This document shows positions 1 to 64,000 of a DNA stretch of 64,000 bases, piece by piece; the first letter of the stretch is position 1; every line of letters begins with the position of its first letter. Made by a program: the position numbers and the translations under genes. The notes beneath the pieces were generated by a model. That model was not told where the DNA came from and searched no databases. It was given only the letters and a program-made list of their open reading frames with translations. Source of the DNA: Onthophagus taurus (taxonomy: Eukaryota > Arthropoda > Insecta > Coleoptera > Scarabaeidae); contig NC_091975.1 of NCBI RefSeq assembly GCF_036711975.1, forward strand, positions 560,501-624,500. The letters are read 5' to 3'.

Positions 1-508
1 ATTGTTGTAAAAGGATAATATTGAAAATTCAATAAAGCAAGAGGGTAATAATCACGTCGACCCCACCCCTATATGGTGCAAATCTTCAACCCCTATATAT
101 AACTCCTATGTGTGTGTATAAAACCCTAAAAGGACTTCCTAAAGGGTCTTCCTTATAAACCATGGGGGAGGAAATACGAATCCGTATGGCATCCGGATTT
201 TCGACACTTATAAATCATCTTAACGGATTCTTTTCTTTGTACTTATTGTTTTGAAGTACTTATCATCACTTTATTTGAGTAGTAATACGTATCAAAAATG
301 ATTTCGAGGCTTGCCAATGTATATCTAGAATTATCTCTATGTCAAGTCAACAAATTTAAACTTTTTTTCTGCTTCTGCTTTAATTTTAAGATCACTCTCC
401 ATAACAAGACCCCAACAGTCTTGATAGCGACCTTGATAATGTTGTTATGTCAAAGGAAAAATTAAAATTGGAAAGCAAAAAGTTAATTTGCACATCCCAT
501 AATCTTGT
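1..508. other. Unassigned AT-rich DNA
   Basis: No gene, RNA or clear repeat is recognisable here. The right edge meets a short ATTAC-type tandem repeat (about 509-530), which looks like the 3' tail of the minus-strand LINE fragment that follows. Confidence 0.5.
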
Positions 509-988
509 ACATTACATTACATTACATAGAATACATATCGGGTAGGCGGACCAACCAACCTTGCACCGCGACCCTAAGGATCTATTGTACCCCGATAGTA
601 CCCCGATAGTACCCCGATACTTAGCATGTCTCATTCCAGGAAAACTGGTCCACAGTAGGCGAAGTCTCTCTTCAGCCCACAGTCCAATCCTATATTTGGC
701 CATCGCAAATGATACACCAACTGCTGGTTCCGGTCCCACAAACGCTTCAGCGTTGCCATCTTGTGCTAGCTTATCTGCCGCTTCATTGCCAACAACTCCA
801 GAGTGACCCGGGACCCAGATCAGAGAGACTCTGTTATCACAACTCAGTGTGTTTAATGTTCTCTTACAATCATTAACCAGAGCCGACACCGTTTTCACGG
901 CTTGCAGCGCCTGGAGAGCGGCTTGACTGTCTGAGAAGATTCGTACTGTCATGTTAGTGTTACTAATTATATCTCGTGTAATTATCAT
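509..988 (-). pseudogene. LINE fragment: RNase H domain and 3' tail
   Basis: A minus-strand reading frame encodes an RNase H domain of a non-LTR retrotransposon. Visible motifs are FSDSQAALQAL (catalytic Asp) and WVPGHSGVVGNEAADKLA (His and Asp of the active site). RNase H after the reverse transcriptase is typical of I/LOA/R1-type LINEs. The upstream reverse transcriptase is missing: the frame stops at a junction with a plus-strand LINE at 988/989. An 11-bp unit containing TACCCCGATAG is repeated three times at about 587-620. The short (TGTAA)n run at 509-530 resembles a LINE tail. This is a dead 3' fragment; clade assignment is tentative. Confidence 0.75.
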
Positions 989-2106
989 TTGTATGCCGAT
1001 GACCTGCAGATATATACTACTACTACTGTTGCTGAATTTCCGGCAGCTATTGTGCGACTTAATAACGATCTATCTAACGTCTTGAACTGGTCTCGGAGAT
1101 ACGGACTTAAGTTGAACTCAGTTAAAACGCAAGCTATTGTGTTTGGAACTCGTCAATTACTTGGTAAGATTAATCCATCTGCCTGCAGTGATCTGATGCT
1201 GGATGGTAATCCTTATGGATTCTGCACTGTCTTGGAAACCGCAAATTCAACATGTTTGCAGAAAAGTCTATGCTTGCTTCCACTCTTTAAAAAGACTTCG
1301 CTGCTCTCTTCCTCCTGTGGTGCGTCGTAATCTTTGTTACTTTCTTATATTTCCTCACTTTGACTATGCGGACGCGGTTTATCCCGTACTCTCGGTGACT
1401 CTTCTGAGTAAATTGCAGCGGCTACAAAATAATTGTATCCGGTTCATATTTGACCTAAATAGATTTGAGCATGTAATCGCAATTACATTCAGATGTTAAC
1501 CTGTGAGAGACGTAGATCCTTTCGTTTACTAACCATTTTATTTAAAATCCTTCATAACTGCACCCCAAAGTACTTATCAGATAGGTTCCAGCAATTATCA
1601 ACTCATAGCTTGTTCACGTTCTGATACTATTCTTACATTTCCCGTTCATAGCACTGAAATTTATCATAGATCATTTACAGTACAGTCGATTGCGCTGTGG
1701 AATGGACTGCCTTCTGAAATTCGTAATATTTCTAGAATTACTAATTTTAGACATGTTTTAAAGAGCCACTTGCTTGCCCTTCAACTGGCTGTTTCCTGAT
1801 TCTTTGTTCTTTGTCTTTCTCTTTTTTTCCTCTCTTCAACTGCTCTCATTTGTTGGCAACTGATATCCGGCAGATTCTTTTAGTTTCTTTTAGTCGCTCT
1901 CTATCTCTCTTTTTGTGTCTTTTCTTTATTTTTCTCTTTGTTTTTCTTTTCTTGCTTAATCTTATTTGGTGATGTTAATAATATCTAATTGTCACTACTT
2001 GCCATATTCAGCAAATACTATTTTTATTTTTGTTTGTTCTGTTGGGTCATTTGGCAGAGATCGCTTGTGCGATAAAATGATCCATTTGAGATTGCCAATC
2101 CAGCAA
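989..2106 (+). pseudogene. 5'-truncated CR1/Jockey-like LINE
   Basis: The plus strand encodes the second half of a reverse transcriptase starting at the catalytic YADD motif (about 991-1002). The RT thumb follows in another frame (about 1203-1480, with FPHFDYADAVYPV and LQRLQNNCIRFIF). The C-terminus ends in ALWNGLPSEIRN and FRHVLKSHLLALQLAVS before a stop near 1799, a pattern of CR1/Daphne-like and related LINEs without RNase H. At least three frame changes mark it as dead. A pyrimidine-rich 3' UTR continues to about 2106. The 5' end abuts the minus-strand RNase H fragment head-to-head. Confidence 0.75.
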
Positions 2107-2164
2107 CTCGTTGAATTCGTGAAAGTTTACTGATAACTGAAGTCTGTCGGACTTTCCTATATCA

Positions 2165-2760
2165 GGCTGCTGCTCCGTATGTGATCATAGGTCTAACCAC
2201 AGTCACATAGAGCCAGTACAGTCTTTCAGGGGTAAGACCCCAACTTTTACCACAAAGACTGCGACAAGTCTACAAAGATAGTCTAGCTTTGTGCAAAACT
2301 CTCTGCAAATGTCCATTCCATGACAGGGTTTTGTCTAGGATTACTCCTAGATATTTGACTTCCTTTGAGAAAGGAATTTCTTCACCTTGGATAGTTGGCC
2401 GAATTAGTCCATCCAACTTTCGCTTCCTGGTCTTTTGCGGGTTTATTGAGAGGTTCTCTCCCTTACACCAAGCGCAAATGGTATCTAGAGTCACCTGGAG
2501 GACTTTAGATATCCTCGGCAAACAGGCTCCTTTGACCATGACGACAATGTCATCAGCATAAGCTTGTATTTCCACACCAACGGCTTCGACTATCGCAATC
2601 AGATCGTCAACTAGGAGGGACCAAAGCAGGGGAGATAACACCCCTCCCTGCAGGCAGCCACCTCCCAGCCTGAAGCGTATCGTATCACCGTGGAGTGAAG
2701 TAGAAACTATTCTACTATCTAGCATATTGCGGATCCAACCCGCTATAGTTGCTTCCACTT
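2165..2760 (-). pseudogene. LINE reverse transcriptase fragment (I/Jockey-like)
   Basis: The minus strand encodes the RT palm: GGCLQGGVLSPLLWSLLVDDL, then the catalytic AYADDIVVMVKG, then KYLGVILDKTLSW. After a frame change it continues as LCGKSWGLTPERLYWLYVTVVRPMITYGAAA (about 2170-2275), the usual segment after the palm. The N-terminal RT, endonuclease and any RNase H are absent. It resembles the I-like copies at 11.7 and 21.5 kb but is clearly a different family member. Non-functional. Confidence 0.75.
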
Positions 2761-2884
2761 CCCTGTCAAGAGCAGCTCTTTCAAGAGATTACCCATAATC
2801 TTGTAGCTGTTCAAAAAATCATTTCCAATGAAACATAGTTATCATCTTTTTTGTTACCCAAAAAGCCCTTCAAAACTGCTTTAA

Positions 2885-3196
2885 CCCTCTATGCACACCA
2901 ACATTTACAAATTTTGCAAAAATAACCAGTCTTTCGTCTTTTGCAATATTTACAGTTTCCTCTTTTCCCTGGTTGTGGCTCTGCCACAGCTCTTCTTCAC
3001 ATGTTATCTTTCACTAACTCCATACCAAGATTTTTTTGAAATAGTCTACGAGTTTTAGCAAATTCACCATCTATTCTGTTGCCTTTGTAGATAACAAAAG
3101 CGTTGATTGTTGCTATATTGAGGAGGTTATAGAAAATTACCATTGGCCAACATTTTGTATTTCTGACAACATTATATGATGTGATCATAAATATTG
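2885..3196 (-). pseudogene. piggyBac-type transposase C-terminal relic
   Basis: The minus strand encodes RNTKCWPMVIFYNLLNIATINAFVIYK, the end of the DDE_Tnp_1_7 (piggyBac) transposase core. Downstream, in a shifted frame, a Cys-rich tail is visible (GNCKYCKRRKTGYF followed by CKICKCWC), matching the C-terminal cysteine domain of the family. Only the last third remains and it is frameshifted. No TTAA-flanked terminal repeats were identified. Confidence 0.7.
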
Positions 3197-3199
3197 TAT

Positions 3200-6100
3200 A
3201 TATACCTGATATTCAGACACTTGAAAGGTGACCGTAGAAATTTTGAGCAAAATAATTTTGAACATTCGGTGACGATACAGCCATGATGGTAATATTCAAG
3301 AGGTCACAAACAAACTGCAAAATGATGTATTGAAAAATGCCATATTGAAACGATACAAAGATTCCAAAATAAAATCTTGAGAAAGTGTCTTCTGAAAACC
3401 AATGGGCGACCAGAAGATTAGTCCCTTTAGTAACTAATGGTTTGTCAATGATGACCAGTTTTAGTGTTTAAAAAAAAAAGTTATTTGAAGCCCAACATAT
3501 GGATCAGTACTGTCAGATGAGGGAGTCCAAATAGTCATTTTTCATGTACATAACCTCAAATATCTCAAAATCCTAACCTGTTTGTCCAATTCTGAGATAC
3601 TCTGATTTAAATACTTGAACCAAATTGAATATAAGTAATATATAGAAATCACGTCCAAGCGGTAATTAAACTGGCTTAAAATTGCTTTCCTTGTACGTGA
3701 TTCCCATGATTTCCGTTAATTAGACACGAAAATATCTGTACTTGTCACTATTTTTTTTATTTCTTTTTTTCTATTTCACTCGACATTCTCCACTTTCTAA
3801 CCTAACAACAATTAGCCAGGTAATTAATAGTTCTTTACACGAAAACCACTCTTACTCGGTTTTCTTTTTTAAATCATCAACAGGTATGAAATTAGTAGCA
3901 TCGGAAATCGTTAAAATAAAAGTTGCGTTTTTGTGAATCAAAATGTGTTGAGGAATAGCAGAAAGAGAAAGATAGAGAGGCGCCGCCACCATCGTCCGAA
4001 CGGACTGCCGGTGCTGGGGGGGTGGTATCGATCACCGAAGGCCCAGCGGGCGCGGGGAAGTCCCGAAGGGCTGGCGTGACCTGCAACCTCGCCCCCGGCC
4101 GCCCCCGGGACGCCCCCCGACGCCCACCCGACTAATTAAAGGTCACGTGACGCTATCATCGCAACAACCTCTCTCTCTCTTTATCAAGTTTCTATTCTAT
4201 TTTCAAAGATTTAATAGTTTTTTGAAAACACCTTAGACGTCAGTTAATTTCCTGGATAAATAGGATTGGCAAAGAAAGACAAAGACAAAGACAAAGACAA
4301 AGACAAAGAAAAGCGGCCCACATTAAAACAATCAATGGTTAATCAGAGGGCGTCAGAGGTGACGAGGGGCGACGGCGGCGCTAGGTGGCGCCAGCGCTGA
4401 CGTCGCGACGCTGCACTGCGTCCGAAAACCTTATTTTTAAACTTGAATTTTTTCCAATTTTCTTCTCATTCGTAAACAACAAAAAGAAATGTAATAATCT
4501 CTTCTGTAATGTAATAAGTTTCTCATGGTTTTATAATTACGATGATTAATGCACCGTGGAAGGATGCCACTTAAGCATTAATGGACGGGCTAATGAATCG
4601 CGGCGCATTGTCATGTCAAAACGCTCTCAACACGCACGTACCACCTGCCACCTATACCAGAATCGGTTGTTGCGTAACGTTTCAACATTATTATTTATCC
4701 TTATCCAAAGGTCGACCTTGAACGGCGTTGTATTTGTACAAACGTTACGTCAAAAATGACAAATAATTTTATCATTAATACGTGATGTCGTCCAAATACT
4801 ACATAAATTGATGGAATTTAAGAAAAATTTTTGAAACAGACATTAATGTGTGCAAATAAGTTTTGTTTTGTCTTATTGAGGGCAACTGTAGAAGTCGTAT
4901 AGATGTCGTCTCGGTTGGTTTTCATCCGGCGACGACGACGCCCCACTTAACATCTCTTCGCTTCGGAATGCGAGATATTCGCGCTTTACTGCGCTTGCGT
5001 TCATAGTCCCGGTTCCGGTGCACCAGCACCTACCGGTCGATCCTCCACTCGACAGGTACTAACTTGTACACCACAAAAACCAACAACGTTTAAAATACTT
5101 ACGTTTTGGCGTGGTTGTTAAAAACATCAATAAAGAGATTTATGAAAAAGAAAGGTGTTTTAAATCCTATAGGTATAATCTCATAATTAGCTTAACACAT
5201 TTTGTTGTCTCTATATTGAACATGTTAATCTTGTAATCCCGATTAGGTCTCAAAAAGAAATATCAGACTAATTACTCAACCAATATCAAGACAAGTATGC
5301 AACCAATATCGCAGCGTTCGTTTTGCAATACACAAATTGCATTATTGGTTGCATACTTGTTAATAATTAATACACTGTATGCATTTCTTCTTGAACGATT
5401 AAGAAACGTTCCTTGCCAACAAAAGGATCTATAAACAGCGTCAATTAAGAAGAGGAAAAGTGGGGTGGGGAGGTTTTTAGAGACAAGACAATTGCGTTAA
5501 CCGCGACGGCAATTGTTATTTACGCTACGCTTTCGACCGGAAGCTGGCTCGTAGCTGGATCGGAACAGCGGCAGCTTCGAACTGTGAGAAATACCCGCAA
5601 ACGTGGGAATTAAAAACGGCCGAAGTAAGAGAGAGACACCCTTCGGTTTATTTTTCAGTTTAGCATAGAAGTATGGTCACACGGTACGTGTCGATATGTT
5701 TCCGGTTTCTTCGTTTCGGTGTTTAAACATTGTGTTGCTAAGCAAAGATGTTGGAGTGAAAAGGGTTGACCCGAAAGAGCGGAGAAAAGCAGACAATTTT
5801 GAAAAGGGGGGAGGGGTTTTAATGCAGCATTATACGGGCGCCGCGACGCCCCGTTCTGGCGGCGTCGGGTCGTTTCGAGTCGGACCACGTGCCCCATATT
5901 TCATCGTCACCAGAGAGCGAGCTAGAAAGAGCCAAGAGAATTCGGGGGTGGGATAAGGGGTCGGAAAGCGTCGGGAGACGTCGAGGATAACCGAGGAGGA
6001 GAAGGATAATAAATAAAAAAAAGAATATCCGCGTCTTTTCCCGGTGTGTCGGCCAGATTGACTCCGGTTACCCAGGCAACGACGGCCAACACCGGATCGA

Positions 6101-6380
6101 TATGCGGAAGATTTCGCAGTCGGCGTCACGACGCCTCCTCTCCTGGTGACTGTGACTGTGACTGGAACAAAGCGGGGGCGCATCGCTTCGCACTCGATAT
6201 TCGAGAGAAGGAAGTGAAAAGCGAAGACCGCACCTTAGTAAACTTGGGGATCTTTCACGAAAAGATTCTCAACTCTAAAACTTTACCTCCACCTCCAACA
6301 ACAACATTGTGTCAATAAAAATATTTAACACAGTGATATCTTATGCTAACTAGCTCTACCTGTCACTGACACTAGAATTA
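3200..6380. other. Non-repetitive intergenic DNA with GC-rich islands
   Basis: No convincing coding exon was found. Several GC- and CpG-rich patches stand out from the AT-rich background (about 3960-4135, 4340-4430, 4880-5060, 5500-6240). A short (AAAGAC)n microsatellite lies at 4275-4304. The longest frames in the GC-rich parts lack recognisable domains. The region may be regulatory or hold non-coding first exons; the sequence alone does not decide. Confidence 0.4.
4381..4394 (+). promoter_or_regulatory. CTCF-like core motif
   Basis: CTAGGTGGCGCCAG contains the core AGGTGGCGC known for insect and vertebrate CTCF sites. It lies in one of the GC-rich islands. Binding is inferred from the motif only. 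Confidence 0.35.
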
Positions 6381-6382
6381 GA

Positions 6383-9343
6383 AACGATGAAATTGTTGCT
6401 TTTTCAAATTATTAAGGGTGACACTCTGGAATTGGAACGTGTTATAAAAGAACTTTTAGAACAAAAGTTGTAGCAAATTTTATTCTTAACAATACTGTCC
6501 TCTTGCACTTTTGCTCTTGGATGCGTCAATATCGGGAAAAATACAAAAATATGAAAATTTGATGAATATGTTGTTTTTTCAAATTTTTAAAGGTAACACT
6601 CTGGAATTGGAACATGTTATAAAAGAACTTTTAGAACAAAAGTTGTAGCAAATTCTATTCTTAACAATATTGTCCTCTTGCACTTTTGCTCTTGGATGCG
6701 TCAATATCGGGAAAAATACAAAAATATGAAAATTTGATGAATATGTTGTTTTTTCAAATTTTTAAAGGTAACATTCTGGAATTGGAACATGTTATAAAAG
6801 AACTTTTAGAACAAAAGTTGTAGCAAATTTTATTCTTAACAATATTGTTCTCTTGCACTTTTGCTCTTGGATGCGTCAATATCGGGAAAAATACAAAAAT
6901 ATGAAAATTTGATGAATATGTTGTTTTTTCAAATTTTTAAAGGTAACACTCTGGAATTGGAACATGTTATAAAAGAACTTTTAGAACAAAAGTTGTAGCA
7001 AATTTTATTCATAACAATATTGTCCTCTTGCACTTTTGCTCTTGGATGCGTCAATATCGGGAAAAATACAAAAATATGAAAATTTGATGAATATGTTGTT
7101 TTTTCAAATTTTTAAAGGTAACACTCTGGAATTGGAACATGTTATAAAAGAACTTTTAGAACAAAAGTTGTAGCAAATTTTATTCTTAACAATATTGTTC
7201 TCTTGCACTTTTGCTCTTGGATGCGTCAATATCGGGAAAAATACAAAAATATGAAAATTTGATGAATATGTTGTTTTTTCAAATTTTTTAAGGTAACACT
7301 CTGGAATTGGAACATGTTATAAAAGAACTTTTAGAACAAAAGTTGCAGCAAATTCTATTCTTAACAATATTGTCCTCTTGCACTTTTGCTCTTGGATGCG
7401 TCAATATCGGGAAAAATACAAAAATATAAAAATTTGATGAATATGTTGTTTTTTCAAATTTTTAAAGCTAACACTCTGGAATTGGAACATGTTATAAAAG
7501 AACTTTTAGAACAAAAGTTGTAGCAAATTTTATTCTTAACAATATTGTCCTATTGCACTTTTGCTCTTGGATGCGTCAATATCGGGAAAAATGCAAAAAT
7601 ATGAAAATTTGATGATTATGTTGTTTTTCAAATTTTTAAAGGTAACACTCTGGAATTGGAACATGTTATAAAAGAACTTTTAGAACAAAAGTTGTAGCAA
7701 ATTTTATTCTTAACAATATTGTCCTCTTGCACTTTTGCTCTTGGATGCGTCAATATTGGGAAAAATACAAAAATTTGAAAATTTGATGAATATGTTGTTT
7801 TTTCAAATTTTTAAAGGTAACACTCTGGAATTGGAACATGTTATAAAAGAACTTTTAGAACAAAAGTTGTAGCAAATTCTATTCTTAACAATATTGTTCT
7901 CTTGCACTTTTGCTCTTGGATGCGTCAATATCGGGAAAAATACAAAAATATGAAAATTTGATAAACATGTTGTTTTTTCAAATTTTTAAAGGTAACACTC
8001 TGGAAATGGAACGTGTTATAAAAGAACTTTTAGAACAAAAGTTGTAACAAATTTTATTCTTAACAATATTGTCCTCTTGCACTTTTGCTCTTGGATGCGT
8101 CAATATCGGGAAAAATACAAAAATATGAAAATTTGATGAATATGTTGTTTTTTCAAATTTTTTAAGGTAACACTCTGGAATTGGAACATGTTATAAAAGA
8201 ACTTTTAGAACAAAAGTTGCAGCAAATTCTATTCTTAACAATATTGTCCTCTTGCACTTTTGCTCTTGGATGCGTCAATATCGGGAAAAATACAAAAATA
8301 TAAAAATTTGATGAATATGTTGTTTTTTCAAATTTTTAAAGCTAACACTCTGGAATTGGAACATGTTATAAAAGAACTTTTAGAACAAAAGTTGTAGCAA
8401 ATTTTATTCTTAACAATATTGTCCTATTGCACTTTTGCTCTTGGATGCGTCAATATCGGGAAAAATGCAAAAATATGAAAATTTGATGATTATGTTGTTT
8501 TTCAAATTTTTAAAGGTAACACTCTGGAATTGGAACATGTTATAAAAGAACTTTTAGAACAAAAGTTGTAGCAAATTTTATTCTTAACAATATTGTCCTC
8601 TTGCACTTTTGCTCTTGGATGCGTCAATATTGGGAAAAATACAAAAATTTGAAAATTTGATGAATATGTTGTTTTTTCAAATTTTTAAAGGTAACACTCT
8701 GGAATTGGAACATGTTATAAAAGAACTTTTAGAACAAAAGTTGTAGCAAATTCTATTCTTAACAATATTGTTCTCTTGCACTTTTGCTCTTGGATGCGTC
8801 AATATCGGGAAAAATACAAAAATATGAAAATTTGATAAACATGTTGTTTTTTCAAATTTTTAAAGGTAACACTCTGGAAATGGAACGTGTTATAAAAGAA
8901 CTTTTAGAACAAAAGTTGTAACAAATTTTATTCTTAACAATATTGTCCTCTTGCACTTTTGCTCTTGGATGCGTCAATATCGGGAAAAATACAAAAATAT
9001 GAAAATTTGATGAATATGTTGTTTTTTCAAATTTTTAAAGGTAACACTCTGGAATTGAAACATGTCATAAAAGAACTTTTAGAACAAAAGTTGTAGCAAA
9101 TTTTTATTCTTAACAATATTGTCCTCTTGCACTTTTGCTCTTGGATGCGTCAATATCGGGAAAAATACAAAAATATGAAAATTTGATGAATATGTTGTTT
9201 TTTCAAATTTTTAAAGGTAACACTCTGGAATTGGAACATGTTATAAAAGAACTTTTAGAACAAAAGTTGTAGCAAATTTTATTCTTAACAATATTGTTCT
9301 CTTGCACTTTTGCTCTTGGATGCGCCAATATCGTGAGACAAGA
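6383..9343 (+). repeat. 175-bp satellite array (about 17 copies)
   Basis: A head-to-tail array whose landmark ACACTCTGGAATTGGAAC recurs at 6421, 6596, 6771, 6946, 7121, 7296, 7471, 7645 and onward, a period of 175 bp (174 where one T is missing). Monomers are nearly identical and AT-rich. The block 7296-8169 (five monomers) is repeated almost exactly at 8170-9043, giving a higher-order repeat of 874 bp. No open reading frame of note. The array ends within a monomer at about 9343. Confidence 0.95.
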
Positions 9344-9830
9344 AATTTAAGACAACGGGAATCAGAGGTCAGTTCGTACACCACAACTAGAAGAAAACAT
9401 TTTGGATTTTATGCCACATCGTAGTACTGCTAGTACTGTTGATAACAACAGTTAGACCCATCAAAGTCCTCCTTTTCTAATTTACTGATTTAGTATTTTC
9501 AGCAAATGCAATTTTTCTCGGTTTTTCTGATACAACCTCATGATATATGTTCACCAGGTAGAAGAAAACATTCTCTATCGAAATGTGCAAAGAAAGCATA
9601 TGCATTCCATTTAAGATAGCAATGTTGGTTGCCATAGTAACAATACCAAAAACAATACAAACGAATAAATATCGCCAAATTATGCCCCATAATTAACCAG
9701 AAAACTTTTATTTCGAACATTTTTCTTTTAAACCACAAATGAGTTATAATTATGTTATGATATTTAGTTATGATATTTGTTTAATTCTATACAAGCATTT
9801 CTACAAGAGCATGGACTGCCTCTGGTTAAT
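9344..9830. other. Unassigned DNA right of the 175-bp array
   Basis: No gene recognised. The short minus-strand frame at 9538-9738 has no recognisable domain and is probably chance. Confidence 0.4.
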
Positions 9831-9835
9831 TGCAG

Positions 9836-9985
9836 AGGGTAGTCATTTGACAACGTTGCAAGTATGTCGAAGAAAATATGCTGATTATGTGCCATGTACT
9901 GCTCATTCCCTAAATCTTGTTGATAAGGAAGCAGTTAAGACTTGAGCAACTCAAATCATTAATTTTTTTGGAAGTGTAAGTTGAC
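9836..9985 (+). pseudogene. hAT-like (ZMYM1/DUF4371-type) transposase relic
   Basis: A short plus-strand stretch encodes YADYVPCTAHSLNLVDKEAV and, after a stop codon, ATQIINFFGSV. This matches the block with Y-V-P-C-x-A-H-S-L-N-L followed by an F-F-G motif in domesticated and transposon-encoded ZMYM1-like hAT transposases. Only about 50 residues remain and they are interrupted. Identification rests on this one conserved block. Confidence 0.55.
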
Positions 9986-9989
9986 AGAG

Positions 9990-11690
9990 GCAAAAAATAA
10001 GCATAGTCACAATTTTAAGATCTGAAAAATATTCTAAATGAATATATAGTATAAATTAGTATTAATTCCGGTATGGTATGTATTTAGTTGGTGATCAATA
10101 ATGAATTCGATTCCTGTTCGCATTATACAAGTATGTAAGTCGTTGTATGGTTAACGCAAGACGCGGAGACGCTTTCTCCGAGGGTATTATTCACGACCAG
10201 AGCACGCTCCGGGACACATAATATATTAAAGCAATATAGAAATTAAAGGAGCGTACGTGAGGAAAGTCGGGATGCGTGCCCGCGCATGTCCCCCAACCAG
10301 CCGTTGGTTGTGTTGATATTGGTAACCCTGCTGCGAGAAAGTTCTAGAAAGATTACTACATCTTGAACGAAACTGGACTCATTATTTTCCGTTTTTAGTG
10401 GTACTAGAAAAGTATTTACTTGATTTATTTAGTATTAAGAAAGGGATAGAAAATATTGAGTTTGTCAAGTTCCAAATATGTTCATAGGATTGAATAATGA
10501 GACTAAGAGTTTTGCTGTCAACTGTCGAGTAAAGTGCAGAACAAACGCGACTTGCGTCACCCAAGAGCTCTAACGGCGCGCGCGTTTAGCAATTTTCCGA
10601 TTTTTTTCGACATTTGAACGTCTTATTGGGGTCACGAGATCTTGCAAAATTTCCTCCTCCTTCTTCTCCCAATCTCGGGACGTTAACAAACTTGCCGTGT
10701 TGCTGTTTAACCGTTTTATCGCTGCATTGGATCGTGCGCCGTTACTAATTTGCGATTAATTAACCCACCTTGGTAATCGATTGATTATTTATTATATTAC
10801 GAAAAGAAAATTTTGTATCGATACAATTTTTGTTTGGCGAATGCGTCACACCAGCCAGCTGCTCGGACGAGTGACGAGCAGATGATGATGATGATTTAGG
10901 GGTGGTCTCCCTCCGAATCCCAAAAACCTCGTCCTCGTTGTCCTGTACCCCAAAAATACGACGGCGATCCGCTCACTTATCAACATGTTAATTCCACCCC
11001 GGACCAAAGAAACTTCTCACTTCCTTTTCCATCTCACAAAATATAAGCCATCAAGAGTAAGAGAGACGAAATATGAAAAGGGAGAGGCTATAATCTTTGT
11101 GACGCAATGTATTTTCCATTCGGGCGAAGAGGCATGATTCCATTTACCCTCAGCAAGAGATGGCAACCCCTAAATTTACGCTAAGTGTTTGTGGATGAAT
11201 TACGGGTATTGATTTTAGGATTGTGTTGGGGTTAAACTGTTAAAAGACAGGCTTCGATTAATTTGATTTTAACGTTTATAAAATTTTCATTTTTACTTAA
11301 TTAATTCGTTAAGATGGACTATTTCGAATCTAGGCCACTATTTACTTAATTAAATTACTCGCATCGATTCCTCCCCTTTTTATACGAAGAACGGCCGGTG
11401 GTATGAGGAACTTTATTAGAGTTCATTTGATGGTGGCAGGTCGACATTAACACGCAACGGACATCGAGGGCTTTCCATCGAGGACAATATTAAAAGACGA
11501 CCGCCTCATTGAACGTCAAGAATGATTGACGTTTCAACTTTTTACAATTGACACGGCACGTGGGGTTATCGCAATAACCGATTATTTATTATTAATACTT
11601 GATTGATTAAAAAATTGTTTTTAATCATGTGGTGTGTCGCAGAGTATACTAATATAAGTGAGATGGAGATAACTTACCTATGCGAAATTA
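9990..11690. other. Intergenic DNA, no gene recognised
   Basis: Unique-looking sequence with alternating AT-rich and CpG-containing patches (for example 10140-10300 and 10560-10740) and a (GAT)n run at about 10881-10896. Short frames show no recognisable domains. Confidence 0.4.
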
Positions 11691-11692
11691 GC

Positions 11693-13586
11693 CCTAGCAA
11701 AAGCCCTTTGTGCTTTCATAGATATAGAGGGTGCGTTTGATAACACCTCATATGAATCCATAGAGAAGGCTTTAAACGTAAAAGACATACATCTGTCGAC
11801 AATCAAGTGGTGTATAGCCATGTTGAAAAGTCGGCAGATCACAGCCAGTCTGGGAGGCGAGTGCTATCACCTCTATTATGGTGCCTGGTAGTTGATGACT
11901 TGATGAACACCCTAACTAAAAACGGATTTAAGATACAAGGGTATGCTGATGACCTGGTAATCACAATCCGAGGTAAATATGATTCAATCATAACTCAGCT
12001 AATGCAGAAAGCCCTACTACTCACCAGTACTTGGTGCAGAAGCAATGGGCTCGGCATCAATCCCAATAAAATCGAAATAGTCCCTTTCACTCGGAGAAGG
12101 AAGCACAAATAAAAGCACCCTCCATTGAAAGCAGAACTATTAACCTCAAAACAGAAACTAAATACCTAGGGGTAATACTTGACAGTAAACTAAGCTGGAA
12201 CTCACACTTAGATAAGGTGAGGAAAAAGGCCATCATGGCAAACCAGATCTGCCGCAGGCTCCTAGGAAGGAACCACGAATGGCTCATTGGGCCTACGTAA
12301 TAATCAGACCCATGGTCGCCTACGCTTCATTGGTTTGGTGGCCAAAAACAAAACATAAGACAGCTCAACAACAGCTGGCACAAGTCCAGCGGTTAGCATG
12401 TCTTAACATAACGGGTGCAATGAGATCTTGTCCGACGGCTGCTTTGGAAGCCCTACTCGGTCTCACACCGCTCCATTTATATATACAAAAAGAGGCAACT
12501 TTATCACTGAAAACAGTTTCTTCACTCAAGTTGATGGGTAACCTCAGAGGACATCTCGAGATCCTCAAAGACCCATGTCTAAATCACCTGATTGAAATTA
12601 AAACGGACCTTATACCGACGGAATACAATTTCAACCAACCGTATAAGGTCATATTTAGTAGCAGGGATGATTGGGCCTCAACTAAAAAGAGGAGCCCTAG
12701 CCTGGTACACCGATACTTCAAAGACAGTAAGATCTGGAGTAGGCATGGGCATCAGTGGACCAAATAGCCACATCAAATTGCCCCTCAGCTCGGACTTAAC
12801 AATTTTCCAAGCAGAAGTTCTTGCTATAAACTTCTGCACCGCTTTGAACCTACAGAAGGGACAAAAAGGTGCATCCATAAACATTTTCACAGACAGTCGG
12901 GCCGCCTTAAAGGCAATTCAGGCCTATACGTGTGGCTAGAGAGTGCATCAACAACCTGAGAGAACTCGCTAGGGGCAATGATGTTACCCTATGGTGGGTT
13001 CCAGGTCACAGCAACATTGAGGGCAATGAGAAGGCCGACAAGCTGGCCAAAGAGGCAGCAAACACGCCCTTCATTGGACTCCAACCTGGATGTGGACTAC
13101 AAAAAAGCCACCTAAAACAAATAATCAACAACTGGGAGGTTACAAAGATACGCTGGAAAGAACTTCCAGGTCACAGAGTATGATAACTCCGTCGCAAAAC
13201 AAAACCAAAGAGGTTTTATGCCTCAGATAAAGAACGCTCTCAGGCTACCTGACCGGCCATGTGCCCCTAAAATACCACCTCTTCCACATTGGACAAGCTG
13301 AGGATCAAACTTGTCGACTATGCAACGACGAGTCAGAAACTGCTGAACATATACTGTGCAATTGCGTCGCCAGAGGCCGTCTAAGGCACAACGTCTTCGG
13401 TAAAACTCCCCTGTTACCTACCGACATAAAGGTTCAAGACCTCAGGACAATACTAAGGTTCATTAAGGACCTACATTTGCCCTAAACCTTTGGAGGGCTA
13501 AAGTTACAATAGATCTTATAGGTCGCGGTAACGAGAGGGGCCGCCCTCCTCAGCCCGGCAGCAATAATAATAATAATAATAATAAG
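11693..13586 (+). mobile_element. I-like LINE, copy A (5'-truncated, dead)
   Basis: Plus-strand remains of a non-LTR retrotransposon. In order: RT palm (ALCAFIDIEGAFDNTSYES near 11715, SPLLWCLVVDDLM, GYADDLVITIRGKYDS near 11940); the post-palm region (WAYVIIRPMVAYASLVWWPK near 12285); RNase H (12690-13183, with IFTDSRAALKAIQA and WWVPGHSNIEGNEKADKLA); and a C-terminal zinc-knuckle region (CRLCNDESETAEHILCNC near 13310). It ends in a (TAA)n tail at about 13562-13585, as in I-clade elements. Several frameshifts and stops inactivate it. It is an inverted near-copy of the element at 21.5-24.6 kb. Confidence 0.85.
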
Positions 13587-15420
13587 ATATGGAAATTCCG
13601 TAGTGCTAGAAGGCGAACAATTTTAAATGACGTGCTCCTTTTAACAATAACGATGAATTAATACAATCAACTTTAGCAAAAGATGGATGGATGACCTTAC
13701 GCGTCCATTTTCTTCCATGCAAGATAAGTGGGGAAACTCTGGGATGATGACGACAATGCCATAGAAAATCAATATGCTGTAATTTGCTAAATATGCTTAT
13801 GACATCGTTGATTCTGGATAATGAAAAGTATTTTTGTTTTGTGATTAGAATGAATTACTACATAAATAAATTGAAAGATGTCTAAATGTTTATAAGAAGA
13901 GAAATAAGCGAGAAAGAGATATTATTTGCAAGGAGACCGTAAAAGGTTCGTCAACCTGCTCTAAATTCAACCGTTAGCCGGCCACATACCGCCACATTTT
14001 CAACCTTCTTTAACAAACCGACCCAAAATGACGACGACGAAACGCTTATCGTTTCCGTTTCGAACCGATAAGAGTTTTATCAACGTGTTGTTTCCTTTTA
14101 AAAACCTTACCAAAAAGAAAAGGTGCTCTATTTTATTATTTTGTGTCTTTAAATTTTATTTCTTTCTTTCACTTCTTGTTAAAAGCTGGTGTTAACATGT
14201 GTTATTTTTTTGACAGTAAATTTATCAACGCCCAAGTTTCTTTTTAAGCCGACGGTTTTTACATCATTAAATTAGTCGGTTAATTAATAGTATAATTAGT
14301 ACATTGTAGAAAAGAAGTTGTAAGATTGAATAAAAAAATTGTTTATTAAATGTTGAATGAAGAATGACAGATGATAAACAATTCCTTATGAATTATTGAT
14401 AACCGAGTTTATTAACTTGTGTAACAATCGGTCGACCATCGAGAGACTGGCTTTAATTGGACTTGTTCAAGAAGGGACACCCACACATCTCGTCTTTCTC
14501 GATCTTTCTCATCATCATCTCGTTCTTCTTCCTACTCGACCATCTCGGTGGCGTCTCTTTGAAGAAAACGATCTTACTCTTTGTATCCGGCGCCACACAC
14601 GCCTATGCTTTCTCACTTTTATTTTCTCGTTGTCTGCAACCTCCACCATATCCATATATGAAGAAAACATACTTGAATAAGGAACACACAAAAGACTTTT
14701 AAGTTAATATTTACTGTTTATTTTATTTGTGTTTTTTTCAAAACAACATTGAATTGAAAAATTCTTGGTTAACTAAAATTACTCCCCTTCTTTTCTTTAA
14801 ACCGTCGCAAGTTATATATACGGAGTTGCTCGCCCCGGTAATAAACCAATAAATAACGTGTCTAATAATACCCTCTCACTCTGGAGTTTTCGAATGGCAG
14901 CGCTTCCTTCCTCGTGTAAAATTAGATGAGAGAGGCGAATGCAGAAGGGGACAAATTCTTTTCATTATCATTTAAAATGCGCGCCAAAAACTATTTACTT
15001 ATTATCAAATATGTAAAGTTTTTTTTCCGTTGAGACGAAATTCACTTTCACTCGAGTAAAATCGTTTCATTGTTCCTCATGAAAAATCTCGCGCGTTTTC
15101 GCGACGCGATGTCACCTGGAGAAATCGAGGCGAGGTTACATAAAATCAGACTATAGTTTGAGTAGAAATTTATCTTGTTTTTTTGGGTTAAATTAAATTG
15201 TTTTCAAAATTCATTTAAACTTTTATGGTATGAAGTCTAATTCAGAATGTTTCTAGTTCTAGTGATAGAGAACTAACACTACCGTTATTACTAGACTTGG
15301 AACTAGAATCTATATCTATGCATAAACATCGAAATAGCAAATATGACAATTAACACTCTGGAATCTGATTGATTCATCAAACCAATTAAATTTAATCACG
15401 AAACAATTTTGATTGGTTTA
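13587..15420. other. Intergenic DNA, no gene recognised
   Basis: Mixed AT-rich and moderately GC-rich unique sequence. The overlapping frames at 14396-14702 lie in a pyrimidine-rich tract and have no recognisable domain. No RNA gene seen. Confidence 0.4.
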
Positions 15421-15576
15421 AATTGGCTTGGCTTGACTTAGTTTGCGTTGGGTTGGATTTTCCGCGATCCCAACCCAATCCAAGTCAATCCAATCTAAGA
15501 CAAATCAAGTCAAGCCGAAGATTCGCCTTTGGGTTGACTTGAGTTGGGTTGGCTTGACTTAGGATAGGTTGAGACC
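15421..15576 (+). repeat. GGGTTG-rich palindromic repeat, left part
   Basis: The sequence is built from GGGTTG/TTGACTTGGG words and their complements. It can fold: GGGTTGG at 15450 pairs with CCCAACCC at 15469, and a CCAACCCAATCCAAGTCAA arm is mirrored by TTGACTTGAGTTGGGTTGG across the loop near 15520. Related copies lie at 18378-18490, 19087-19125 and 25000-25045. The last 16 bases (15561-15576) are the left target duplication of the R1-like insertion. Confidence 0.7.
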
Positions 15577-18377
15577 AGGAACTTGACACGAAGATACGAA
15601 GGAAAAAAGCGCCCGGACCGGATAACGTAACACCTGAAATACTGATCGCCAGTGTTATGGGAAATAAGAGGACGTCCTTGAGTATTTATAACGAGTGTCT
15701 GTCCCAGGGCGTTTTCCCAAAAGTTTGGAAAAGGGCAAATCTAGTCCTGATACAGAAGCCAAAAAAGGATGTAGAGGGGAACCCCGCGTATGCTTAGAAA
15801 ATGTCATGGCTAAACTCCTGGAAGTTCTCATTCGGGACAGGCTGAACGAGGAAATAGAGGACAAAAAGCTATTGAGCGAGAACCAATATGGGTTGAGGGC
15901 AGGATATCAAAAATAAGGCGCTTAAGAACCAGGACCTATGTCTGATGATCTTGCTTGATGTTGAGAATGCGTTTAACTCTGCTCCATGGGCTGGAATAAT
16001 ACGCGCCCTGGAGAGAGGAGGCGTCAGAGGATACCTTGTGAGGATGATCCAAGCCTACCTGTCGGAGAGGGAGGTGGTGGCTCCGAACGGAACAGCTCCC
16101 ATACTGTTCCGTTCGGAGCGGGGTTCCACAAGGTTCGATACTACTTTATGACGAAATACTGCGAATGGATATAGAGCGTGGAGTGAGATTAGTGGCATAT
16201 GCTGATGATCTTGCCCTCATCGTATGCGCCAAAACCAAGGAAGAGGTAGAGGGCAAGGCTTGTTACGCGAGCGAGAGAGAAGACTAAACGAGATGGGAAT
16301 CAGGGTGGCGGCCAAAAAGACCGAAGTGGTAGTGCTACAAGGAAGACGAAAGGTGCCAGAAATGAAGGTTGTCATTGAAGGCCAAACGGTGGAAAGTTCA
16401 CCAATGGTAAAATACCTGGGGGTTTATCTCGATAAGGACATGAGAATGACGGCGCATATCAGGGAGATCACGGAAAAGGCTCTGAAGATGGCTAATATAC
16501 TTAGGAAGATCATGCCAAATGTGGGGGGACCATTGAGGTCTTATATATAATCTAGAGTGCGTATGCTGTTGTCCCCACCACGCCTAAAATGAAGCCAGAA
16601 CGGTCGCCATGTTAGATGTACCAACTTAGCGGGAAATTCGAAATTCTTATATATACTTATGCAAGAATTTACATTATTATAAACTGGAAAGACAGAAAAT
16701 AATAACCAAAACAAAACATTAATTTTTTATTGATAAATAATTATTAATTATAATTATATTTTAAGAGAACTTAATAATTTTTAGCCATACCCCTTATAAT
16801 TAACAAAAACTAAGAAGAAAATATTTAAAGCAATTCCGATTGATCACGTCAACCTTTGCTTATAAATAATTGTTAGTTTATTTTAAAAAAACTGAACAGT
16901 CCTTAATAATAAACTTTACTTGAACTTCAATTGAAGACCTTGCTGCAAGAAGGGAGTAGCTCCATTTATCAAGAGAAGGAGTTGTTCCCTTCTTATACCG
17001 AGGTCTTTAATTGTTAATTCCAAGTCAAGTAACCAGAAACATTTTATGGACTGTTGTAAATAATCGTCCAACCTATCAAATTATAAAAAACATATGTGAA
17101 ACGAAAAGAATTCGAAAACTTTCAACATAAAACAAATTTTAATAAAAATAACAATATGTTTATGAGAATTGTGAGGTTATAATTGTAGGTACAATAGAGA
17201 CTTGAAACTGTAGCTAAGTTCAGGTCGGTACATCCAACATGTCTGACTTTCTGATTACCCCCACCACCACATACGCTCTCTAGATTATATATAAGACCTC
17301 AATGGGGGGGACCAATAAGCAGCAAAAGGAAACTGCTAGCTACTACGGTTACGTCGGTCTTGCTGTATGCGGCGCCCACCTGGAGTAGAGCATTAAAATA
17401 TAAGTGCTACAGGAAGATGCTTAACGCAATAAACAGGAAGTTAGCGATAAGCATAACATCAGCGTATTGCACGGTCTCTGCAGAAAGTGTCGAGGTGATA
17501 GCTGGTATGCCACCGATGGACCTGCTGGTGGAGGAAAGAGTCTCCCTACACAAAAGAGGGAGATGAGGATATGGCAGAATAGGTGGGATCAGTATGATGG
17601 ATGAGCCAGGACCATTATTCCGAAGGTAAAACCATGGATGGAGAGAAAGTGGGGGGAAGTTGACTACTTCCTAACACAGGTGATAACGGGCCACGGTATT
17701 TTCGGAACATATTTATGTAAGATCGGGAAAACATCATCTGCACAGTGTTGGTTCTGTGGGTTAGTGGATACACCAGAACATACGGTGTTCCACTGCCCGA
17801 AGTTTGCGGCGAACAGGACGAGGTGTTTTGATGTGTGTCGGGAAACGGTGACCAAAGATAACATCGCGACACTAATGTTAGCCGATGGCGAGATCTGGGA
17901 GAAAATCGGAGGGTACCTTAGAAACATTATGAAGACCAAACAGGAGGAGGAGTGGAGAAGAGAACGGGCAGAGAGGGAGCCGGATGGCAGCGCGATGGAG
18001 GTGCATGGCGAGGAGGATCGAGGAAGAGAAGAGGGGGATGTTTCCCCCTACGCCTGGTAAGTTTATGTTGTGAAGAATTTCAAAAAGTTGAAGATTTGTT
18101 TTTTTTACCATTTCATACCATAACAATCAAAATGGTGGGGACGAGGGCCGACATGAAATTGATGGATTGGTGTAACAGAGAGATGTAGAGATGAGAGCGA
18201 AATTGTAGAAAGTGAAGACCACTCCGAAGAAATGCCCGGAAGGGCGGTTCCGGAGAGAGAAGACAAGGAAAGGGGTTTTTAGTGGGTTGGGGTCGAAGAC
18301 ACACTATCTGGCCGCCCAACACCCCAGGCCAGATGTCTGTTTAGCAGATTTTCCCCGACCTCGTTAAAAAAAAAAAA
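15577..18377 (+). mobile_element. R1-like LINE with target duplication and nested MITE
   Basis: A 5'-truncated, plus-strand non-LTR element with poly(A) tail (18366-18377). It is flanked by the 16-bp direct repeat AGGATAGGTTGAGACC at 15561-15576 and 18377-18392. RT motifs seen: KAPGPDNVTPEIL start, VWKRANLVLIQKPKKD, LLSENQYG, LMILLDVENAFNSAPW, LVAYADDLALIV (about 16195), KYLGVYLDKDMRM. After the MITE (16532-17303) the frame resumes with SSKRKLLATTVTSVLLYAAPTW and ends in a Cys-His knuckle (CWFCGLVDTPEHTVFHCPKF, about 17745). Internal deletions, for example at 15906, and frameshifts show it is dead. No RNase H is present. R1-clade placement is inferred from motif style and the 3' end. Confidence 0.85.
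16532..17303. mobile_element. 772-bp MITE with long terminal inverted repeats
   Basis: Both ends read ATTGAGGTCTTATATATAAT inward (16532 on plus, 17303 on minus); imperfect inverted similarity continues for roughly 100 bp (for example ATGTTAGATGTACC versus ATGTTGGATGTACC). It is flanked by the 9-bp duplication GGGGGGACC (16523-16531 and 17305-17313, with one extra G on the right). Removing the element and one duplicate restores the LINE codons N-V-G-G-P-I-S-S-K. A 9-bp duplication with long inverted repeats suggests a Mutator-like (MULE) relative. No transposase is encoded. Confidence 0.85.
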
Positions 18378-18447
18378 GGATAGGTTGAGACCGCAAGAAA
18401 TCTAACCCAATCTAAGCTAAGTCAAGCCAAGCTGAAGGTTTGCCTTT
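18378..18447 (+). repeat. GGGTTG-rich palindromic repeat, right part
   Basis: Continuation of the palindromic target interrupted by the R1-like element: after the duplicated 16-mer it reads CTAACCCAATCTAAGC and then the complementary TTGGGTTGACTTGGG words. Joining it to 15421-15576 gives two tandem hairpin-forming units. Confidence 0.65.
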
Positions 18448-18725
18448 GGGTTGACTTGGGTTGATTGGGGTTGGGTTGAGTTTTCACCAAGGATCAATCC
18501 TGGGGCTGACGTTATGGAATGTGTCTTCGATAACTTATGCTGACGATGTGGCTATTATTGTAACGGGATGAAGTACAGAGGAAGTAGGGGAAACAGCGAA
18601 AGTATTGAAAGGATAAGATATAAAATTGGCCCTCGAAACGACGGAGTCTGTTCTGCTAAGAAGCAAAAGAACTGGAAGACACTTTTGCGAATAGACTCTA
18701 CGTAGTATCATCATGAACTAAAAAT
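18448..18725 (+). repeat. Direct repeat A1 (278 bp) with RT relic
   Basis: Identical or nearly identical to 19087-19364, 639 bp downstream. It starts in GGGTTGACTTGGG words and then carries a decayed LINE reverse transcriptase piece with ITYADDVAIIVTG and LALETTESVLLRSKRTG. The frame is interrupted. Confidence 0.85.
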
Positions 18726-19086
18726 TGAGGACGTTCTTGAGTATTTATAACGAGTGTCTGTCCCAGGGCGTTTTCCCAAAAGTTTGGAAAAGGGCAAATC
18801 TAGTCCTGATACAGAAGCCAAAAAAGGATGTAGAGGGGAACCCCGCGTATAGGCCTATATGCCTAGAAAATGTCATGGCTAAACTCCTGGAAGTTCTCAT
18901 TCGGGACAGGCTGAACGAGGAAATAGAGGACAAAAAGCTATTGAGCGAGAACCAATATGGGTTCAGGGCGGGAAGGTCGACGGTGGACGCGATTAGGAGG
19001 GTCCAGGGAATGGTAGAGGATATCAAAAAGAAGGCGCTTAAGAACCAGGACCTATGTCTGATGATCTTCCTTGATGTTGAGTATGC
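18726..19086 (+). pseudogene. R1-like LINE internal fragment between direct repeats
   Basis: Encodes RTFLSIYNECLSQGVFPKVW through RPICLENVMAKLLEVLIRDR and FRAGRSTVDAIRRV to CLMIFLDVE, the N-terminal RT region. It is nearly the same sequence as 15665-15965 in the larger R1-like copy, but retains the segment RPI and the stretch deleted there at 15906. Both ends are internal to the LINE, so it has no poly(A) tail; it is bracketed by the 278-bp repeats. Confidence 0.85.
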
Positions 19087-19364
19087 GGGTTGACTTGGGT
19101 TGATTGGGGTTGGGTTGAGTTTTCACCAAGGATCAATCCTGGGGCTGACGTTATGGAATGTGTCTTCGATAACTTATGCTGACGATGTGGCTATTATTGT
19201 AACGGGATGAAGTACAGAGGAAGTAGGGGAAACAGCGAAAGTATTGAAAGGATAAGATATAAAATTGGCCCTCGAAACGACGGAGTCTGTTCTGCTAAGA
19301 AGCAAAAGAACTGGAAGACACTTTTGCGAATAGACTCTACGTAGTATCATCATGAACTAAAAAT
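19087..19364 (+). repeat. Direct repeat A2 (278 bp)
   Basis: Second copy of 18448-18725; the two match base for base in every stretch compared. It ends at CATGAACTAAAAAT. Confidence 0.85.
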
Positions 19365-19388
19365 ATCTAAATCAGTAATAAAAATAAA

Positions 19389-19405
19389 CGCCCCCGGGTG
19401 GGCTC

Positions 19406-19445
<40 letters not shown>

Positions 19446-19462
19446 AATTGCGCCACGGAGGC
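19389..19462 (-). tRNA. tRNA-Asn (GTT)
   Basis: The minus strand gives a 74-nt cloverleaf: acceptor GCCTCCG pairs with CGGGGGC, D-arm GCGCAATTGGTTAGCGC, anticodon arm TTCGGCTGTTAACCGAA with anticodon GTT, and T-arm GGTGGTTCGAGCCCACC, with discriminator G. Box A and box B promoter elements are intact. It looks functional. It stands alone right of the LINE cluster. Confidence 0.95.
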
Positions 19463-19469
19463 TATGAAT

Positions 19470-21455
19470 CCTCGGCCTGCTTCGATAAATAAACAGAAAA
19501 TTACATAAAATACTTAAATAACGATCAATAAATTAAAATTGATCCTGAATTTTGATTAATTTTAAAAGTGGATTAAGTTCACTTTCTAAACAAAATATCA
19601 GAAAGTCCAAGTGGAGAAAGATGTATTTTTCTCCCGAAAAATGAAATCGATCCTTTCTATTTGCATACTTACTTAGTTGGACGAATATCAAACTGTAGTA
19701 GTAGTTCCTTTCTTTGATCGTAGCAAAAAAAAGTCGTCTCACTTTCTATTTAGTTAAATCGAGATACAACGTTTTAAATAAGTACTTAAGAAACTTCCTT
19801 TTTGATATAAAAGTAATTTATTAATCCGATTAATTATTGGTTAAATGAATTGTACCACTTCTTCTTCAAGAATTATTACTGTTCGAAAGATCGAAAGTGG
19901 TAATCGTTAGAATCGTTATATCGTTAGCAACACAGTCACTTGCACTTTCTAACCGGGGACGTTTATGACACAATTCTATTATGACAATAATATTACGTCA
20001 TTGTTAAGTTTCACCTTTGCAAACATTTTTTATCATTCATTTAGTTTATTATATATAAAAAACCGGGGTGATTCCTTTTAAATGAAATAATTGAGCACCA
20101 TAATTAAAATTGTATGTGGGCGAATTAAACCGATTAATTCCCGCAATAAAAACCGTTATTAAACCAAATTGGATTTCTCCTCGAAATAACGTTAATTAAT
20201 TGTTCAACTCAATTCACGTCAAAATATTTTCACTTTTATTAGTTTCTTTTGGTTCATTCAAATTTTCTTATCACCTGTTAATAAACTTGATAAATTATCT
20301 TTGATATCGATGGCAACCCAAAAACCCGGTTAATTCGATATTTATTACCAACCGGGCAGATGTGCGTTGTCAAGACATTTTTTCTTCTTAAATTTACATT
20401 TTATTCATCACCATAATTACACACACATTTATTTCATATTGAATTTTATCATAAAAATAAGTAAAGATGTGATGAATAAGATACAACACCTGAAGATGGA
20501 ACAAAAAAGAAAAAGGAAGAACCTGAAGATGAGAGTTTATCAGATCTGGTTTAGTAACTGGTTCGTTTATAAATAAAACTGTGCAAATTGCTGAGGAGTT
20601 GGTTCAAAAGTTGTAGAAAGCGTTATTTTACAAAATGTATGTACACTTCGATTATTCCACTTATCGATTGGAATTGCGGCTCCACAACAACTCGCCGGTA
20701 GCAAGTAACAAGTTGCTTGGCATAATGCTATCCGAGCTTAAAAATCAATGGGAACGGTTGCACGTACGCTCAAGTGACTACATAAGTTCGGTATAGAGAA
20801 AGAAAGAACGATGTTAGGTTAGGTTCATAGGGTGAATGTACCATTTATAGTTTACAATTTCTTCAGTATCTTCAAAATAACTACATTTTGGTTATGGTTC
20901 ACTCGTTAATAAATGAAAATAGGGAATCACATATGTGTAATAGACAATGGGGACGAACCCTCCCCCTAAAGTGAATCTCCAATTTCCGAGTTGATTACAT
21001 CGAACGAACCGCCACTCATCCAATCTTAGTTAACAATCGCAATTAAACGGTTTGCTCATGAAATAATCAACCCCTTCCTACCCCGTAAAAGACACAAAAT
21101 AAAACTCGCCGTCTTAAATTACCGACACAATTTCAATCTCCGGTTATTACCATATCAGCCCCCTAAGGGGATGGTGGAGGAACCGTGTTGAATTTGTTGG
21201 GATGGGAAAAAAAGATATAGAAAGGGGCTTTTCCGTAGTGTATTTTGATTCTATGAAAATCGAACCTGCATGAGAAACGATTCTGGGCCACGTGACCAGA
21301 AACGTGAGGGTTAAATTTTTGAATGAAGACTAAATTGGGGTGGATTTTCACGGTGTACGGTCATTAGTTAAAAGATGAGAGGGTGATATTTTAATTTGAC
21401 TCTTAGATCAATAATGTTTGAGCCATTTTTACTAATTTATACATTGCTAGGGCTA
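19470..21455. other. Intergenic DNA, no gene recognised
   Basis: AT-rich unique sequence between the tRNA-Asn gene and the I-like copy B. Short frames (for example 20367-20576 and 21163-21351) show no recognisable domain. Confidence 0.4.
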
Positions 21456-23587
21456 TTATTATTATTATTATTATTGCTGCCGGGCTGAGGAGGGCGGCCC
21501 CTCTCGTTACCGCGACCTATAAGATCTATTGTAACTTTAGCCCTCCAAAGGTTTAGGGCAAATGTAGGTCCTTAATGAACCTTAGTATTGTCCTGAGGTC
21601 TTGAACCTTTATGTCGGTAGGAGTTTTACCGAAGACGTTGTGCCTCTGGCGACGCAATTGCACAGTATATGTTCAGCAGTTTCTGACTCGTCGTTGCATA
21701 GTCGACAAGTTTGATCCTCAGCTTGTCCAATGTGGAAGAGGTGGTATTTTAGGGGCACATGGCCGGTTAGGTAGCCTGAGAGCGTTCTTAGATCCCCTTT
21801 GCTGAGGCATAAAACCTCTTTGGTTTTGTTTTGCGACGGAGTTATCATACTCTGTGACCTGGAAATTCTTTCCAGCGTATCTTTGAAACCTCCCAGTTGT
21901 TGATTATTTGTTTTAGGTGGCTTTTTTGTAGTCCACATCCAGGTTGGAGTCCAATGAAGGGCGTGTTTGCCGCCTCTTTGGCCAGCTTGTCGGCCTTCTC
22001 ATTGCCCTCAATGTTGCTGTGACCTGGAACCCACCATTGGGTAACATCATTGCCCCTAGCGAGTTCTCTCAGGTTGTTGGTGCACTCTCTAGCCACACGT
22101 ATAGGCCTGAATTGCCTTTAAGGCGGCCCGACTGTCTGTGAAAATGTTTATGGATGCACCTTTTTGTCCCTTCTGTAGGTTCAAAGCGGTGCAGAAGTTT
22201 ATAGCAAGAACTTCTGCTTGGAAAATTGTTAAGTCCGAGCTGAGGGGCAATTTGATGTGGCTATTTGGTCCACTGATGCCCATGCCTACTCCAGATCTTA
22301 CTGTCTTTGAAGCATCGGTGTACCAGGCTAGGGCTCCTCTTTTTAGTTGAGGCCCAATCATCCCTGCTACTAAATATGACCTTATACGGTTGGTTGAAAT
22401 TGTATTCCGTCGGTATAAGGTCCCTTTTTAATTTCAATCAGGTGATTTAGACATGGGTCTTTGAGGATCTCGGGATGTCCTCTGAGGTTACCCTGTATCA
22501 ACTTGAGTGAAGAAACTGTTTTCACTGATAAGGCTGCCTCTTTTTGTATATATAAATGGAGCGGTGTGAGATCGAGTAGGGCTTCCAAAGCAGCCGTCGG
22601 ACAGGATCTCATTGCACCCGTTATGTTAAGACATGCTAACCGCTGGACTTGTGCCAGCTGTTGTTGAGCTGTCTTAAGTTTTGTTTTTGGCCACTAAACC
22701 AATGAGGCGTAGGCGACCATGGGTCTGATTATTGCTACGTAGGCCCAATGAGCCATTCGTGGTTTGAGACCCCAGTTCCTTCCTAGGAGCCTGCGGCAGA
22801 TCTGGTTTGCCATGATGGCCTTTTTCCTCACCTTATCTAAGTGTGAGTTCCAGTTTAGTTTACTGTCAAGTATTACCCCTTGGTATTTAGTTTCTGTTTT
22901 GAGGTTAATAGTTCTGCTTTCAATGGAGATTCTCCGAGTGAAAGGGACTATTTCGATTTTATTGGGATTGATGCTGAGCCCATTGCTTCTGCACCAAGTA
23001 CTGGTGAGTAGTAGGGCTTTCTGCATTAGCTGAGTTATGATTGAATCATATTTACCTCGGATTGTGATTACCAGGTCATCAGCATACCCTTGTATCTTAA
23101 ATCCGTTTTTAGTTAGGGTGTTCATCAAGTCATCAACTACCACTCACCATAATAGAGGTGATATCTTTATAGTCAGCGACTCGCCTCCCAGACTGGCTGT
23201 GATCTGCCGACTTTTCAACATGGCTATACACCACTTGATTGTCGACGGATGTATGTCTTTTACGTTTAAAGCCTTCTCTATGGATTCATATCAGGTGTTA
23301 TCAAACGCACCCTCTATATCTATGAAAGCACAAAGGGCTATCTCTTTGGTTGCAATTGCCTCCTCTAAGGTGCTAGTCAAAGCATGGAGAGCGGTAATTG
23401 TTAATTTTGCTTTCTGGTAAGCATGTTGGCTAGGGTGGAGTGGATTTGTGACAAGCACTCCATTCCTTAGGTATTGATCGATTACCTTTTCCATCCTTTT
23501 GAGGAGAAATGAAGTTAGGCTAATTAGTATGAAGACCACCTTTACTTTCCTCCATAGAGTGGGTATATAGCTAAAGCTGTAGCTAGC
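21456..23587 (-). mobile_element. I-like LINE, copy B, 3' part
   Basis: Minus-strand counterpart of copy A. From the 5' side: YIPTLWRKVKVVFI and SLTSFLLKRMEKVIDQYL (23560-23470), HPSQHAYQKAK, ALCAFIDIEGAFDNT, GYADDLVITIRG, KYQGVILDSKLNWNSHLDKV, RNWGLKPRMAHWAYV, RNase H (LAWYTDASKTVRSG, IFTDSRAALKAIQ, WWVPGHSNIEGNEKADKLA) and the CRLCNDESETAEHILCNC knuckle. It ends with (TAA)n at 21456-21478. It extends further 5' than copy A. The block upstream of the palm (normally containing CPQGG) is disrupted, and other frameshifts are present. Confidence 0.87.
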
Positions 23588-24165
23588 TATAATAATAATA
23601 ATAATAATAACTTTATTTAAACAAAGTACAGCATGGTACAGTATTGACGTCAAAAGAAAAGAAAACAATTAATAGTGTTCACATAAAGGAAATGCCAACT
23701 ACAAATAATAAAATATAACAATTTCCGATGATTCATTTCTCGGTCATCCATTCAAAGTATTCTTGCACAGTATAGTATTCATTTTCCAAGAGAATATTCT
23801 TGACAGTGATTCGAAACTGTTTTACTTCCATGCTTCTTGTTTCCAATGGTAGTGCGTTATATAATTTGACGGCTATATAATCGTATGTGTTTTGTGATTT
23901 GACTACTCGGTGATATGGAGTCACAATATTTTCTTTGTATCGGGTGTTTATTATTATGAGTATACTCTAGACAGGAGCGTATAAAACAGCACGGCAAGGT
24001 AAGTATTTTTAATTTTTTAAATTGGCTTCTACAACTCTCTTGATTTTTTAGTCCAGCCAGTATCCGAACTGCCTTCTTTTGCATAACGAAAATGGCTTCC
24101 ATTTCTCTAGATGCACCCCACGTAATGATCCCATACGTCGCGATAGCATGGAAATATATATAGGG
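23588..24165 (-). mobile_element. CR1/Jockey-like LINE 3' fragment nested in copy B
   Basis: The minus strand encodes ATYGIITWGASREMEAIFVMQKKAVRILAGL, then (frameshifted) YHRVVKSQNTYDYIAVKLYNALP and a stop at about 23733. A 3' UTR follows with AATAAA and a (TTA)n tail at 23588-23612. This is the C-terminal end of a LINE without RNase H. It sits between the two halves of I-like copy B, so it inserted into that element. 5'-truncated and dead. Confidence 0.8.
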
Positions 24166-24600
24166 ATATTATTATTGGGAGAAGGTCTTCTAAGCCTTTT
24201 TGCAGAAAGATAGGCAGAATTCCATCTCCTCCAGGTGATTTTAGGGGCTTGAAATTCGAGATAGCCCACCTTACTTTGTTGGGTGTGAAAATATTCCCAG
24301 CTGTGCTGCGAACCCTACCTGATGGACGGGCATTACTTCAGGGTCGGCATCTGCATGTGGGCAGACTTTTGAGGAAGGAAAGTGTGCTCCAACGATTCCT
24401 TAGCATCCTCTGTATATTTACCATCTTGTTTGCATAGGTGGCCTAGATCAGTGTTGTGATCTTTTCCCAAGATCTTATGCAGACGAGCAACTGTAGGCGT
24501 ATTTCCATATCTTGGCCGAGGTGCATCTTTCAGTTTACTTGGGTTACCTTGATTCTTGCCTCCGATAGCACCATGGATCAGTAGACAGTGGAGAAAAAAT
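24166..24600 (-). mobile_element. I-like LINE, copy B, 5' part
   Basis: The minus strand encodes the linker and RT start of a Jockey/I-type ORF2: VARLHKILGKDHNTDLGHL, GKYTEDAKESLEHTFLP, PNKVRWAI-like residues and FKPLKSPGGDGILPIFLQKG, in several frames. The next expected residues (YIPTLWRKVKVVFI) appear only after the nested LINE, at 23565. The two blocks are therefore halves of one element. The endonuclease is absent. Confidence 0.7.
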
Positions 24601-24996
24601 TGATTCAAAACGTAAACTGTGATAGAACAGAAGATGTGGAGCATACTTTCTTTGAATGTGACAGATGGCATAGAATCAGAACAGAAATTAACACAAACCA
24701 AGGAACTGGAAGCTAGGAACATGGTGAAGGGTTACGTCCAGTCCCTCTACGACGATACGAGACAGAGAGAGGTGGTGGAGTTCTCTAAAAGAATAAGTGG
24801 TCAGAAAATGTCCCAATCGCGGAGAAAGGTAAAAGAGGCAGAAAGTAGACACTCCGAAGAAAACTCGTGAGGGTGACCCCGGAGAAGACTAGGACAGGAG
24901 TTTTTAGTGGGTCGGAGATCCAAAAATGTGCTCCAACCCCACACTATCCGAACGTCTAAGGTCCCAGACCAGATGTTTGTCTAGCAGATAAAAAAA
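24601..24996 (+). pseudogene. R1-like LINE 3' end
   Basis: A plus-strand piece encodes EDVEHTFFECDRWHRIRTEI (Cys-His knuckle of the LINE C-terminus). A 3' UTR follows that matches the larger R1-like copy in layout: CACTCCGAAGAAA, GTTTTTAGTGGGT, then CCAGACCAGATGTTTGTCTAGCAGA and an A-run at 24990-24996. Right after the tail comes the same GGGTTG palindromic repeat seen at 15.4 kb. The left end is joined to the minus-strand I-like element. Confidence 0.75.
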
Positions 24997-25050
24997 GACT
25001 TAGCTAGACTTGGGTTGAGTTTTCCGCGATCCCAACCCAAGTCAAACTTT
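24997..25050 (+). repeat. GGGTTG palindromic repeat next to R1-like tail
   Basis: Contains CTTGGGTTGAG, then TTTTCCGCGATCCCAACCCAA, the same words and loop as at 15450-15476. The arms can pair. Confidence 0.65.
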
Positions 25051-26600
25051 CCATTGGTTCAAGCAACCTTATTAATTTTATATTTATAGATCAATTAAAT
25101 GCAAATCGTTTAATTTTTACGTTTAGACATTAACGATGAGAAAGATGTATTCTTTAAGATAGAGTTGTTGTTGTTTTTCGAATAAATTTCCATAAAATTA
25201 TAATGACAAAGTGGCCCCTTGTACGCTTTGTTGAGCGTTTAAGCGCGCGACTAAATTTGTACGGAGGACGAAAATACGACCGAATCTTTTGTGAGCGTAT
25301 TTATAAGCGGATATATGTACAGGGTATCCGAAAATAGAGTTCTCGTCCCCCGTTTCCCGAGAATGACGACGACGCGTTTCGACAAAAACTATTTTGAATC
25401 CGATGAATTCGAAAAATTAATATAAAAATTATTAATGTTGAGTCTTATTTATATAATGTACTTTTTCCATCTTCCGTTGAGAACAAAGTCTCGCATCTAA
25501 ACTACCCCTGAAAGCTTCGAGAAGCTTCCACAAACCACCCCTCGCGATGACCGTGTAGAGAAAGAGATAAATTCTCTCCGCGCCGCCACTGGTAACTTGG
25601 TTCTCCGTTTAGTTTCTCTTTCTCTCTCGCACTTAAGACAAAGCTATTTAGAAACTTATTGAATAGTAGAGAAAGAGTATTGTGGGAAGCACTGCGCAGC
25701 TGTCGAGGGTGCTTTCTACGTCACTGGAAATAAAAACTAAGAATTAAGGGGGTTGTTTACGGTTAGAGTTAAAATCTGCACTTATACTTTATTTTTATTT
25801 TAATTCTTGTGATCTTTGAAATTAATTTTTTTTAGATTTTAATTGATTATGAAGGTTTAATAAACAAATTTAATTGTATTTGCTGCAATAAGAACGGGAA
25901 GTTCTTGGAACTTTATTTATAGTCCAGAGGTATATAAGCGACTGCGTTTCAATTATAAATTTCCAAGTAAAGCGTCCTACACGAAGCCGTTTACAAACAA
26001 GGTTCGAAATGTTCCTATAATTCTATATCATAACAATTCGTAGTTACTAAGACGAGATATATAAGGTCTTTTTGGATTTTAAAGTAGGCTTAGTCTCGCG
26101 TGTCGCTTGATTTACACTTATGGCGAAAATATGAATTGCAAAATAGCTCGCAAGTCCAATTCTAAAAGCGGAATAACTGGGATAGTTAAAAGGTTAACTT
26201 TCCCGGGTCATTCTCTTCAAAAAACGATTTTTAAATAAAAATTTATCGATTTATTTATTTTTGTTTAAAAACATGGGATTTTCTTTTGATTTCAAAAGAT
26301 GTTTTGAATGAAATCGTTTAGGAACGAGACAGATTCGAGTCTATTTTGTAAACAGATTATAATAGAGGCAATAAAATTAATCATTCCGAATAGGCGGACG
26401 ACGCCTTTTATAATGATTAAGTACCCAACAACTTGTTTTACAAATTTTAAGTGGTCCAAGATTAAGTTGGGATGTGAATTTGCCAAAAAAATTATTTTAC
26501 ATCCGCAATTTCTATCTTTACAACTAACATTTATTAAAAAAATATAAAAATTTATTATTTCGAACGCATTTAATTAATAACTATTTCATAAAGTTATTTA
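25051..26600. other. Intergenic DNA, no gene recognised
   Basis: Unique sequence; a moderately GC-rich part lies at 25200-25740 and AT-rich DNA follows. The frames at 26292-26547 are antisense mirrors of each other without recognisable domains. Confidence 0.4.
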
Positions 26601-26608
26601 TATTACAA

Positions 26609-28415
26609 GTGGGCTAGAAACATAATTACTGTACGAGTGAGAAGACTTAATCGTAATCACACGAGTACTGTAATTAAGCTCTAGCCCACGTGTGATATAC
26701 AGCATTTTATCTACGACTGCTAAAAATTACTAAAAAATCAATTTCTTTAAAAAAGTCTATTTGACATTTACAAAAATATTTCGAAATGATTGTTGACAAT
26801 TTTGAATTGTCAGTTTCAACAACATGTTTACTCATCTGGAATAAGTGTTTCGAAATGTAAAAACATAACAATTAATGTTTATAATAAATAGTATTGTTTC
26901 TCTGTAAGTAGATAGCACTTTTTCTTTTTTATTGTTGCTCGTTTCAATAAATTAAGTCTGTTCTGATTAGGCTAAAAATGCGTTACGTAATGAAACCAGT
27001 GCGGTAATGAACTTCATTACGTAACTCAAATGAGTGCGGTAATGATGACTTATCCAAGTAGTCGTAGATAATAGTTATTTATGTACCAAGTCGGCAAAGT
27101 GATGCTTTATCGAACGAGTCTGAGTTTGCGAGTCGAGCGAGCGAAGTGAGTAAACAGGCGAGTTCGATAAAGACACTTTGCTGACGTGTTGCATACAACA
27201 TTTTATCGCCAACCGCAAAATTTAACGATATGAAGATATTCTAACTTACCAATATTATGACATGTGTCAAACGATTTGTTTTGTTAATATACCTCGGTAA
27301 AGTTACACTATGTATCAAAGGTCGGTAGTATAGTTGAGAGGGAAGTGCGCTTTCATACAGAAGGTACCGGGTTGAAATCCAGCTGTTCAACGGCATTTTT
27401 TTCAAATTGACAGCAATTAGCGGCAGGTAAAGTACTTTGTCTGCCGCATATGCGGCAGGTAAAGTACTTTATCTACAACTATTGAATTATCTATTCGTTA
27501 TACAATTGATTTTTGACGGGTAATGACACTCATTACCCATGACAGACAAAGTGTTGAATAATGAGGCCATTATTCCACACTTCTGACACTGCCTACTAAT
27601 CAAAAAATAAAATATTAACAGAAATGACAGCTTTCTTATATTGAGGTTATGTCTGAAATGTCTATCAAGTTTATTTTTTTTTCGTTTTTTTGATTTTTTT
27701 TTCAAAATTAAATAGTTGTAGATAAAGTATAGTATTCAACTTGCGTATAATGGATGTTACCCACTCAGATTACAACACTCGCTCGCTTCGCTCGCTCGTG
27801 TTGCAACTTCTTCTTCGTGGGTAACAGCCGCCATTATACGCTTGTTGAATAATATACTATTTTGTAATTCGGTACGGTAATGGAAGCTATAACACGGGTG
27901 CTGTAATGAGACTCCTTACAGCATCCGATGCTGTAATGAGATTTTAGTAACATTTTATGGAACCAGTTCAAGTTGGTGACATTGGGTCATTAATTTTTCT
28001 AGTTGTCAATGTGACAATTTTTGTCTATGGATGTTTAAACACTTTCTTAGCATCGAATACAAGGTCCACAATCATGAGGACATTGACTCTGAGCAATTTC
28101 TCTTATTTTGGGAGGTGTACATCAAACATTGTTTTCAGGTGAATATATTTTGTGTTTTGACAGTTTCTAATTGTCAATTCAAAATTTCTATTTTCAAGTG
28201 TTACCAACTGCTACATATCTATTTCCCTACATTGCCAAAATTTACTTTATTTTTGTTAAAAAAAAAGTATAAAAACGCGAATTACAAAAAATAGCATAAA
28301 AAATACGTTTCATAAGACTTAAACTTTACTAGATAGTAGCATAAAGTGTCACTTTACTGCCGCAAATGGATAGTATAAAGTATGATTTTGCTGCCGGTTG
28401 GCGATAAATGTAATT
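26609..28415. repeat. Block of serial palindromes (foldback-type repeat)
   Basis: Successive inverted repeats with little else between them: GTGGGCTAGA/TCTAGCCCAC (26609-26689), GTCGGCAAAGTG/CACTTTGCTGAC (27090-27185), GCGGCAGGTAAAG-type (27420-27447), GGGTAATGACACTCATTACCC-type (27518-27538) and GCGTATAATGG/CCATTATACGC (27728-27857, loop with CTCGCTCGCTTCGCTCGCTC), plus GGTGCTGTAATG (27896-27930). The phrases GGTAAAGTACTTT, GCGATAAA and ACTTTACTGCCG recur at both ends (27420s and 28350-28410). It resembles foldback or MITE-derived composite DNA. No protein is encoded. Confidence 0.65.
27322..27386 (+). ncRNA. tRNA-derived (SINE-like) RNA polymerase III promoter
   Basis: Box A-like TAGTATAGTTGAG (27326-27338) and box B-like GGTTGAAATCC (27370-27380) are 44 bp apart, as in tRNA genes. 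The sequence does not fold into a full cloverleaf, so a tRNA-derived SINE head or tRNA relic is more likely than a tRNA gene. It lies within the palindrome block. Confidence 0.35.
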
Positions 28416-28439
28416 ACTTTAGTTTGAAATATGTACAGC

Positions 28440-28690
28440 TTCATTGCTTTGAGGTTGATTGACTTGTAACTTTGTGATTGGCTTGCTTTGGGCTTGATTT
28501 CGAGTTGAATATTTTATGGTTTCGTTCTTTTGGAATTGGATGAGTTTGATTTAGGGTTGGGTTGGAATGTTGTGGGTTTGGTTTGGCTTGCGTTGGATAT
28601 AAATTCAGTTATTTTGCATTGAGGTTGGATTGGTTTTAAATTGAGGTTGAACTTTGTGGTTGAGTTCCCAAACCAACCTAAGTCAACCAC
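28440..28690 (+). repeat. Degenerate GGTTGA/GGTTTG-rich tract
   Basis: A 250-bp strand-asymmetric G/T-rich tract of words such as GATTGGCTTGC, GGGTTGGGTTGG and GAGGTTGGATTGG, ending with the complement CCAAACCAACCTAAGTCAACC. It looks like a diverged relative of the GGGTTG palindromic repeat at 15.4, 18.4 and 25.0 kb. Confidence 0.5.
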
Positions 28691-28796
28691 ATTTTAGATC
28701 TCTTTCACCACACAAAAGACAGACAAAGAGTACAGTTTCATGGAAAGTGCAAAGAACATGAGATAAATGGTGATATCTCCAAAAAAAGTTTACAGT

Positions 28797-28965
28797 AAAA
28801 GTTGTAGCAAATTTTATTCTTAACAATATTGTCCTCTTACACTTTTGCGCTTGGGTGCGTCAATATCAAGAAAAATATGAAAATTACTTCTTCAAATTTT
28901 AAAAGTAACACTCTGGAATTGGAACATGTTATAAAAAAAATGTTTAGAACAAAAATTGTAGCTAT
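28797..28965 (+). repeat. Solitary 175-bp satellite monomer
   Basis: One diverged copy of the satellite at 6.4-9.3 kb: AGTTGTAGCAAATTTTATTC, CAATATTGTCCTCTT, TTTTGCGCTTGGGTGCGTCA and ACACTCTGGAATTGGAACAT occur in the same order and spacing. It lies about 20 kb from the array, just 5' of the Penelope-like element. Confidence 0.9.
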
Positions 28966-29029
28966 TTTTAATTTAATTAAAGAATTCACAAGACCTTCAA
29001 TGATCTACAAAAAATAAGTGAGAAGTTAC

Positions 29030-31005
29030 TACGACTCCACCTCTCACTTGCCAATTGTATATCCGGAGAAGACTGGGACAAAGTGGACAGACTAACAATG
29101 GAGAAGGCTAATCGCGAATTTCAGAAGACCCGTGACACACACATCAAGAAGTTTGAATCTCATTAACAGATCGAATGTCCCACTAACGAAAGATGAAACC
29201 TTTGTGCGAAACTACGCAATCGCCCCGAAGAAGGAAATCATCTGCGAAGTGGAAGCAGCTGTTCGAGGAATGCCTGCACTGAAAGCCGAAGAGATCCGAC
29301 AAGAAGTTGCGAGAGTATTGAAGTCAGCAAAACCACCAAAATCCAACTTGACGGTTGGTGAAAAGAAGGCACTCCGATCTATAAAAGAAAAATCAGAAAT
29401 CGTCGTGTTACCAGCAGACAAGGGGAATGCCACCATTGTTATGGACAGGAAAGAATACGACGACAAAATGATGAACTTACTGGACCCAGCCACCCACAGA
29501 CAAAATCGTTAGAAAAATGAAGGAACTGATAAAATCCACAGGAATTCCAGCAGAACAGCAGAAAGGTTTGTTTGTGCAGGCACCGGTACCACCAAGAATC
29601 TACGGACTACCGAAGATTCACAAACCAGACGTCCCCCTCCGCCCTATCGTCAGCGCCATCAACTCCCCAACATACCAGCTGGCTAAACATCTTGCAAAGA
29701 TTCTGTCCCCATTTACAGGTAACACGGAATCGTATGTCAGGGATTCTACACATTTTGTGGAATCGGTAAAAGGTGTAAAGCTGGATGCTGGGGATATGTT
29801 GGTAAGTTCCGATGTGGAATCCCTTTTTACTAGGGTACCTAGAGGGTCTTCGCGGAAAACTCATTCCGGAGGGTTTACCAGGATACGTGCCAGATCTGGT
29901 GGAGTATTGCTTATCGTCGACGTATTTCAGCTGGAAAGGAGAATTTTACGAGCAGTTCGAAGGGGCAGCCATGGGATCTCCACTATCGCCAGTTATAGCT
30001 AATTTCTACATGGAATTATTCAAAGAGGACGCTTTGAAGAAGAGACCAAAACTATGGCTCCGATATGTGGATGACACGTTTGTGATATGGCAACATGGTC
30101 AAAAACGGCTCCAAGAGTTCTTGGATCACTTGAACTCTCAACATCCTATGATTAAGTTCACCATGGAAACAGAAACTGCCAAAAAACTACCTTTCCTAGA
30201 TGTGTTGGTCACCAGGACGACAAATGGAGATATAGAACTTGGTGTATACCGAAAGAAGACCTATGCATAGGCATGTTCACATCATCATCCCCAACAGAAG
30301 AGGTCCGTGATCCGTACATTATTTCAGCGAGCAGCGAGACTATGTGAAGGAGAGAACTTGAAGAAGGAGCAACACTTTCTACGAGGCGTGCTGCAGAAGA
30401 ATGGATACACTTCGAGGGACATCAACCACGCCATCAAGCAGCGAAAGCAGAAAGAGTCTGTCTTCCCTATGTTTCAGGTGTAACGGAACGAATTGTTAGG
30501 CACCTCAAGAAGAACGACATCGATAGCCAAGGACAAACTAACTCCATTAAAAGGAGCGGGAGTCTATCGACTATCGTGTAGTTGTGGGAAGGTTTATGTT
30601 GGCCAAACTGGACGCAACGTCGAGTGCCGCATCAAGGAGCATGAGAGGGATGTCAGGCTGAAGAAGATCCAGCAGTCGGCGGTTGCGGAACATTGCCATG
30701 CAGAGGGGCACCGAATAGACTTCGAACAAACAAAGGTGCTGGCTAGGGACAACAGATACTACCAAAGACTGACAAGAGAAGCCATAGAGATTCACCGACA
30801 TAAAAATAACGTCAACAGAGAGGATGGCTGGGAGCTTAGCAGAACATGGAAGATGGTGGTGAACACGAAGACGAGTAGTTTTTCCGACTTATATATAGTT
30901 ACCGATTTTTTGATCTCGTCACTTCTAACCAGTTTCTGAAGAAGGTTGCAACATGGCATCCGAAACGTCAAACCTTTTATTAAAAGACGCACGGCGAAAT
31001 TCGAA
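29030..31005 (+). mobile_element. Penelope-like retroelement (RT plus GIY-YIG)
   Basis: Plus-strand Penelope-like element in broken frames. N-terminal part: FVRNYAIAPKKEIICEVEAAV and IVVLPADKGNATIVMDRKEYD (29200-29470). [24 protein letters not shown] (29587), [10 protein letters not shown] (29800), [20 protein letters not shown] (29965) and the catalytic YVDDTFVIW (30062). Then KKLPFLDVLVTR, a region with RRAARLCEGENLKKEQHFL-like residues, and the GIY-YIG endonuclease (30560-30830): GVYRLSCSCGKVYVGQTGR with conserved Arg, EHERD and AEHCHAEGH. About three frameshifts (near 29500, 29835 and 30270) and a stop near 30481 inactivate it. The tail (30930-30975) has a hammerhead-like motif. Confidence 0.9.
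30932..30973 (+). ncRNA. Hammerhead-ribozyme-like motif in Penelope tail
   Basis: Core elements are in the right order: CTGAAGA (fits CUGANGA, 30936-30942), a GGTTGC...GCATCC hairpin (30944-30961, one mismatch), GAAA (30962-30965), then CGTC ending at the expected cleavage base 30969. GTTT before the core (30932-30935) can pair with AAAC after it (30970-30973). The stem III piece ACGT is self-complementary, as in the dimeric hammerheads known from Penelope-like elements. One extra A precedes stem II. Activity is not shown. Confidence 0.5.
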
Positions 31006-31008
31006 AGT

Positions 31009-31072
31009 TTCTAGTGTTAGTTCTAATCTTAGTTTAATTTTAATTATTTAGAACTAACACCAAACACTAGAC
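31009..31072. repeat. Inverted repeat CTAGTGTTAGTTCTAA
   Basis: TCTAGTGTTAGTTCTAA (from 31009) is mirrored by TTAGAACTAACACC...ACTAGA (31048-31071). Similar words appear near 15250 and 57440. It lies just beyond the Penelope-like tail and may be its insertion target or a small foldback. Confidence 0.55.
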
Positions 31073-31079
31073 TACCCCT

Positions 31080-32325
31080 AAAACTATCTAGAACAATCAA
31101 TTTCTCTTTTTCTACGCTAAATAATTTCAAATCAACCCTTTCAAGTAATTTTAATTAGAAAACCCGTACAAAACCAGCGGGAAACCTTTCAAAAATGACG
31201 TCACTCGTCCAACACAACGGACAATTACAACCCCATCTGTTCTCTTATATGTGTATTATCGATTCATTTCCCTGTTCTTTTTCAAACATTAAAACCTGGC
31301 ACGATAACAAAGAGGCAGGGCAAAGTTTCAATCATGCAAACTTAAAACATTATAGAATCGAATTTGAACGTTAATTATATCATTTCGAAAATGAAGTATT
31401 AAAAATGATTACTTTTGTGGATGGAGGATGAGTAAAGGGACTAGGACGAGTACAAGTACATGTTAAATCGGGCGTGAAGGGCCAAACGGGTTGACGTTTA
31501 ATCAATATCGGGACCGTGTGGACAACTCACCAATTCGGTCACATATCCACTCCCACAGACAAGGATGGTGCATTTTAACATTAAGTTGTAGGGTGGTTGG
31601 ATAGAGTTGGAGATATGCGCCGAAGTGGACAAACAAAGCGTGGTCGAAAGCACCAGCAGTAACAACACCACCACCAACAACCACCTCTCTAGCGATATCT
31701 CACCAATTATCTATTTATGAATAGGATAAATGAGTAAATTGTACCATTTTAAAAAAAATATTAATTAATAACAATTTCATCCGGTTTAACGCCAATTTTC
31801 CGGTTTAATTCATTTTGTGATCCCCGAGAAAAGCCTTCAAACATAATAAAGTTGACATCACCAAGTCCGAATTAAGCGTAAAATCGTCGTCGTTTTAATT
31901 TACACCAATGCATAGTTAAGAACGACTTTAACCGATCGTAAAACGTTGAGAATTTAATTTATAGAGACTGAAAAATCTGATCTAAAATTAATTTATTACC
32001 CACCTATATATTTATTTAAAATTTATTTCTTTTATTTCGTTTAATAATTTTTAAAGTGATCGCTAAACGCCTATTTATAATCGGGAAAACTCGACGTTGC
32101 GCGTCGTTTTCGACGTCGTCGTCGGCTTCGGCGTCGCTCCAAATTACATATTAAAATATAATCTTGCCGAGAGCTGTTTTAGAGGTGTTCTCGCTTTATT
32201 TCTCGTTCCATCTCGTTTTAGGTGGTACATATTTCGTTATTTTGTACCTCCCCGTGATTTATTTACGTGGCGTTACTAATTTAAGGTTTTCAATGTAAAC
32301 CCGCCCTTGTACTTTCACTCAAAAT
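31080..32325. other. Intergenic DNA, no gene recognised
   Basis: Unique sequence left of the 154-bp array. A CpG-containing patch lies at about 32080-32130. The overlapping minus-strand frames at 31498-31684 fall in a (GTT/GGT)-rich tract and look spurious. Confidence 0.4.
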
Positions 32326-32329
32326 TCAA

Positions 32330-34322
32330 AATTAATCTTTTCAATTTTATATTTGGACATATTTAGTCTATTTTTTTACAAGATTAAGCAAATTTAAATC
32401 ATTTTCGACTAATCTTGATCACATTAGACAAATTTTGGTCATTTTAGACAATTTTGTACAACCTTTGTTTTAATAATTTTAAACTCATTTTAATTATCTT
32501 ATCCAGTTTTGTAAACTTTTGCTAAATTTAGGTCGTTTTAGACAAATTTTTGTCATTTTAGACATATTTTAGTCATTTTAGACAAATTTTGATAATTTTA
32601 AACAATTTTGTACAAGCTTTTTTTTAATAATTTTAAACTCATTTTAGTTATCTTATCCGGTTTTGTAAACTTTTGCTAAATTTAGGTCGTTTTAGACAAA
32701 TTTTTGTCATTTTAGACATATTTTAGTCATTTTAGACAAATTTTGATAATTTTAGACAATTTTGTACAAGCTTTTTTTTAATAATTTTAAATTCATTTTA
32801 ATTATCTTATCCGGTTTTGTAAACTTTTGCTAAATTTAGGTCGTTTTAGACAAATTTTTGTCATTTTAGACATATTTTAGTCATTTTAGACAAATTTTGA
32901 TAATTTTAGACAATTTTGTACAAGCTTTTTTTTAATAATTTTAAACTCATTTTAATTATCTTATCCAGTTTTGTAAACTTTTGCTAAATTTAGGTCGTTT
33001 TAGACAAATTTTTGTCATTTTAGACATATTTTAGTCATTTTAGACAAATTTTGATAATTTTAGACAATTTTGTACAAGCTTTTTTTTAATAATTTTAAAC
33101 TCATTTTAATTATCTTATCCAATTTTGTAAACTTTTGCTAAATTTAAGTCGTTTTAGACAAATTTTTGTCATTTTAGACATATTTTAGTCATTTTAGACA
33201 AATTTTGATAATTTTAGACAATTTTGTACAAGCTTTTTTTTAATAATTTTAAACTGATTTTAATTATGTTATCCGGTTTTGTAAACTTTTGCTAAATTTA
33301 GGTCGTTTTAGACAAATTTTTGTCATTTTAGACATATTTTAGTCATTTTAGACAAATTTTGATAATTTTAGACAATTTTGTACAAGCTTTTTTTTAATAA
33401 TTTTAAACTCATTTTAATTATCTTATCCAGTTTTGTAAACTTTTGCTAAATTTAAGTCGTTTTAGACAAATTTTTGTCATTTTAGACATATTTTAGTCAT
33501 TTTAGACAAATTTTGATAATTTTAGACAATTTTGTACAAGCTTTTTTTTAATAATTTTAAACTGATTTTAATTATGTTATCCGGTTTTGTAAACTTTTGC
33601 TAAATTTAGGTCGTTTTAGACAAATTTTTGTCATTTTAGACATATTTTAGTCATTTTAGACAAATTTTGATAATTTTAGACAATTTTGTACAAGCCTTTT
33701 TTTAATAATTTTAAACTCATTTTAATTATCTTATCCGGTTTTGTAAACTTTTGCTAAATTTAGGTCGTTTTAGACAAATTTTTGTCATTTTAGACATATT
33801 TTAGTCATTTTAGACAAATTTTGATAATTTTAGACAATTTTGTACAAGCTTTGTTTTAATAATTTTAAACTCATTTTAATTATCTTATCCAGTTTTGTAA
33901 ACTTTTGCTAAATTTAGGTCGTTTTAGACAAATTTTTGTCATTTTAGACATATTTTAGTAATTTTAGACAAATTTTGATAATTTTAGACATTTTGTACAA
34001 GCTTTTTTTTAATAATTTTAAACTCATTTTAATTATCTTATCCGGTTTTGTAAACTTTTGCTAAATTTAGGTCGTTTTAGACAAATTTTTGTCAATTTAG
34101 ACAAATTTTTGTCATTTTAGTCATTTTAGACAATTTTGTACAAGCTTTGTTTTAATAATTTTAAACTCATTTTAATTATCTTATCCAGTTTTGTAAACTT
34201 TTGCTAAATTTAGGTCGTTTTAGACAAATTTTTGTCATTTTAGACATATTTTAGTCATTTTAGACAAATTTTGATCATTTTAGACAAATTTTGATAATTT
34301 TAGACAATTTTGTACATGCTTT
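32330..34322 (+). repeat. 154-bp satellite array (about 12-13 copies)
   Basis: The landmark GCTAAATTTA occurs at 32521, 32675, 32829, 32983, 33137, 33291, 33445, 33599, 33753, 33907, 34060 and 34203: a 154-bp period with shortened units at the right edge. Each monomer contains internal near-repeats of TCATTTTAGACAAATTTT (about 18-20 bp). A two-monomer block (33137-33444) marked by AATTTAAGTCG and AACTGATTTTAATTATG is repeated at 33445-33752. Very AT-rich and non-coding. Confidence 0.95.
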
Positions 34323-35360
34323 TTTTATCTGCGTTATCAAGGAACCTCTTTGTATATCTCGTTGTTGTGTCTCGTTAGACATTAGGTAATATTTTTCTGG
34401 CTATCTTCTATTTTCTCAAATCGGGCCAGATTTTTTCATGCTCCAATTGTGACACACTGCCCAACACGATGTCTCCATCTCCCACTCTTTTCCAGCTTCT
34501 CCAGCCAGGTTCCGATGTTTCCAAAGGTTTCCTTGTATGTTTCCAACAACATACGATTAAATTTTTTTTTATTTTTGAATTAAAATTGTTAATATCGTTC
34601 TTCTAAGGTGAAAGTGTAGTTTTAGAAATCGATTCCTGGTTTTCCACTACTATTCGTAAATAAAGACACCTAAACAAGTTTTTAATTTTTTTTCTCCGAA
34701 TATTTTTCTTGGTGTTTTTAAATCTGTCGTTGTAACACATGCTGAGTGGTAGTTTTAAAGTTGAACGAAAAGACACGCAGACGTAAACACAATTTACATG
34801 TGAACGTGGTAAAATTATCAGAAAAGATAAACAAGCTGACGACCAAAAGAGAGCTTTCGCCCTCCTCTTCTGATATACTTCTTCTTCTTCTTCCATGTTG
34901 GTTCTTCGGCGACGACGTTTGCGTCCATGTGTTTAAAACTAATTATAATCGGACTTTGCGGGGTTATTGTATCGCTTTGGGATTGTTTACGATTTGAAGA
35001 GATGCGTTTCCTGTGAACGTTTGAAACCATTTTTAGATATTTAAAAACATACCGAGAATTTCATATAACTTACAATATATAATAAATTTAATATAATAAA
35101 TTTGACAACTTTATTTCCGGTCAATGCATGCTGGCAGTTTGACTTCCTGCAAGTTTAGTGGCAGCAGCTTCAATCTGATTTAGTATTGGCAAAACAAAAA
35201 TGGTTGGATGACATCAGAAAGCTTCTTTGAGTATTAAGTTTTTTTGCAATTCCTTCTTCAACAGTTTAAAGATGCAAGAAAGGATAGCTACGATTAGGAT
35301 GGCAGTGTTGAAGCTGTGGCGTTATTTGATTTTTAGCTACAGGTAGCAAATGAAGTTTGC
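34323..35360. other. Spacer between two satellite arrays
   Basis: About 1 kb without recognisable genes. Frames near 34603-35030 run through low-complexity CTT/AAG tracts and lack domains. Confidence 0.4.
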
Positions 35361-35361
35361 C

Positions 35362-38300
35362 ATTGCCAAAATTGGTATAAAATTAATTTCTTGAAGGATT
35401 CTTGTGGAAATATCACCAATTATTAATTAAAGTATCCTCTTTTTAACGCAAAAAGCCGTTTTGAAAAATCACTTTTAGTTTTTGAGAAATAAATTTTTGA
35501 AATGATCGACAATTTTGCAATTTTCGCCGATTAAGTTTTAAAAATTCGTATAAAATCCATTTCTTAGGATATGAGTATGAAAATTTCCCAACGTGTTAAT
35601 AAAAGTGTCCTCTTTCCAATGAACCATCCCGTTTTGAAAAATAACTTTTAGTTTTTGAAAAAACAGTATTTGAAATTTTGATAAAATTTTCAATGTTGCT
35701 ATTTTCATCGATAATTTTCAAAATTCGGTATAAAATTAATTTCTTGAAGGGTCCTTGTGGAAATATCACCAATTATTAATTAAAGTATCCTCTTTTTAAC
35801 GCAACAAGCCGTTTTGAATAATCACTTTTAGTTTTTGAGAAATAAATTTTTGAAATGATCGACAATTTTGCAATTTTCGCCGATTAAGTTTTAAAAATTC
35901 GTATAAAATGCATTTCTTAGGATATGAGTATGAAAATTTCCCAAAGTGTTAATAAAAGTGTCCTCTTTCCAATGAACTATCCCGTTTTGAAAAAGAACTT
36001 TTAGTTTTTGAAAAAACAGTATTTGAAATTTTGATAGAATTTTCGATGTTGCAATTTTCATCGATAATTTTCAAAATTCGGTATAAAATTAATTTCTTGA
36101 AAGAGTCTTGTGGAAATATCACCAATTATTAATTAAAGTATCCTCTTTTTAACGCAAAAAGGCGTTTTGAAAAATCACTTTTAGTTTTTGAGAAATAAAT
36201 TTTTGAAATGATCGACAATTTTGCAATTTTCGCCGATTAAGTTTTAAAAATTCATATAAAATCCATTTCTCAGGATATGAGTATGAAAATTTCCCAAAGT
36301 GTTAATAAAAGAGTCCTCTTTCCAATGAACCATCCCGTTTTGAAAAATAACTTTTAGTTTTTGAGAAAACAGAATTTGAAATTTTGATAAAATTTTCAAT
36401 GTTGCAATTTTCATCGATAATTTTCAAAATTCGGTATAAAATTAATTTCTTGAAGGATCCTTGTGGAAATATCACCAATTATTAATTAAAGTATCCTCTT
36501 TTTAACGCAAAAAGCCGTTTTGAAAAATCACTTTTAGTTTTTGAGAAATAAATTTTTGAAATGATCGACAATTTTGCAATTTTCGCCGATTAAGTTTTAA
36601 AAATTCATATAAAATCCATTTCTCAGGATATGAGTATGAAAATTTCCCAAAGTGTTAATAAAAGAGTCCTCTTTCCAATGAACCATCCCGTTTTGAAAAA
36701 TAACTTTTAGTTTTTGAGAAAACAGAATTTGAAATTTTGATAAAATTTTCAATGTTGCAATTTTCATCGATAATTTTCAAAATTCGATATAAAATTAATT
36801 TCTTGAAGGATTCTTGTGGAAATATCACCAATTATTAATTAAAGCATCCTCTTTTTAACGCAAAAATCCGTTTTGAAAAATCACTTTTAGTTTTTGAGAA
36901 ATAAATTTTTAAAATGATCGACAATTTTGCAATTTTCGCCGATTAAGTTTTAAAAATTCGTATAAAATCCATTTCTTAGGTTATGAGTATGAAAATTTCC
37001 CAAAGTGTTAATAAAAGTGTCCTCTTTCCAATGAACCATCCCGTTTTGAAAAACAACTTTTAGTTTTTGAGAAAACAGTATTTGAAATTTTGATAAAATA
37101 TTCAATGTTGCAATTTTCATCGATAATTTTCAAAATTCGGTATAAAATTAATTTCTTGAAGGATCCTTGTGGAAATATCACCAATTATTAATTAAAGCAT
37201 CCTCTTTTTAACGCAAAAAGCCGTTTTGAAAAATCACTTTTAGTTTTTGAGAAATAAATTTTTGAAATGATCGACGATTTTGCAATTTTCGCCGATTAAG
37301 TTTTAAAAATTCGTATAAAATCCATTTCTTAGGATATGAGTATGAAAATCTCCCAAAGTGTTAATAAAAGTGTCCTCTTTCCAATGAACCATCCCGTTTT
37401 GAAAAACAACTTTTAGTTTTTGAGAAAACAGTATTTGAAATTTTGATAAAATTTTCAATGTTGCAATTTTCATCGATAATTTTCAAAATTCGGTATAAAA
37501 TTAATTTCTTGAAGGATCCTTGTGGAAATATCAGCAATTATTAATTAAAGTATCCTCTTTTTAACGCAAAAAGCCGTTTTGAAAAATCACTTTTAGTTTT
37601 TGAGAAATAAATTTTCGAAATGATCGACTATTTTGCAATTTTCGCCGATTAAGTTTTAAAAATTCGTATAAAATCCATGTCTTAGGATATGAGTATGAAT
37701 ATTTCCCAACGTGTTAATAAAAGTGTCCTCTTTCCAATAAACCACCCCGTTTTGAAAAAGAACTTTTAGTTTTTGAAAAAACAATATTTGAAGTTTTGAT
37801 AAAATTTTCAATGTTGCAATTTTCATCGATAATTTTCAAAATTCGGTATAAAATTAATTTCTTGAAGGATCCTTGAGGAAATATCACCAATTATTAATTA
37901 AAGTATCCTCTTTTTAACGCAAAAAGCCGTTTTGAAAAATCACTTTTAGTTTTTGAGAAATAAATTTTTGAAATGATCGACAATTTTGCAATTTTCGCCG
38001 ATTAAGTTTTAAAAATTCGTATAAAATCCATTTCTTAGGATATGAGTATGAAAATTTCCCAAAGTGTTAATAAAAGTGTCCTCTTTCCAATGAACCATCC
38101 CGTTTTAAAAAATAACTTTTAGTTTTTGAAAAAACAGTATTTGAAATTTTGATAAAATTTTCAATGTTGCAATTTTCATCGATAATTTTCAAAATTCGGT
38201 ATAAAATTAATTTCTTGAAGGATCCTTGTGGAAATATCAGCAATTATTAATTAAAGTATCCTCTTTTTAACGCAAAAAGCCGTTTTGAAAAATCACTTTT

Positions 38301-41300
38301 AGTTTTTGAGAAATAAATTTTCGAAATGATCGACTATTTTGCAATTTTCGCCGATTAAGTTTTAAAAATTCGTATAAAATCCATGTCTTAGGATATGAGT
38401 ATGAATATTTCCCAACGTGTTAATAAAAGTGTCCTCTTTCCAATAAACCACCCCGTTTTGAAAAAGAGCTTTTAGTTTTTGAAAAAACAATATTTGAAGT
38501 TTTGATAAAATTTTCAATGTTGCAATTTTCATCGATAATTTTCAAAATTCGATATAAAATTAATTTCTTGAAGGATCCTTGAGGAAATATCACCAATTAT
38601 TAATTAAAGTATCCTCTTTTTAACGCAAAAAGCCGTTTTGAAAAATCACTTTTAGTTTTTGAGAAATAAATTTTTGAAATGATCGACAATTTTGCAATTT
38701 TCGCCGATTAAGTTTTAAAAATTCGTATAAAATCCATTTCTTAGGATATGAGTATGAAAATTTCCCAAAGTGTTAATAAAAGTGTCCTCTTTCCAATGAA
38801 CCATCCCGTTTTGAAAAATAACTTTTAGTTTTTGAGAAAACAGTATTTGAAATTTTGATAAAATTTTCAATGTTGCAATTTTCATCGATAATTTTCAAAA
38901 TTCGGTATAAAATTAATTTCTTGAAGGATCCTTGTGGAAATATCACCAATTATTAATTAAAGTATCCTCTTTTTAACGCAAAAAGCCGTTTTGAAAAATC
39001 ACTTTTAGTTTTTGAGAAATAAATTTTTGAAATGATCTACAATTTTGCAATTTTCGGCGATTAAGTTTTAAAAATTCGTATAAAATCCATTTCTTAGGAT
39101 ATGAGTATGAAAATTTCCCAAAGTGTTAATAAAGGTGTCCTCTTTCCAACGAACCATCCCGTTTTGAAAAATAACATTTAGTTTTTGAAAAAACAGTATT
39201 TGAAATTTTGATAAAATTTTCAATGTTGCAATTTTCATCGATAATTTTCAAAATTCGGTATAAAATTAATTTCTTGAAGGATCCTTGAGGAAATATCAGC
39301 AATTATTAATTAAAGTATCCTCTTTTTAACGCAAAAAGCCGTTTTGAAAAATCACTTTTAGTTTTTGAGAAATAAATTTTCGAAATGATCGACTATTTTG
39401 CAATTTTCGCCGATTAAGTTTTAAAAATTCGTATAAAATCCATGTCTTAGGATATGAGTATGAATATTTCCCAACGTGTTAATAAAAGTGTCCTCTTTCC
39501 AATAAACCACCCCGTTTTGAAAAAGAACTTTTAGTTTTTGAAAAAACAATATTTGAAGTTTTGATAAAATTTTCAATGTTGCAATTTTCATCGATAATTT
39601 TCAAAATTCGGTATAAAATTAATTTCTTGAAGGATCCTTGTGGAAATATCACCAATTATTAATTAAAGCATCCCCTTTTTAACGCATAAAGCCGTTTTGA
39701 AAAATCACTTTTAGTTTTTGAGAAATAAATTTTTGAAATGATCGACAATTTTGCAATTTTCGCCGATTAAGTTTTAAAAATTCGTATAAAATCCATTTCT
39801 TAGGATATGAATATGAAAATTTCCCAAAGTGTTAATAAAAGTGTCCTCTTTCCAATGAACCATCCCGTTTTGAAAAAGAACTTTTAGTTTTTGAAAAAAC
39901 ATTATTTGAAATTTTGATAAAATTTTCAATGTTGCAATTTTCGTCGATAATTTTCAAAATTCGGTATAAAATTAATTTCTTGAAGGATCCTTGTGGAAAT
40001 ATCACCAATTATTAATTAAAGTATCCTCTTTTTAACGCAAAAAGCCGTTTTGAAAAATCACTTTTTGTTTGTGAGAAATAAATTTTTGAAATGATCGACA
40101 ATTTTGCAATTTTCGCCGATTAAGATTTAAAAATTCGTATAAAATCCATTTCTTAGGATATGAGTATGAAAATTTCCCAACGTGTTAATAAAAGTGTCCT
40201 CTTTCCAATGAACCATCCCGTTTTGAAAAACAACTTTTAGTTTTTGAGAAAACATTATTTGAAATTTTGATAAAATTTTCGATGTTGCAATTTTCATCGA
40301 TAATTTTCAAAATTCGGTATAAAATTAATTTCTTGAAGGATCCTTGTGGAAATATCACCAATTATTAATTAAAGCATCCTCTTTTTAACGCAAAAAGCCG
40401 TTTTGAAAAATCACTTTTAGTTTTTGAGAAATAAATTTTTGAAATGATCGACGATTTTGCAATTTTCGCCGATTAAGTTTTAAAAATTCGTATAAAATCC
40501 ATTTCTTAGGATATGAGTATGAAAATCTCCCAAAGTGTTAATAAAAGTGTCCTCTTTCCAATGAACCATCCCGTTTTGAAAAACAACTTTTAGTTTTTGA
40601 GAAAACAGTATTTGAAATTTTGATAAAATTTTCAATGTTGCAATTTTCATCGATAATTTTCAAAATTCGGTATAAAATTAATTTCTTGAAGGATCCTTGT
40701 GGAAATATCACCAATTATTAATTAAAGTATCCTCTTTTTAACGCAAAAAGCCGTTTTGAAAAATCACTTTTAGTTTTTGAGAAATAAATTTTTGAAATGA
40801 TCGACAATTTTGCAATTTTCGCCGATTAAGTTTTAAAAATTCGTATAAAATCCATTTCTTAGGATATGAGTATGAAAATCTCCCAAAGTGTTAATAAAAG
40901 TGTCCTCTTTCCAATGAACCATCCCGTTTTGAAAAACAACTTTTAGTTTTTGAGAAAACAGTATTTGAAATTTTGATAAAATTTTCAATGTTGCAATTTT
41001 CATCGATAATTTTCAAAATTCGGTATAAAATTAATTTCTTGAAGGATCCTTGTGGAAATATCACCAATTATTAATTAAAGCATCCTCTTTTTAACGCAAA
41101 AAGCCGTTTTGAAAAATCACTTTTAGTTTTTGAGAAATAAATTTTTGAAATGATCGACGATTTTGCAATTTTCGCCGATTAAGTTTTAAAAATTCGTATA
41201 AAATCCATTTCTTAGGATATGAGTATGAAAATCTCCCAAAGTGTTAATAAAAGTGTCCTCTTTCCAATGAACCATCCCGTTTTGAAAAACAACTTTTAGT

Positions 41301-43437
41301 TTTTGAGAAAACAGTATTTGAAATTTTGATAAAATTTTCAATGTTGCAATTTTCATCGATAATTTTCAAAATTCGGTATAAAATTAATTTCTTGAAGGAT
41401 CCTTGTGGAAATATCAGCAATTATTAATTAAAGTATCCTCTTTTTAACGCAAAAAGCCGTTTTGAAAAATCACTTTTAGTTTTTGAGAAATAAATTTTCG
41501 AAATGATCGACTATTTTGCAATTTTCGCCGATTAAGTTTTAAAAATTCGTATAAAATCCATGTCTTAGGATATGAGTATGAATATTTCCCAACGTGTTAA
41601 TAAAAGTGTCCTCTTTCCAATAAACCACCCCGTTTTGAAAAAGAACTTTTAGTTTTTGAAAAAACAATATTTGAAGTTTTGATAAAATTTTCAATGTTGC
41701 AATTTTCATCGATAATTTTCAAAATTCGGTATAAAATTAATTTCTTGAAGGATCCTTGAGGAAATATCACCAATTATTAATTAAAGTATCCTCTTTTTAA
41801 CGCAAAAAGCCGTTTTGAAAAATCACTTTTAGTTTTTGAGAAATAAATTTTTGAAATGATCGACAATTTTGCAATTTTCGCCGATTAAGTTTTAAAAATT
41901 CGTATAAAATCCATTTCTTAGGATATGAGTATGAAAATTTCCCAAAGTGTTAATAAAAGTGTCCTCTTTCCAATGAACCATCCCGTTTTGAAAAAGAACT
42001 TTTAGTTTTTGAGAAAACAGTATTTAAAATTTTCAATGTTGCAATTTTCATCGATAATTTTCAAAATTCGGTATAAAATTAATTTCTTGAAGGATTCTTG
42101 TGGAAATATCACCAATTATTAATTAAAGTATCCTCTTTTTAACGCAAAAAGCCGTTTTGAAAAATCACTTTTAGTTTTTGAGAAATAAATTTTTGAAATG
42201 ATCGACAATTTTGCAATTTTCGCCGATTAAGTTTTAAAAATTCGTATAAAATCCATTTCTTAGGATATGAGTATGAAAATTTCCCAAAGTGTTAATAAAA
42301 GTGTCCTCTTTCCAATGAACCATCCCGTTTTGAAAAATAACTTTTAGTTTTTGAGAAAACAGTATTTAAAATTTTCAATGTTGCAATTTTCATCGATAAT
42401 TTTCAAAATTCGGTATAAAATTAATTTCTTGAAGGATCCTTGTGGAAATATCACCAGTTATTAATTAAAGTATCCTCTTTTTAACGCAAAAAGCCGTTTT
42501 GAAAAATCACTTTTAGTTTTTGAGAAATAAATTTTTGAAATGATCGACAATTTTGCAATTTTCGCCGATTAAGTTTTAAAAATTCGTATAAAATCCATTG
42601 CTTAGGATATGAATATGAAAATTTCCCAAAGTGTTAATAAAAGTGTCCTCTTTCCAATGAACCATCCCGTTTTGAAAAATAACTTTTAGTTTTTGAGAAA
42701 ACAGTATTTAAAATTTTCAATGTTGCAATTTTCATCGATAATTTTCAAAATTCGGTATAAAATTAATTTCTTGAAGGATCCTTGTGGAAATATCACCAAT
42801 TATTAATTAAAGTATCCTCTTTTTAACGCAAAAAGCCGTTTTGAAAAATCACTTTTAGTTTTTGAGAAATAAATTTTTGAAATGATCGACAATTTTGCAA
42901 TTTTCGCCGATTAAGATTTAAAAATTCGTATAAAATCCATTTCTTAGGATATGAATATGAAAATTTCCCAAAGTGTTAATAAAAGTGTCCTCTTTCCAAT
43001 GAACCATCCCGTTTTGAAAAATAACTTTTAGTTTTTGAGAAAACAGTATTTAAAATTTTCAATGTTGCAATTTTCATCGATAATTTTCAAAATTCGGTAT
43101 AAAATTAATTTCTTGAAGGATTCTTGTGGAAATATCACCAATTATTAATTAAAGTATCCTCTTTTTAACGCAAAAAGCCGTTTTGAAAAATCACTTTTAG
43201 TTTTTGAGAAATAAATTTTTGAAATGTTCGACAATTTTGCAATTTTCGCCGATTAAGTTTTAAAAATTCGTATAAAATCCACTTCTTGGAATATGAGTAT
43301 GAAAATTTCCCAAAGTGTTAATAAAAGAGTCCTCTTTCCAATGAACCATCCCGTTTTGAAAAATAACTTTTAGTTTTTGAAAAAACAATATTTGAAGTTT
43401 TGATAAAATTTTCGATGTTGCAATTTTTATCGATAAT
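35362..43437 (+). repeat. 353-bp satellite array (about 23 units)
   Basis: The landmark GGTATAAAATTAATTTCTTG recurs at 35374, 35727, 36080, 36433, 36786, 37139, 37492 and onward, a 353-bp period. Each unit consists of two diverged halves of about 176 bp, both containing CCGTTTTGAAAAA..CTTTTAGTTTTTGA..TTGCAATTTTC. Variant units recur in blocks: the CATGTCTTAGG variant at 37674, 38380, 39441 and 41559 is spaced by 2, 3 and 6 units. The rightmost units (from about 42010) share an 11-bp deletion and have a 342-bp period (42070, 42412, 42754, 43096). Non-coding. Confidence 0.96.
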
Positions 43438-44345
43438 AAAAAAGAAATGTCTTAAAGTCTTTAAAAGAATCTTCTACGCAATTTCTCGTCTTTTCTACAG
43501 CTTCTCCGCAACAGCAGCAGAAGAAGGAGATGAAGAAGAAGCAACAAACCGGTTGGGTTCTTCGCGTTGGCATCTAAGTTACTATACAACCAAGTTACCA
43601 ATTGAAAAATAAACCCACTAAAGACTCTTCTCCGCAAACCTGCACCTGATTTATACTCTTTTACCTCTTACTACTTCGGAGATAATCTCATCCTCTTTCT
43701 CTAGTCACTACAAAATCTTAGCAAAAAGAAACAAATTAGTCTTACTTCTTCTACAACTTTTCTTCTCTTTGCGTGTAAAAGTGAAAGAATGAAAAGAAAG
43801 GGAAGAAGAAGATGAGTTAATTAATCACGTAACAGCTTAAGATTATGACATCTTAGTCGGATTAAAGTCGTAAGAGGTTCGTGATAAATCATCGGTTAAT
43901 TAACAGACATCGATAAGATTTAGAACTCTTTTTTATTATTATTTTTTAACTTTATTATCTCTTACCGAATTATTCAAATTCTATCTTCGCGCGCCATCTC
44001 TCGGTGCGAAAACGTGACCGAGCTTAATATTTGAAGCGTGAAGTTCGTTCCATCTCACTCTCATTCTTGGTATCCGACGATTTAAAGCTGTATGTGTGAT
44101 CAAAGAATAATCCTTTCCCTCTATCTCTTTTCAACTTCGTTTGGAACATTTATTTCTATCTCACTCAACCACATCGCTGCGAGGCCACCTAGAGGGCGAG
44201 TTAACACTTCTTCATTTGTTGACTTTTCAGAGATCAATACGAGAGCGCGCGCATACGGTGTTAAATTATTTTGTTTTTTTTTTTATTATTAGTTATTAAT
44301 TATTATTAATTAGTTAAATGTTTAAAAAAAAAAGTTAAATAACGT
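43438..44345. other. Spacer between satellite and tRNA gene
   Basis: Contains AAGAAG/CTTCTT low-complexity tracts and unique AT-rich sequence. The frames at 43400-43612 and 44092-44292 have no recognisable domain. Confidence 0.4.
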
Positions 44346-44417
44346 TGGAGGAGCTGGGATTTGAACCCAGGACTTTCAGCATGCGAAGCAGACACTCTAC
44401 CACTGAGTTACACCCCC
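44346..44417 (-). tRNA. tRNA-Ala (CGC), slightly degenerate
   Basis: The minus strand folds into a 72-nt cloverleaf: acceptor GGGGGTG/CTCCTCC with discriminator A, D-arm ACTCAGTGGTAGAGT, anticodon loop TTCGCAT (CGC, Ala) and T-arm CTGGGTTCAAATCCCAG. One T-T mismatch in the acceptor and one in the anticodon stem weaken it. Box B GGTTCAAATCC is intact. It could be a functional variant gene or a tRNA pseudogene. Confidence 0.7.
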
Positions 44418-44849
44418 TTGTTATGACACCCCGAATAATATAAAATTATTTTAAACTAATCTTTTTAAATTTAATTATTGTTTTTATTAATTTGTTTTAT
44501 TAATTAATATTCAAAAACGATCATTAAATCCAAATAGTGTTAAAATTAAAATATTCGCGATTTAATTAATAGTATCTCCATCTCTTGTTAAATTTATCAA
44601 TTAAAGAAACGTCAAAAATATTGTTTGTTTACATTAATTTGACAGTTGTACTGGGGGGTTGTATTTTTTGCGATTTATCGATAATCGAGCGGGGGCACGC
44701 TTAAATTTCCAGTGATTTCGTTACCATAGAAAATCAGGAATCATCAAATAAAGTAATAATGACCCCCTTAAAACCCCATTAGCAAGGGAAACGTTTTAAA
44801 AATTTCTTTGAGGTTATGTATACCTTTATAAGAATTTCGATTATGAATT
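44418..44849 (+). promoter_or_regulatory. Upstream region of the centrobin-like gene
   Basis: AT-rich DNA between tRNA-Ala and the next start codon. It must contain that gene's promoter and 5' UTR, but no clear TATA box or initiator stands out. The ATG at 44843 is out of frame and runs into a stop after seven codons. Confidence 0.3.
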
Positions 44850-47800
44850 ATGAGCGAAACGGATGATACTAACGAATTGGTTCTGATCCCACCCGATTTT
44901 TTCAGTTGCGAACTCCCATTTTTCGAAGAGAACCGCTATTTTGATGTGGTCGATAATTTAATAACTCAGGTAAACTTTTTTGAGGTTACGTTAATCTTTT
45001 AATACATTTTTATCATTTTTAGGTGACTAATTTAGAGAATCGCATAAATTCAATTGAAACTAACTCAGATTTATCAAGCATAACATCACCAAAACCGTCT
45101 TTTATGTCTTCAGTTCGAAAATATCGAAGTTCCGATGACGTCACTGAAACCCAAGTAATACAAAAAAGTTATTTTTTAAAAAAGAATATTTAATTATGTC
45201 ATTTTTAGATTAAAGATGGGTTCGATAGTACACAAAGTACGCCACAAAAGCCTCAAACTCGAAGGGTGTCATCTTCTGGTAATTTCAGAGGGCGCAACTT
45301 AAATGCTGAAGGCTTTAAACAAAGTGAGTTAAAAGCGGCAACATTAAAGCAAATCGACCAATACCTTGAAAACAACGAATACTTTTCAAAAAACAGTTTA
45401 AACATAAAAGATTTAGAATTTATGGTACAAAAAATTGAAAATCAACAAAAAGAATTCGATTTTTTATCAGCTAGGAAAGAAAGTAGCGATTTAAATGATA
45501 CAATTCATAGTTTAAGCAGTTCTAGTGGCGATTTAACTCAAATTACGACGATTCCGAATCGATTGGCTGCTGGAAGTGATTTTGTAGCCTCAGTTTCTTC
45601 TAAAACCGATATACGGAGAAGAACCCCTCCTGATGTGAGGCATAATTTGCGGCGAGCAACGTCTAAAAACAGCCCAATGAGAAATAATCAAAAAAAAACA
45701 GCACATTTTCAACGCCAATTCACCGAAACCGACACAACTAGCACAACAAGAGGTTCTGAAAGCTCATTTACACAATACTCAGAGAGATATTGTAATGATT
45801 ACCAACGTTTTTATGATGTTAGTTATTTAAAAAAATTGGATGAAGAAAAAATGAGGAGACAGCGTTGTGAACAACTCATTCAGCAACTCCAAAAGCAAAA
45901 TTTTGAAATGCAAGAACAATTAACATCTGCAATTCGTGTTGATGAAGCGAAAGATGACGCAATTTTGAGATTTCACAAAGCTTGGGAGCAAGTAGCCGGC
46001 CGTTTACAAACATTAGTTGAAGAAAGGGACGCTCTTGAATCCGAAATTAAAGAACTCCACCTCCAACATACCCGAAATTTCACCCAGGCTGCTGATAAAA
46101 TGGTTCAACAAGAAAGCGAACTCAAAAAAATCACCTTAATTTCGCAAACGAACCAAGAAAAAAGTAAAGAAATGGAAAATTTGATCGTCGATTTAACAAA
46201 CGAAATACAAAGATTAAATAAAAAGATTGACGAATTAGAAAGGGAACTGAAAGTGGAAAATGATGCGTGTAAAGGATTAAAAGATGAAGTGGAAAGGAAA
46301 GAAAACGAATTAAAGATGGTTAATGAAGAGTTATTGAATGCAAAGGAAAAAGAACAACAAAAAATATCGGATTTCGAAAACGAAATTGGGAAATTAAAGA
46401 ATGTTTTGAAAGAAGATAAAGGAATGTTAACCGAAAAAGATGGGTTAATTGATACGTTGGAGCAACAGAACCAAAAGTTAATGACGGAAATCGACGTGCA
46501 TAAAAATAAGGCGGTTGATCTTCAAAAAGATCTTGCCAAAATAAAAGAAACCAATGAAAAAGAAAAATTCGATTTGAAATATTTTTATCAAGAACAAGTC
46601 GAGAGAGTTGTGAAAGAAAAACTTTTAGATTTTCAAGTGCAATTGGAAAGAGCCCGAGGTGAACTTGAGGATGATTTGAAAAAGCGAGAAGTTATTGTTG
46701 CGAAAACTGCGGCGACGCATATTCAACAAATTGCTGATAAGTAAGTATTTTATTATACCAAAATAATTAATTATGAAACGAAAGTCTGGCAAAAGATGTT
46801 GGGAAATGAAAGAAAATTAAAAATGCTTTAAAATGAGTCCAAACTCGAAGTATTTAACTTTATTTGTTGCTAAGATATCAATTAAATAAATAAATTTGAC
46901 AGTTGACAGGTCTTAACCTAACTTTTTTATATTTAACGTAAATATGTCGAGTTTGGTGTTAAATTAACGGATTTTTAATGATCTTTAAGATTACGTTTTT
47001 TTTATGTCCTTAAATCGTTAGTTTTTTAAAAAATTTTTTATCAAAATAGAGGTTGGGAAATGAAAGAAAACTAAAAATGCTTTAAAATGAGTCCAAACTC
47101 GATGTATTTAACTTTATTTGTTGCTGAGATATGAATTAAATAAAAAAATTTGACAGTTGACAGGTCTTAACCTAACTTTTTTTATATTTAACGTAAATAT
47201 GTCGAGTTTGGTGTTAAATTAACGGATTTTTAATGATCTTTAAGATTACGTTTTTTGTTATGTCCTTAAATCGTTAGTTTTTTAAACAATTTTTTATCAA
47301 AATAGATGTTGGGAAATGAAAGAAAACTAAAAATGCTTTAAAATGAGCCCAAACTCGATGTATTTACCTTTTTTTGTTGCTAAGATATGAATTAAATAAA
47401 AAAATTTGACAGTTGACAGGTCTTAACCTAACTTTTTTTATATTTAACGTAAATATGTCGAGTTTGGTGTTAAATTAACGGATTTTTAATGATCTTTAAG
47501 ATTACGTTTTTTTTATGTCCTTAAATCGTTAGTTTTTTAAAATTTTTTTTATCAAAATAGATGTTGGGAAATGAAAGAAAACTAAAAATGCTTTAAAATG
47601 AGCCCAAACTCGATGTATTTAACTTTATTTGTTGCTGAGATATCAATTAAATAGAAAAATTTGACAGTTGACAGGTCTTAACCTAACTTTTTTTATATTT
47701 AACGCAAATATGTCGAGTTTGGTGTTAAATTAACGGATTTTTAATGATCTTTAAGATTACGTTTTTTGTTATGTCCTTAAATAATTAGTTTTTTAAACAA

Positions 47801-49254
47801 TTTTTTATCAAAATAGATGTTGGGAAATGAAAGAAAACTAAAAATGCTTTAAAATGAGTCCAAATTCGATGTATTTAACTTTATTTGTTGCTGAGATATC
47901 AATTAAATAAAAAAAAATTTGACAGTTGACAGATCTTAACCTAACTTTTTTTATATTTAACGTAAATATGTCGAGTTTGGTGTTAAATTAACGGATTTTT
48001 AATGATCTTTAAGATTACGTTTTTTGTTATGTCCTTAAATCGTTAGTTTTTTAAAAAAAATTTTATCAAAATAGATGTTGGGAAATGAAAGAAAATTAAA
48101 AATGCTTTAAAATGAGTCCAAACTTGATGTATTTACCTTTTTTTGTTGCTAAGATATGAATTAAATAAAAAAATTTGACAGTTGACAGGTCTTAACCTAA
48201 CTTTTTTTATATTTAACGTAAATATGTCGAGGTTGGTGTTAAATTAACGGATTTTTAATGATCTTTAAGATTACGTTTTTTGTTATGTCCTTAAATCGTT
48301 AGTTTTTTAAACAATTTTTTATCAAAATAGATGTTGGGAAATGAAAGAAAACTAAAAATGCTTTAAAATGAGCCCAAACTCGATGTATTTAACTTTATTT
48401 GTTGCTAAGATATCAATTAAATAAAAAAATTTGACAGTTGACAGGTATTAACCTAACTTTTTTTATATTTAACGTAAATATGTCGAGTTTGGTATTAAAT
48501 TAAAAGATTTTTAATGATCTTTAAGATTACGTTTTTTATTATGTCCTTAAATCGTTAGTTTTTTTAAATAATTTTTTAGGCATTCATTAGAAATTCGTCT
48601 TCTTGAAGAAAAACATTCGGAAGAAGTCCGTTTATATCAAGTACAAATAACCCAAGCTCAACAATTATTAGATAATTTACAATACAAATTACAACATCAA
48701 CAATTAAAAAAGCATGATATGGCAAAACAATTACATAAATTGATGGAAGCTCAATGGTTAGAAGCATTAAAAATAATCAATAATGGAAGAAGTCCTTTAA
48801 CCGATCTAGATCTAACGAATCAATTAAATCAATTAAAATCGAAATCGTATAATAATATGGAAGAAGTTTTAGAAATGGGGATAGATGAAGTTCAAGAACA
48901 ACAAACTAAAAATTCACAAACAAATTATTGTCAAAACGTTCCAATGGAGCCTTATCACATGGAAACTCCGTTGACGAGCCGCCAACCTAAAAAACCGGAT
49001 GTGGATGATGTCCATAAATTTATTCATATGTTAATGAATAAACAAAATGCAAGTCCAACTGGGGATCATAATCAACCCACCAGGAATCAAACGGGAAGTG
49101 TTCATCAAGTTGATTTTACAGCATGGCAACAAGTAATTCAATTAAATTTTACTTACAAATTAAGATTAATAATAATAATTTAATAATTTTTTTTTAGCAA
49201 GAAGACATTCGAGGTAAAACCAAAGATAAAAAAATTAAACCACCTTGGAAATAA
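44850..49254 (+). CDS. CNTROB: Centrobin-like centriolar coiled-coil protein
   Basis: Five exons read by eye: 44850-44969, 45023-45154, 45209-46740, 48580-49132, 49198-49254, all with GT/AG borders and matching phases, giving about 797 residues. The N-terminus (MSETDDTNELVLIPPDFFSC) and the Ser/Thr-rich region to about residue 285 are predicted disordered. From about 290 to 690 runs a long Glu/Lys/Gln-rich coiled coil. The order RRQRCEQLIQQLQ, then KAWEQVAGRLQTLVEER, then QLHKLMEAQWLEALKII, plus the short basic C-terminal KIKPPWK, follows the layout of centrobin, which acts in daughter-centriole assembly and microtubule organisation. Identification is by layout and short blocks, so another centrosomal coiled-coil protein is possible. 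Intron 3 (46741-48579) is nearly all tandem repeat. Confidence 0.7.
46790..48575 (+). repeat. 255-bp tandem array filling a centrobin-like intron
   Basis: Seven units; GTTGGGAAATGAAAGAAAA starts at 46798, 47052, 47308, 47563, 47819, 48077 and 48333 (254-258 bp apart). Each carries AATTTGACAGTTGACAGG, CTTAACCTAACTTTTT and TATGTCGAGTTTGGTG. The last unit runs directly into the 3' splice site (ATTTTTTAG at 48571-48579), so the repeat supplies the polypyrimidine tract. Confidence 0.95.
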
Positions 49255-50885
49255 TAAAATTTTTGGGTTTTAATATGTATTAATTATTCTTGTAATTTAT
49301 TTTTTTATCTTTATTAATAAGAAAATATAATTTTTACATTTATTTCAAATTTTAATTCAACGTGTAGCGACATCTCTTATTCAATAGCAGAATTAATCAT
49401 ATTCCCGTAGATGTCGCTAAAAACCAAGTTCCTACAATATAAACGCCCTTCTTAAAACCAACAAAATAACACATCTGCTGTGCAGACGAAATTTTCATGA
49501 TACATTGAACACATTTCAGTAGCTTTTGCCGGTCGATCGTGAACGCATCTGCGTTTAAAACGAAAAAAACACCGTAGAAGATCGACTTAAACCAAGCAAA
49601 TCGCATCAAAAAGAGTCTTTTTTAACATTTGGTGAGTTAAATCGATTTAAATTTATTGTGTTATTATATTTAAATGAAAAAAATAAGTGTTTACACTGCG
49701 GTTAGTTAACATCAATCATATCCTTATTAGATAAACACTAAATAGACTGTGTTGTATGTATTTGAGTTCTGTTTCATAGATTAGTTTATTAAAATAACAC
49801 TGTAGAGTATTAAATAGGGCTTCAGTTCGTTTCATCATCGAGTTATATTTAGAACTTTATTTAATATTTCAAGCAAAATTTTGACTTGGATTCAAATTTG
49901 ACGTTTTGATGTATTTCAATTTCAAAATTTTCAATTTAAACACTTCACATCATCATCTTTTTGTTTAATCGTTTGTAATAAAATTGCTTTCTACGTTATT
50001 AACCTTTTTGTTAAACTCTTCTTTGACATTTCAAATTATCTTTCTCTTTCTATCTCATTATGTATTAAGGATTTTGCTTTTATATTGCAATTCAAAGACT
50101 TATTGCAAAATTAAAATCATTATTGGTTAAAAGCAAACAAAACCTGAGACGGAGTTTTGTTGGAAACCTTTTCTCCTTTTATTTAGTTTTGCAATGCACG
50201 CAGAGGATCTTTAAGCAAGATAACCCTTTTGGTTGGAAGGTTAAAGACCGTGTTTATTTTTGGCACTGGGATCATCAACCTAACCTAAAAAAAATTTTTT
50301 TTGTATAAATTTTTCAAACGTAATCTGAAAAGATTCATTTATTTAGGTTTTTTTGAACTCAAATCATTGTTATTCTATAAAACACAAATAAATGTTTATG
50401 TAAATTTGTATACCGTTAAATCTCGATTTGTATGGAGCACGAGTTTCATTGTTTTTATCTCCGATTGTTGCTGATAGAGTTGTTCGATCCACGATTGTTG
50501 TTCCAACAACGGAAAATCCCCTCTTTTTTTCATGCATCTTTCACCAGTTTTTTACACGGTCTAAATTTCACGACCGCCGTTTAAAATGTTGTGAGAAAAT
50601 CGCCTTTTCCTCTCGTTAAGATCTTTATCGTCTCTTTATTAATCCTTACAACATATGCAAAAGCGAAGATGAACAATGTTCGCGTAGTCACGACTTTTTC
50701 AGGTTTCTTAAATGTCTTTATGTCAAGGTTTGTTTCTTTCGTATTTTTGAATTATTTTTGACTGCCATTTGACATAACAATAAATGTCATTATCGATAAA
50801 ATAGAGACCTATAATTTATTAATTATATCATAATACAAAAATTAAATATTTTTCATAATTTATAATTTTTTTTTGTAATTTGCAG
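49255..50885. other. Intergenic region before prolyl 4-hydroxylase
   Basis: It holds the 3' end of the centrobin-like gene (AATAAA overlaps its stop at 49253-49258), an inverted pair TAGCGACATCT (from 49366) / AGATGTCGCTA (about 49409), and the upstream region of P4H. A non-coding first exon of P4H probably ends near 50729 (TGTCAAG before GTTTGT) and splices to 50886. The small minus-strand frame at 49397-49609 is discussed in the findings. Confidence 0.4.
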
Positions 50886-50905
50886 ATATCGCAACATACA
50901 AAATC

Positions 50906-53056
50906 ATGCACGGTTTAAAATTACTTTGTGTGTTTTTATTATTCACATTTATTAAAGGAGAATTGTATACTGCTTTAGTTGACTTGGAGGAATTATTACA
51001 CACAGAAAGTGTTTTAATAAATACTTTAGAACACTACATTAAGGCACAAGAACAAAAATTATCTTTATTAAAACAGTAGGTATTTCAAATTTTAATTAAA
51101 TATAAAATTTAAAAAAAAATATAAGCGCCATCTATTGGTATTATTACTAAAATAATAATAATTATTTGAAACGTCAAAATTTCAAATCAATTTAATTTTT
51201 TAGGACTTTCTAAAGGTTTGACATTAAAAAAACGTAAACAAATTCCTTTTTTCCTATGATTTAAGCATAAATTAATTAATTTTTGTAAAAAAACGACCTT
51301 TCATAAAATTGACATTTAATTTTGACAAATTGTTGTGAAGTTGGTGACATTGAATTTGTGTCACATTGACGTTTAAACTTTATTCAAAAATTCATATAAT
51401 AGCCCTTTACAATTATTTTTGTAGGTATCAAAAAGTTTTTAAATCACAACATGATAAAGCATCAAAAGATGTACAATCCTACATCGCAAATCCGATAAAT
51501 GCGTATTTACTAGTAAAAAGACTAACAACCGATTGGAAACAAGCTGAAACTTTGATAACAACAAACATAGGAAACGATTTTATAGCAAATTTAACAGCTT
51601 ATCGAGACTATTTAAAATTCCCATCCGACGAAGATTTAAACGGAGCCGCTGTTGCTTTAACACGTCTTCAAGACACCTACCAATTAGACACTTCATCATT
51701 AGCGCGAGGAGAATTAAACGGAGTTAAATACAGTTCGGAACTTTCAGCGGCTGATTGTTTCGAATTGGGGCGCCAATCGTATAATAACGGCGATTTTTAT
51801 CATACTCAATTATGGATGCGAGAAGCAGATTCCCGATTAGGTCGGGAATTAAACGAAACTGTTCAAAGAAGCGATATTCTTGAATACTTAGCCTTTTCGA
51901 CGTTTAAACAAGGAAACGTTATGTTAGCTTTAGATTTAACAAACAAATTATTAGAAATTATTCCAACACATCAAAGAGCATTAGGAAATAAAGTTTACTA
52001 CGAGGAAGCGATTCAAATGACTAATGTAGAACAGAAAAAAGGTGAAACCGACGCGGATACTCACCAAGAATTCATTGACGAGGTAAAAATTAAGATTTTG
52101 ACACATTAATTAAAAAAAATTAATGTTTTAAAATCGTAGGGGAAAATATTGTACGAACAACTTTGTAGAGGTGATTTATCGACCCCAGAAGAAATCGTAG
52201 CCGAATTAAAATGTCGTTATATCACTAATAATAATCCTTATTTGAAAATTGGTCCTTTTAAAGTAGAGGAAGCTTACACGGACCCTAAAATCGTTGTTTT
52301 TCATGATGTTATGTACGATAGTGAAATCGAAACGATCAAACGACTCGCCCATCCACGAGTAAGAACGAGATAAATTCGAATAAATAAATATTTTTGTAAA
52401 ATTTTTTAGTTTCGAAGAGCTACAGTTCAAAATTCGATGACCGGCGAATTAGAAACGGCTCAATATCGTATCAGCAAATCGGCTTGGCTCAAAGAAATCG
52501 AACACGATTATGTAGCAAAAGTTGTCCAAAGAGTTGAAGCAATGACCGGTTTAACACAAACAACCAGCGAAGAATTGCAAGTTGTTAATTATGGAATTGG
52601 GGGCCATTATGAACCACATTTTGATTTTGCGAGGGCTGACGAAAAGAACGCTTTTAAAAGTTTAGGAACTGGAAATAGAATAGCCACGGTTTTATTTTAT
52701 GTAAGAACTAAAACGTTTCTATACACATTCATTAAGCAATAATTGATTTGTAGATGAGTGATGTTGCTCAAGGTGGTGCAACAGTTTTCCCCTACATTCA
52801 AACAGCTCTTTGGCCCCGAAAAGGTTCAGCTGCATTTTGGTACAATTTACATTCCTCTGGAGAGGGTCATAAGAATACAAGACACGCGGCTTGCCCCGTT
52901 TTAGCTGGTTCAAAATGGGGTAACAAACGAGAATTTGTAAAATTATTGTTATTAATTAAATTTTTTTTAGTTTCAAATAAATGGATTCACGAACGAGGTC
53001 AAGAATTTCGAAGACCTTGCGGTTTCGAACGACCACCACCCGAATTAACCGCCTAA
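50906..53056 (+). CDS. P4HA: Prolyl 4-hydroxylase subunit alpha
   Basis: Six coding exons: 50906-51075, 51425-52082, 52140-52358, 52410-52700, 52754-52919, 52971-53056; all phases fit and give 529 residues, the usual family length. The enzyme hydroxylates proline in collagen-type chains in the ER using Fe2+, 2-oxoglutarate, O2 and ascorbate, as an alpha2beta2 tetramer with PDI. Residues 1-18 (MHGLKLLCVFLLFTFIKG) are a signal peptide. An N-terminal helical domain and a TPR-like peptide-binding domain (ADCFELGRQSYNNGDFYHTQLW, about 150-260) follow. The catalytic domain has HYEPHFDF (His419, Asp421), TRHAACPVLAGSK (His490, Lys500) and the C-terminal NKWIHERGQEFRRPC. All catalytic residues are intact, so it should be active. 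The start is chosen because it opens the signal peptide just after a 3' splice site at 50885. Confidence 0.95.
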
Positions 53057-53933
53057 ACTAATAATCAAATTAAATTTAACTTTTCACTTTTTTTTTTGAG
53101 GTTAGAACAATCTTGTTTCATTCTTTTGATATAAAACTTTTACTTTGATTCCTATTATGTAAATAATTAGCTAATTTTTTAATCCCTTTTTGTATTATCT
53201 ATTTTATTAATTAATAAACGCTTTGTGTTAAAAAAATAAAAACAAATTGTAATAAGATCAGTGTGACTTACATAAATAGGTTCCAATCTACATAAAATGA
53301 ATAAATATCGATTATTTAGCTCCAATTATGCTTATTATCTTTAGATAAACAGTCAAAACACGTGGTTAATTTATTAACCCACATAAATTAATAAATAGAA
53401 TTTAGCAACAAATTTAGTTGCAACACACCACAACTAGATGGCGGGGTATATTTAATTTTATTCATAATAATCAATTTTTTAAACAATAATATGGTAAAAA
53501 ATATAATTCATGGCATATAGAAGCTGTTATTGTGTAAATAATTAAATGTAATTTGAACAATAAATAATAATAACCTAAATTAACTCAAACATATCGCGCC
53601 ATCTAGTTGTATTGCATAAAATGAATTCAGTCCTGAATAAAAATTAAAATGAATAATATAAACGATAACAACAATTAAACACTTTGTGTGATTATAACTA
53701 TTAAACGGGAATTCATTTTTGCATCATTCGATATCGAAAGTTACTCCTCTATTACTCATACAAAAATCATTTGGTAACCTCACTTTTTCTAATGGTTTAA
53801 AAAGTTTCTTTGTTGAAAAAGTGTAATTTTTATTAAATTATTTATGTTTTAGGCAAGAGAAAGGGTTTATTACAATAAATAACTTCCTATTACAACGATC
53901 AAAACAAAAAATTAACTTAAAGTTTTTAACAAA
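53057..53933. other. Intergenic region between P4HA and ZIP
   Basis: AATAAA at 53213-53218 is a probable P4HA polyadenylation signal. CAACTAGATGGCG (53431-53443) and its inverted copy (53597-53609) flank about 150 bp of AT-rich DNA. The rest is AT-rich, with the ZIP promoter and 5' UTR at its right end. Confidence 0.45.
53431..53609. promoter_or_regulatory. Inverted pair of CTCF-like motifs
   Basis: CAACTAGATGGCG at 53431-53443 and the same motif on the other strand at 53597-53609 fit the CTCF consensus CCASYAGRKGGC with one mismatch. They lie between P4HA and the ZIP gene in inverted (convergent) orientation. Binding is inferred only from the motif. Confidence 0.35.
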
Positions 53934-54947
53934 ATGGAATTAATTGAAGCTAAAATAACGGCGATGATCGTATTGGGTTTGAGTAGTTTAATAATCGGGT
54001 TATTACCGGCCCTATTTACTCGATTAACGACGAGAATTCCAAAATTATTTTTATCCTGTTTGTTGTGTTTCGGTGCAGGCGTATTATTATCAACATCTTT
54101 GTTACATTTATTACCGGAGATTCGCGAAGATTTAGGCGCTGAAAATGAAAAATACGCCGAATTAATTTTATGTTGTGGTTTCTTTATTTTGTATTTTGTT
54201 GACGAATTTGTAAATATCTTTACAAAGACACATCATCATCACCATCAGGTTCAACCACAAAATTATGGATCAACTTCAGAAGTAAATGAAAATACTCCAT
54301 TGAATGGAAGACAAGTTGAAAACGAAGATATTTCACAGTTGTGTCATATCGGACATGAAGAACCTTGTAGTAATAACTTTACTGGTATTTTTAGTTTATT
54401 GTTAGCTTTGACTATTCATGCTGTTTTGGAGGGATTAGCTGTTGGGTTAGAAAATAGTACAGAACAGGTTATTTCTAAAAAATTTTGTTATTTCTTATAA
54501 CTTATAAATTTCTTTTTAGGTTCTTATGATGTTGGCAGCTGTAGCATCTCACAAACTGGTTGTGGGATTTTGTTTAGGTGCTGAATTATCATCAGTAAGA
54601 CAAATAAGTCCTTGTCAATATTTTATAGCAATAGGATTATTTGCGTTTGGTTCTTCATTAGGAATTGGAATAGGAACAAAAATAGCCAATTTACCCCAAG
54701 TTTTACCGCCTTTGTTGATGCCAATTTTGCAAGTAATATTAATTAAAAAGAACTAATATAATAGAGATTAATTTTATTTCAATAGGGTTTAGCTGGTGGG
54801 ACATTATTATATGTAACAGTAATTGAAGTTTTACCCAGAGAAAGAGCTCAATGGCACAAAACCCATTTAAGATCACCAGGCATTTTACAATTACTATCAA
54901 CATTGATGGGATTTACAGTTATGACTGTACTTATTTTTTATGTGTAA
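53934..54947 (+). CDS. ZIP-family zinc transporter (SLC39A1/2/3-like)
   Basis: Three exons: 53934-54467, 54520-54732, 54786-54947, giving 302 residues, close to the ZIP1-3 subfamily length. These proteins move Zn2+ into the cytosol across the plasma or organelle membrane. Eight hydrophobic segments are visible: about 8-28, 38-62, 76-95, 150-172, 180-198 and three more in the C-terminal third. A His-rich loop (THHHHHQ, about 102-108) lies between TM3 and TM4. The signature IHAVLEGLAVGLE is in TM4 and ASHKLVVGFCLGAEL in TM5, carrying the His and Glu metal-site residues. The C-terminus is TVIEVLPRERAQ followed by a last helix. It looks functional. It converges on RSL24D1, with 109 bp between stop codons. 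Confidence 0.93.
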
Positions 54948-55056
54948 ATATTGACAATCAAAGTAACTTAACAAAATGTGATAATAAGCTTTTCTTAGAT
55001 ATTAATGACAATAACAACTTTGTTATACAATTTATTCTAATTAATTTATCTTATTT

Positions 55057-55643
55057 TTACAAAACGACTTCTCCACAATCCTCAACCTCCATTCCAGCCT
55101 CTTCCTCATCATCCTCACTTTCACTAATTCTTTGTTCTTCACCAACTTTAGCCTTTTTCAAACCAGCAGCTGGAGATTTTATTAAAGAAATATCGCGTTG
55201 CACCTCTTTAATATCCCGCTCATTCTCCAATTCCCTGCCCTTCCTTAACCTTTGCATTATGAAATTATTCTGACGTTTCTGTTTGATCGTTTCAACCTTT
55301 TTCATCGCGTTAATAGCTTTACTCCACGTCTCTCGGTTGTAAGGAAGCGGCACATTTCGACGTTTTTCAAATTCAAACGATGGATCAATTGCAAGCTCTT
55401 TACCCACCGTTTTTCTGTAGGCTTTCGTCCATTTCGTTTTACGCGGATTCTTCTTTTTCTTAAAGGCTGCATGGCATTTTGAACGACAGAATTTAAATAT
55501 CTACAAAAAAAATTGAGGTTATATAAAATTACGAAATCAATTTTTCATATTTAAAGTGTTACCTTGCAATCGTTTCTTACGAATTGAATGCCGTGGCCTG
55601 GATATATTCGAGATGAGCAGAAATAACACGTTTCTATACGCAT
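55057..55643 (-). CDS. RSL24D1: Ribosome biogenesis protein RLP24/RSL24D1
   Basis: Two exons on the minus strand, 55563-55643 and 55057-55500, giving 174 residues. The protein is a nucleolar placeholder on pre-60S ribosomes that is later exchanged for ribosomal protein eL24. The N-terminus [20 protein letters not shown] carries the first CxxC, and after the intron [18 protein letters not shown] completes the zinc ribbon. [13 protein letters not shown] and the [18 protein letters not shown] block follow, then the RLP24-specific C-terminal helix (about 95-150) and an acidic tail ([19 protein letters not shown]). The FEKRRN block and acidic tail separate it from cytosolic eL24. It is head-to-head with the RING ligase gene 515 bp away, suggesting a shared promoter region. 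Confidence 0.95.
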
Positions 55644-56157
55644 ATTTGGAAATTATTTTGACGGATAGTGAAAACGTGTTTTAGACAAGTGACATTTTGT
55701 GATTTTTGGTGCCAACTTAAACTTTAATTATTATTTTATGTATTAATTTTAATTTAATCACTAATTAGATTGAATTAATTCATTAAAATGATTTTGTTAG
55801 TAATAATTTTCGGTTTTTATCATATTAGTAAATGAATATTGAATGATGATGATAAAAAATTAAATGTATTTATAATTAATTTTATTATAATTATGTTAAA
55901 TCGATGATTTTAAATCGAATTGAATTGATTTGATTTATAATAATAAGCAAGCGAAGTGTATAAATTGTGTTATTAAATAAATAATTGTTGGTGATTTTAT
56001 TTTTAGATAGTTGGTAATAGAATTTTGCAAAATTGGTGGTAAAAACATTGAGGTCAGTGTCTAATGGCGTTCGTCGTCGCAGGTGTCAAGAATAATTTAT
56101 TTAAAAAACCCGTTGAATAAATCTATTTAAGAGACAAAAATAGAAATTGTTGAAACG
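55644..56157. promoter_or_regulatory. Bidirectional promoter region, RSL24D1 / RING ligase
   Basis: A 514-bp interval between divergent start codons. It is AT-rich, with a GC-richer patch near 56060-56100 close to the RING gene start. No TATA box is obvious, as expected for housekeeping genes. Confidence 0.5.
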
Positions 56158-59100
56158 ATGGCGGAAGCGGCTGTAGAAGAACGAACGGCGTCCAAGTTTT
56201 ACTGTCACGTGTGCAATGTTCAGTTTGAGAACGCGTCAGCTGTACGTCAAGTTTCCATAATGTTCACGATTATGGAGGCCCCAATTAAATTTTTTTTCAA
56301 CTTTATTATAGAATTATACTTGCCCACATTGCTGTAATGGTTTTATAGAGGAATTGGACTCAAATGGCGATAACGATGAGGAATTTACTGATGTTACTGA
56401 CTCAGAGGACGAAAATTATCAGGTAATCAATTTTTTTTTATTATTTTTTAAGGATTCCTTGTTAAAAAGTGAATCATAAACGCATTTTTTTGTTTAATTA
56501 ATAAAGATTGGAGATTTATTGATTTATTAAGTGATGTAATATTTTGACATGCAATGTTTTTGAATCTAGAAAATTCTAAAATTATTGTGGTTACATTAGT
56601 CATAAGATAACAGTGTTTATATTAAATTATTTATTTCAGTTGTTTAATTATGGCCCACTGCGATTGTTTCCACAAGCTGAGGATAGGCGACGATTCTTAT
56701 TGAATCCTTCATTAAGGAGCAGGTACGCCGCAGTACATCCCCAATCCAGGCAGCGACCCAGGTTCGAAAGGTTACCAAAGACATTCACAAAAAATACTCC
56801 TTCTTTTTCTATATTTGCATGATAAATTTCTTTTTGGTTGCATTTACTGGGTCTTTATCCTGACTTTGATCTGAAATATGCTTAAAAAATTAATAAATTA
56901 ACTGATTTTAGGAATAATCCGTCAAATATACGCAGTCAAATCCCATTTGAGGATCTCATCCAGGAATTTGTAGTAAATTTAGGCGTTGGAGTGAATTGGG
57001 GAGGAGCCGGTAGCATGGTTTTTTTAGGAAACCCCGGCGATTACGCTTGGGGACATGAAGGGCTTGATGCGGTCGTTAGTCAACTTTTAAATCAAATGGA
57101 TACATCAGGTTAAAAAATAAATCAAATCATAAAATTAATTAATTGGCGAAATTATTGCAGGACCACCACCTTTATCAAAAGAAGTTATTGATGCTTTACC
57201 ATCTGTTGATGTTACTGAAAGTCAGGTAAATGCAAAGTTGCAATGTTCTGTTTGTTGGGAGGACTTTCAGTTTCAAGAGAAGGTGCGTCAATTGCCTTGT
57301 CAACATGTTTATCATGAACCGTGTATACGTCCTTGGTTGGAACTACACGGAACTTGTCCAATTTGCAGACAGAATTTGGTTACGGGTGAACAACAGAATA
57401 GTCAAGATGATAGTCAAACTAATCCTGGTAAGAACAACTAAAACTAACACTAGATTTAGAGTTAGAAACATTGGGTTTGCAAAAAGCAAATTTTTAGGTT
57501 AAGTTCTTATCTAGAATAATCATCTGGTTTAGAAGGATCAGAAAAAGTATTGTTTTTATTCTAATTAACATTAAAATAATCATATTTTCTTATTTTTTAA
57601 GGGTTTTGCTAGTAAATGATTAATTTTTTCTGTAAATGGTCACTTTATATGCAAATGCAAAGGAGATAGGCCAAGCAGGACATCCATTGTTAGAGTTTGC
57701 GTTGTCCTTGGCGCCATAGAAAATAGATTCGTAGAAATGCAGTTCTCTAAACAAAAACTTAGTACTAAAAATTGCACGCATGTGGCGCCATCTGTTGGGG
57801 ATATTTTGGAATTATTCAGCTAAGAATCCAACCACTAGAATACAGGTTGGATTGGGTTTATATATAAAAGCTCCAACCACAGAATAACTGTTTGGAAACT
57901 ATTTGAGTGGCTCCAATTAACGCTATGAGCATTAACCTAACCAATGTTAATGTTAATATTTTATAGAATTAATTTAAATATTTCAATCATTTGAAACAGT
58001 AAAAGTCAACAAAAGATGGCGCTAGTGTCAAATTAGATTTTTGAGTTGACAGTTCGTGTATTGACAGTTAGGAAAAAAAATTTTTAGGTTTAGTTCTAAC
58101 ATAAAATAATCATCTGGTTTAGAAGGACCAGAAAAAGTATTGTTTTTATTCTAATTAACATTAAAATAATCATATTTTCTTATTTTTTAAGGGTTTTGCT
58201 AGTAAATGATTAATTTTTTCTGTAAATGGTCACTTTCTTTATATGCAAATGTAAAGGAGATAGCCCAAGCAGAACATCCATTGTTAGAGTTTGCGTTGTC
58301 CTTGGCGCCATAGAAAATAGATTCGTAGAAATGCAATTCTCTAAACGAAAACTTAGTACTAAAAATTGCACGCATGTGGCGCCATCTGTTGGGGATATTT
58401 GGGAATTATTCAGCTAAGAACCCAACCACTAGAATACAGGTTGGATTGGGTTTATATATAAAAGCTCCAACCACAGAATAACCGTTTGGAAACTATTTGA
58501 GTGGCTCCAATTAACGCTCCGACTGGTTGGGAATTCCTCATATGAAATTACCTATGGTAATTACACCTGTCAAATAATTCCGCCACATTTGAATATCACT
58601 GCATCATATGACATGTGAGATTGTATCTGACGAGCTTCCAACCTATGAGCATTAACCTAACCAATGTTAATGTTAATATTTTATAGAATTAATTTAAATA
58701 TTTCAATCATTTGAAACAGTAAAAGTCAACAAAAGATGGCGCTAGTGTCAAATTAGATTTTTGAGTTGACATTTCGTGTATTGACAGTTAGGAAAAAAAA
58801 TTTTTAGGTTAAGTTCTAATATAAAATAGTCATCTGGTTTAGAAGGATCAGAAAAAGTATTGTTTTTATTCTAATTAACATTAAAATAATCATATTTTCT
58901 TATTTTTTAAGGGTTTTGATAGTAAATGATTAATTTCTTCTGTAAATGGTCACTTTCTTTATATGCAAATGCAAAGGAGATAGCCCAAGCAGAACATCCA
59001 TTGTTAGAGTTTGCGTTGTCCTTGGCGCCATAGAAAATAGATTCGTAGAAATGCTCTAAACAAAAACTTAGTACTAAAAATTGCGCGTATGTGGCGCCAT

Positions 59101-61208
59101 CTGTTGGGGATATTTTGGAATTATTCAGCTAAGAACCCAACCACTAGAATACAGGTTGGATTGGGTTTATATATAAAAGCTCCAACCACAAAATAACTGT
59201 TTGGAAACTATTTGAGTGGCTCCAATTAACGCTCCGATTGGTTGGGAATTCCTCATATGCAATTACCTATGGTAATTACACCTGTCAAATAATTCCGCCA
59301 CATTTAAATATCACTGCATCATATGACATGTGAGATTGCATCTGACGAGCTTCCAACCTATGAGCATTAACCTAACCAATGTTAATGTTAATATTTTATA
59401 GAATTAATTTAAATATTTCAATCATTTGAAACAGTAAAAGTCAACAAAAGATGGCGCTAGTGTCAAATTAGATTTTTGAGTTGACAGTTCGTGTATTGGC
59501 AGTTAGGAAAAAAAATTTTTAGGTTAAGTTCTAACATAAAATAATCATCTGGTTTAGAACGACCAGAAAAAGTATTGTTTTTATTCTAATTAACATTAAA
59601 ATAATCATATTTTCTTATTTTTTAAGGGTTTTGCTAGTAAATGATTAATTTTTTCTGTAAATGGTCACTTTCTTTATATGCAAATGCAAAGGAGATAGGC
59701 CAAGCAGAACATCCATTGTTAGAGTTTACGTTGTCCTTGGCGCCATAGAAAATAGATTCGTAGAAATGCAATTCTCTAAACAAAAACTTAGTACTAAAAA
59801 TTGCGCGCATGTGGCGCCATCTGTTGGGGATATTTTGGAATTATTCAGCTAAGAACCCAACCACTGGAATACAGGTTGGATTGGGTTTATATATAAAAGC
59901 TCCAACCACAGAATAACCGTTTGGAAACTATTTGAGTGGCTCCAATTAACGTTCCGACTGGTTGGGAATTCCTCATATGCAATTACCTATGGTAATTACA
60001 CCTGTCAAATAATTCCGCCACATTTAAATATCACTGCATCATATGACATGTGAGATTGCATCTGACGAGCTTCCAACCTATGAGCATTAACCTAACCAAT
60101 GTTAATGTTAATATTTTATAGAATTAATTTAAATATTTCAATCATTTGAAACAGTAAAAGTCAACAAAAGATGGCGCTAGTGTCAAATTAGATTTTTGAG
60201 TTGACAGTTCGTGTATTGACAGTTAGGAAAAAAAAATTTTAGGTTAAGTTCTAACATAAAATAATCATCTGGTTTAGAAGGATCAGAAAAAGTATTGCTT
60301 TTATTCTAATTAACATTAAAATAATCATATTTTCTTATTTTTTAAGGGTTTTGCTAGTAAATGATTAATTTTTTCTGTAAATGGTCACTTTCTTTATATG
60401 CAAATGCAAAGGAGATAGCCCAAGCAGAACATCCACTGTTAGAGTTTGCGTTGTCCTTGGCGCCATAGAAAATAGATTCGTAGAAATGCAATTCTCTAAA
60501 CAAAAAGTTAGTACTAAAAATTGCACGCATGTGGCGCTATCTGTTGGGGATATTTTGGAATTATTCAGCTAAGAACCCAACCACTCGAATACAGGTTGGA
60601 TTGGGTTTATATATAAAAGCTCCAACCACAGAATAACTGTTTGGAAACTATTTGAGTGGCTCCAATTAACGCTCCAACTGGTTGGGAATTCCTCATATGC
60701 AATTACCTATGGTAATTACACCTGTCAAATAATTCCACCACATTTAAACATCACTGCATCATATGACATGTGAGATTGTATCTGACGAGCTTCCAACCAG
60801 TTATAACGTTAACTGAAACAAAGCTATAATGTTAATGTTAATATTTTATAGAATTAATTTAAATATTTCAATCATTTGAAACAGTAAAAGTCAACAAAAG
60901 ATGGCGCTAGTGTCAAATTAGATTTTTGAGTTGACAGTTCGTTTGAATTTTTAGGTTAAGTTCTAATATAAAATAATCATCTGGTTTAGAAGGATCAGAA
61001 AAAGTATTGTTTTTATTTTAATTAATATTAAAATAATCATATAATTTTTTTATTTTTAAATATAGCAAGTTTGGCACTTCAGCAATTATTTCAAGTCGTT
61101 CAGCAGAGTTCCGGTTCGAATTCAAATCTATCTTCATCGGCGGGATCTTCGAATTCATCGGCAACAAGCAGTTCCAGTTCTAGTTACAATAGCGATACGA
61201 GAATGTAG
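56158..61208 (+). CDS. RING-H2 E3 ubiquitin ligase, RNF126/RNF115-like
   Basis: Six exons: 56158-56241, 56312-56422, 56640-56722 (or -56761), 56912-57108, 57161-57427, 61066-61208; total 294 residues (or 307 with the longer exon 3). Family members ubiquitinate misfolded and membrane-derived client proteins and act with BAG6. The N-terminal zinc ribbon is [10 protein letters not shown]...[14 protein letters not shown] (about 14-45). A middle helix, [15 protein letters not shown], precedes [18 protein letters not shown]. The RING-H2 domain has [19 protein letters not shown] and CPICRQ (about residues 187-228), with all eight zinc ligands present. The C-terminus is Ser-rich. The last intron (57428-61065) is 3.6 kb of tandem repeat. 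Exon 3 has two in-phase AG|GT donors. Confidence 0.92.
57496..60952 (+). repeat. About 720-bp tandem array in the RING-gene intron
   Basis: Five units start with AGGTTAAGTTCTAA-type sequence at 57496, 58086, 58806, 59521 and 60241, and a partial sixth starts at 60953. Lengths are 590, 720, 715, 720 and 712 bp. Unit 1 is short because it lacks a roughly 130-bp segment present in the others. Each unit carries GTGGCGCCATCTGTTGG, a TATATATAAAAGC box, an AACCCAACCA/TTGGATTGGGTT hairpin and AGATGGCGCTAG. A 63-codon frame is open in three units but broken in others, so it is not a gene. Confidence 0.95.
60676..60802. repeat. 127-bp foldback (MITE-like) inside the array units
   Basis: AACTGGTTGGGAA at the left and TTCCAACCAGTT at the right form a terminal inverted repeat, complete in this last unit. 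Units 2-4 have shortened ends (for example 58521-58643), and unit 1 lacks the segment altogether. Its presence or absence dates the units relative to each other. Confidence 0.7.
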
Positions 61209-61757
61209 AATACTTGTAACGTACGGAGAAAAATACAGAACGCAGAACGGTAAGAAGTCCGCTTCAAAAAAATTATTATTTACCACTTATAAAAATCTTT
61301 TATTATTTAATTTAAATCGGGGATTTTTTTTTTAAAGTATTAAACTGTTTTTTATAAAAAAAATCGTTACAAGTTATCTACTGATTGAGAAAGTGTTGGA
61401 AAAAACCGTAAAGTAATGTTAGTAACTTATTTAATTTATATAATTCGCTTAAAATGCAAAAAAATGCGAAAAATGGGTACATCTGTAAAGTGTACATAAA
61501 ATAGATTTGAAAAGTGAGTTTTTTGTCATATTTTGTACATAATCCGCGTTATTATAAATACTTCATCTTCCGTTTAGCTTTCGTTTTTAATGGTAATCTT
61601 TATTTCGTTACAAATCAGCAAGAAAATTTGATTATTTAAATTACACACATTTCGTGATGAATAAATAAAAAAAAATGGTGTAGATATGTTTTATTTTTTA
61701 AACCATTTCATTTCCTTAGAAACATTAATATTTGTCAACGTCTTTAATCGAAAGAAA
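61209..61757. other. RING ligase 3' UTR and COX4 upstream region
   Basis: AT-rich. It includes the 3' UTR of the RING gene and the promoter and 5' UTR of the COX4 gene. No other feature recognised. Confidence 0.45.
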
Positions 61758-62384
61758 ATGTTATTAACACTTCATAACAAAAACTTACTATTATTTCGAA
61801 AAATTCGAATCGATTCGAGATATTTTGCAACTCATCTTTTAAAGCGACCACCATTAGAATTTCCTAAACATGCTTCTAAACGTGCCTCTCACAATGACGG
61901 AAGCGATAAAGAAGCTGAACTTTGTCATTTAATTGGTAATCGTGAAATCGTTGGTTATGGCTCAAACGGGGAACCTGCGTACTTCGATTATCCGGCGTAT
62001 CCATTTCCATCGATTCGTTGGAAAGAGTGCTCGCCCCAAATTGCGGCGCTACGCGAAAAAGAAAAAGGCGATTGGAAAAATTTGGATTGCAAAGATAAAA
62101 GAGCTCTGTATCGGGCGTCTTTTCGCCAAACATTCGCTGAAATGCAAGCTCCAACCGGGGAGTGGAAGTCAACTTTTGGGTTCACTTTTATGTTTGTTAG
62201 CATCGCGTTATGGATTTATATGGGTATTAGGGTTTACGTGCAAAATCCGTGGCCGAAATCTTACAAAGAGGAAGCAAGGGAGGCCCAATTAAAAAGAATT
62301 TTGGATTTACAAATCGAAATTTTACACGGGCTTTCATACGAATGGGATTATGAGAATAAAGAATGGAAAAAAGGATGGTTTTAA
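61758..62384 (+). CDS. COX4: Cytochrome c oxidase subunit 4 (intronless copy)
   Basis: A single uninterrupted frame of 208 residues. Subunit 4 is a nuclear-encoded, single-span subunit of respiratory complex IV in the mitochondrial inner membrane. The N-terminus MLLTLHNKNLLLFRKIRIDSRYF is basic and amphipathic, a plausible mitochondrial presequence. Family blocks are REIVGYGSNGEPAYFDYP, IAALREKEKGDWKNL, LYRASFRQTFAEMQAPTGEWK and the TM segment FTFMFVSIALWIYMGIRVYV (about 150-169), then AQLKRILDLQIEILHGLSYEWDY. An in-frame ATG at 61686 exists, but the one at 61758 starts the presequence. It has no introns and several substitutions in conserved blocks, so it may be a retrocopied, possibly testis-type, paralogue. 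A polyadenylation signal AATAAA lies at 62407-62412. It converges on SLC44. Confidence 0.9.
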   Translation: MLLTLHNKNLLLFRKIRIDSRYFATHLLKRPPLEFPKHASKRASHNDGSDKEAELCHLIGNREIVGYGSNGEPAYFDYPAYPFPSIRWKECSPQIAALREKEKGDWKNLDCKDKRALYRASFRQTFAEMQAPTGEWKSTFGFTFMFVSIALWIYMGIRVYVQNPWPKSYKEEAREAQLKRILDLQIEILHGLSYEWDYENKEWKKGWF

Positions 62385-62493
62385 TTGTATTAAAACCAGA
62401 TTATTAAATAAATTACGATTAAAATATTTATATTATTACATTATTATTGTATTTCAATAAATATCACATATTTTATCTGTAGAATAGATGCAA

Positions 62494-64000
62494 TTACTTA
62501 TTCTTTTTGTTGAGCACGTTCATAAGATTTTTGGTCATAAAATAAGGCCTCTCTCTTGATCCATCGTTGCGTTCGCAATCTTCAACTAAAATTTTAAAAA
62601 TAATTAATCAAAAAATACGTGTTGTAGAAAACAACTTACGGAAGCACAAAAATAAGGTATCAATAGCCATTATATAAACTTTGAAGAAGACCGATGCGAT
62701 CAAATACGTGCAAATCGCAATAAAAATGATTGGGATATAAACATAATTTAATTTGATGACGCTTACATAAGTTAAAATTGAATAAATAATACTTGAAACA
62801 CCAATTACAACAATAATTTTGCTTAAGAAGAACAGAAAATCCGTTATCTAAAAAAGAATTTGTATCAACACCAAATAATGATTATGTTAATAATTGAGGA
62901 GCGTCTGTTCAAAAGTTTTCAGCGTAATTTACTAGTTTGGTAAAAACTCCTTCAAATTTTGTACTAATTTTTTGATTCTGTTGATGAGGACATCTTTTTA
63001 GCAAAGCTTCAATAATAAGGGCAGTCTCAGAAACTTTTTGAATAATCTACTAATGGCACTTCCTGAACCATATTATGAAATTTATAGAAAACATGGGACA
63101 TTGAAAGTTTTGGAAGAAAACTGGGCTCTGTATGATATCAAAGACCTTGAACAGTATTATAAGAAAGAAGTAGATATCCGTTCAGTTTGCTAAATTGTTG
63201 CATAATTACCCTCAAGATATGTGTAAGCAGGAATAAAAAGAAAGAAGTAACTCTTGTCAAGCAGTTTAGTGACAGCTGAGCTAATTTAACGGAGTTGGCA
63301 GAATTGGTAATCACTGCAAACTGATTACAGCTTTGCAAAATTATTTAAATCTTATCTAAATGGTAAAGAACTCTTTTACAAGTGTTCAAAATGGTGGAAA
63401 TCATTTGGAAATAGGGTTTCTAAAATTTCTTTACTATGAAATAGCCCCTTTTGAGCAGACGCTCCTCATTATTATTACCTTATCTAAAACGAAGACTCTT
63501 AAAATATTTCTAATAAGTAGATTAAAAGCATCTTTGGCACTAGCACAAAAGTTTTTGCCATGAACGGCACACATAATGTAAGCGTTACGATTAATGAATT
63601 TTAAAAATTTCTCCAAACACCAAAAGAAACATTTTAAACAGCACATTATCGCCCTTGTTAGCGCATTATCGTATTTCTTCAATTTATGATCGATGTATTC
63701 CAAAATCACTCTGATAATCCGACAAATCGTAATGATTAATGAGCCAAAAGCCAACGTTCCGATGTGATATCGCAACGTTCTTAACGTCGATGTTGTAACG
63801 TTGAAAAACGGAACGTTCTTTTTCTCGAACGTCCAATACCACGTTGCAAATACTCCGGCTAGAATCATTTCGCAAAGAGCCGAGATGAAGAAAACGCCCC
63901 AGAAAAATCCAATGATGTTAAAAGCTAAAAATTAAGAAAAAAAATCAAATTAAGTAATTAATTAATTAAAGGATTAATTACCGTGAATGTAAGGAACGTA
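62494..64000 (-). CDS. Choline transporter-like protein (SLC44), 3' part
   Basis: The last four exons of a minus-strand gene that continues beyond the window: 63982-64000 (partial), 63479-63924, 62640-62847 and 62494-62585, with consistent phases. SLC44 proteins are multi-pass membrane carriers for choline and ethanolamine. Signature blocks are YVPYIHAFNIIGFFWGVFF, LAGVFATWYWTFEKKNVPFF, LRTLRYHIGTLAFGSLI, RVILEYIDHKLKKYDN, NAYIMCAVHGKNFCASAKDAF, then VYIPIIFIAICTYLIASVFF and [30 protein letters not shown]. The protein ends in basic KKNK. Intron 62848-63478 consists mainly of a 574-bp terminal-inverted-repeat element. The gene appears intact in the visible part. Confidence 0.93.
62895..63468. 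mobile_element. 574-bp TIR element in an SLC44 intron
   Basis: The ends are inverted copies of TGAGGAGCGTCTGYTCAAAA (62895-62914 and 63449-63468). A short flanking duplication, possibly ATT, is present. Inside, a plus-strand remnant frame (about 63011-63191) reads NNKGSLRNFLNNLLMALPEPYYEIYRKHG...NWALYDIKDLEQYY; I do not recognise it, but it looks like once-coding sequence. The right end lies within about 10 bp of the SLC44 5' splice site. Confidence 0.75.

Follow-up and report, generated by a model that had tools for sequence, protein, structure and literature searches.

Telomere targeting by R1-clade LINEs is already a known class, represented by the SART and TRAS elements as described in PMC7265360. 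In Bombyx mori, SART1Bm encodes an endonuclease and a reverse transcriptase (RT), cuts after the TT of the telomeric pentamer and carries its poly(A) on the G-rich strand; a change of A to C in the target (TTCGG) abolished its retrotransposition, and the A of TTAGG is described there as essential (PMC7265360). SARTTc, from Tribolium castaneum, is described as a SART in a non-canonical insect telomeric repeat, TCAGG (PMC7265360, PMC5537684), and short telomeric repeats of canonical and other motifs are reported to be interrupted by SARTs across Coleoptera, Hemiptera and Hymenoptera (PMC12036569). TTGGG telomeres have been described in beetles (PMC8233369). Apart from its motif table, the body text of PMC12036569, as far as it was available, makes no mention of TTGGG, and Nineta flava, a TTGGG species, is reported to be without SART or TRAS (PMC12564400). 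Here we describe LINEs from the beetle Onthophagus taurus that resemble SART1Bm in the strand joined to the poly(A), in the cut after TT and in having an endonuclease and an RT but differ from it in that the target is TTGGG rather than TTAGG, in a host whose repeat has no A, and in that degenerate internal tracts are used. They likewise resemble SARTTc, which we compare by description alone and whose TCAGG target, unlike the one used here, keeps the A.

The window, that is, the whole stretch of 64,000 nucleotides analysed here, very probably holds dead SART-type, R1-clade, telomeric-repeat-specific non-LTR retrotransposons in a host with (TTGGG)n telomeres, where internal degenerate TTGGG-like tracts are also used. 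The longer copy, at 15577..18377 on the plus strand (as are all features below unless stated), is a decayed, 5'-truncated SART-type (R1-clade) LINE that retains part of ORF2, from the RT to the C-terminal zinc knuckle, the 3' UTR and poly(A). It is bounded by the target-site duplication GGATAGGTTGAGACC (left copy 15562..15576, right copy 18378..18392), of 15 bp, or 16 with the last A included. The preliminary description had taken this copy for a full insertion with a 16-bp duplication; the poly(A) and the duplication hold, but the copy is not full, as its match to the 1032-aa ORF2 of a relative starts only at about residue 466 and is broken into pieces. Inside it lies an insert of ~770 bp (approximately 16532..17304, no strand assigned) with terminal inverted repeats and a duplication of ~9 bp, GGGGGGACC, and the relative L003 lacks this insert and thus provides the empty site. 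Among its relatives, the window copy is placed with L002 and L003, within a set that contains the terminal copies L004, L005 and L007. Further on, a second SART-type LINE is represented by its 3' end at 24600..24996, with a 5' limit that is approximate and was read from the sequence. Its short poly(A) at 24990-24996 leads into GACTTAGCTAGACTTGGGTTGAG and then TTTTCCGCGATCCC, so this tail does enter the palindromic repeat, as had been noted. The spacer TTTTCCGCGATCCC also resembles the LINE's own 3' end, with three mismatches or fewer in 14, but too weakly to build on. An internal RT fragment of the same family, at 18726..19086, had also been offered as a targeted insertion bracketed by the palindrome. 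It is bracketed by the repeat because 18448..18725, which comprises the end of a pentamer array and a decayed R1-like RT piece, recurs with 100% identity at 19087..19364; this 278-bp perfect direct duplication and the absence of poly(A) rule the fragment out as evidence of targeting.

Both window LINE 3' ends are flanked by one inverted, GGGTTG-rich repeat. Its left part at the longer copy (15385..15576) consists of alternating in-phase runs of TTNNN and NNNAA pentamers around the spacer TTTTCCGCGAT (15458-15468), and its right part (18383..18487) contains a mirrored, diverged spacer and more pentamer runs, the empty site of the LINE being a palindrome of ~200 bases in which degenerate TTGGG-like pentamers alternate in orientation. 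The flank of the second LINE (24997..25048) has the same order: a degenerate TTGGG-like array, the spacer TTTTCCGCGAT and an inverted array. The palindrome is thus a decayed, internal stretch of telomere-like repeats that LINEs have also used as an insertion site. The two 15-bp duplications are identical to each other and depart from (GGGTT)3 at 8 of their 15 positions, so insertion probably took place into an already degenerate target, and the LINE family tolerates decayed targets. For the same reason, we consider it unlikely that the window copies were not inserted in place and that a fusion, inversion or duplication instead brought a telomeric block to this internal position, where it decayed. 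In favour of such a relocation, the tract is telomere-like, the window lies ~0.56 Mb from the start of its contig (C10), and a head-to-head fusion of telomeres yields the order array, spacer, inverted array; against relocation also stands the recurrence of the same spacer at unlinked loci on two other contigs (C2 and C11).

Arrays of (CCCAA)n, that is, of TTGGG, occupy 5 of the 17 contig starts read (C1, C2, C5, C8 and C11). From 42 matches of a query of 401 positions, 30 loci were cut, 28 of which have a readable 3' junction (27 outside the window); 103 bases of the query come from the 3' flank of the window copy, a possible bias towards similarly flanked copies, although all non-window matches stopped by position 310. 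At 19 of the 27 non-window junctions (19/28 with the window), at least 10 of 15 positions match (GGGTT)3 in phase, against a background of 0.14% of window positions, the related LINE copies not being independent events. The flank opens with GG at 20 of the 28. Nine junctions fall below ten matches: seven score 7 or less (L001, which is the window copy, L011, L013, L015, L016, L022 and L029, with L016 being one base out of phase with (GGGTT)3), and L003 and L023 score 8. Thus, some copies have flanks that have lost, or never had, a telomere-like character. In the whole genome, the exact junction A10-GGGTTGGGTT, with the poly(A) on the G-rich telomeric strand, occurs 22 times, against 1 for the reversed-pattern control; 13 of the 22 are within 50 kb of contig ends, and seven of these fall in the final 50 kb of C6. 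The TRAS-type orientation, with poly(A) on the C-rich strand, was rejected, as its exact junction A10-CCCAACCCAA was found 0 times in this genome. The association between LINE and repeat is therefore beyond chance and the 3' flanks of other copies are far from random, which bears out the proposed target specificity, but what the copies are associated with is the telomeric repeat, (GGGTT)n, and not the palindrome.

It had been proposed that the family specifically targets the GGGTTG-rich palindrome, through its spacer or a hairpin, as a new target class. We regard this as extremely improbable, even though two SART-type 3' ends lie in the window palindrome and a third, a tail-only remnant, abuts it at L033 on another contig. 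A 21-base pattern for the palindrome core, which would miss more diverged copies, has two exact matches in 290.8 Mb (both in the window), one with one mismatch and seven with three; among these seven, L039 clearly represents the same kind of site. Three sites within one mismatch speak against a family target, and by this pattern the core is not an abundant repeat. Nor does the palindrome flank most family copies: when the 110 bases next to each 3' junction were scored for an inverted (CCCAA-like) array, 0 of the 27 non-window copies had one, their best 20-base scores being 13 or less. The window junctions and L033 score 14, 15 and 18, and a score of 14 is reached by 2 of 537 background pieces. 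Plain (GGGTT)n is the flank seen most often.

The palindrome loci are nevertheless relevant as insertion sites. The TTTTCCGCGAT spacer within inverted TTGGG-like arrays recurs at three unlinked loci, on C10 (the window), C2 and C11, and SART-type 3' ends adjoin the palindrome at a minimum of two of these, the window and L033 on C2, where just a ~25-bp tail remnant is left. Since such ends are present on both C10 and C2, LINEs of this type have inserted in the repeat more than once. Among 146 poly(A) runs of the non-SART-like group, a single one, in L033, leads into in-phase TTGGG-like sequence, and it proved to follow a SART-like tail. It is tempting to speculate that the inverted arrays and their conserved 11-nt spacer form a dispersed foldback element derived from telomere-like DNA, acting as an internal decoy or landing pad for LINEs specific to telomeres. 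The SART-type 3' ends seen at two or more of the three loci come from two element lineages, but we consider this idea rather doubtful.

Many copies lie at chromosome ends and run into pure TTGGG, as would be expected if they joined broken or free chromosome ends in the style of HeT-A and TART, with no endonuclease, telomerase then adding TTGGG beyond them and internal copies being relics of buried ends. This seems very unlikely, because 5'-truncated internal copies have target duplications and are embedded in telomere-like DNA, left and right, most copies join the poly(A) to the G-rich strand in a constant TT^GGG phase, and ORF2 contains an endonuclease. The flanks of truncated internal copies read TT^GGG in L014, L024 and L027 and TT^AGG in L016 and in the window, five sites that, with the in-phase junctions, place the cut after the TT of the pentamer. 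Apparent duplications of 11-21 bp accompany internal copies, in tracts that are often imperfect; a repeat of the 3' flank (at least 9 bases) was found upstream in only 7 of the 27 copies examined, and where the flank is the telomeric repeat this upstream match is partly built in. A search for the telomerase gene with PF12009 gave no match, and the controls were equally silent.

Assignment to SART rests on the junctions, the location and the ORFs, the last of which are complete only in the relative L051, the window copy being truncated. L051 is an element of ~6.5 kb between terminal CCCAA arrays, with a gag-like ORF1 (816 aa) carrying zinc knuckles and ORF2 (1032 aa) carrying an endonuclease, an RT and a C-terminal zinc knuckle. 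Pfam Exo_endo_phos_2 and RVT_1 exceed the cut-off in ORF2; the CCHC motifs were read by eye, zf-CCHC scoring 16.8 bits, under its 20.8 cut-off. The closest solved endonuclease by sequence is that of TRAS1 (1wdu, E 3.6e-8), ahead of R1Bm (2ei9, 1.9e-5), in a set of structures in which, from the R1 clade, just the TRAS1 and R1 endonucleases turned up; TRAS1Bm has the orientation opposite to that of the LINEs described here. Orientation alone is not fully diagnostic of SART, since a SART lineage with the reverse orientation is reported from Bombyx (PMC10088271). The dependence of SART1Bm on the A of TTAGG is not shared, as the host repeat is TTGGG, but this is a property of the species and does not define the family. 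These LINEs are very probably a SART-like family that inserts into the chromosome-end repeat of its host, TTGGG.

By analogy with SART1Bm, the endonuclease would choose the target and nick the C-rich strand of TTGGG arrays first, between TT and GGG, and the poly(A) RNA would then be reverse transcribed at the nick, leaving the copy in its observed position, with its 3' end facing (GGGTT)n. Exact junctions cluster at chromosome ends, but internal degenerate TTGGG-like tracts are used as well. The window palindrome is one such tract, made of inverted TTGGG-like pentamer arrays on which two SART-type copies landed in the TT^ phase.

Because telomere targeting by R1-clade LINEs is known, the locus does not add a new target class; what is new is the host version, TTGGG, of a known kind of element. 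Since SART1Bm did not use TTCGG and the A of its target is called essential (PMC7265360), a SART-type element on TTGGG telomeres is a natural case of target co-evolution. A comparison of its endonuclease with that of SART1Bm could address how target choice followed the change of the telomeric repeat, while the internal copies, with their apparent duplications, show how much decay of the target such an element tolerates.

Tabulating the 3' flanks of other copies sustained only part of the preliminary description, which had proposed that an R1-like LINE family targets a GGGTTG-rich palindrome as a new target class: the flanks are enriched at a fixed phase, but for a GGGTTGGGTTGGGTT-type repeat and not for the palindrome. 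Our search of the genome (290.8 Mb in 33 contigs) with the LINE 3' end gave at least 42 matches (40 of 92 candidates scored), and among the 30 loci cut from them a poly(A) junction could be read in 28, 27 outside the window plus the window copy; L010, which has no poly(A) junction, and L030, which runs into N, are left out. At 19 of the 28 junctions, all non-window, at least 10 of the first 15 bases past the poly(A) match GGGTTGGGTTGGGTT in phase, against 0.14% over all window positions, a cut-off set after the junctions were seen and for related copies, so that a binomial figure is no fair probability. The weak or failing junctions are those of the window copy (7 positions), L003 (8), L023 (8), L011, L013, L015, L016 (one base out of phase), L022 and L029. 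Over the 110 bases past the 3' junction, an inverted array of CCCAA-like units is absent from all 27 non-window copies (best score 13 of 20), and the palindrome is therefore rejected as the target of the family. In the same test two window junctions and L033, a palindrome locus on contig C2, score 14, 15 and 18 of 20, and 2 of 537 window pieces reach 14.

The repeat can be read at the contig starts. Among 17 of the 33 contigs (C1 to C17), read over their first 10 kb, (CCCAA)n arrays, which are the TTGGG telomeric repeat, stand at five starts (C1, C2, C5, C8 and C11), and the remaining 12 show masked sequence, unrelated DNA or satellites of telomere-like make-up. These satellites, at the starts of C7 (L047:5001-7509) and C10 (L050:2501-2968), have 16-bp and 21-bp periods of CCCAA-like units (ACCCTACCGCAACCCA; CAACCCTGCCCTGCCGCAACC) and are possibly telomere-derived. 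The exact junction A10-GGGTTGGGTT occurs 22 times in the genome and the reversed pattern once, and no exact junction of the opposite, TRAS-type orientation was found in the genome. For 13 of the 22, a contig end is no more than 50 kb away (C6 end, 7; C11 start, 3; C11 end, 1; C16 end, 2), and LINE 3' ends account for at least 13 of the 22, ten coinciding with matches of the 3'-end search and three lying in L051 (C11:1-10000). This locus holds an element of ~6.5 kb between CCCAA arrays; read in sense, GGGTT abuts its 5' end and its poly(A) abuts GGGTT at the 3' end. Its ORF1 and ORF2 measure 816 and 1032 aa from stop to stop, ORF2 carries endonuclease and RT domains, and TRAS1 is the closest to its endonuclease among solved structures. 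Compared with the window copy, its ORF2 is distant (28-41% identity in pieces); the two are different lineages, and both have terminal members.

Upstream flank repeats were sought in 27 loci (the 28 junctions minus L004), over ~1.5 kb each. The 3' flank recurs upstream, over 11-21 bp, in seven 5'-truncated internal copies (L014, L016, L019, L024, L025, L027 and L028), a match partly built in for flanks of pure telomeric repeat, the informative cases being L016, L025 and the window; the other 20 loci have no flank repeat of 9 or more bases within ~1.5 kb. The cut phase is TT^GGG in L014, L024 and L027 and TT^AGG in L016, and the exact cut cannot be placed in L019, L025 and L028. Because such flanks are repeated upstream of truncated internal copies, the data favour an insertion into double-stranded TTGGG tracts that is led by the endonuclease.

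In the window itself (C10:560501-624500), the LINE at 15577-18377 is indeed bracketed by a target duplication, as first described, with identical 15-bp copies of GGATAGGTTGAGACC at 15562-15576 and 18378-18392. Since this duplication is degenerate yet identical in both copies, the target had probably decayed before the LINE arrived. The nearest relatives, L002 (~6-9% divergence over three aligned pieces) and L003, run at their 3' flanks into GGGTTGGGTTGGGTTGTAAA and GGGGTTAGGTTGGAAC, neither with the palindrome. A second LINE 3' end was also correctly recognized, with poly(A) at 24990-24996 followed by a similar inverted repeat. The fragment at 18726-19086, said to be bracketed by the palindrome, has no poly(A), and its setting is explained by a perfect direct duplication of 278 bp on each side; the 100% identical repeats (18448-18725 and 19087-19364) enclosing these 361 bp of LINE could reflect a recent duplication, filler repair or an assembly artefact. 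The LINE at 15577-18377 also contains an insert of ~770 bp (16532-17304) with a ~9-bp duplication and terminal inverted repeats, whose arms of 43 bp are 91% complementary with flank counted in; its empty site is seen in L003.

When the empty site was rebuilt by joining the insertion flanks with a single duplication copy, it resolved into TTNNN (runs of 11, 7 and 4) and NNNAA (9 and 7) pentamers in strict 5-base phase. Outside 15300-25200, the window has just one run of seven TTNNN pentamers, a T-rich one, and lacks any such run of NNNAA. The joined site folds into a palindrome of ~200 bases at -133.6 kcal/mol with RNA parameters (30 mononucleotide shuffles, -76.2 kcal/mol, s.d. 6.2). The 11-nt spacer between its inverted TTGGG-like arrays occurs, besides C10, on C2 (L033) and, with two changes, on C11 (L039), and the palindrome could be either a mobile repeat of the foldback type or scattered remnants of fusions. 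At the unlinked L033 (1448-1520; C2, near 12206637), the palindrome is adjoined by a ~25-base remnant of an L051-type SART tail, which agrees with 3' ends of the L051 type in 19 of 20 core positions. A8 and then a TTGGG-like array come after this remnant, which is a tail alone, as L033 gave no match to ORF2.

Elsewhere in the window, a loose GGGTTG/TTGGG-like patch at 28440-28690, followed by CCAACCTAAGTCAACC, resembles the palindrome in make-up. A different LINE-like sequence lies on the minus strand at 21440-24400 (limits by eye) with an (AAT)n tract at its boundary, and the 3' end of locus L036 resembles it, likewise with (AAT)n. The window also has long satellite arrays, at 6386-9333 (175-bp period), 32424-34293 (154 bp), 35367-43437 (353 bp) and 46794-48578 (256 bp), and 51354-63931 contains gene pieces of prolyl 4-hydroxylase alpha, a ZIP zinc transporter, COX4 and a choline transporter.

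SART elements, which like TRAS are R1-clade LINEs targeting telomeric repeats, are documented in other insects. SART1Bm is described as inserting between TT and AGG, with its poly(A) joined to AGG, and as requiring three repeats and not using TTCGG (PMC7265360); the opposite insertion orientation is stated for one Bombyx SART lineage (PMC10088271). Reports of TTGGG telomeres cover some beetles, a damselfly, a lacewing and a bee, the last with TTAGG mixed in (PMC8233369, PMC12564400); the lacewing yielded no SART (PMC12564400). SART-type insertions are recorded in most of the Coleoptera and Hemiptera studied and in many Hymenoptera, into canonical and other motifs (PMC12036569). We file the window family as one of the SART kind in a new host.
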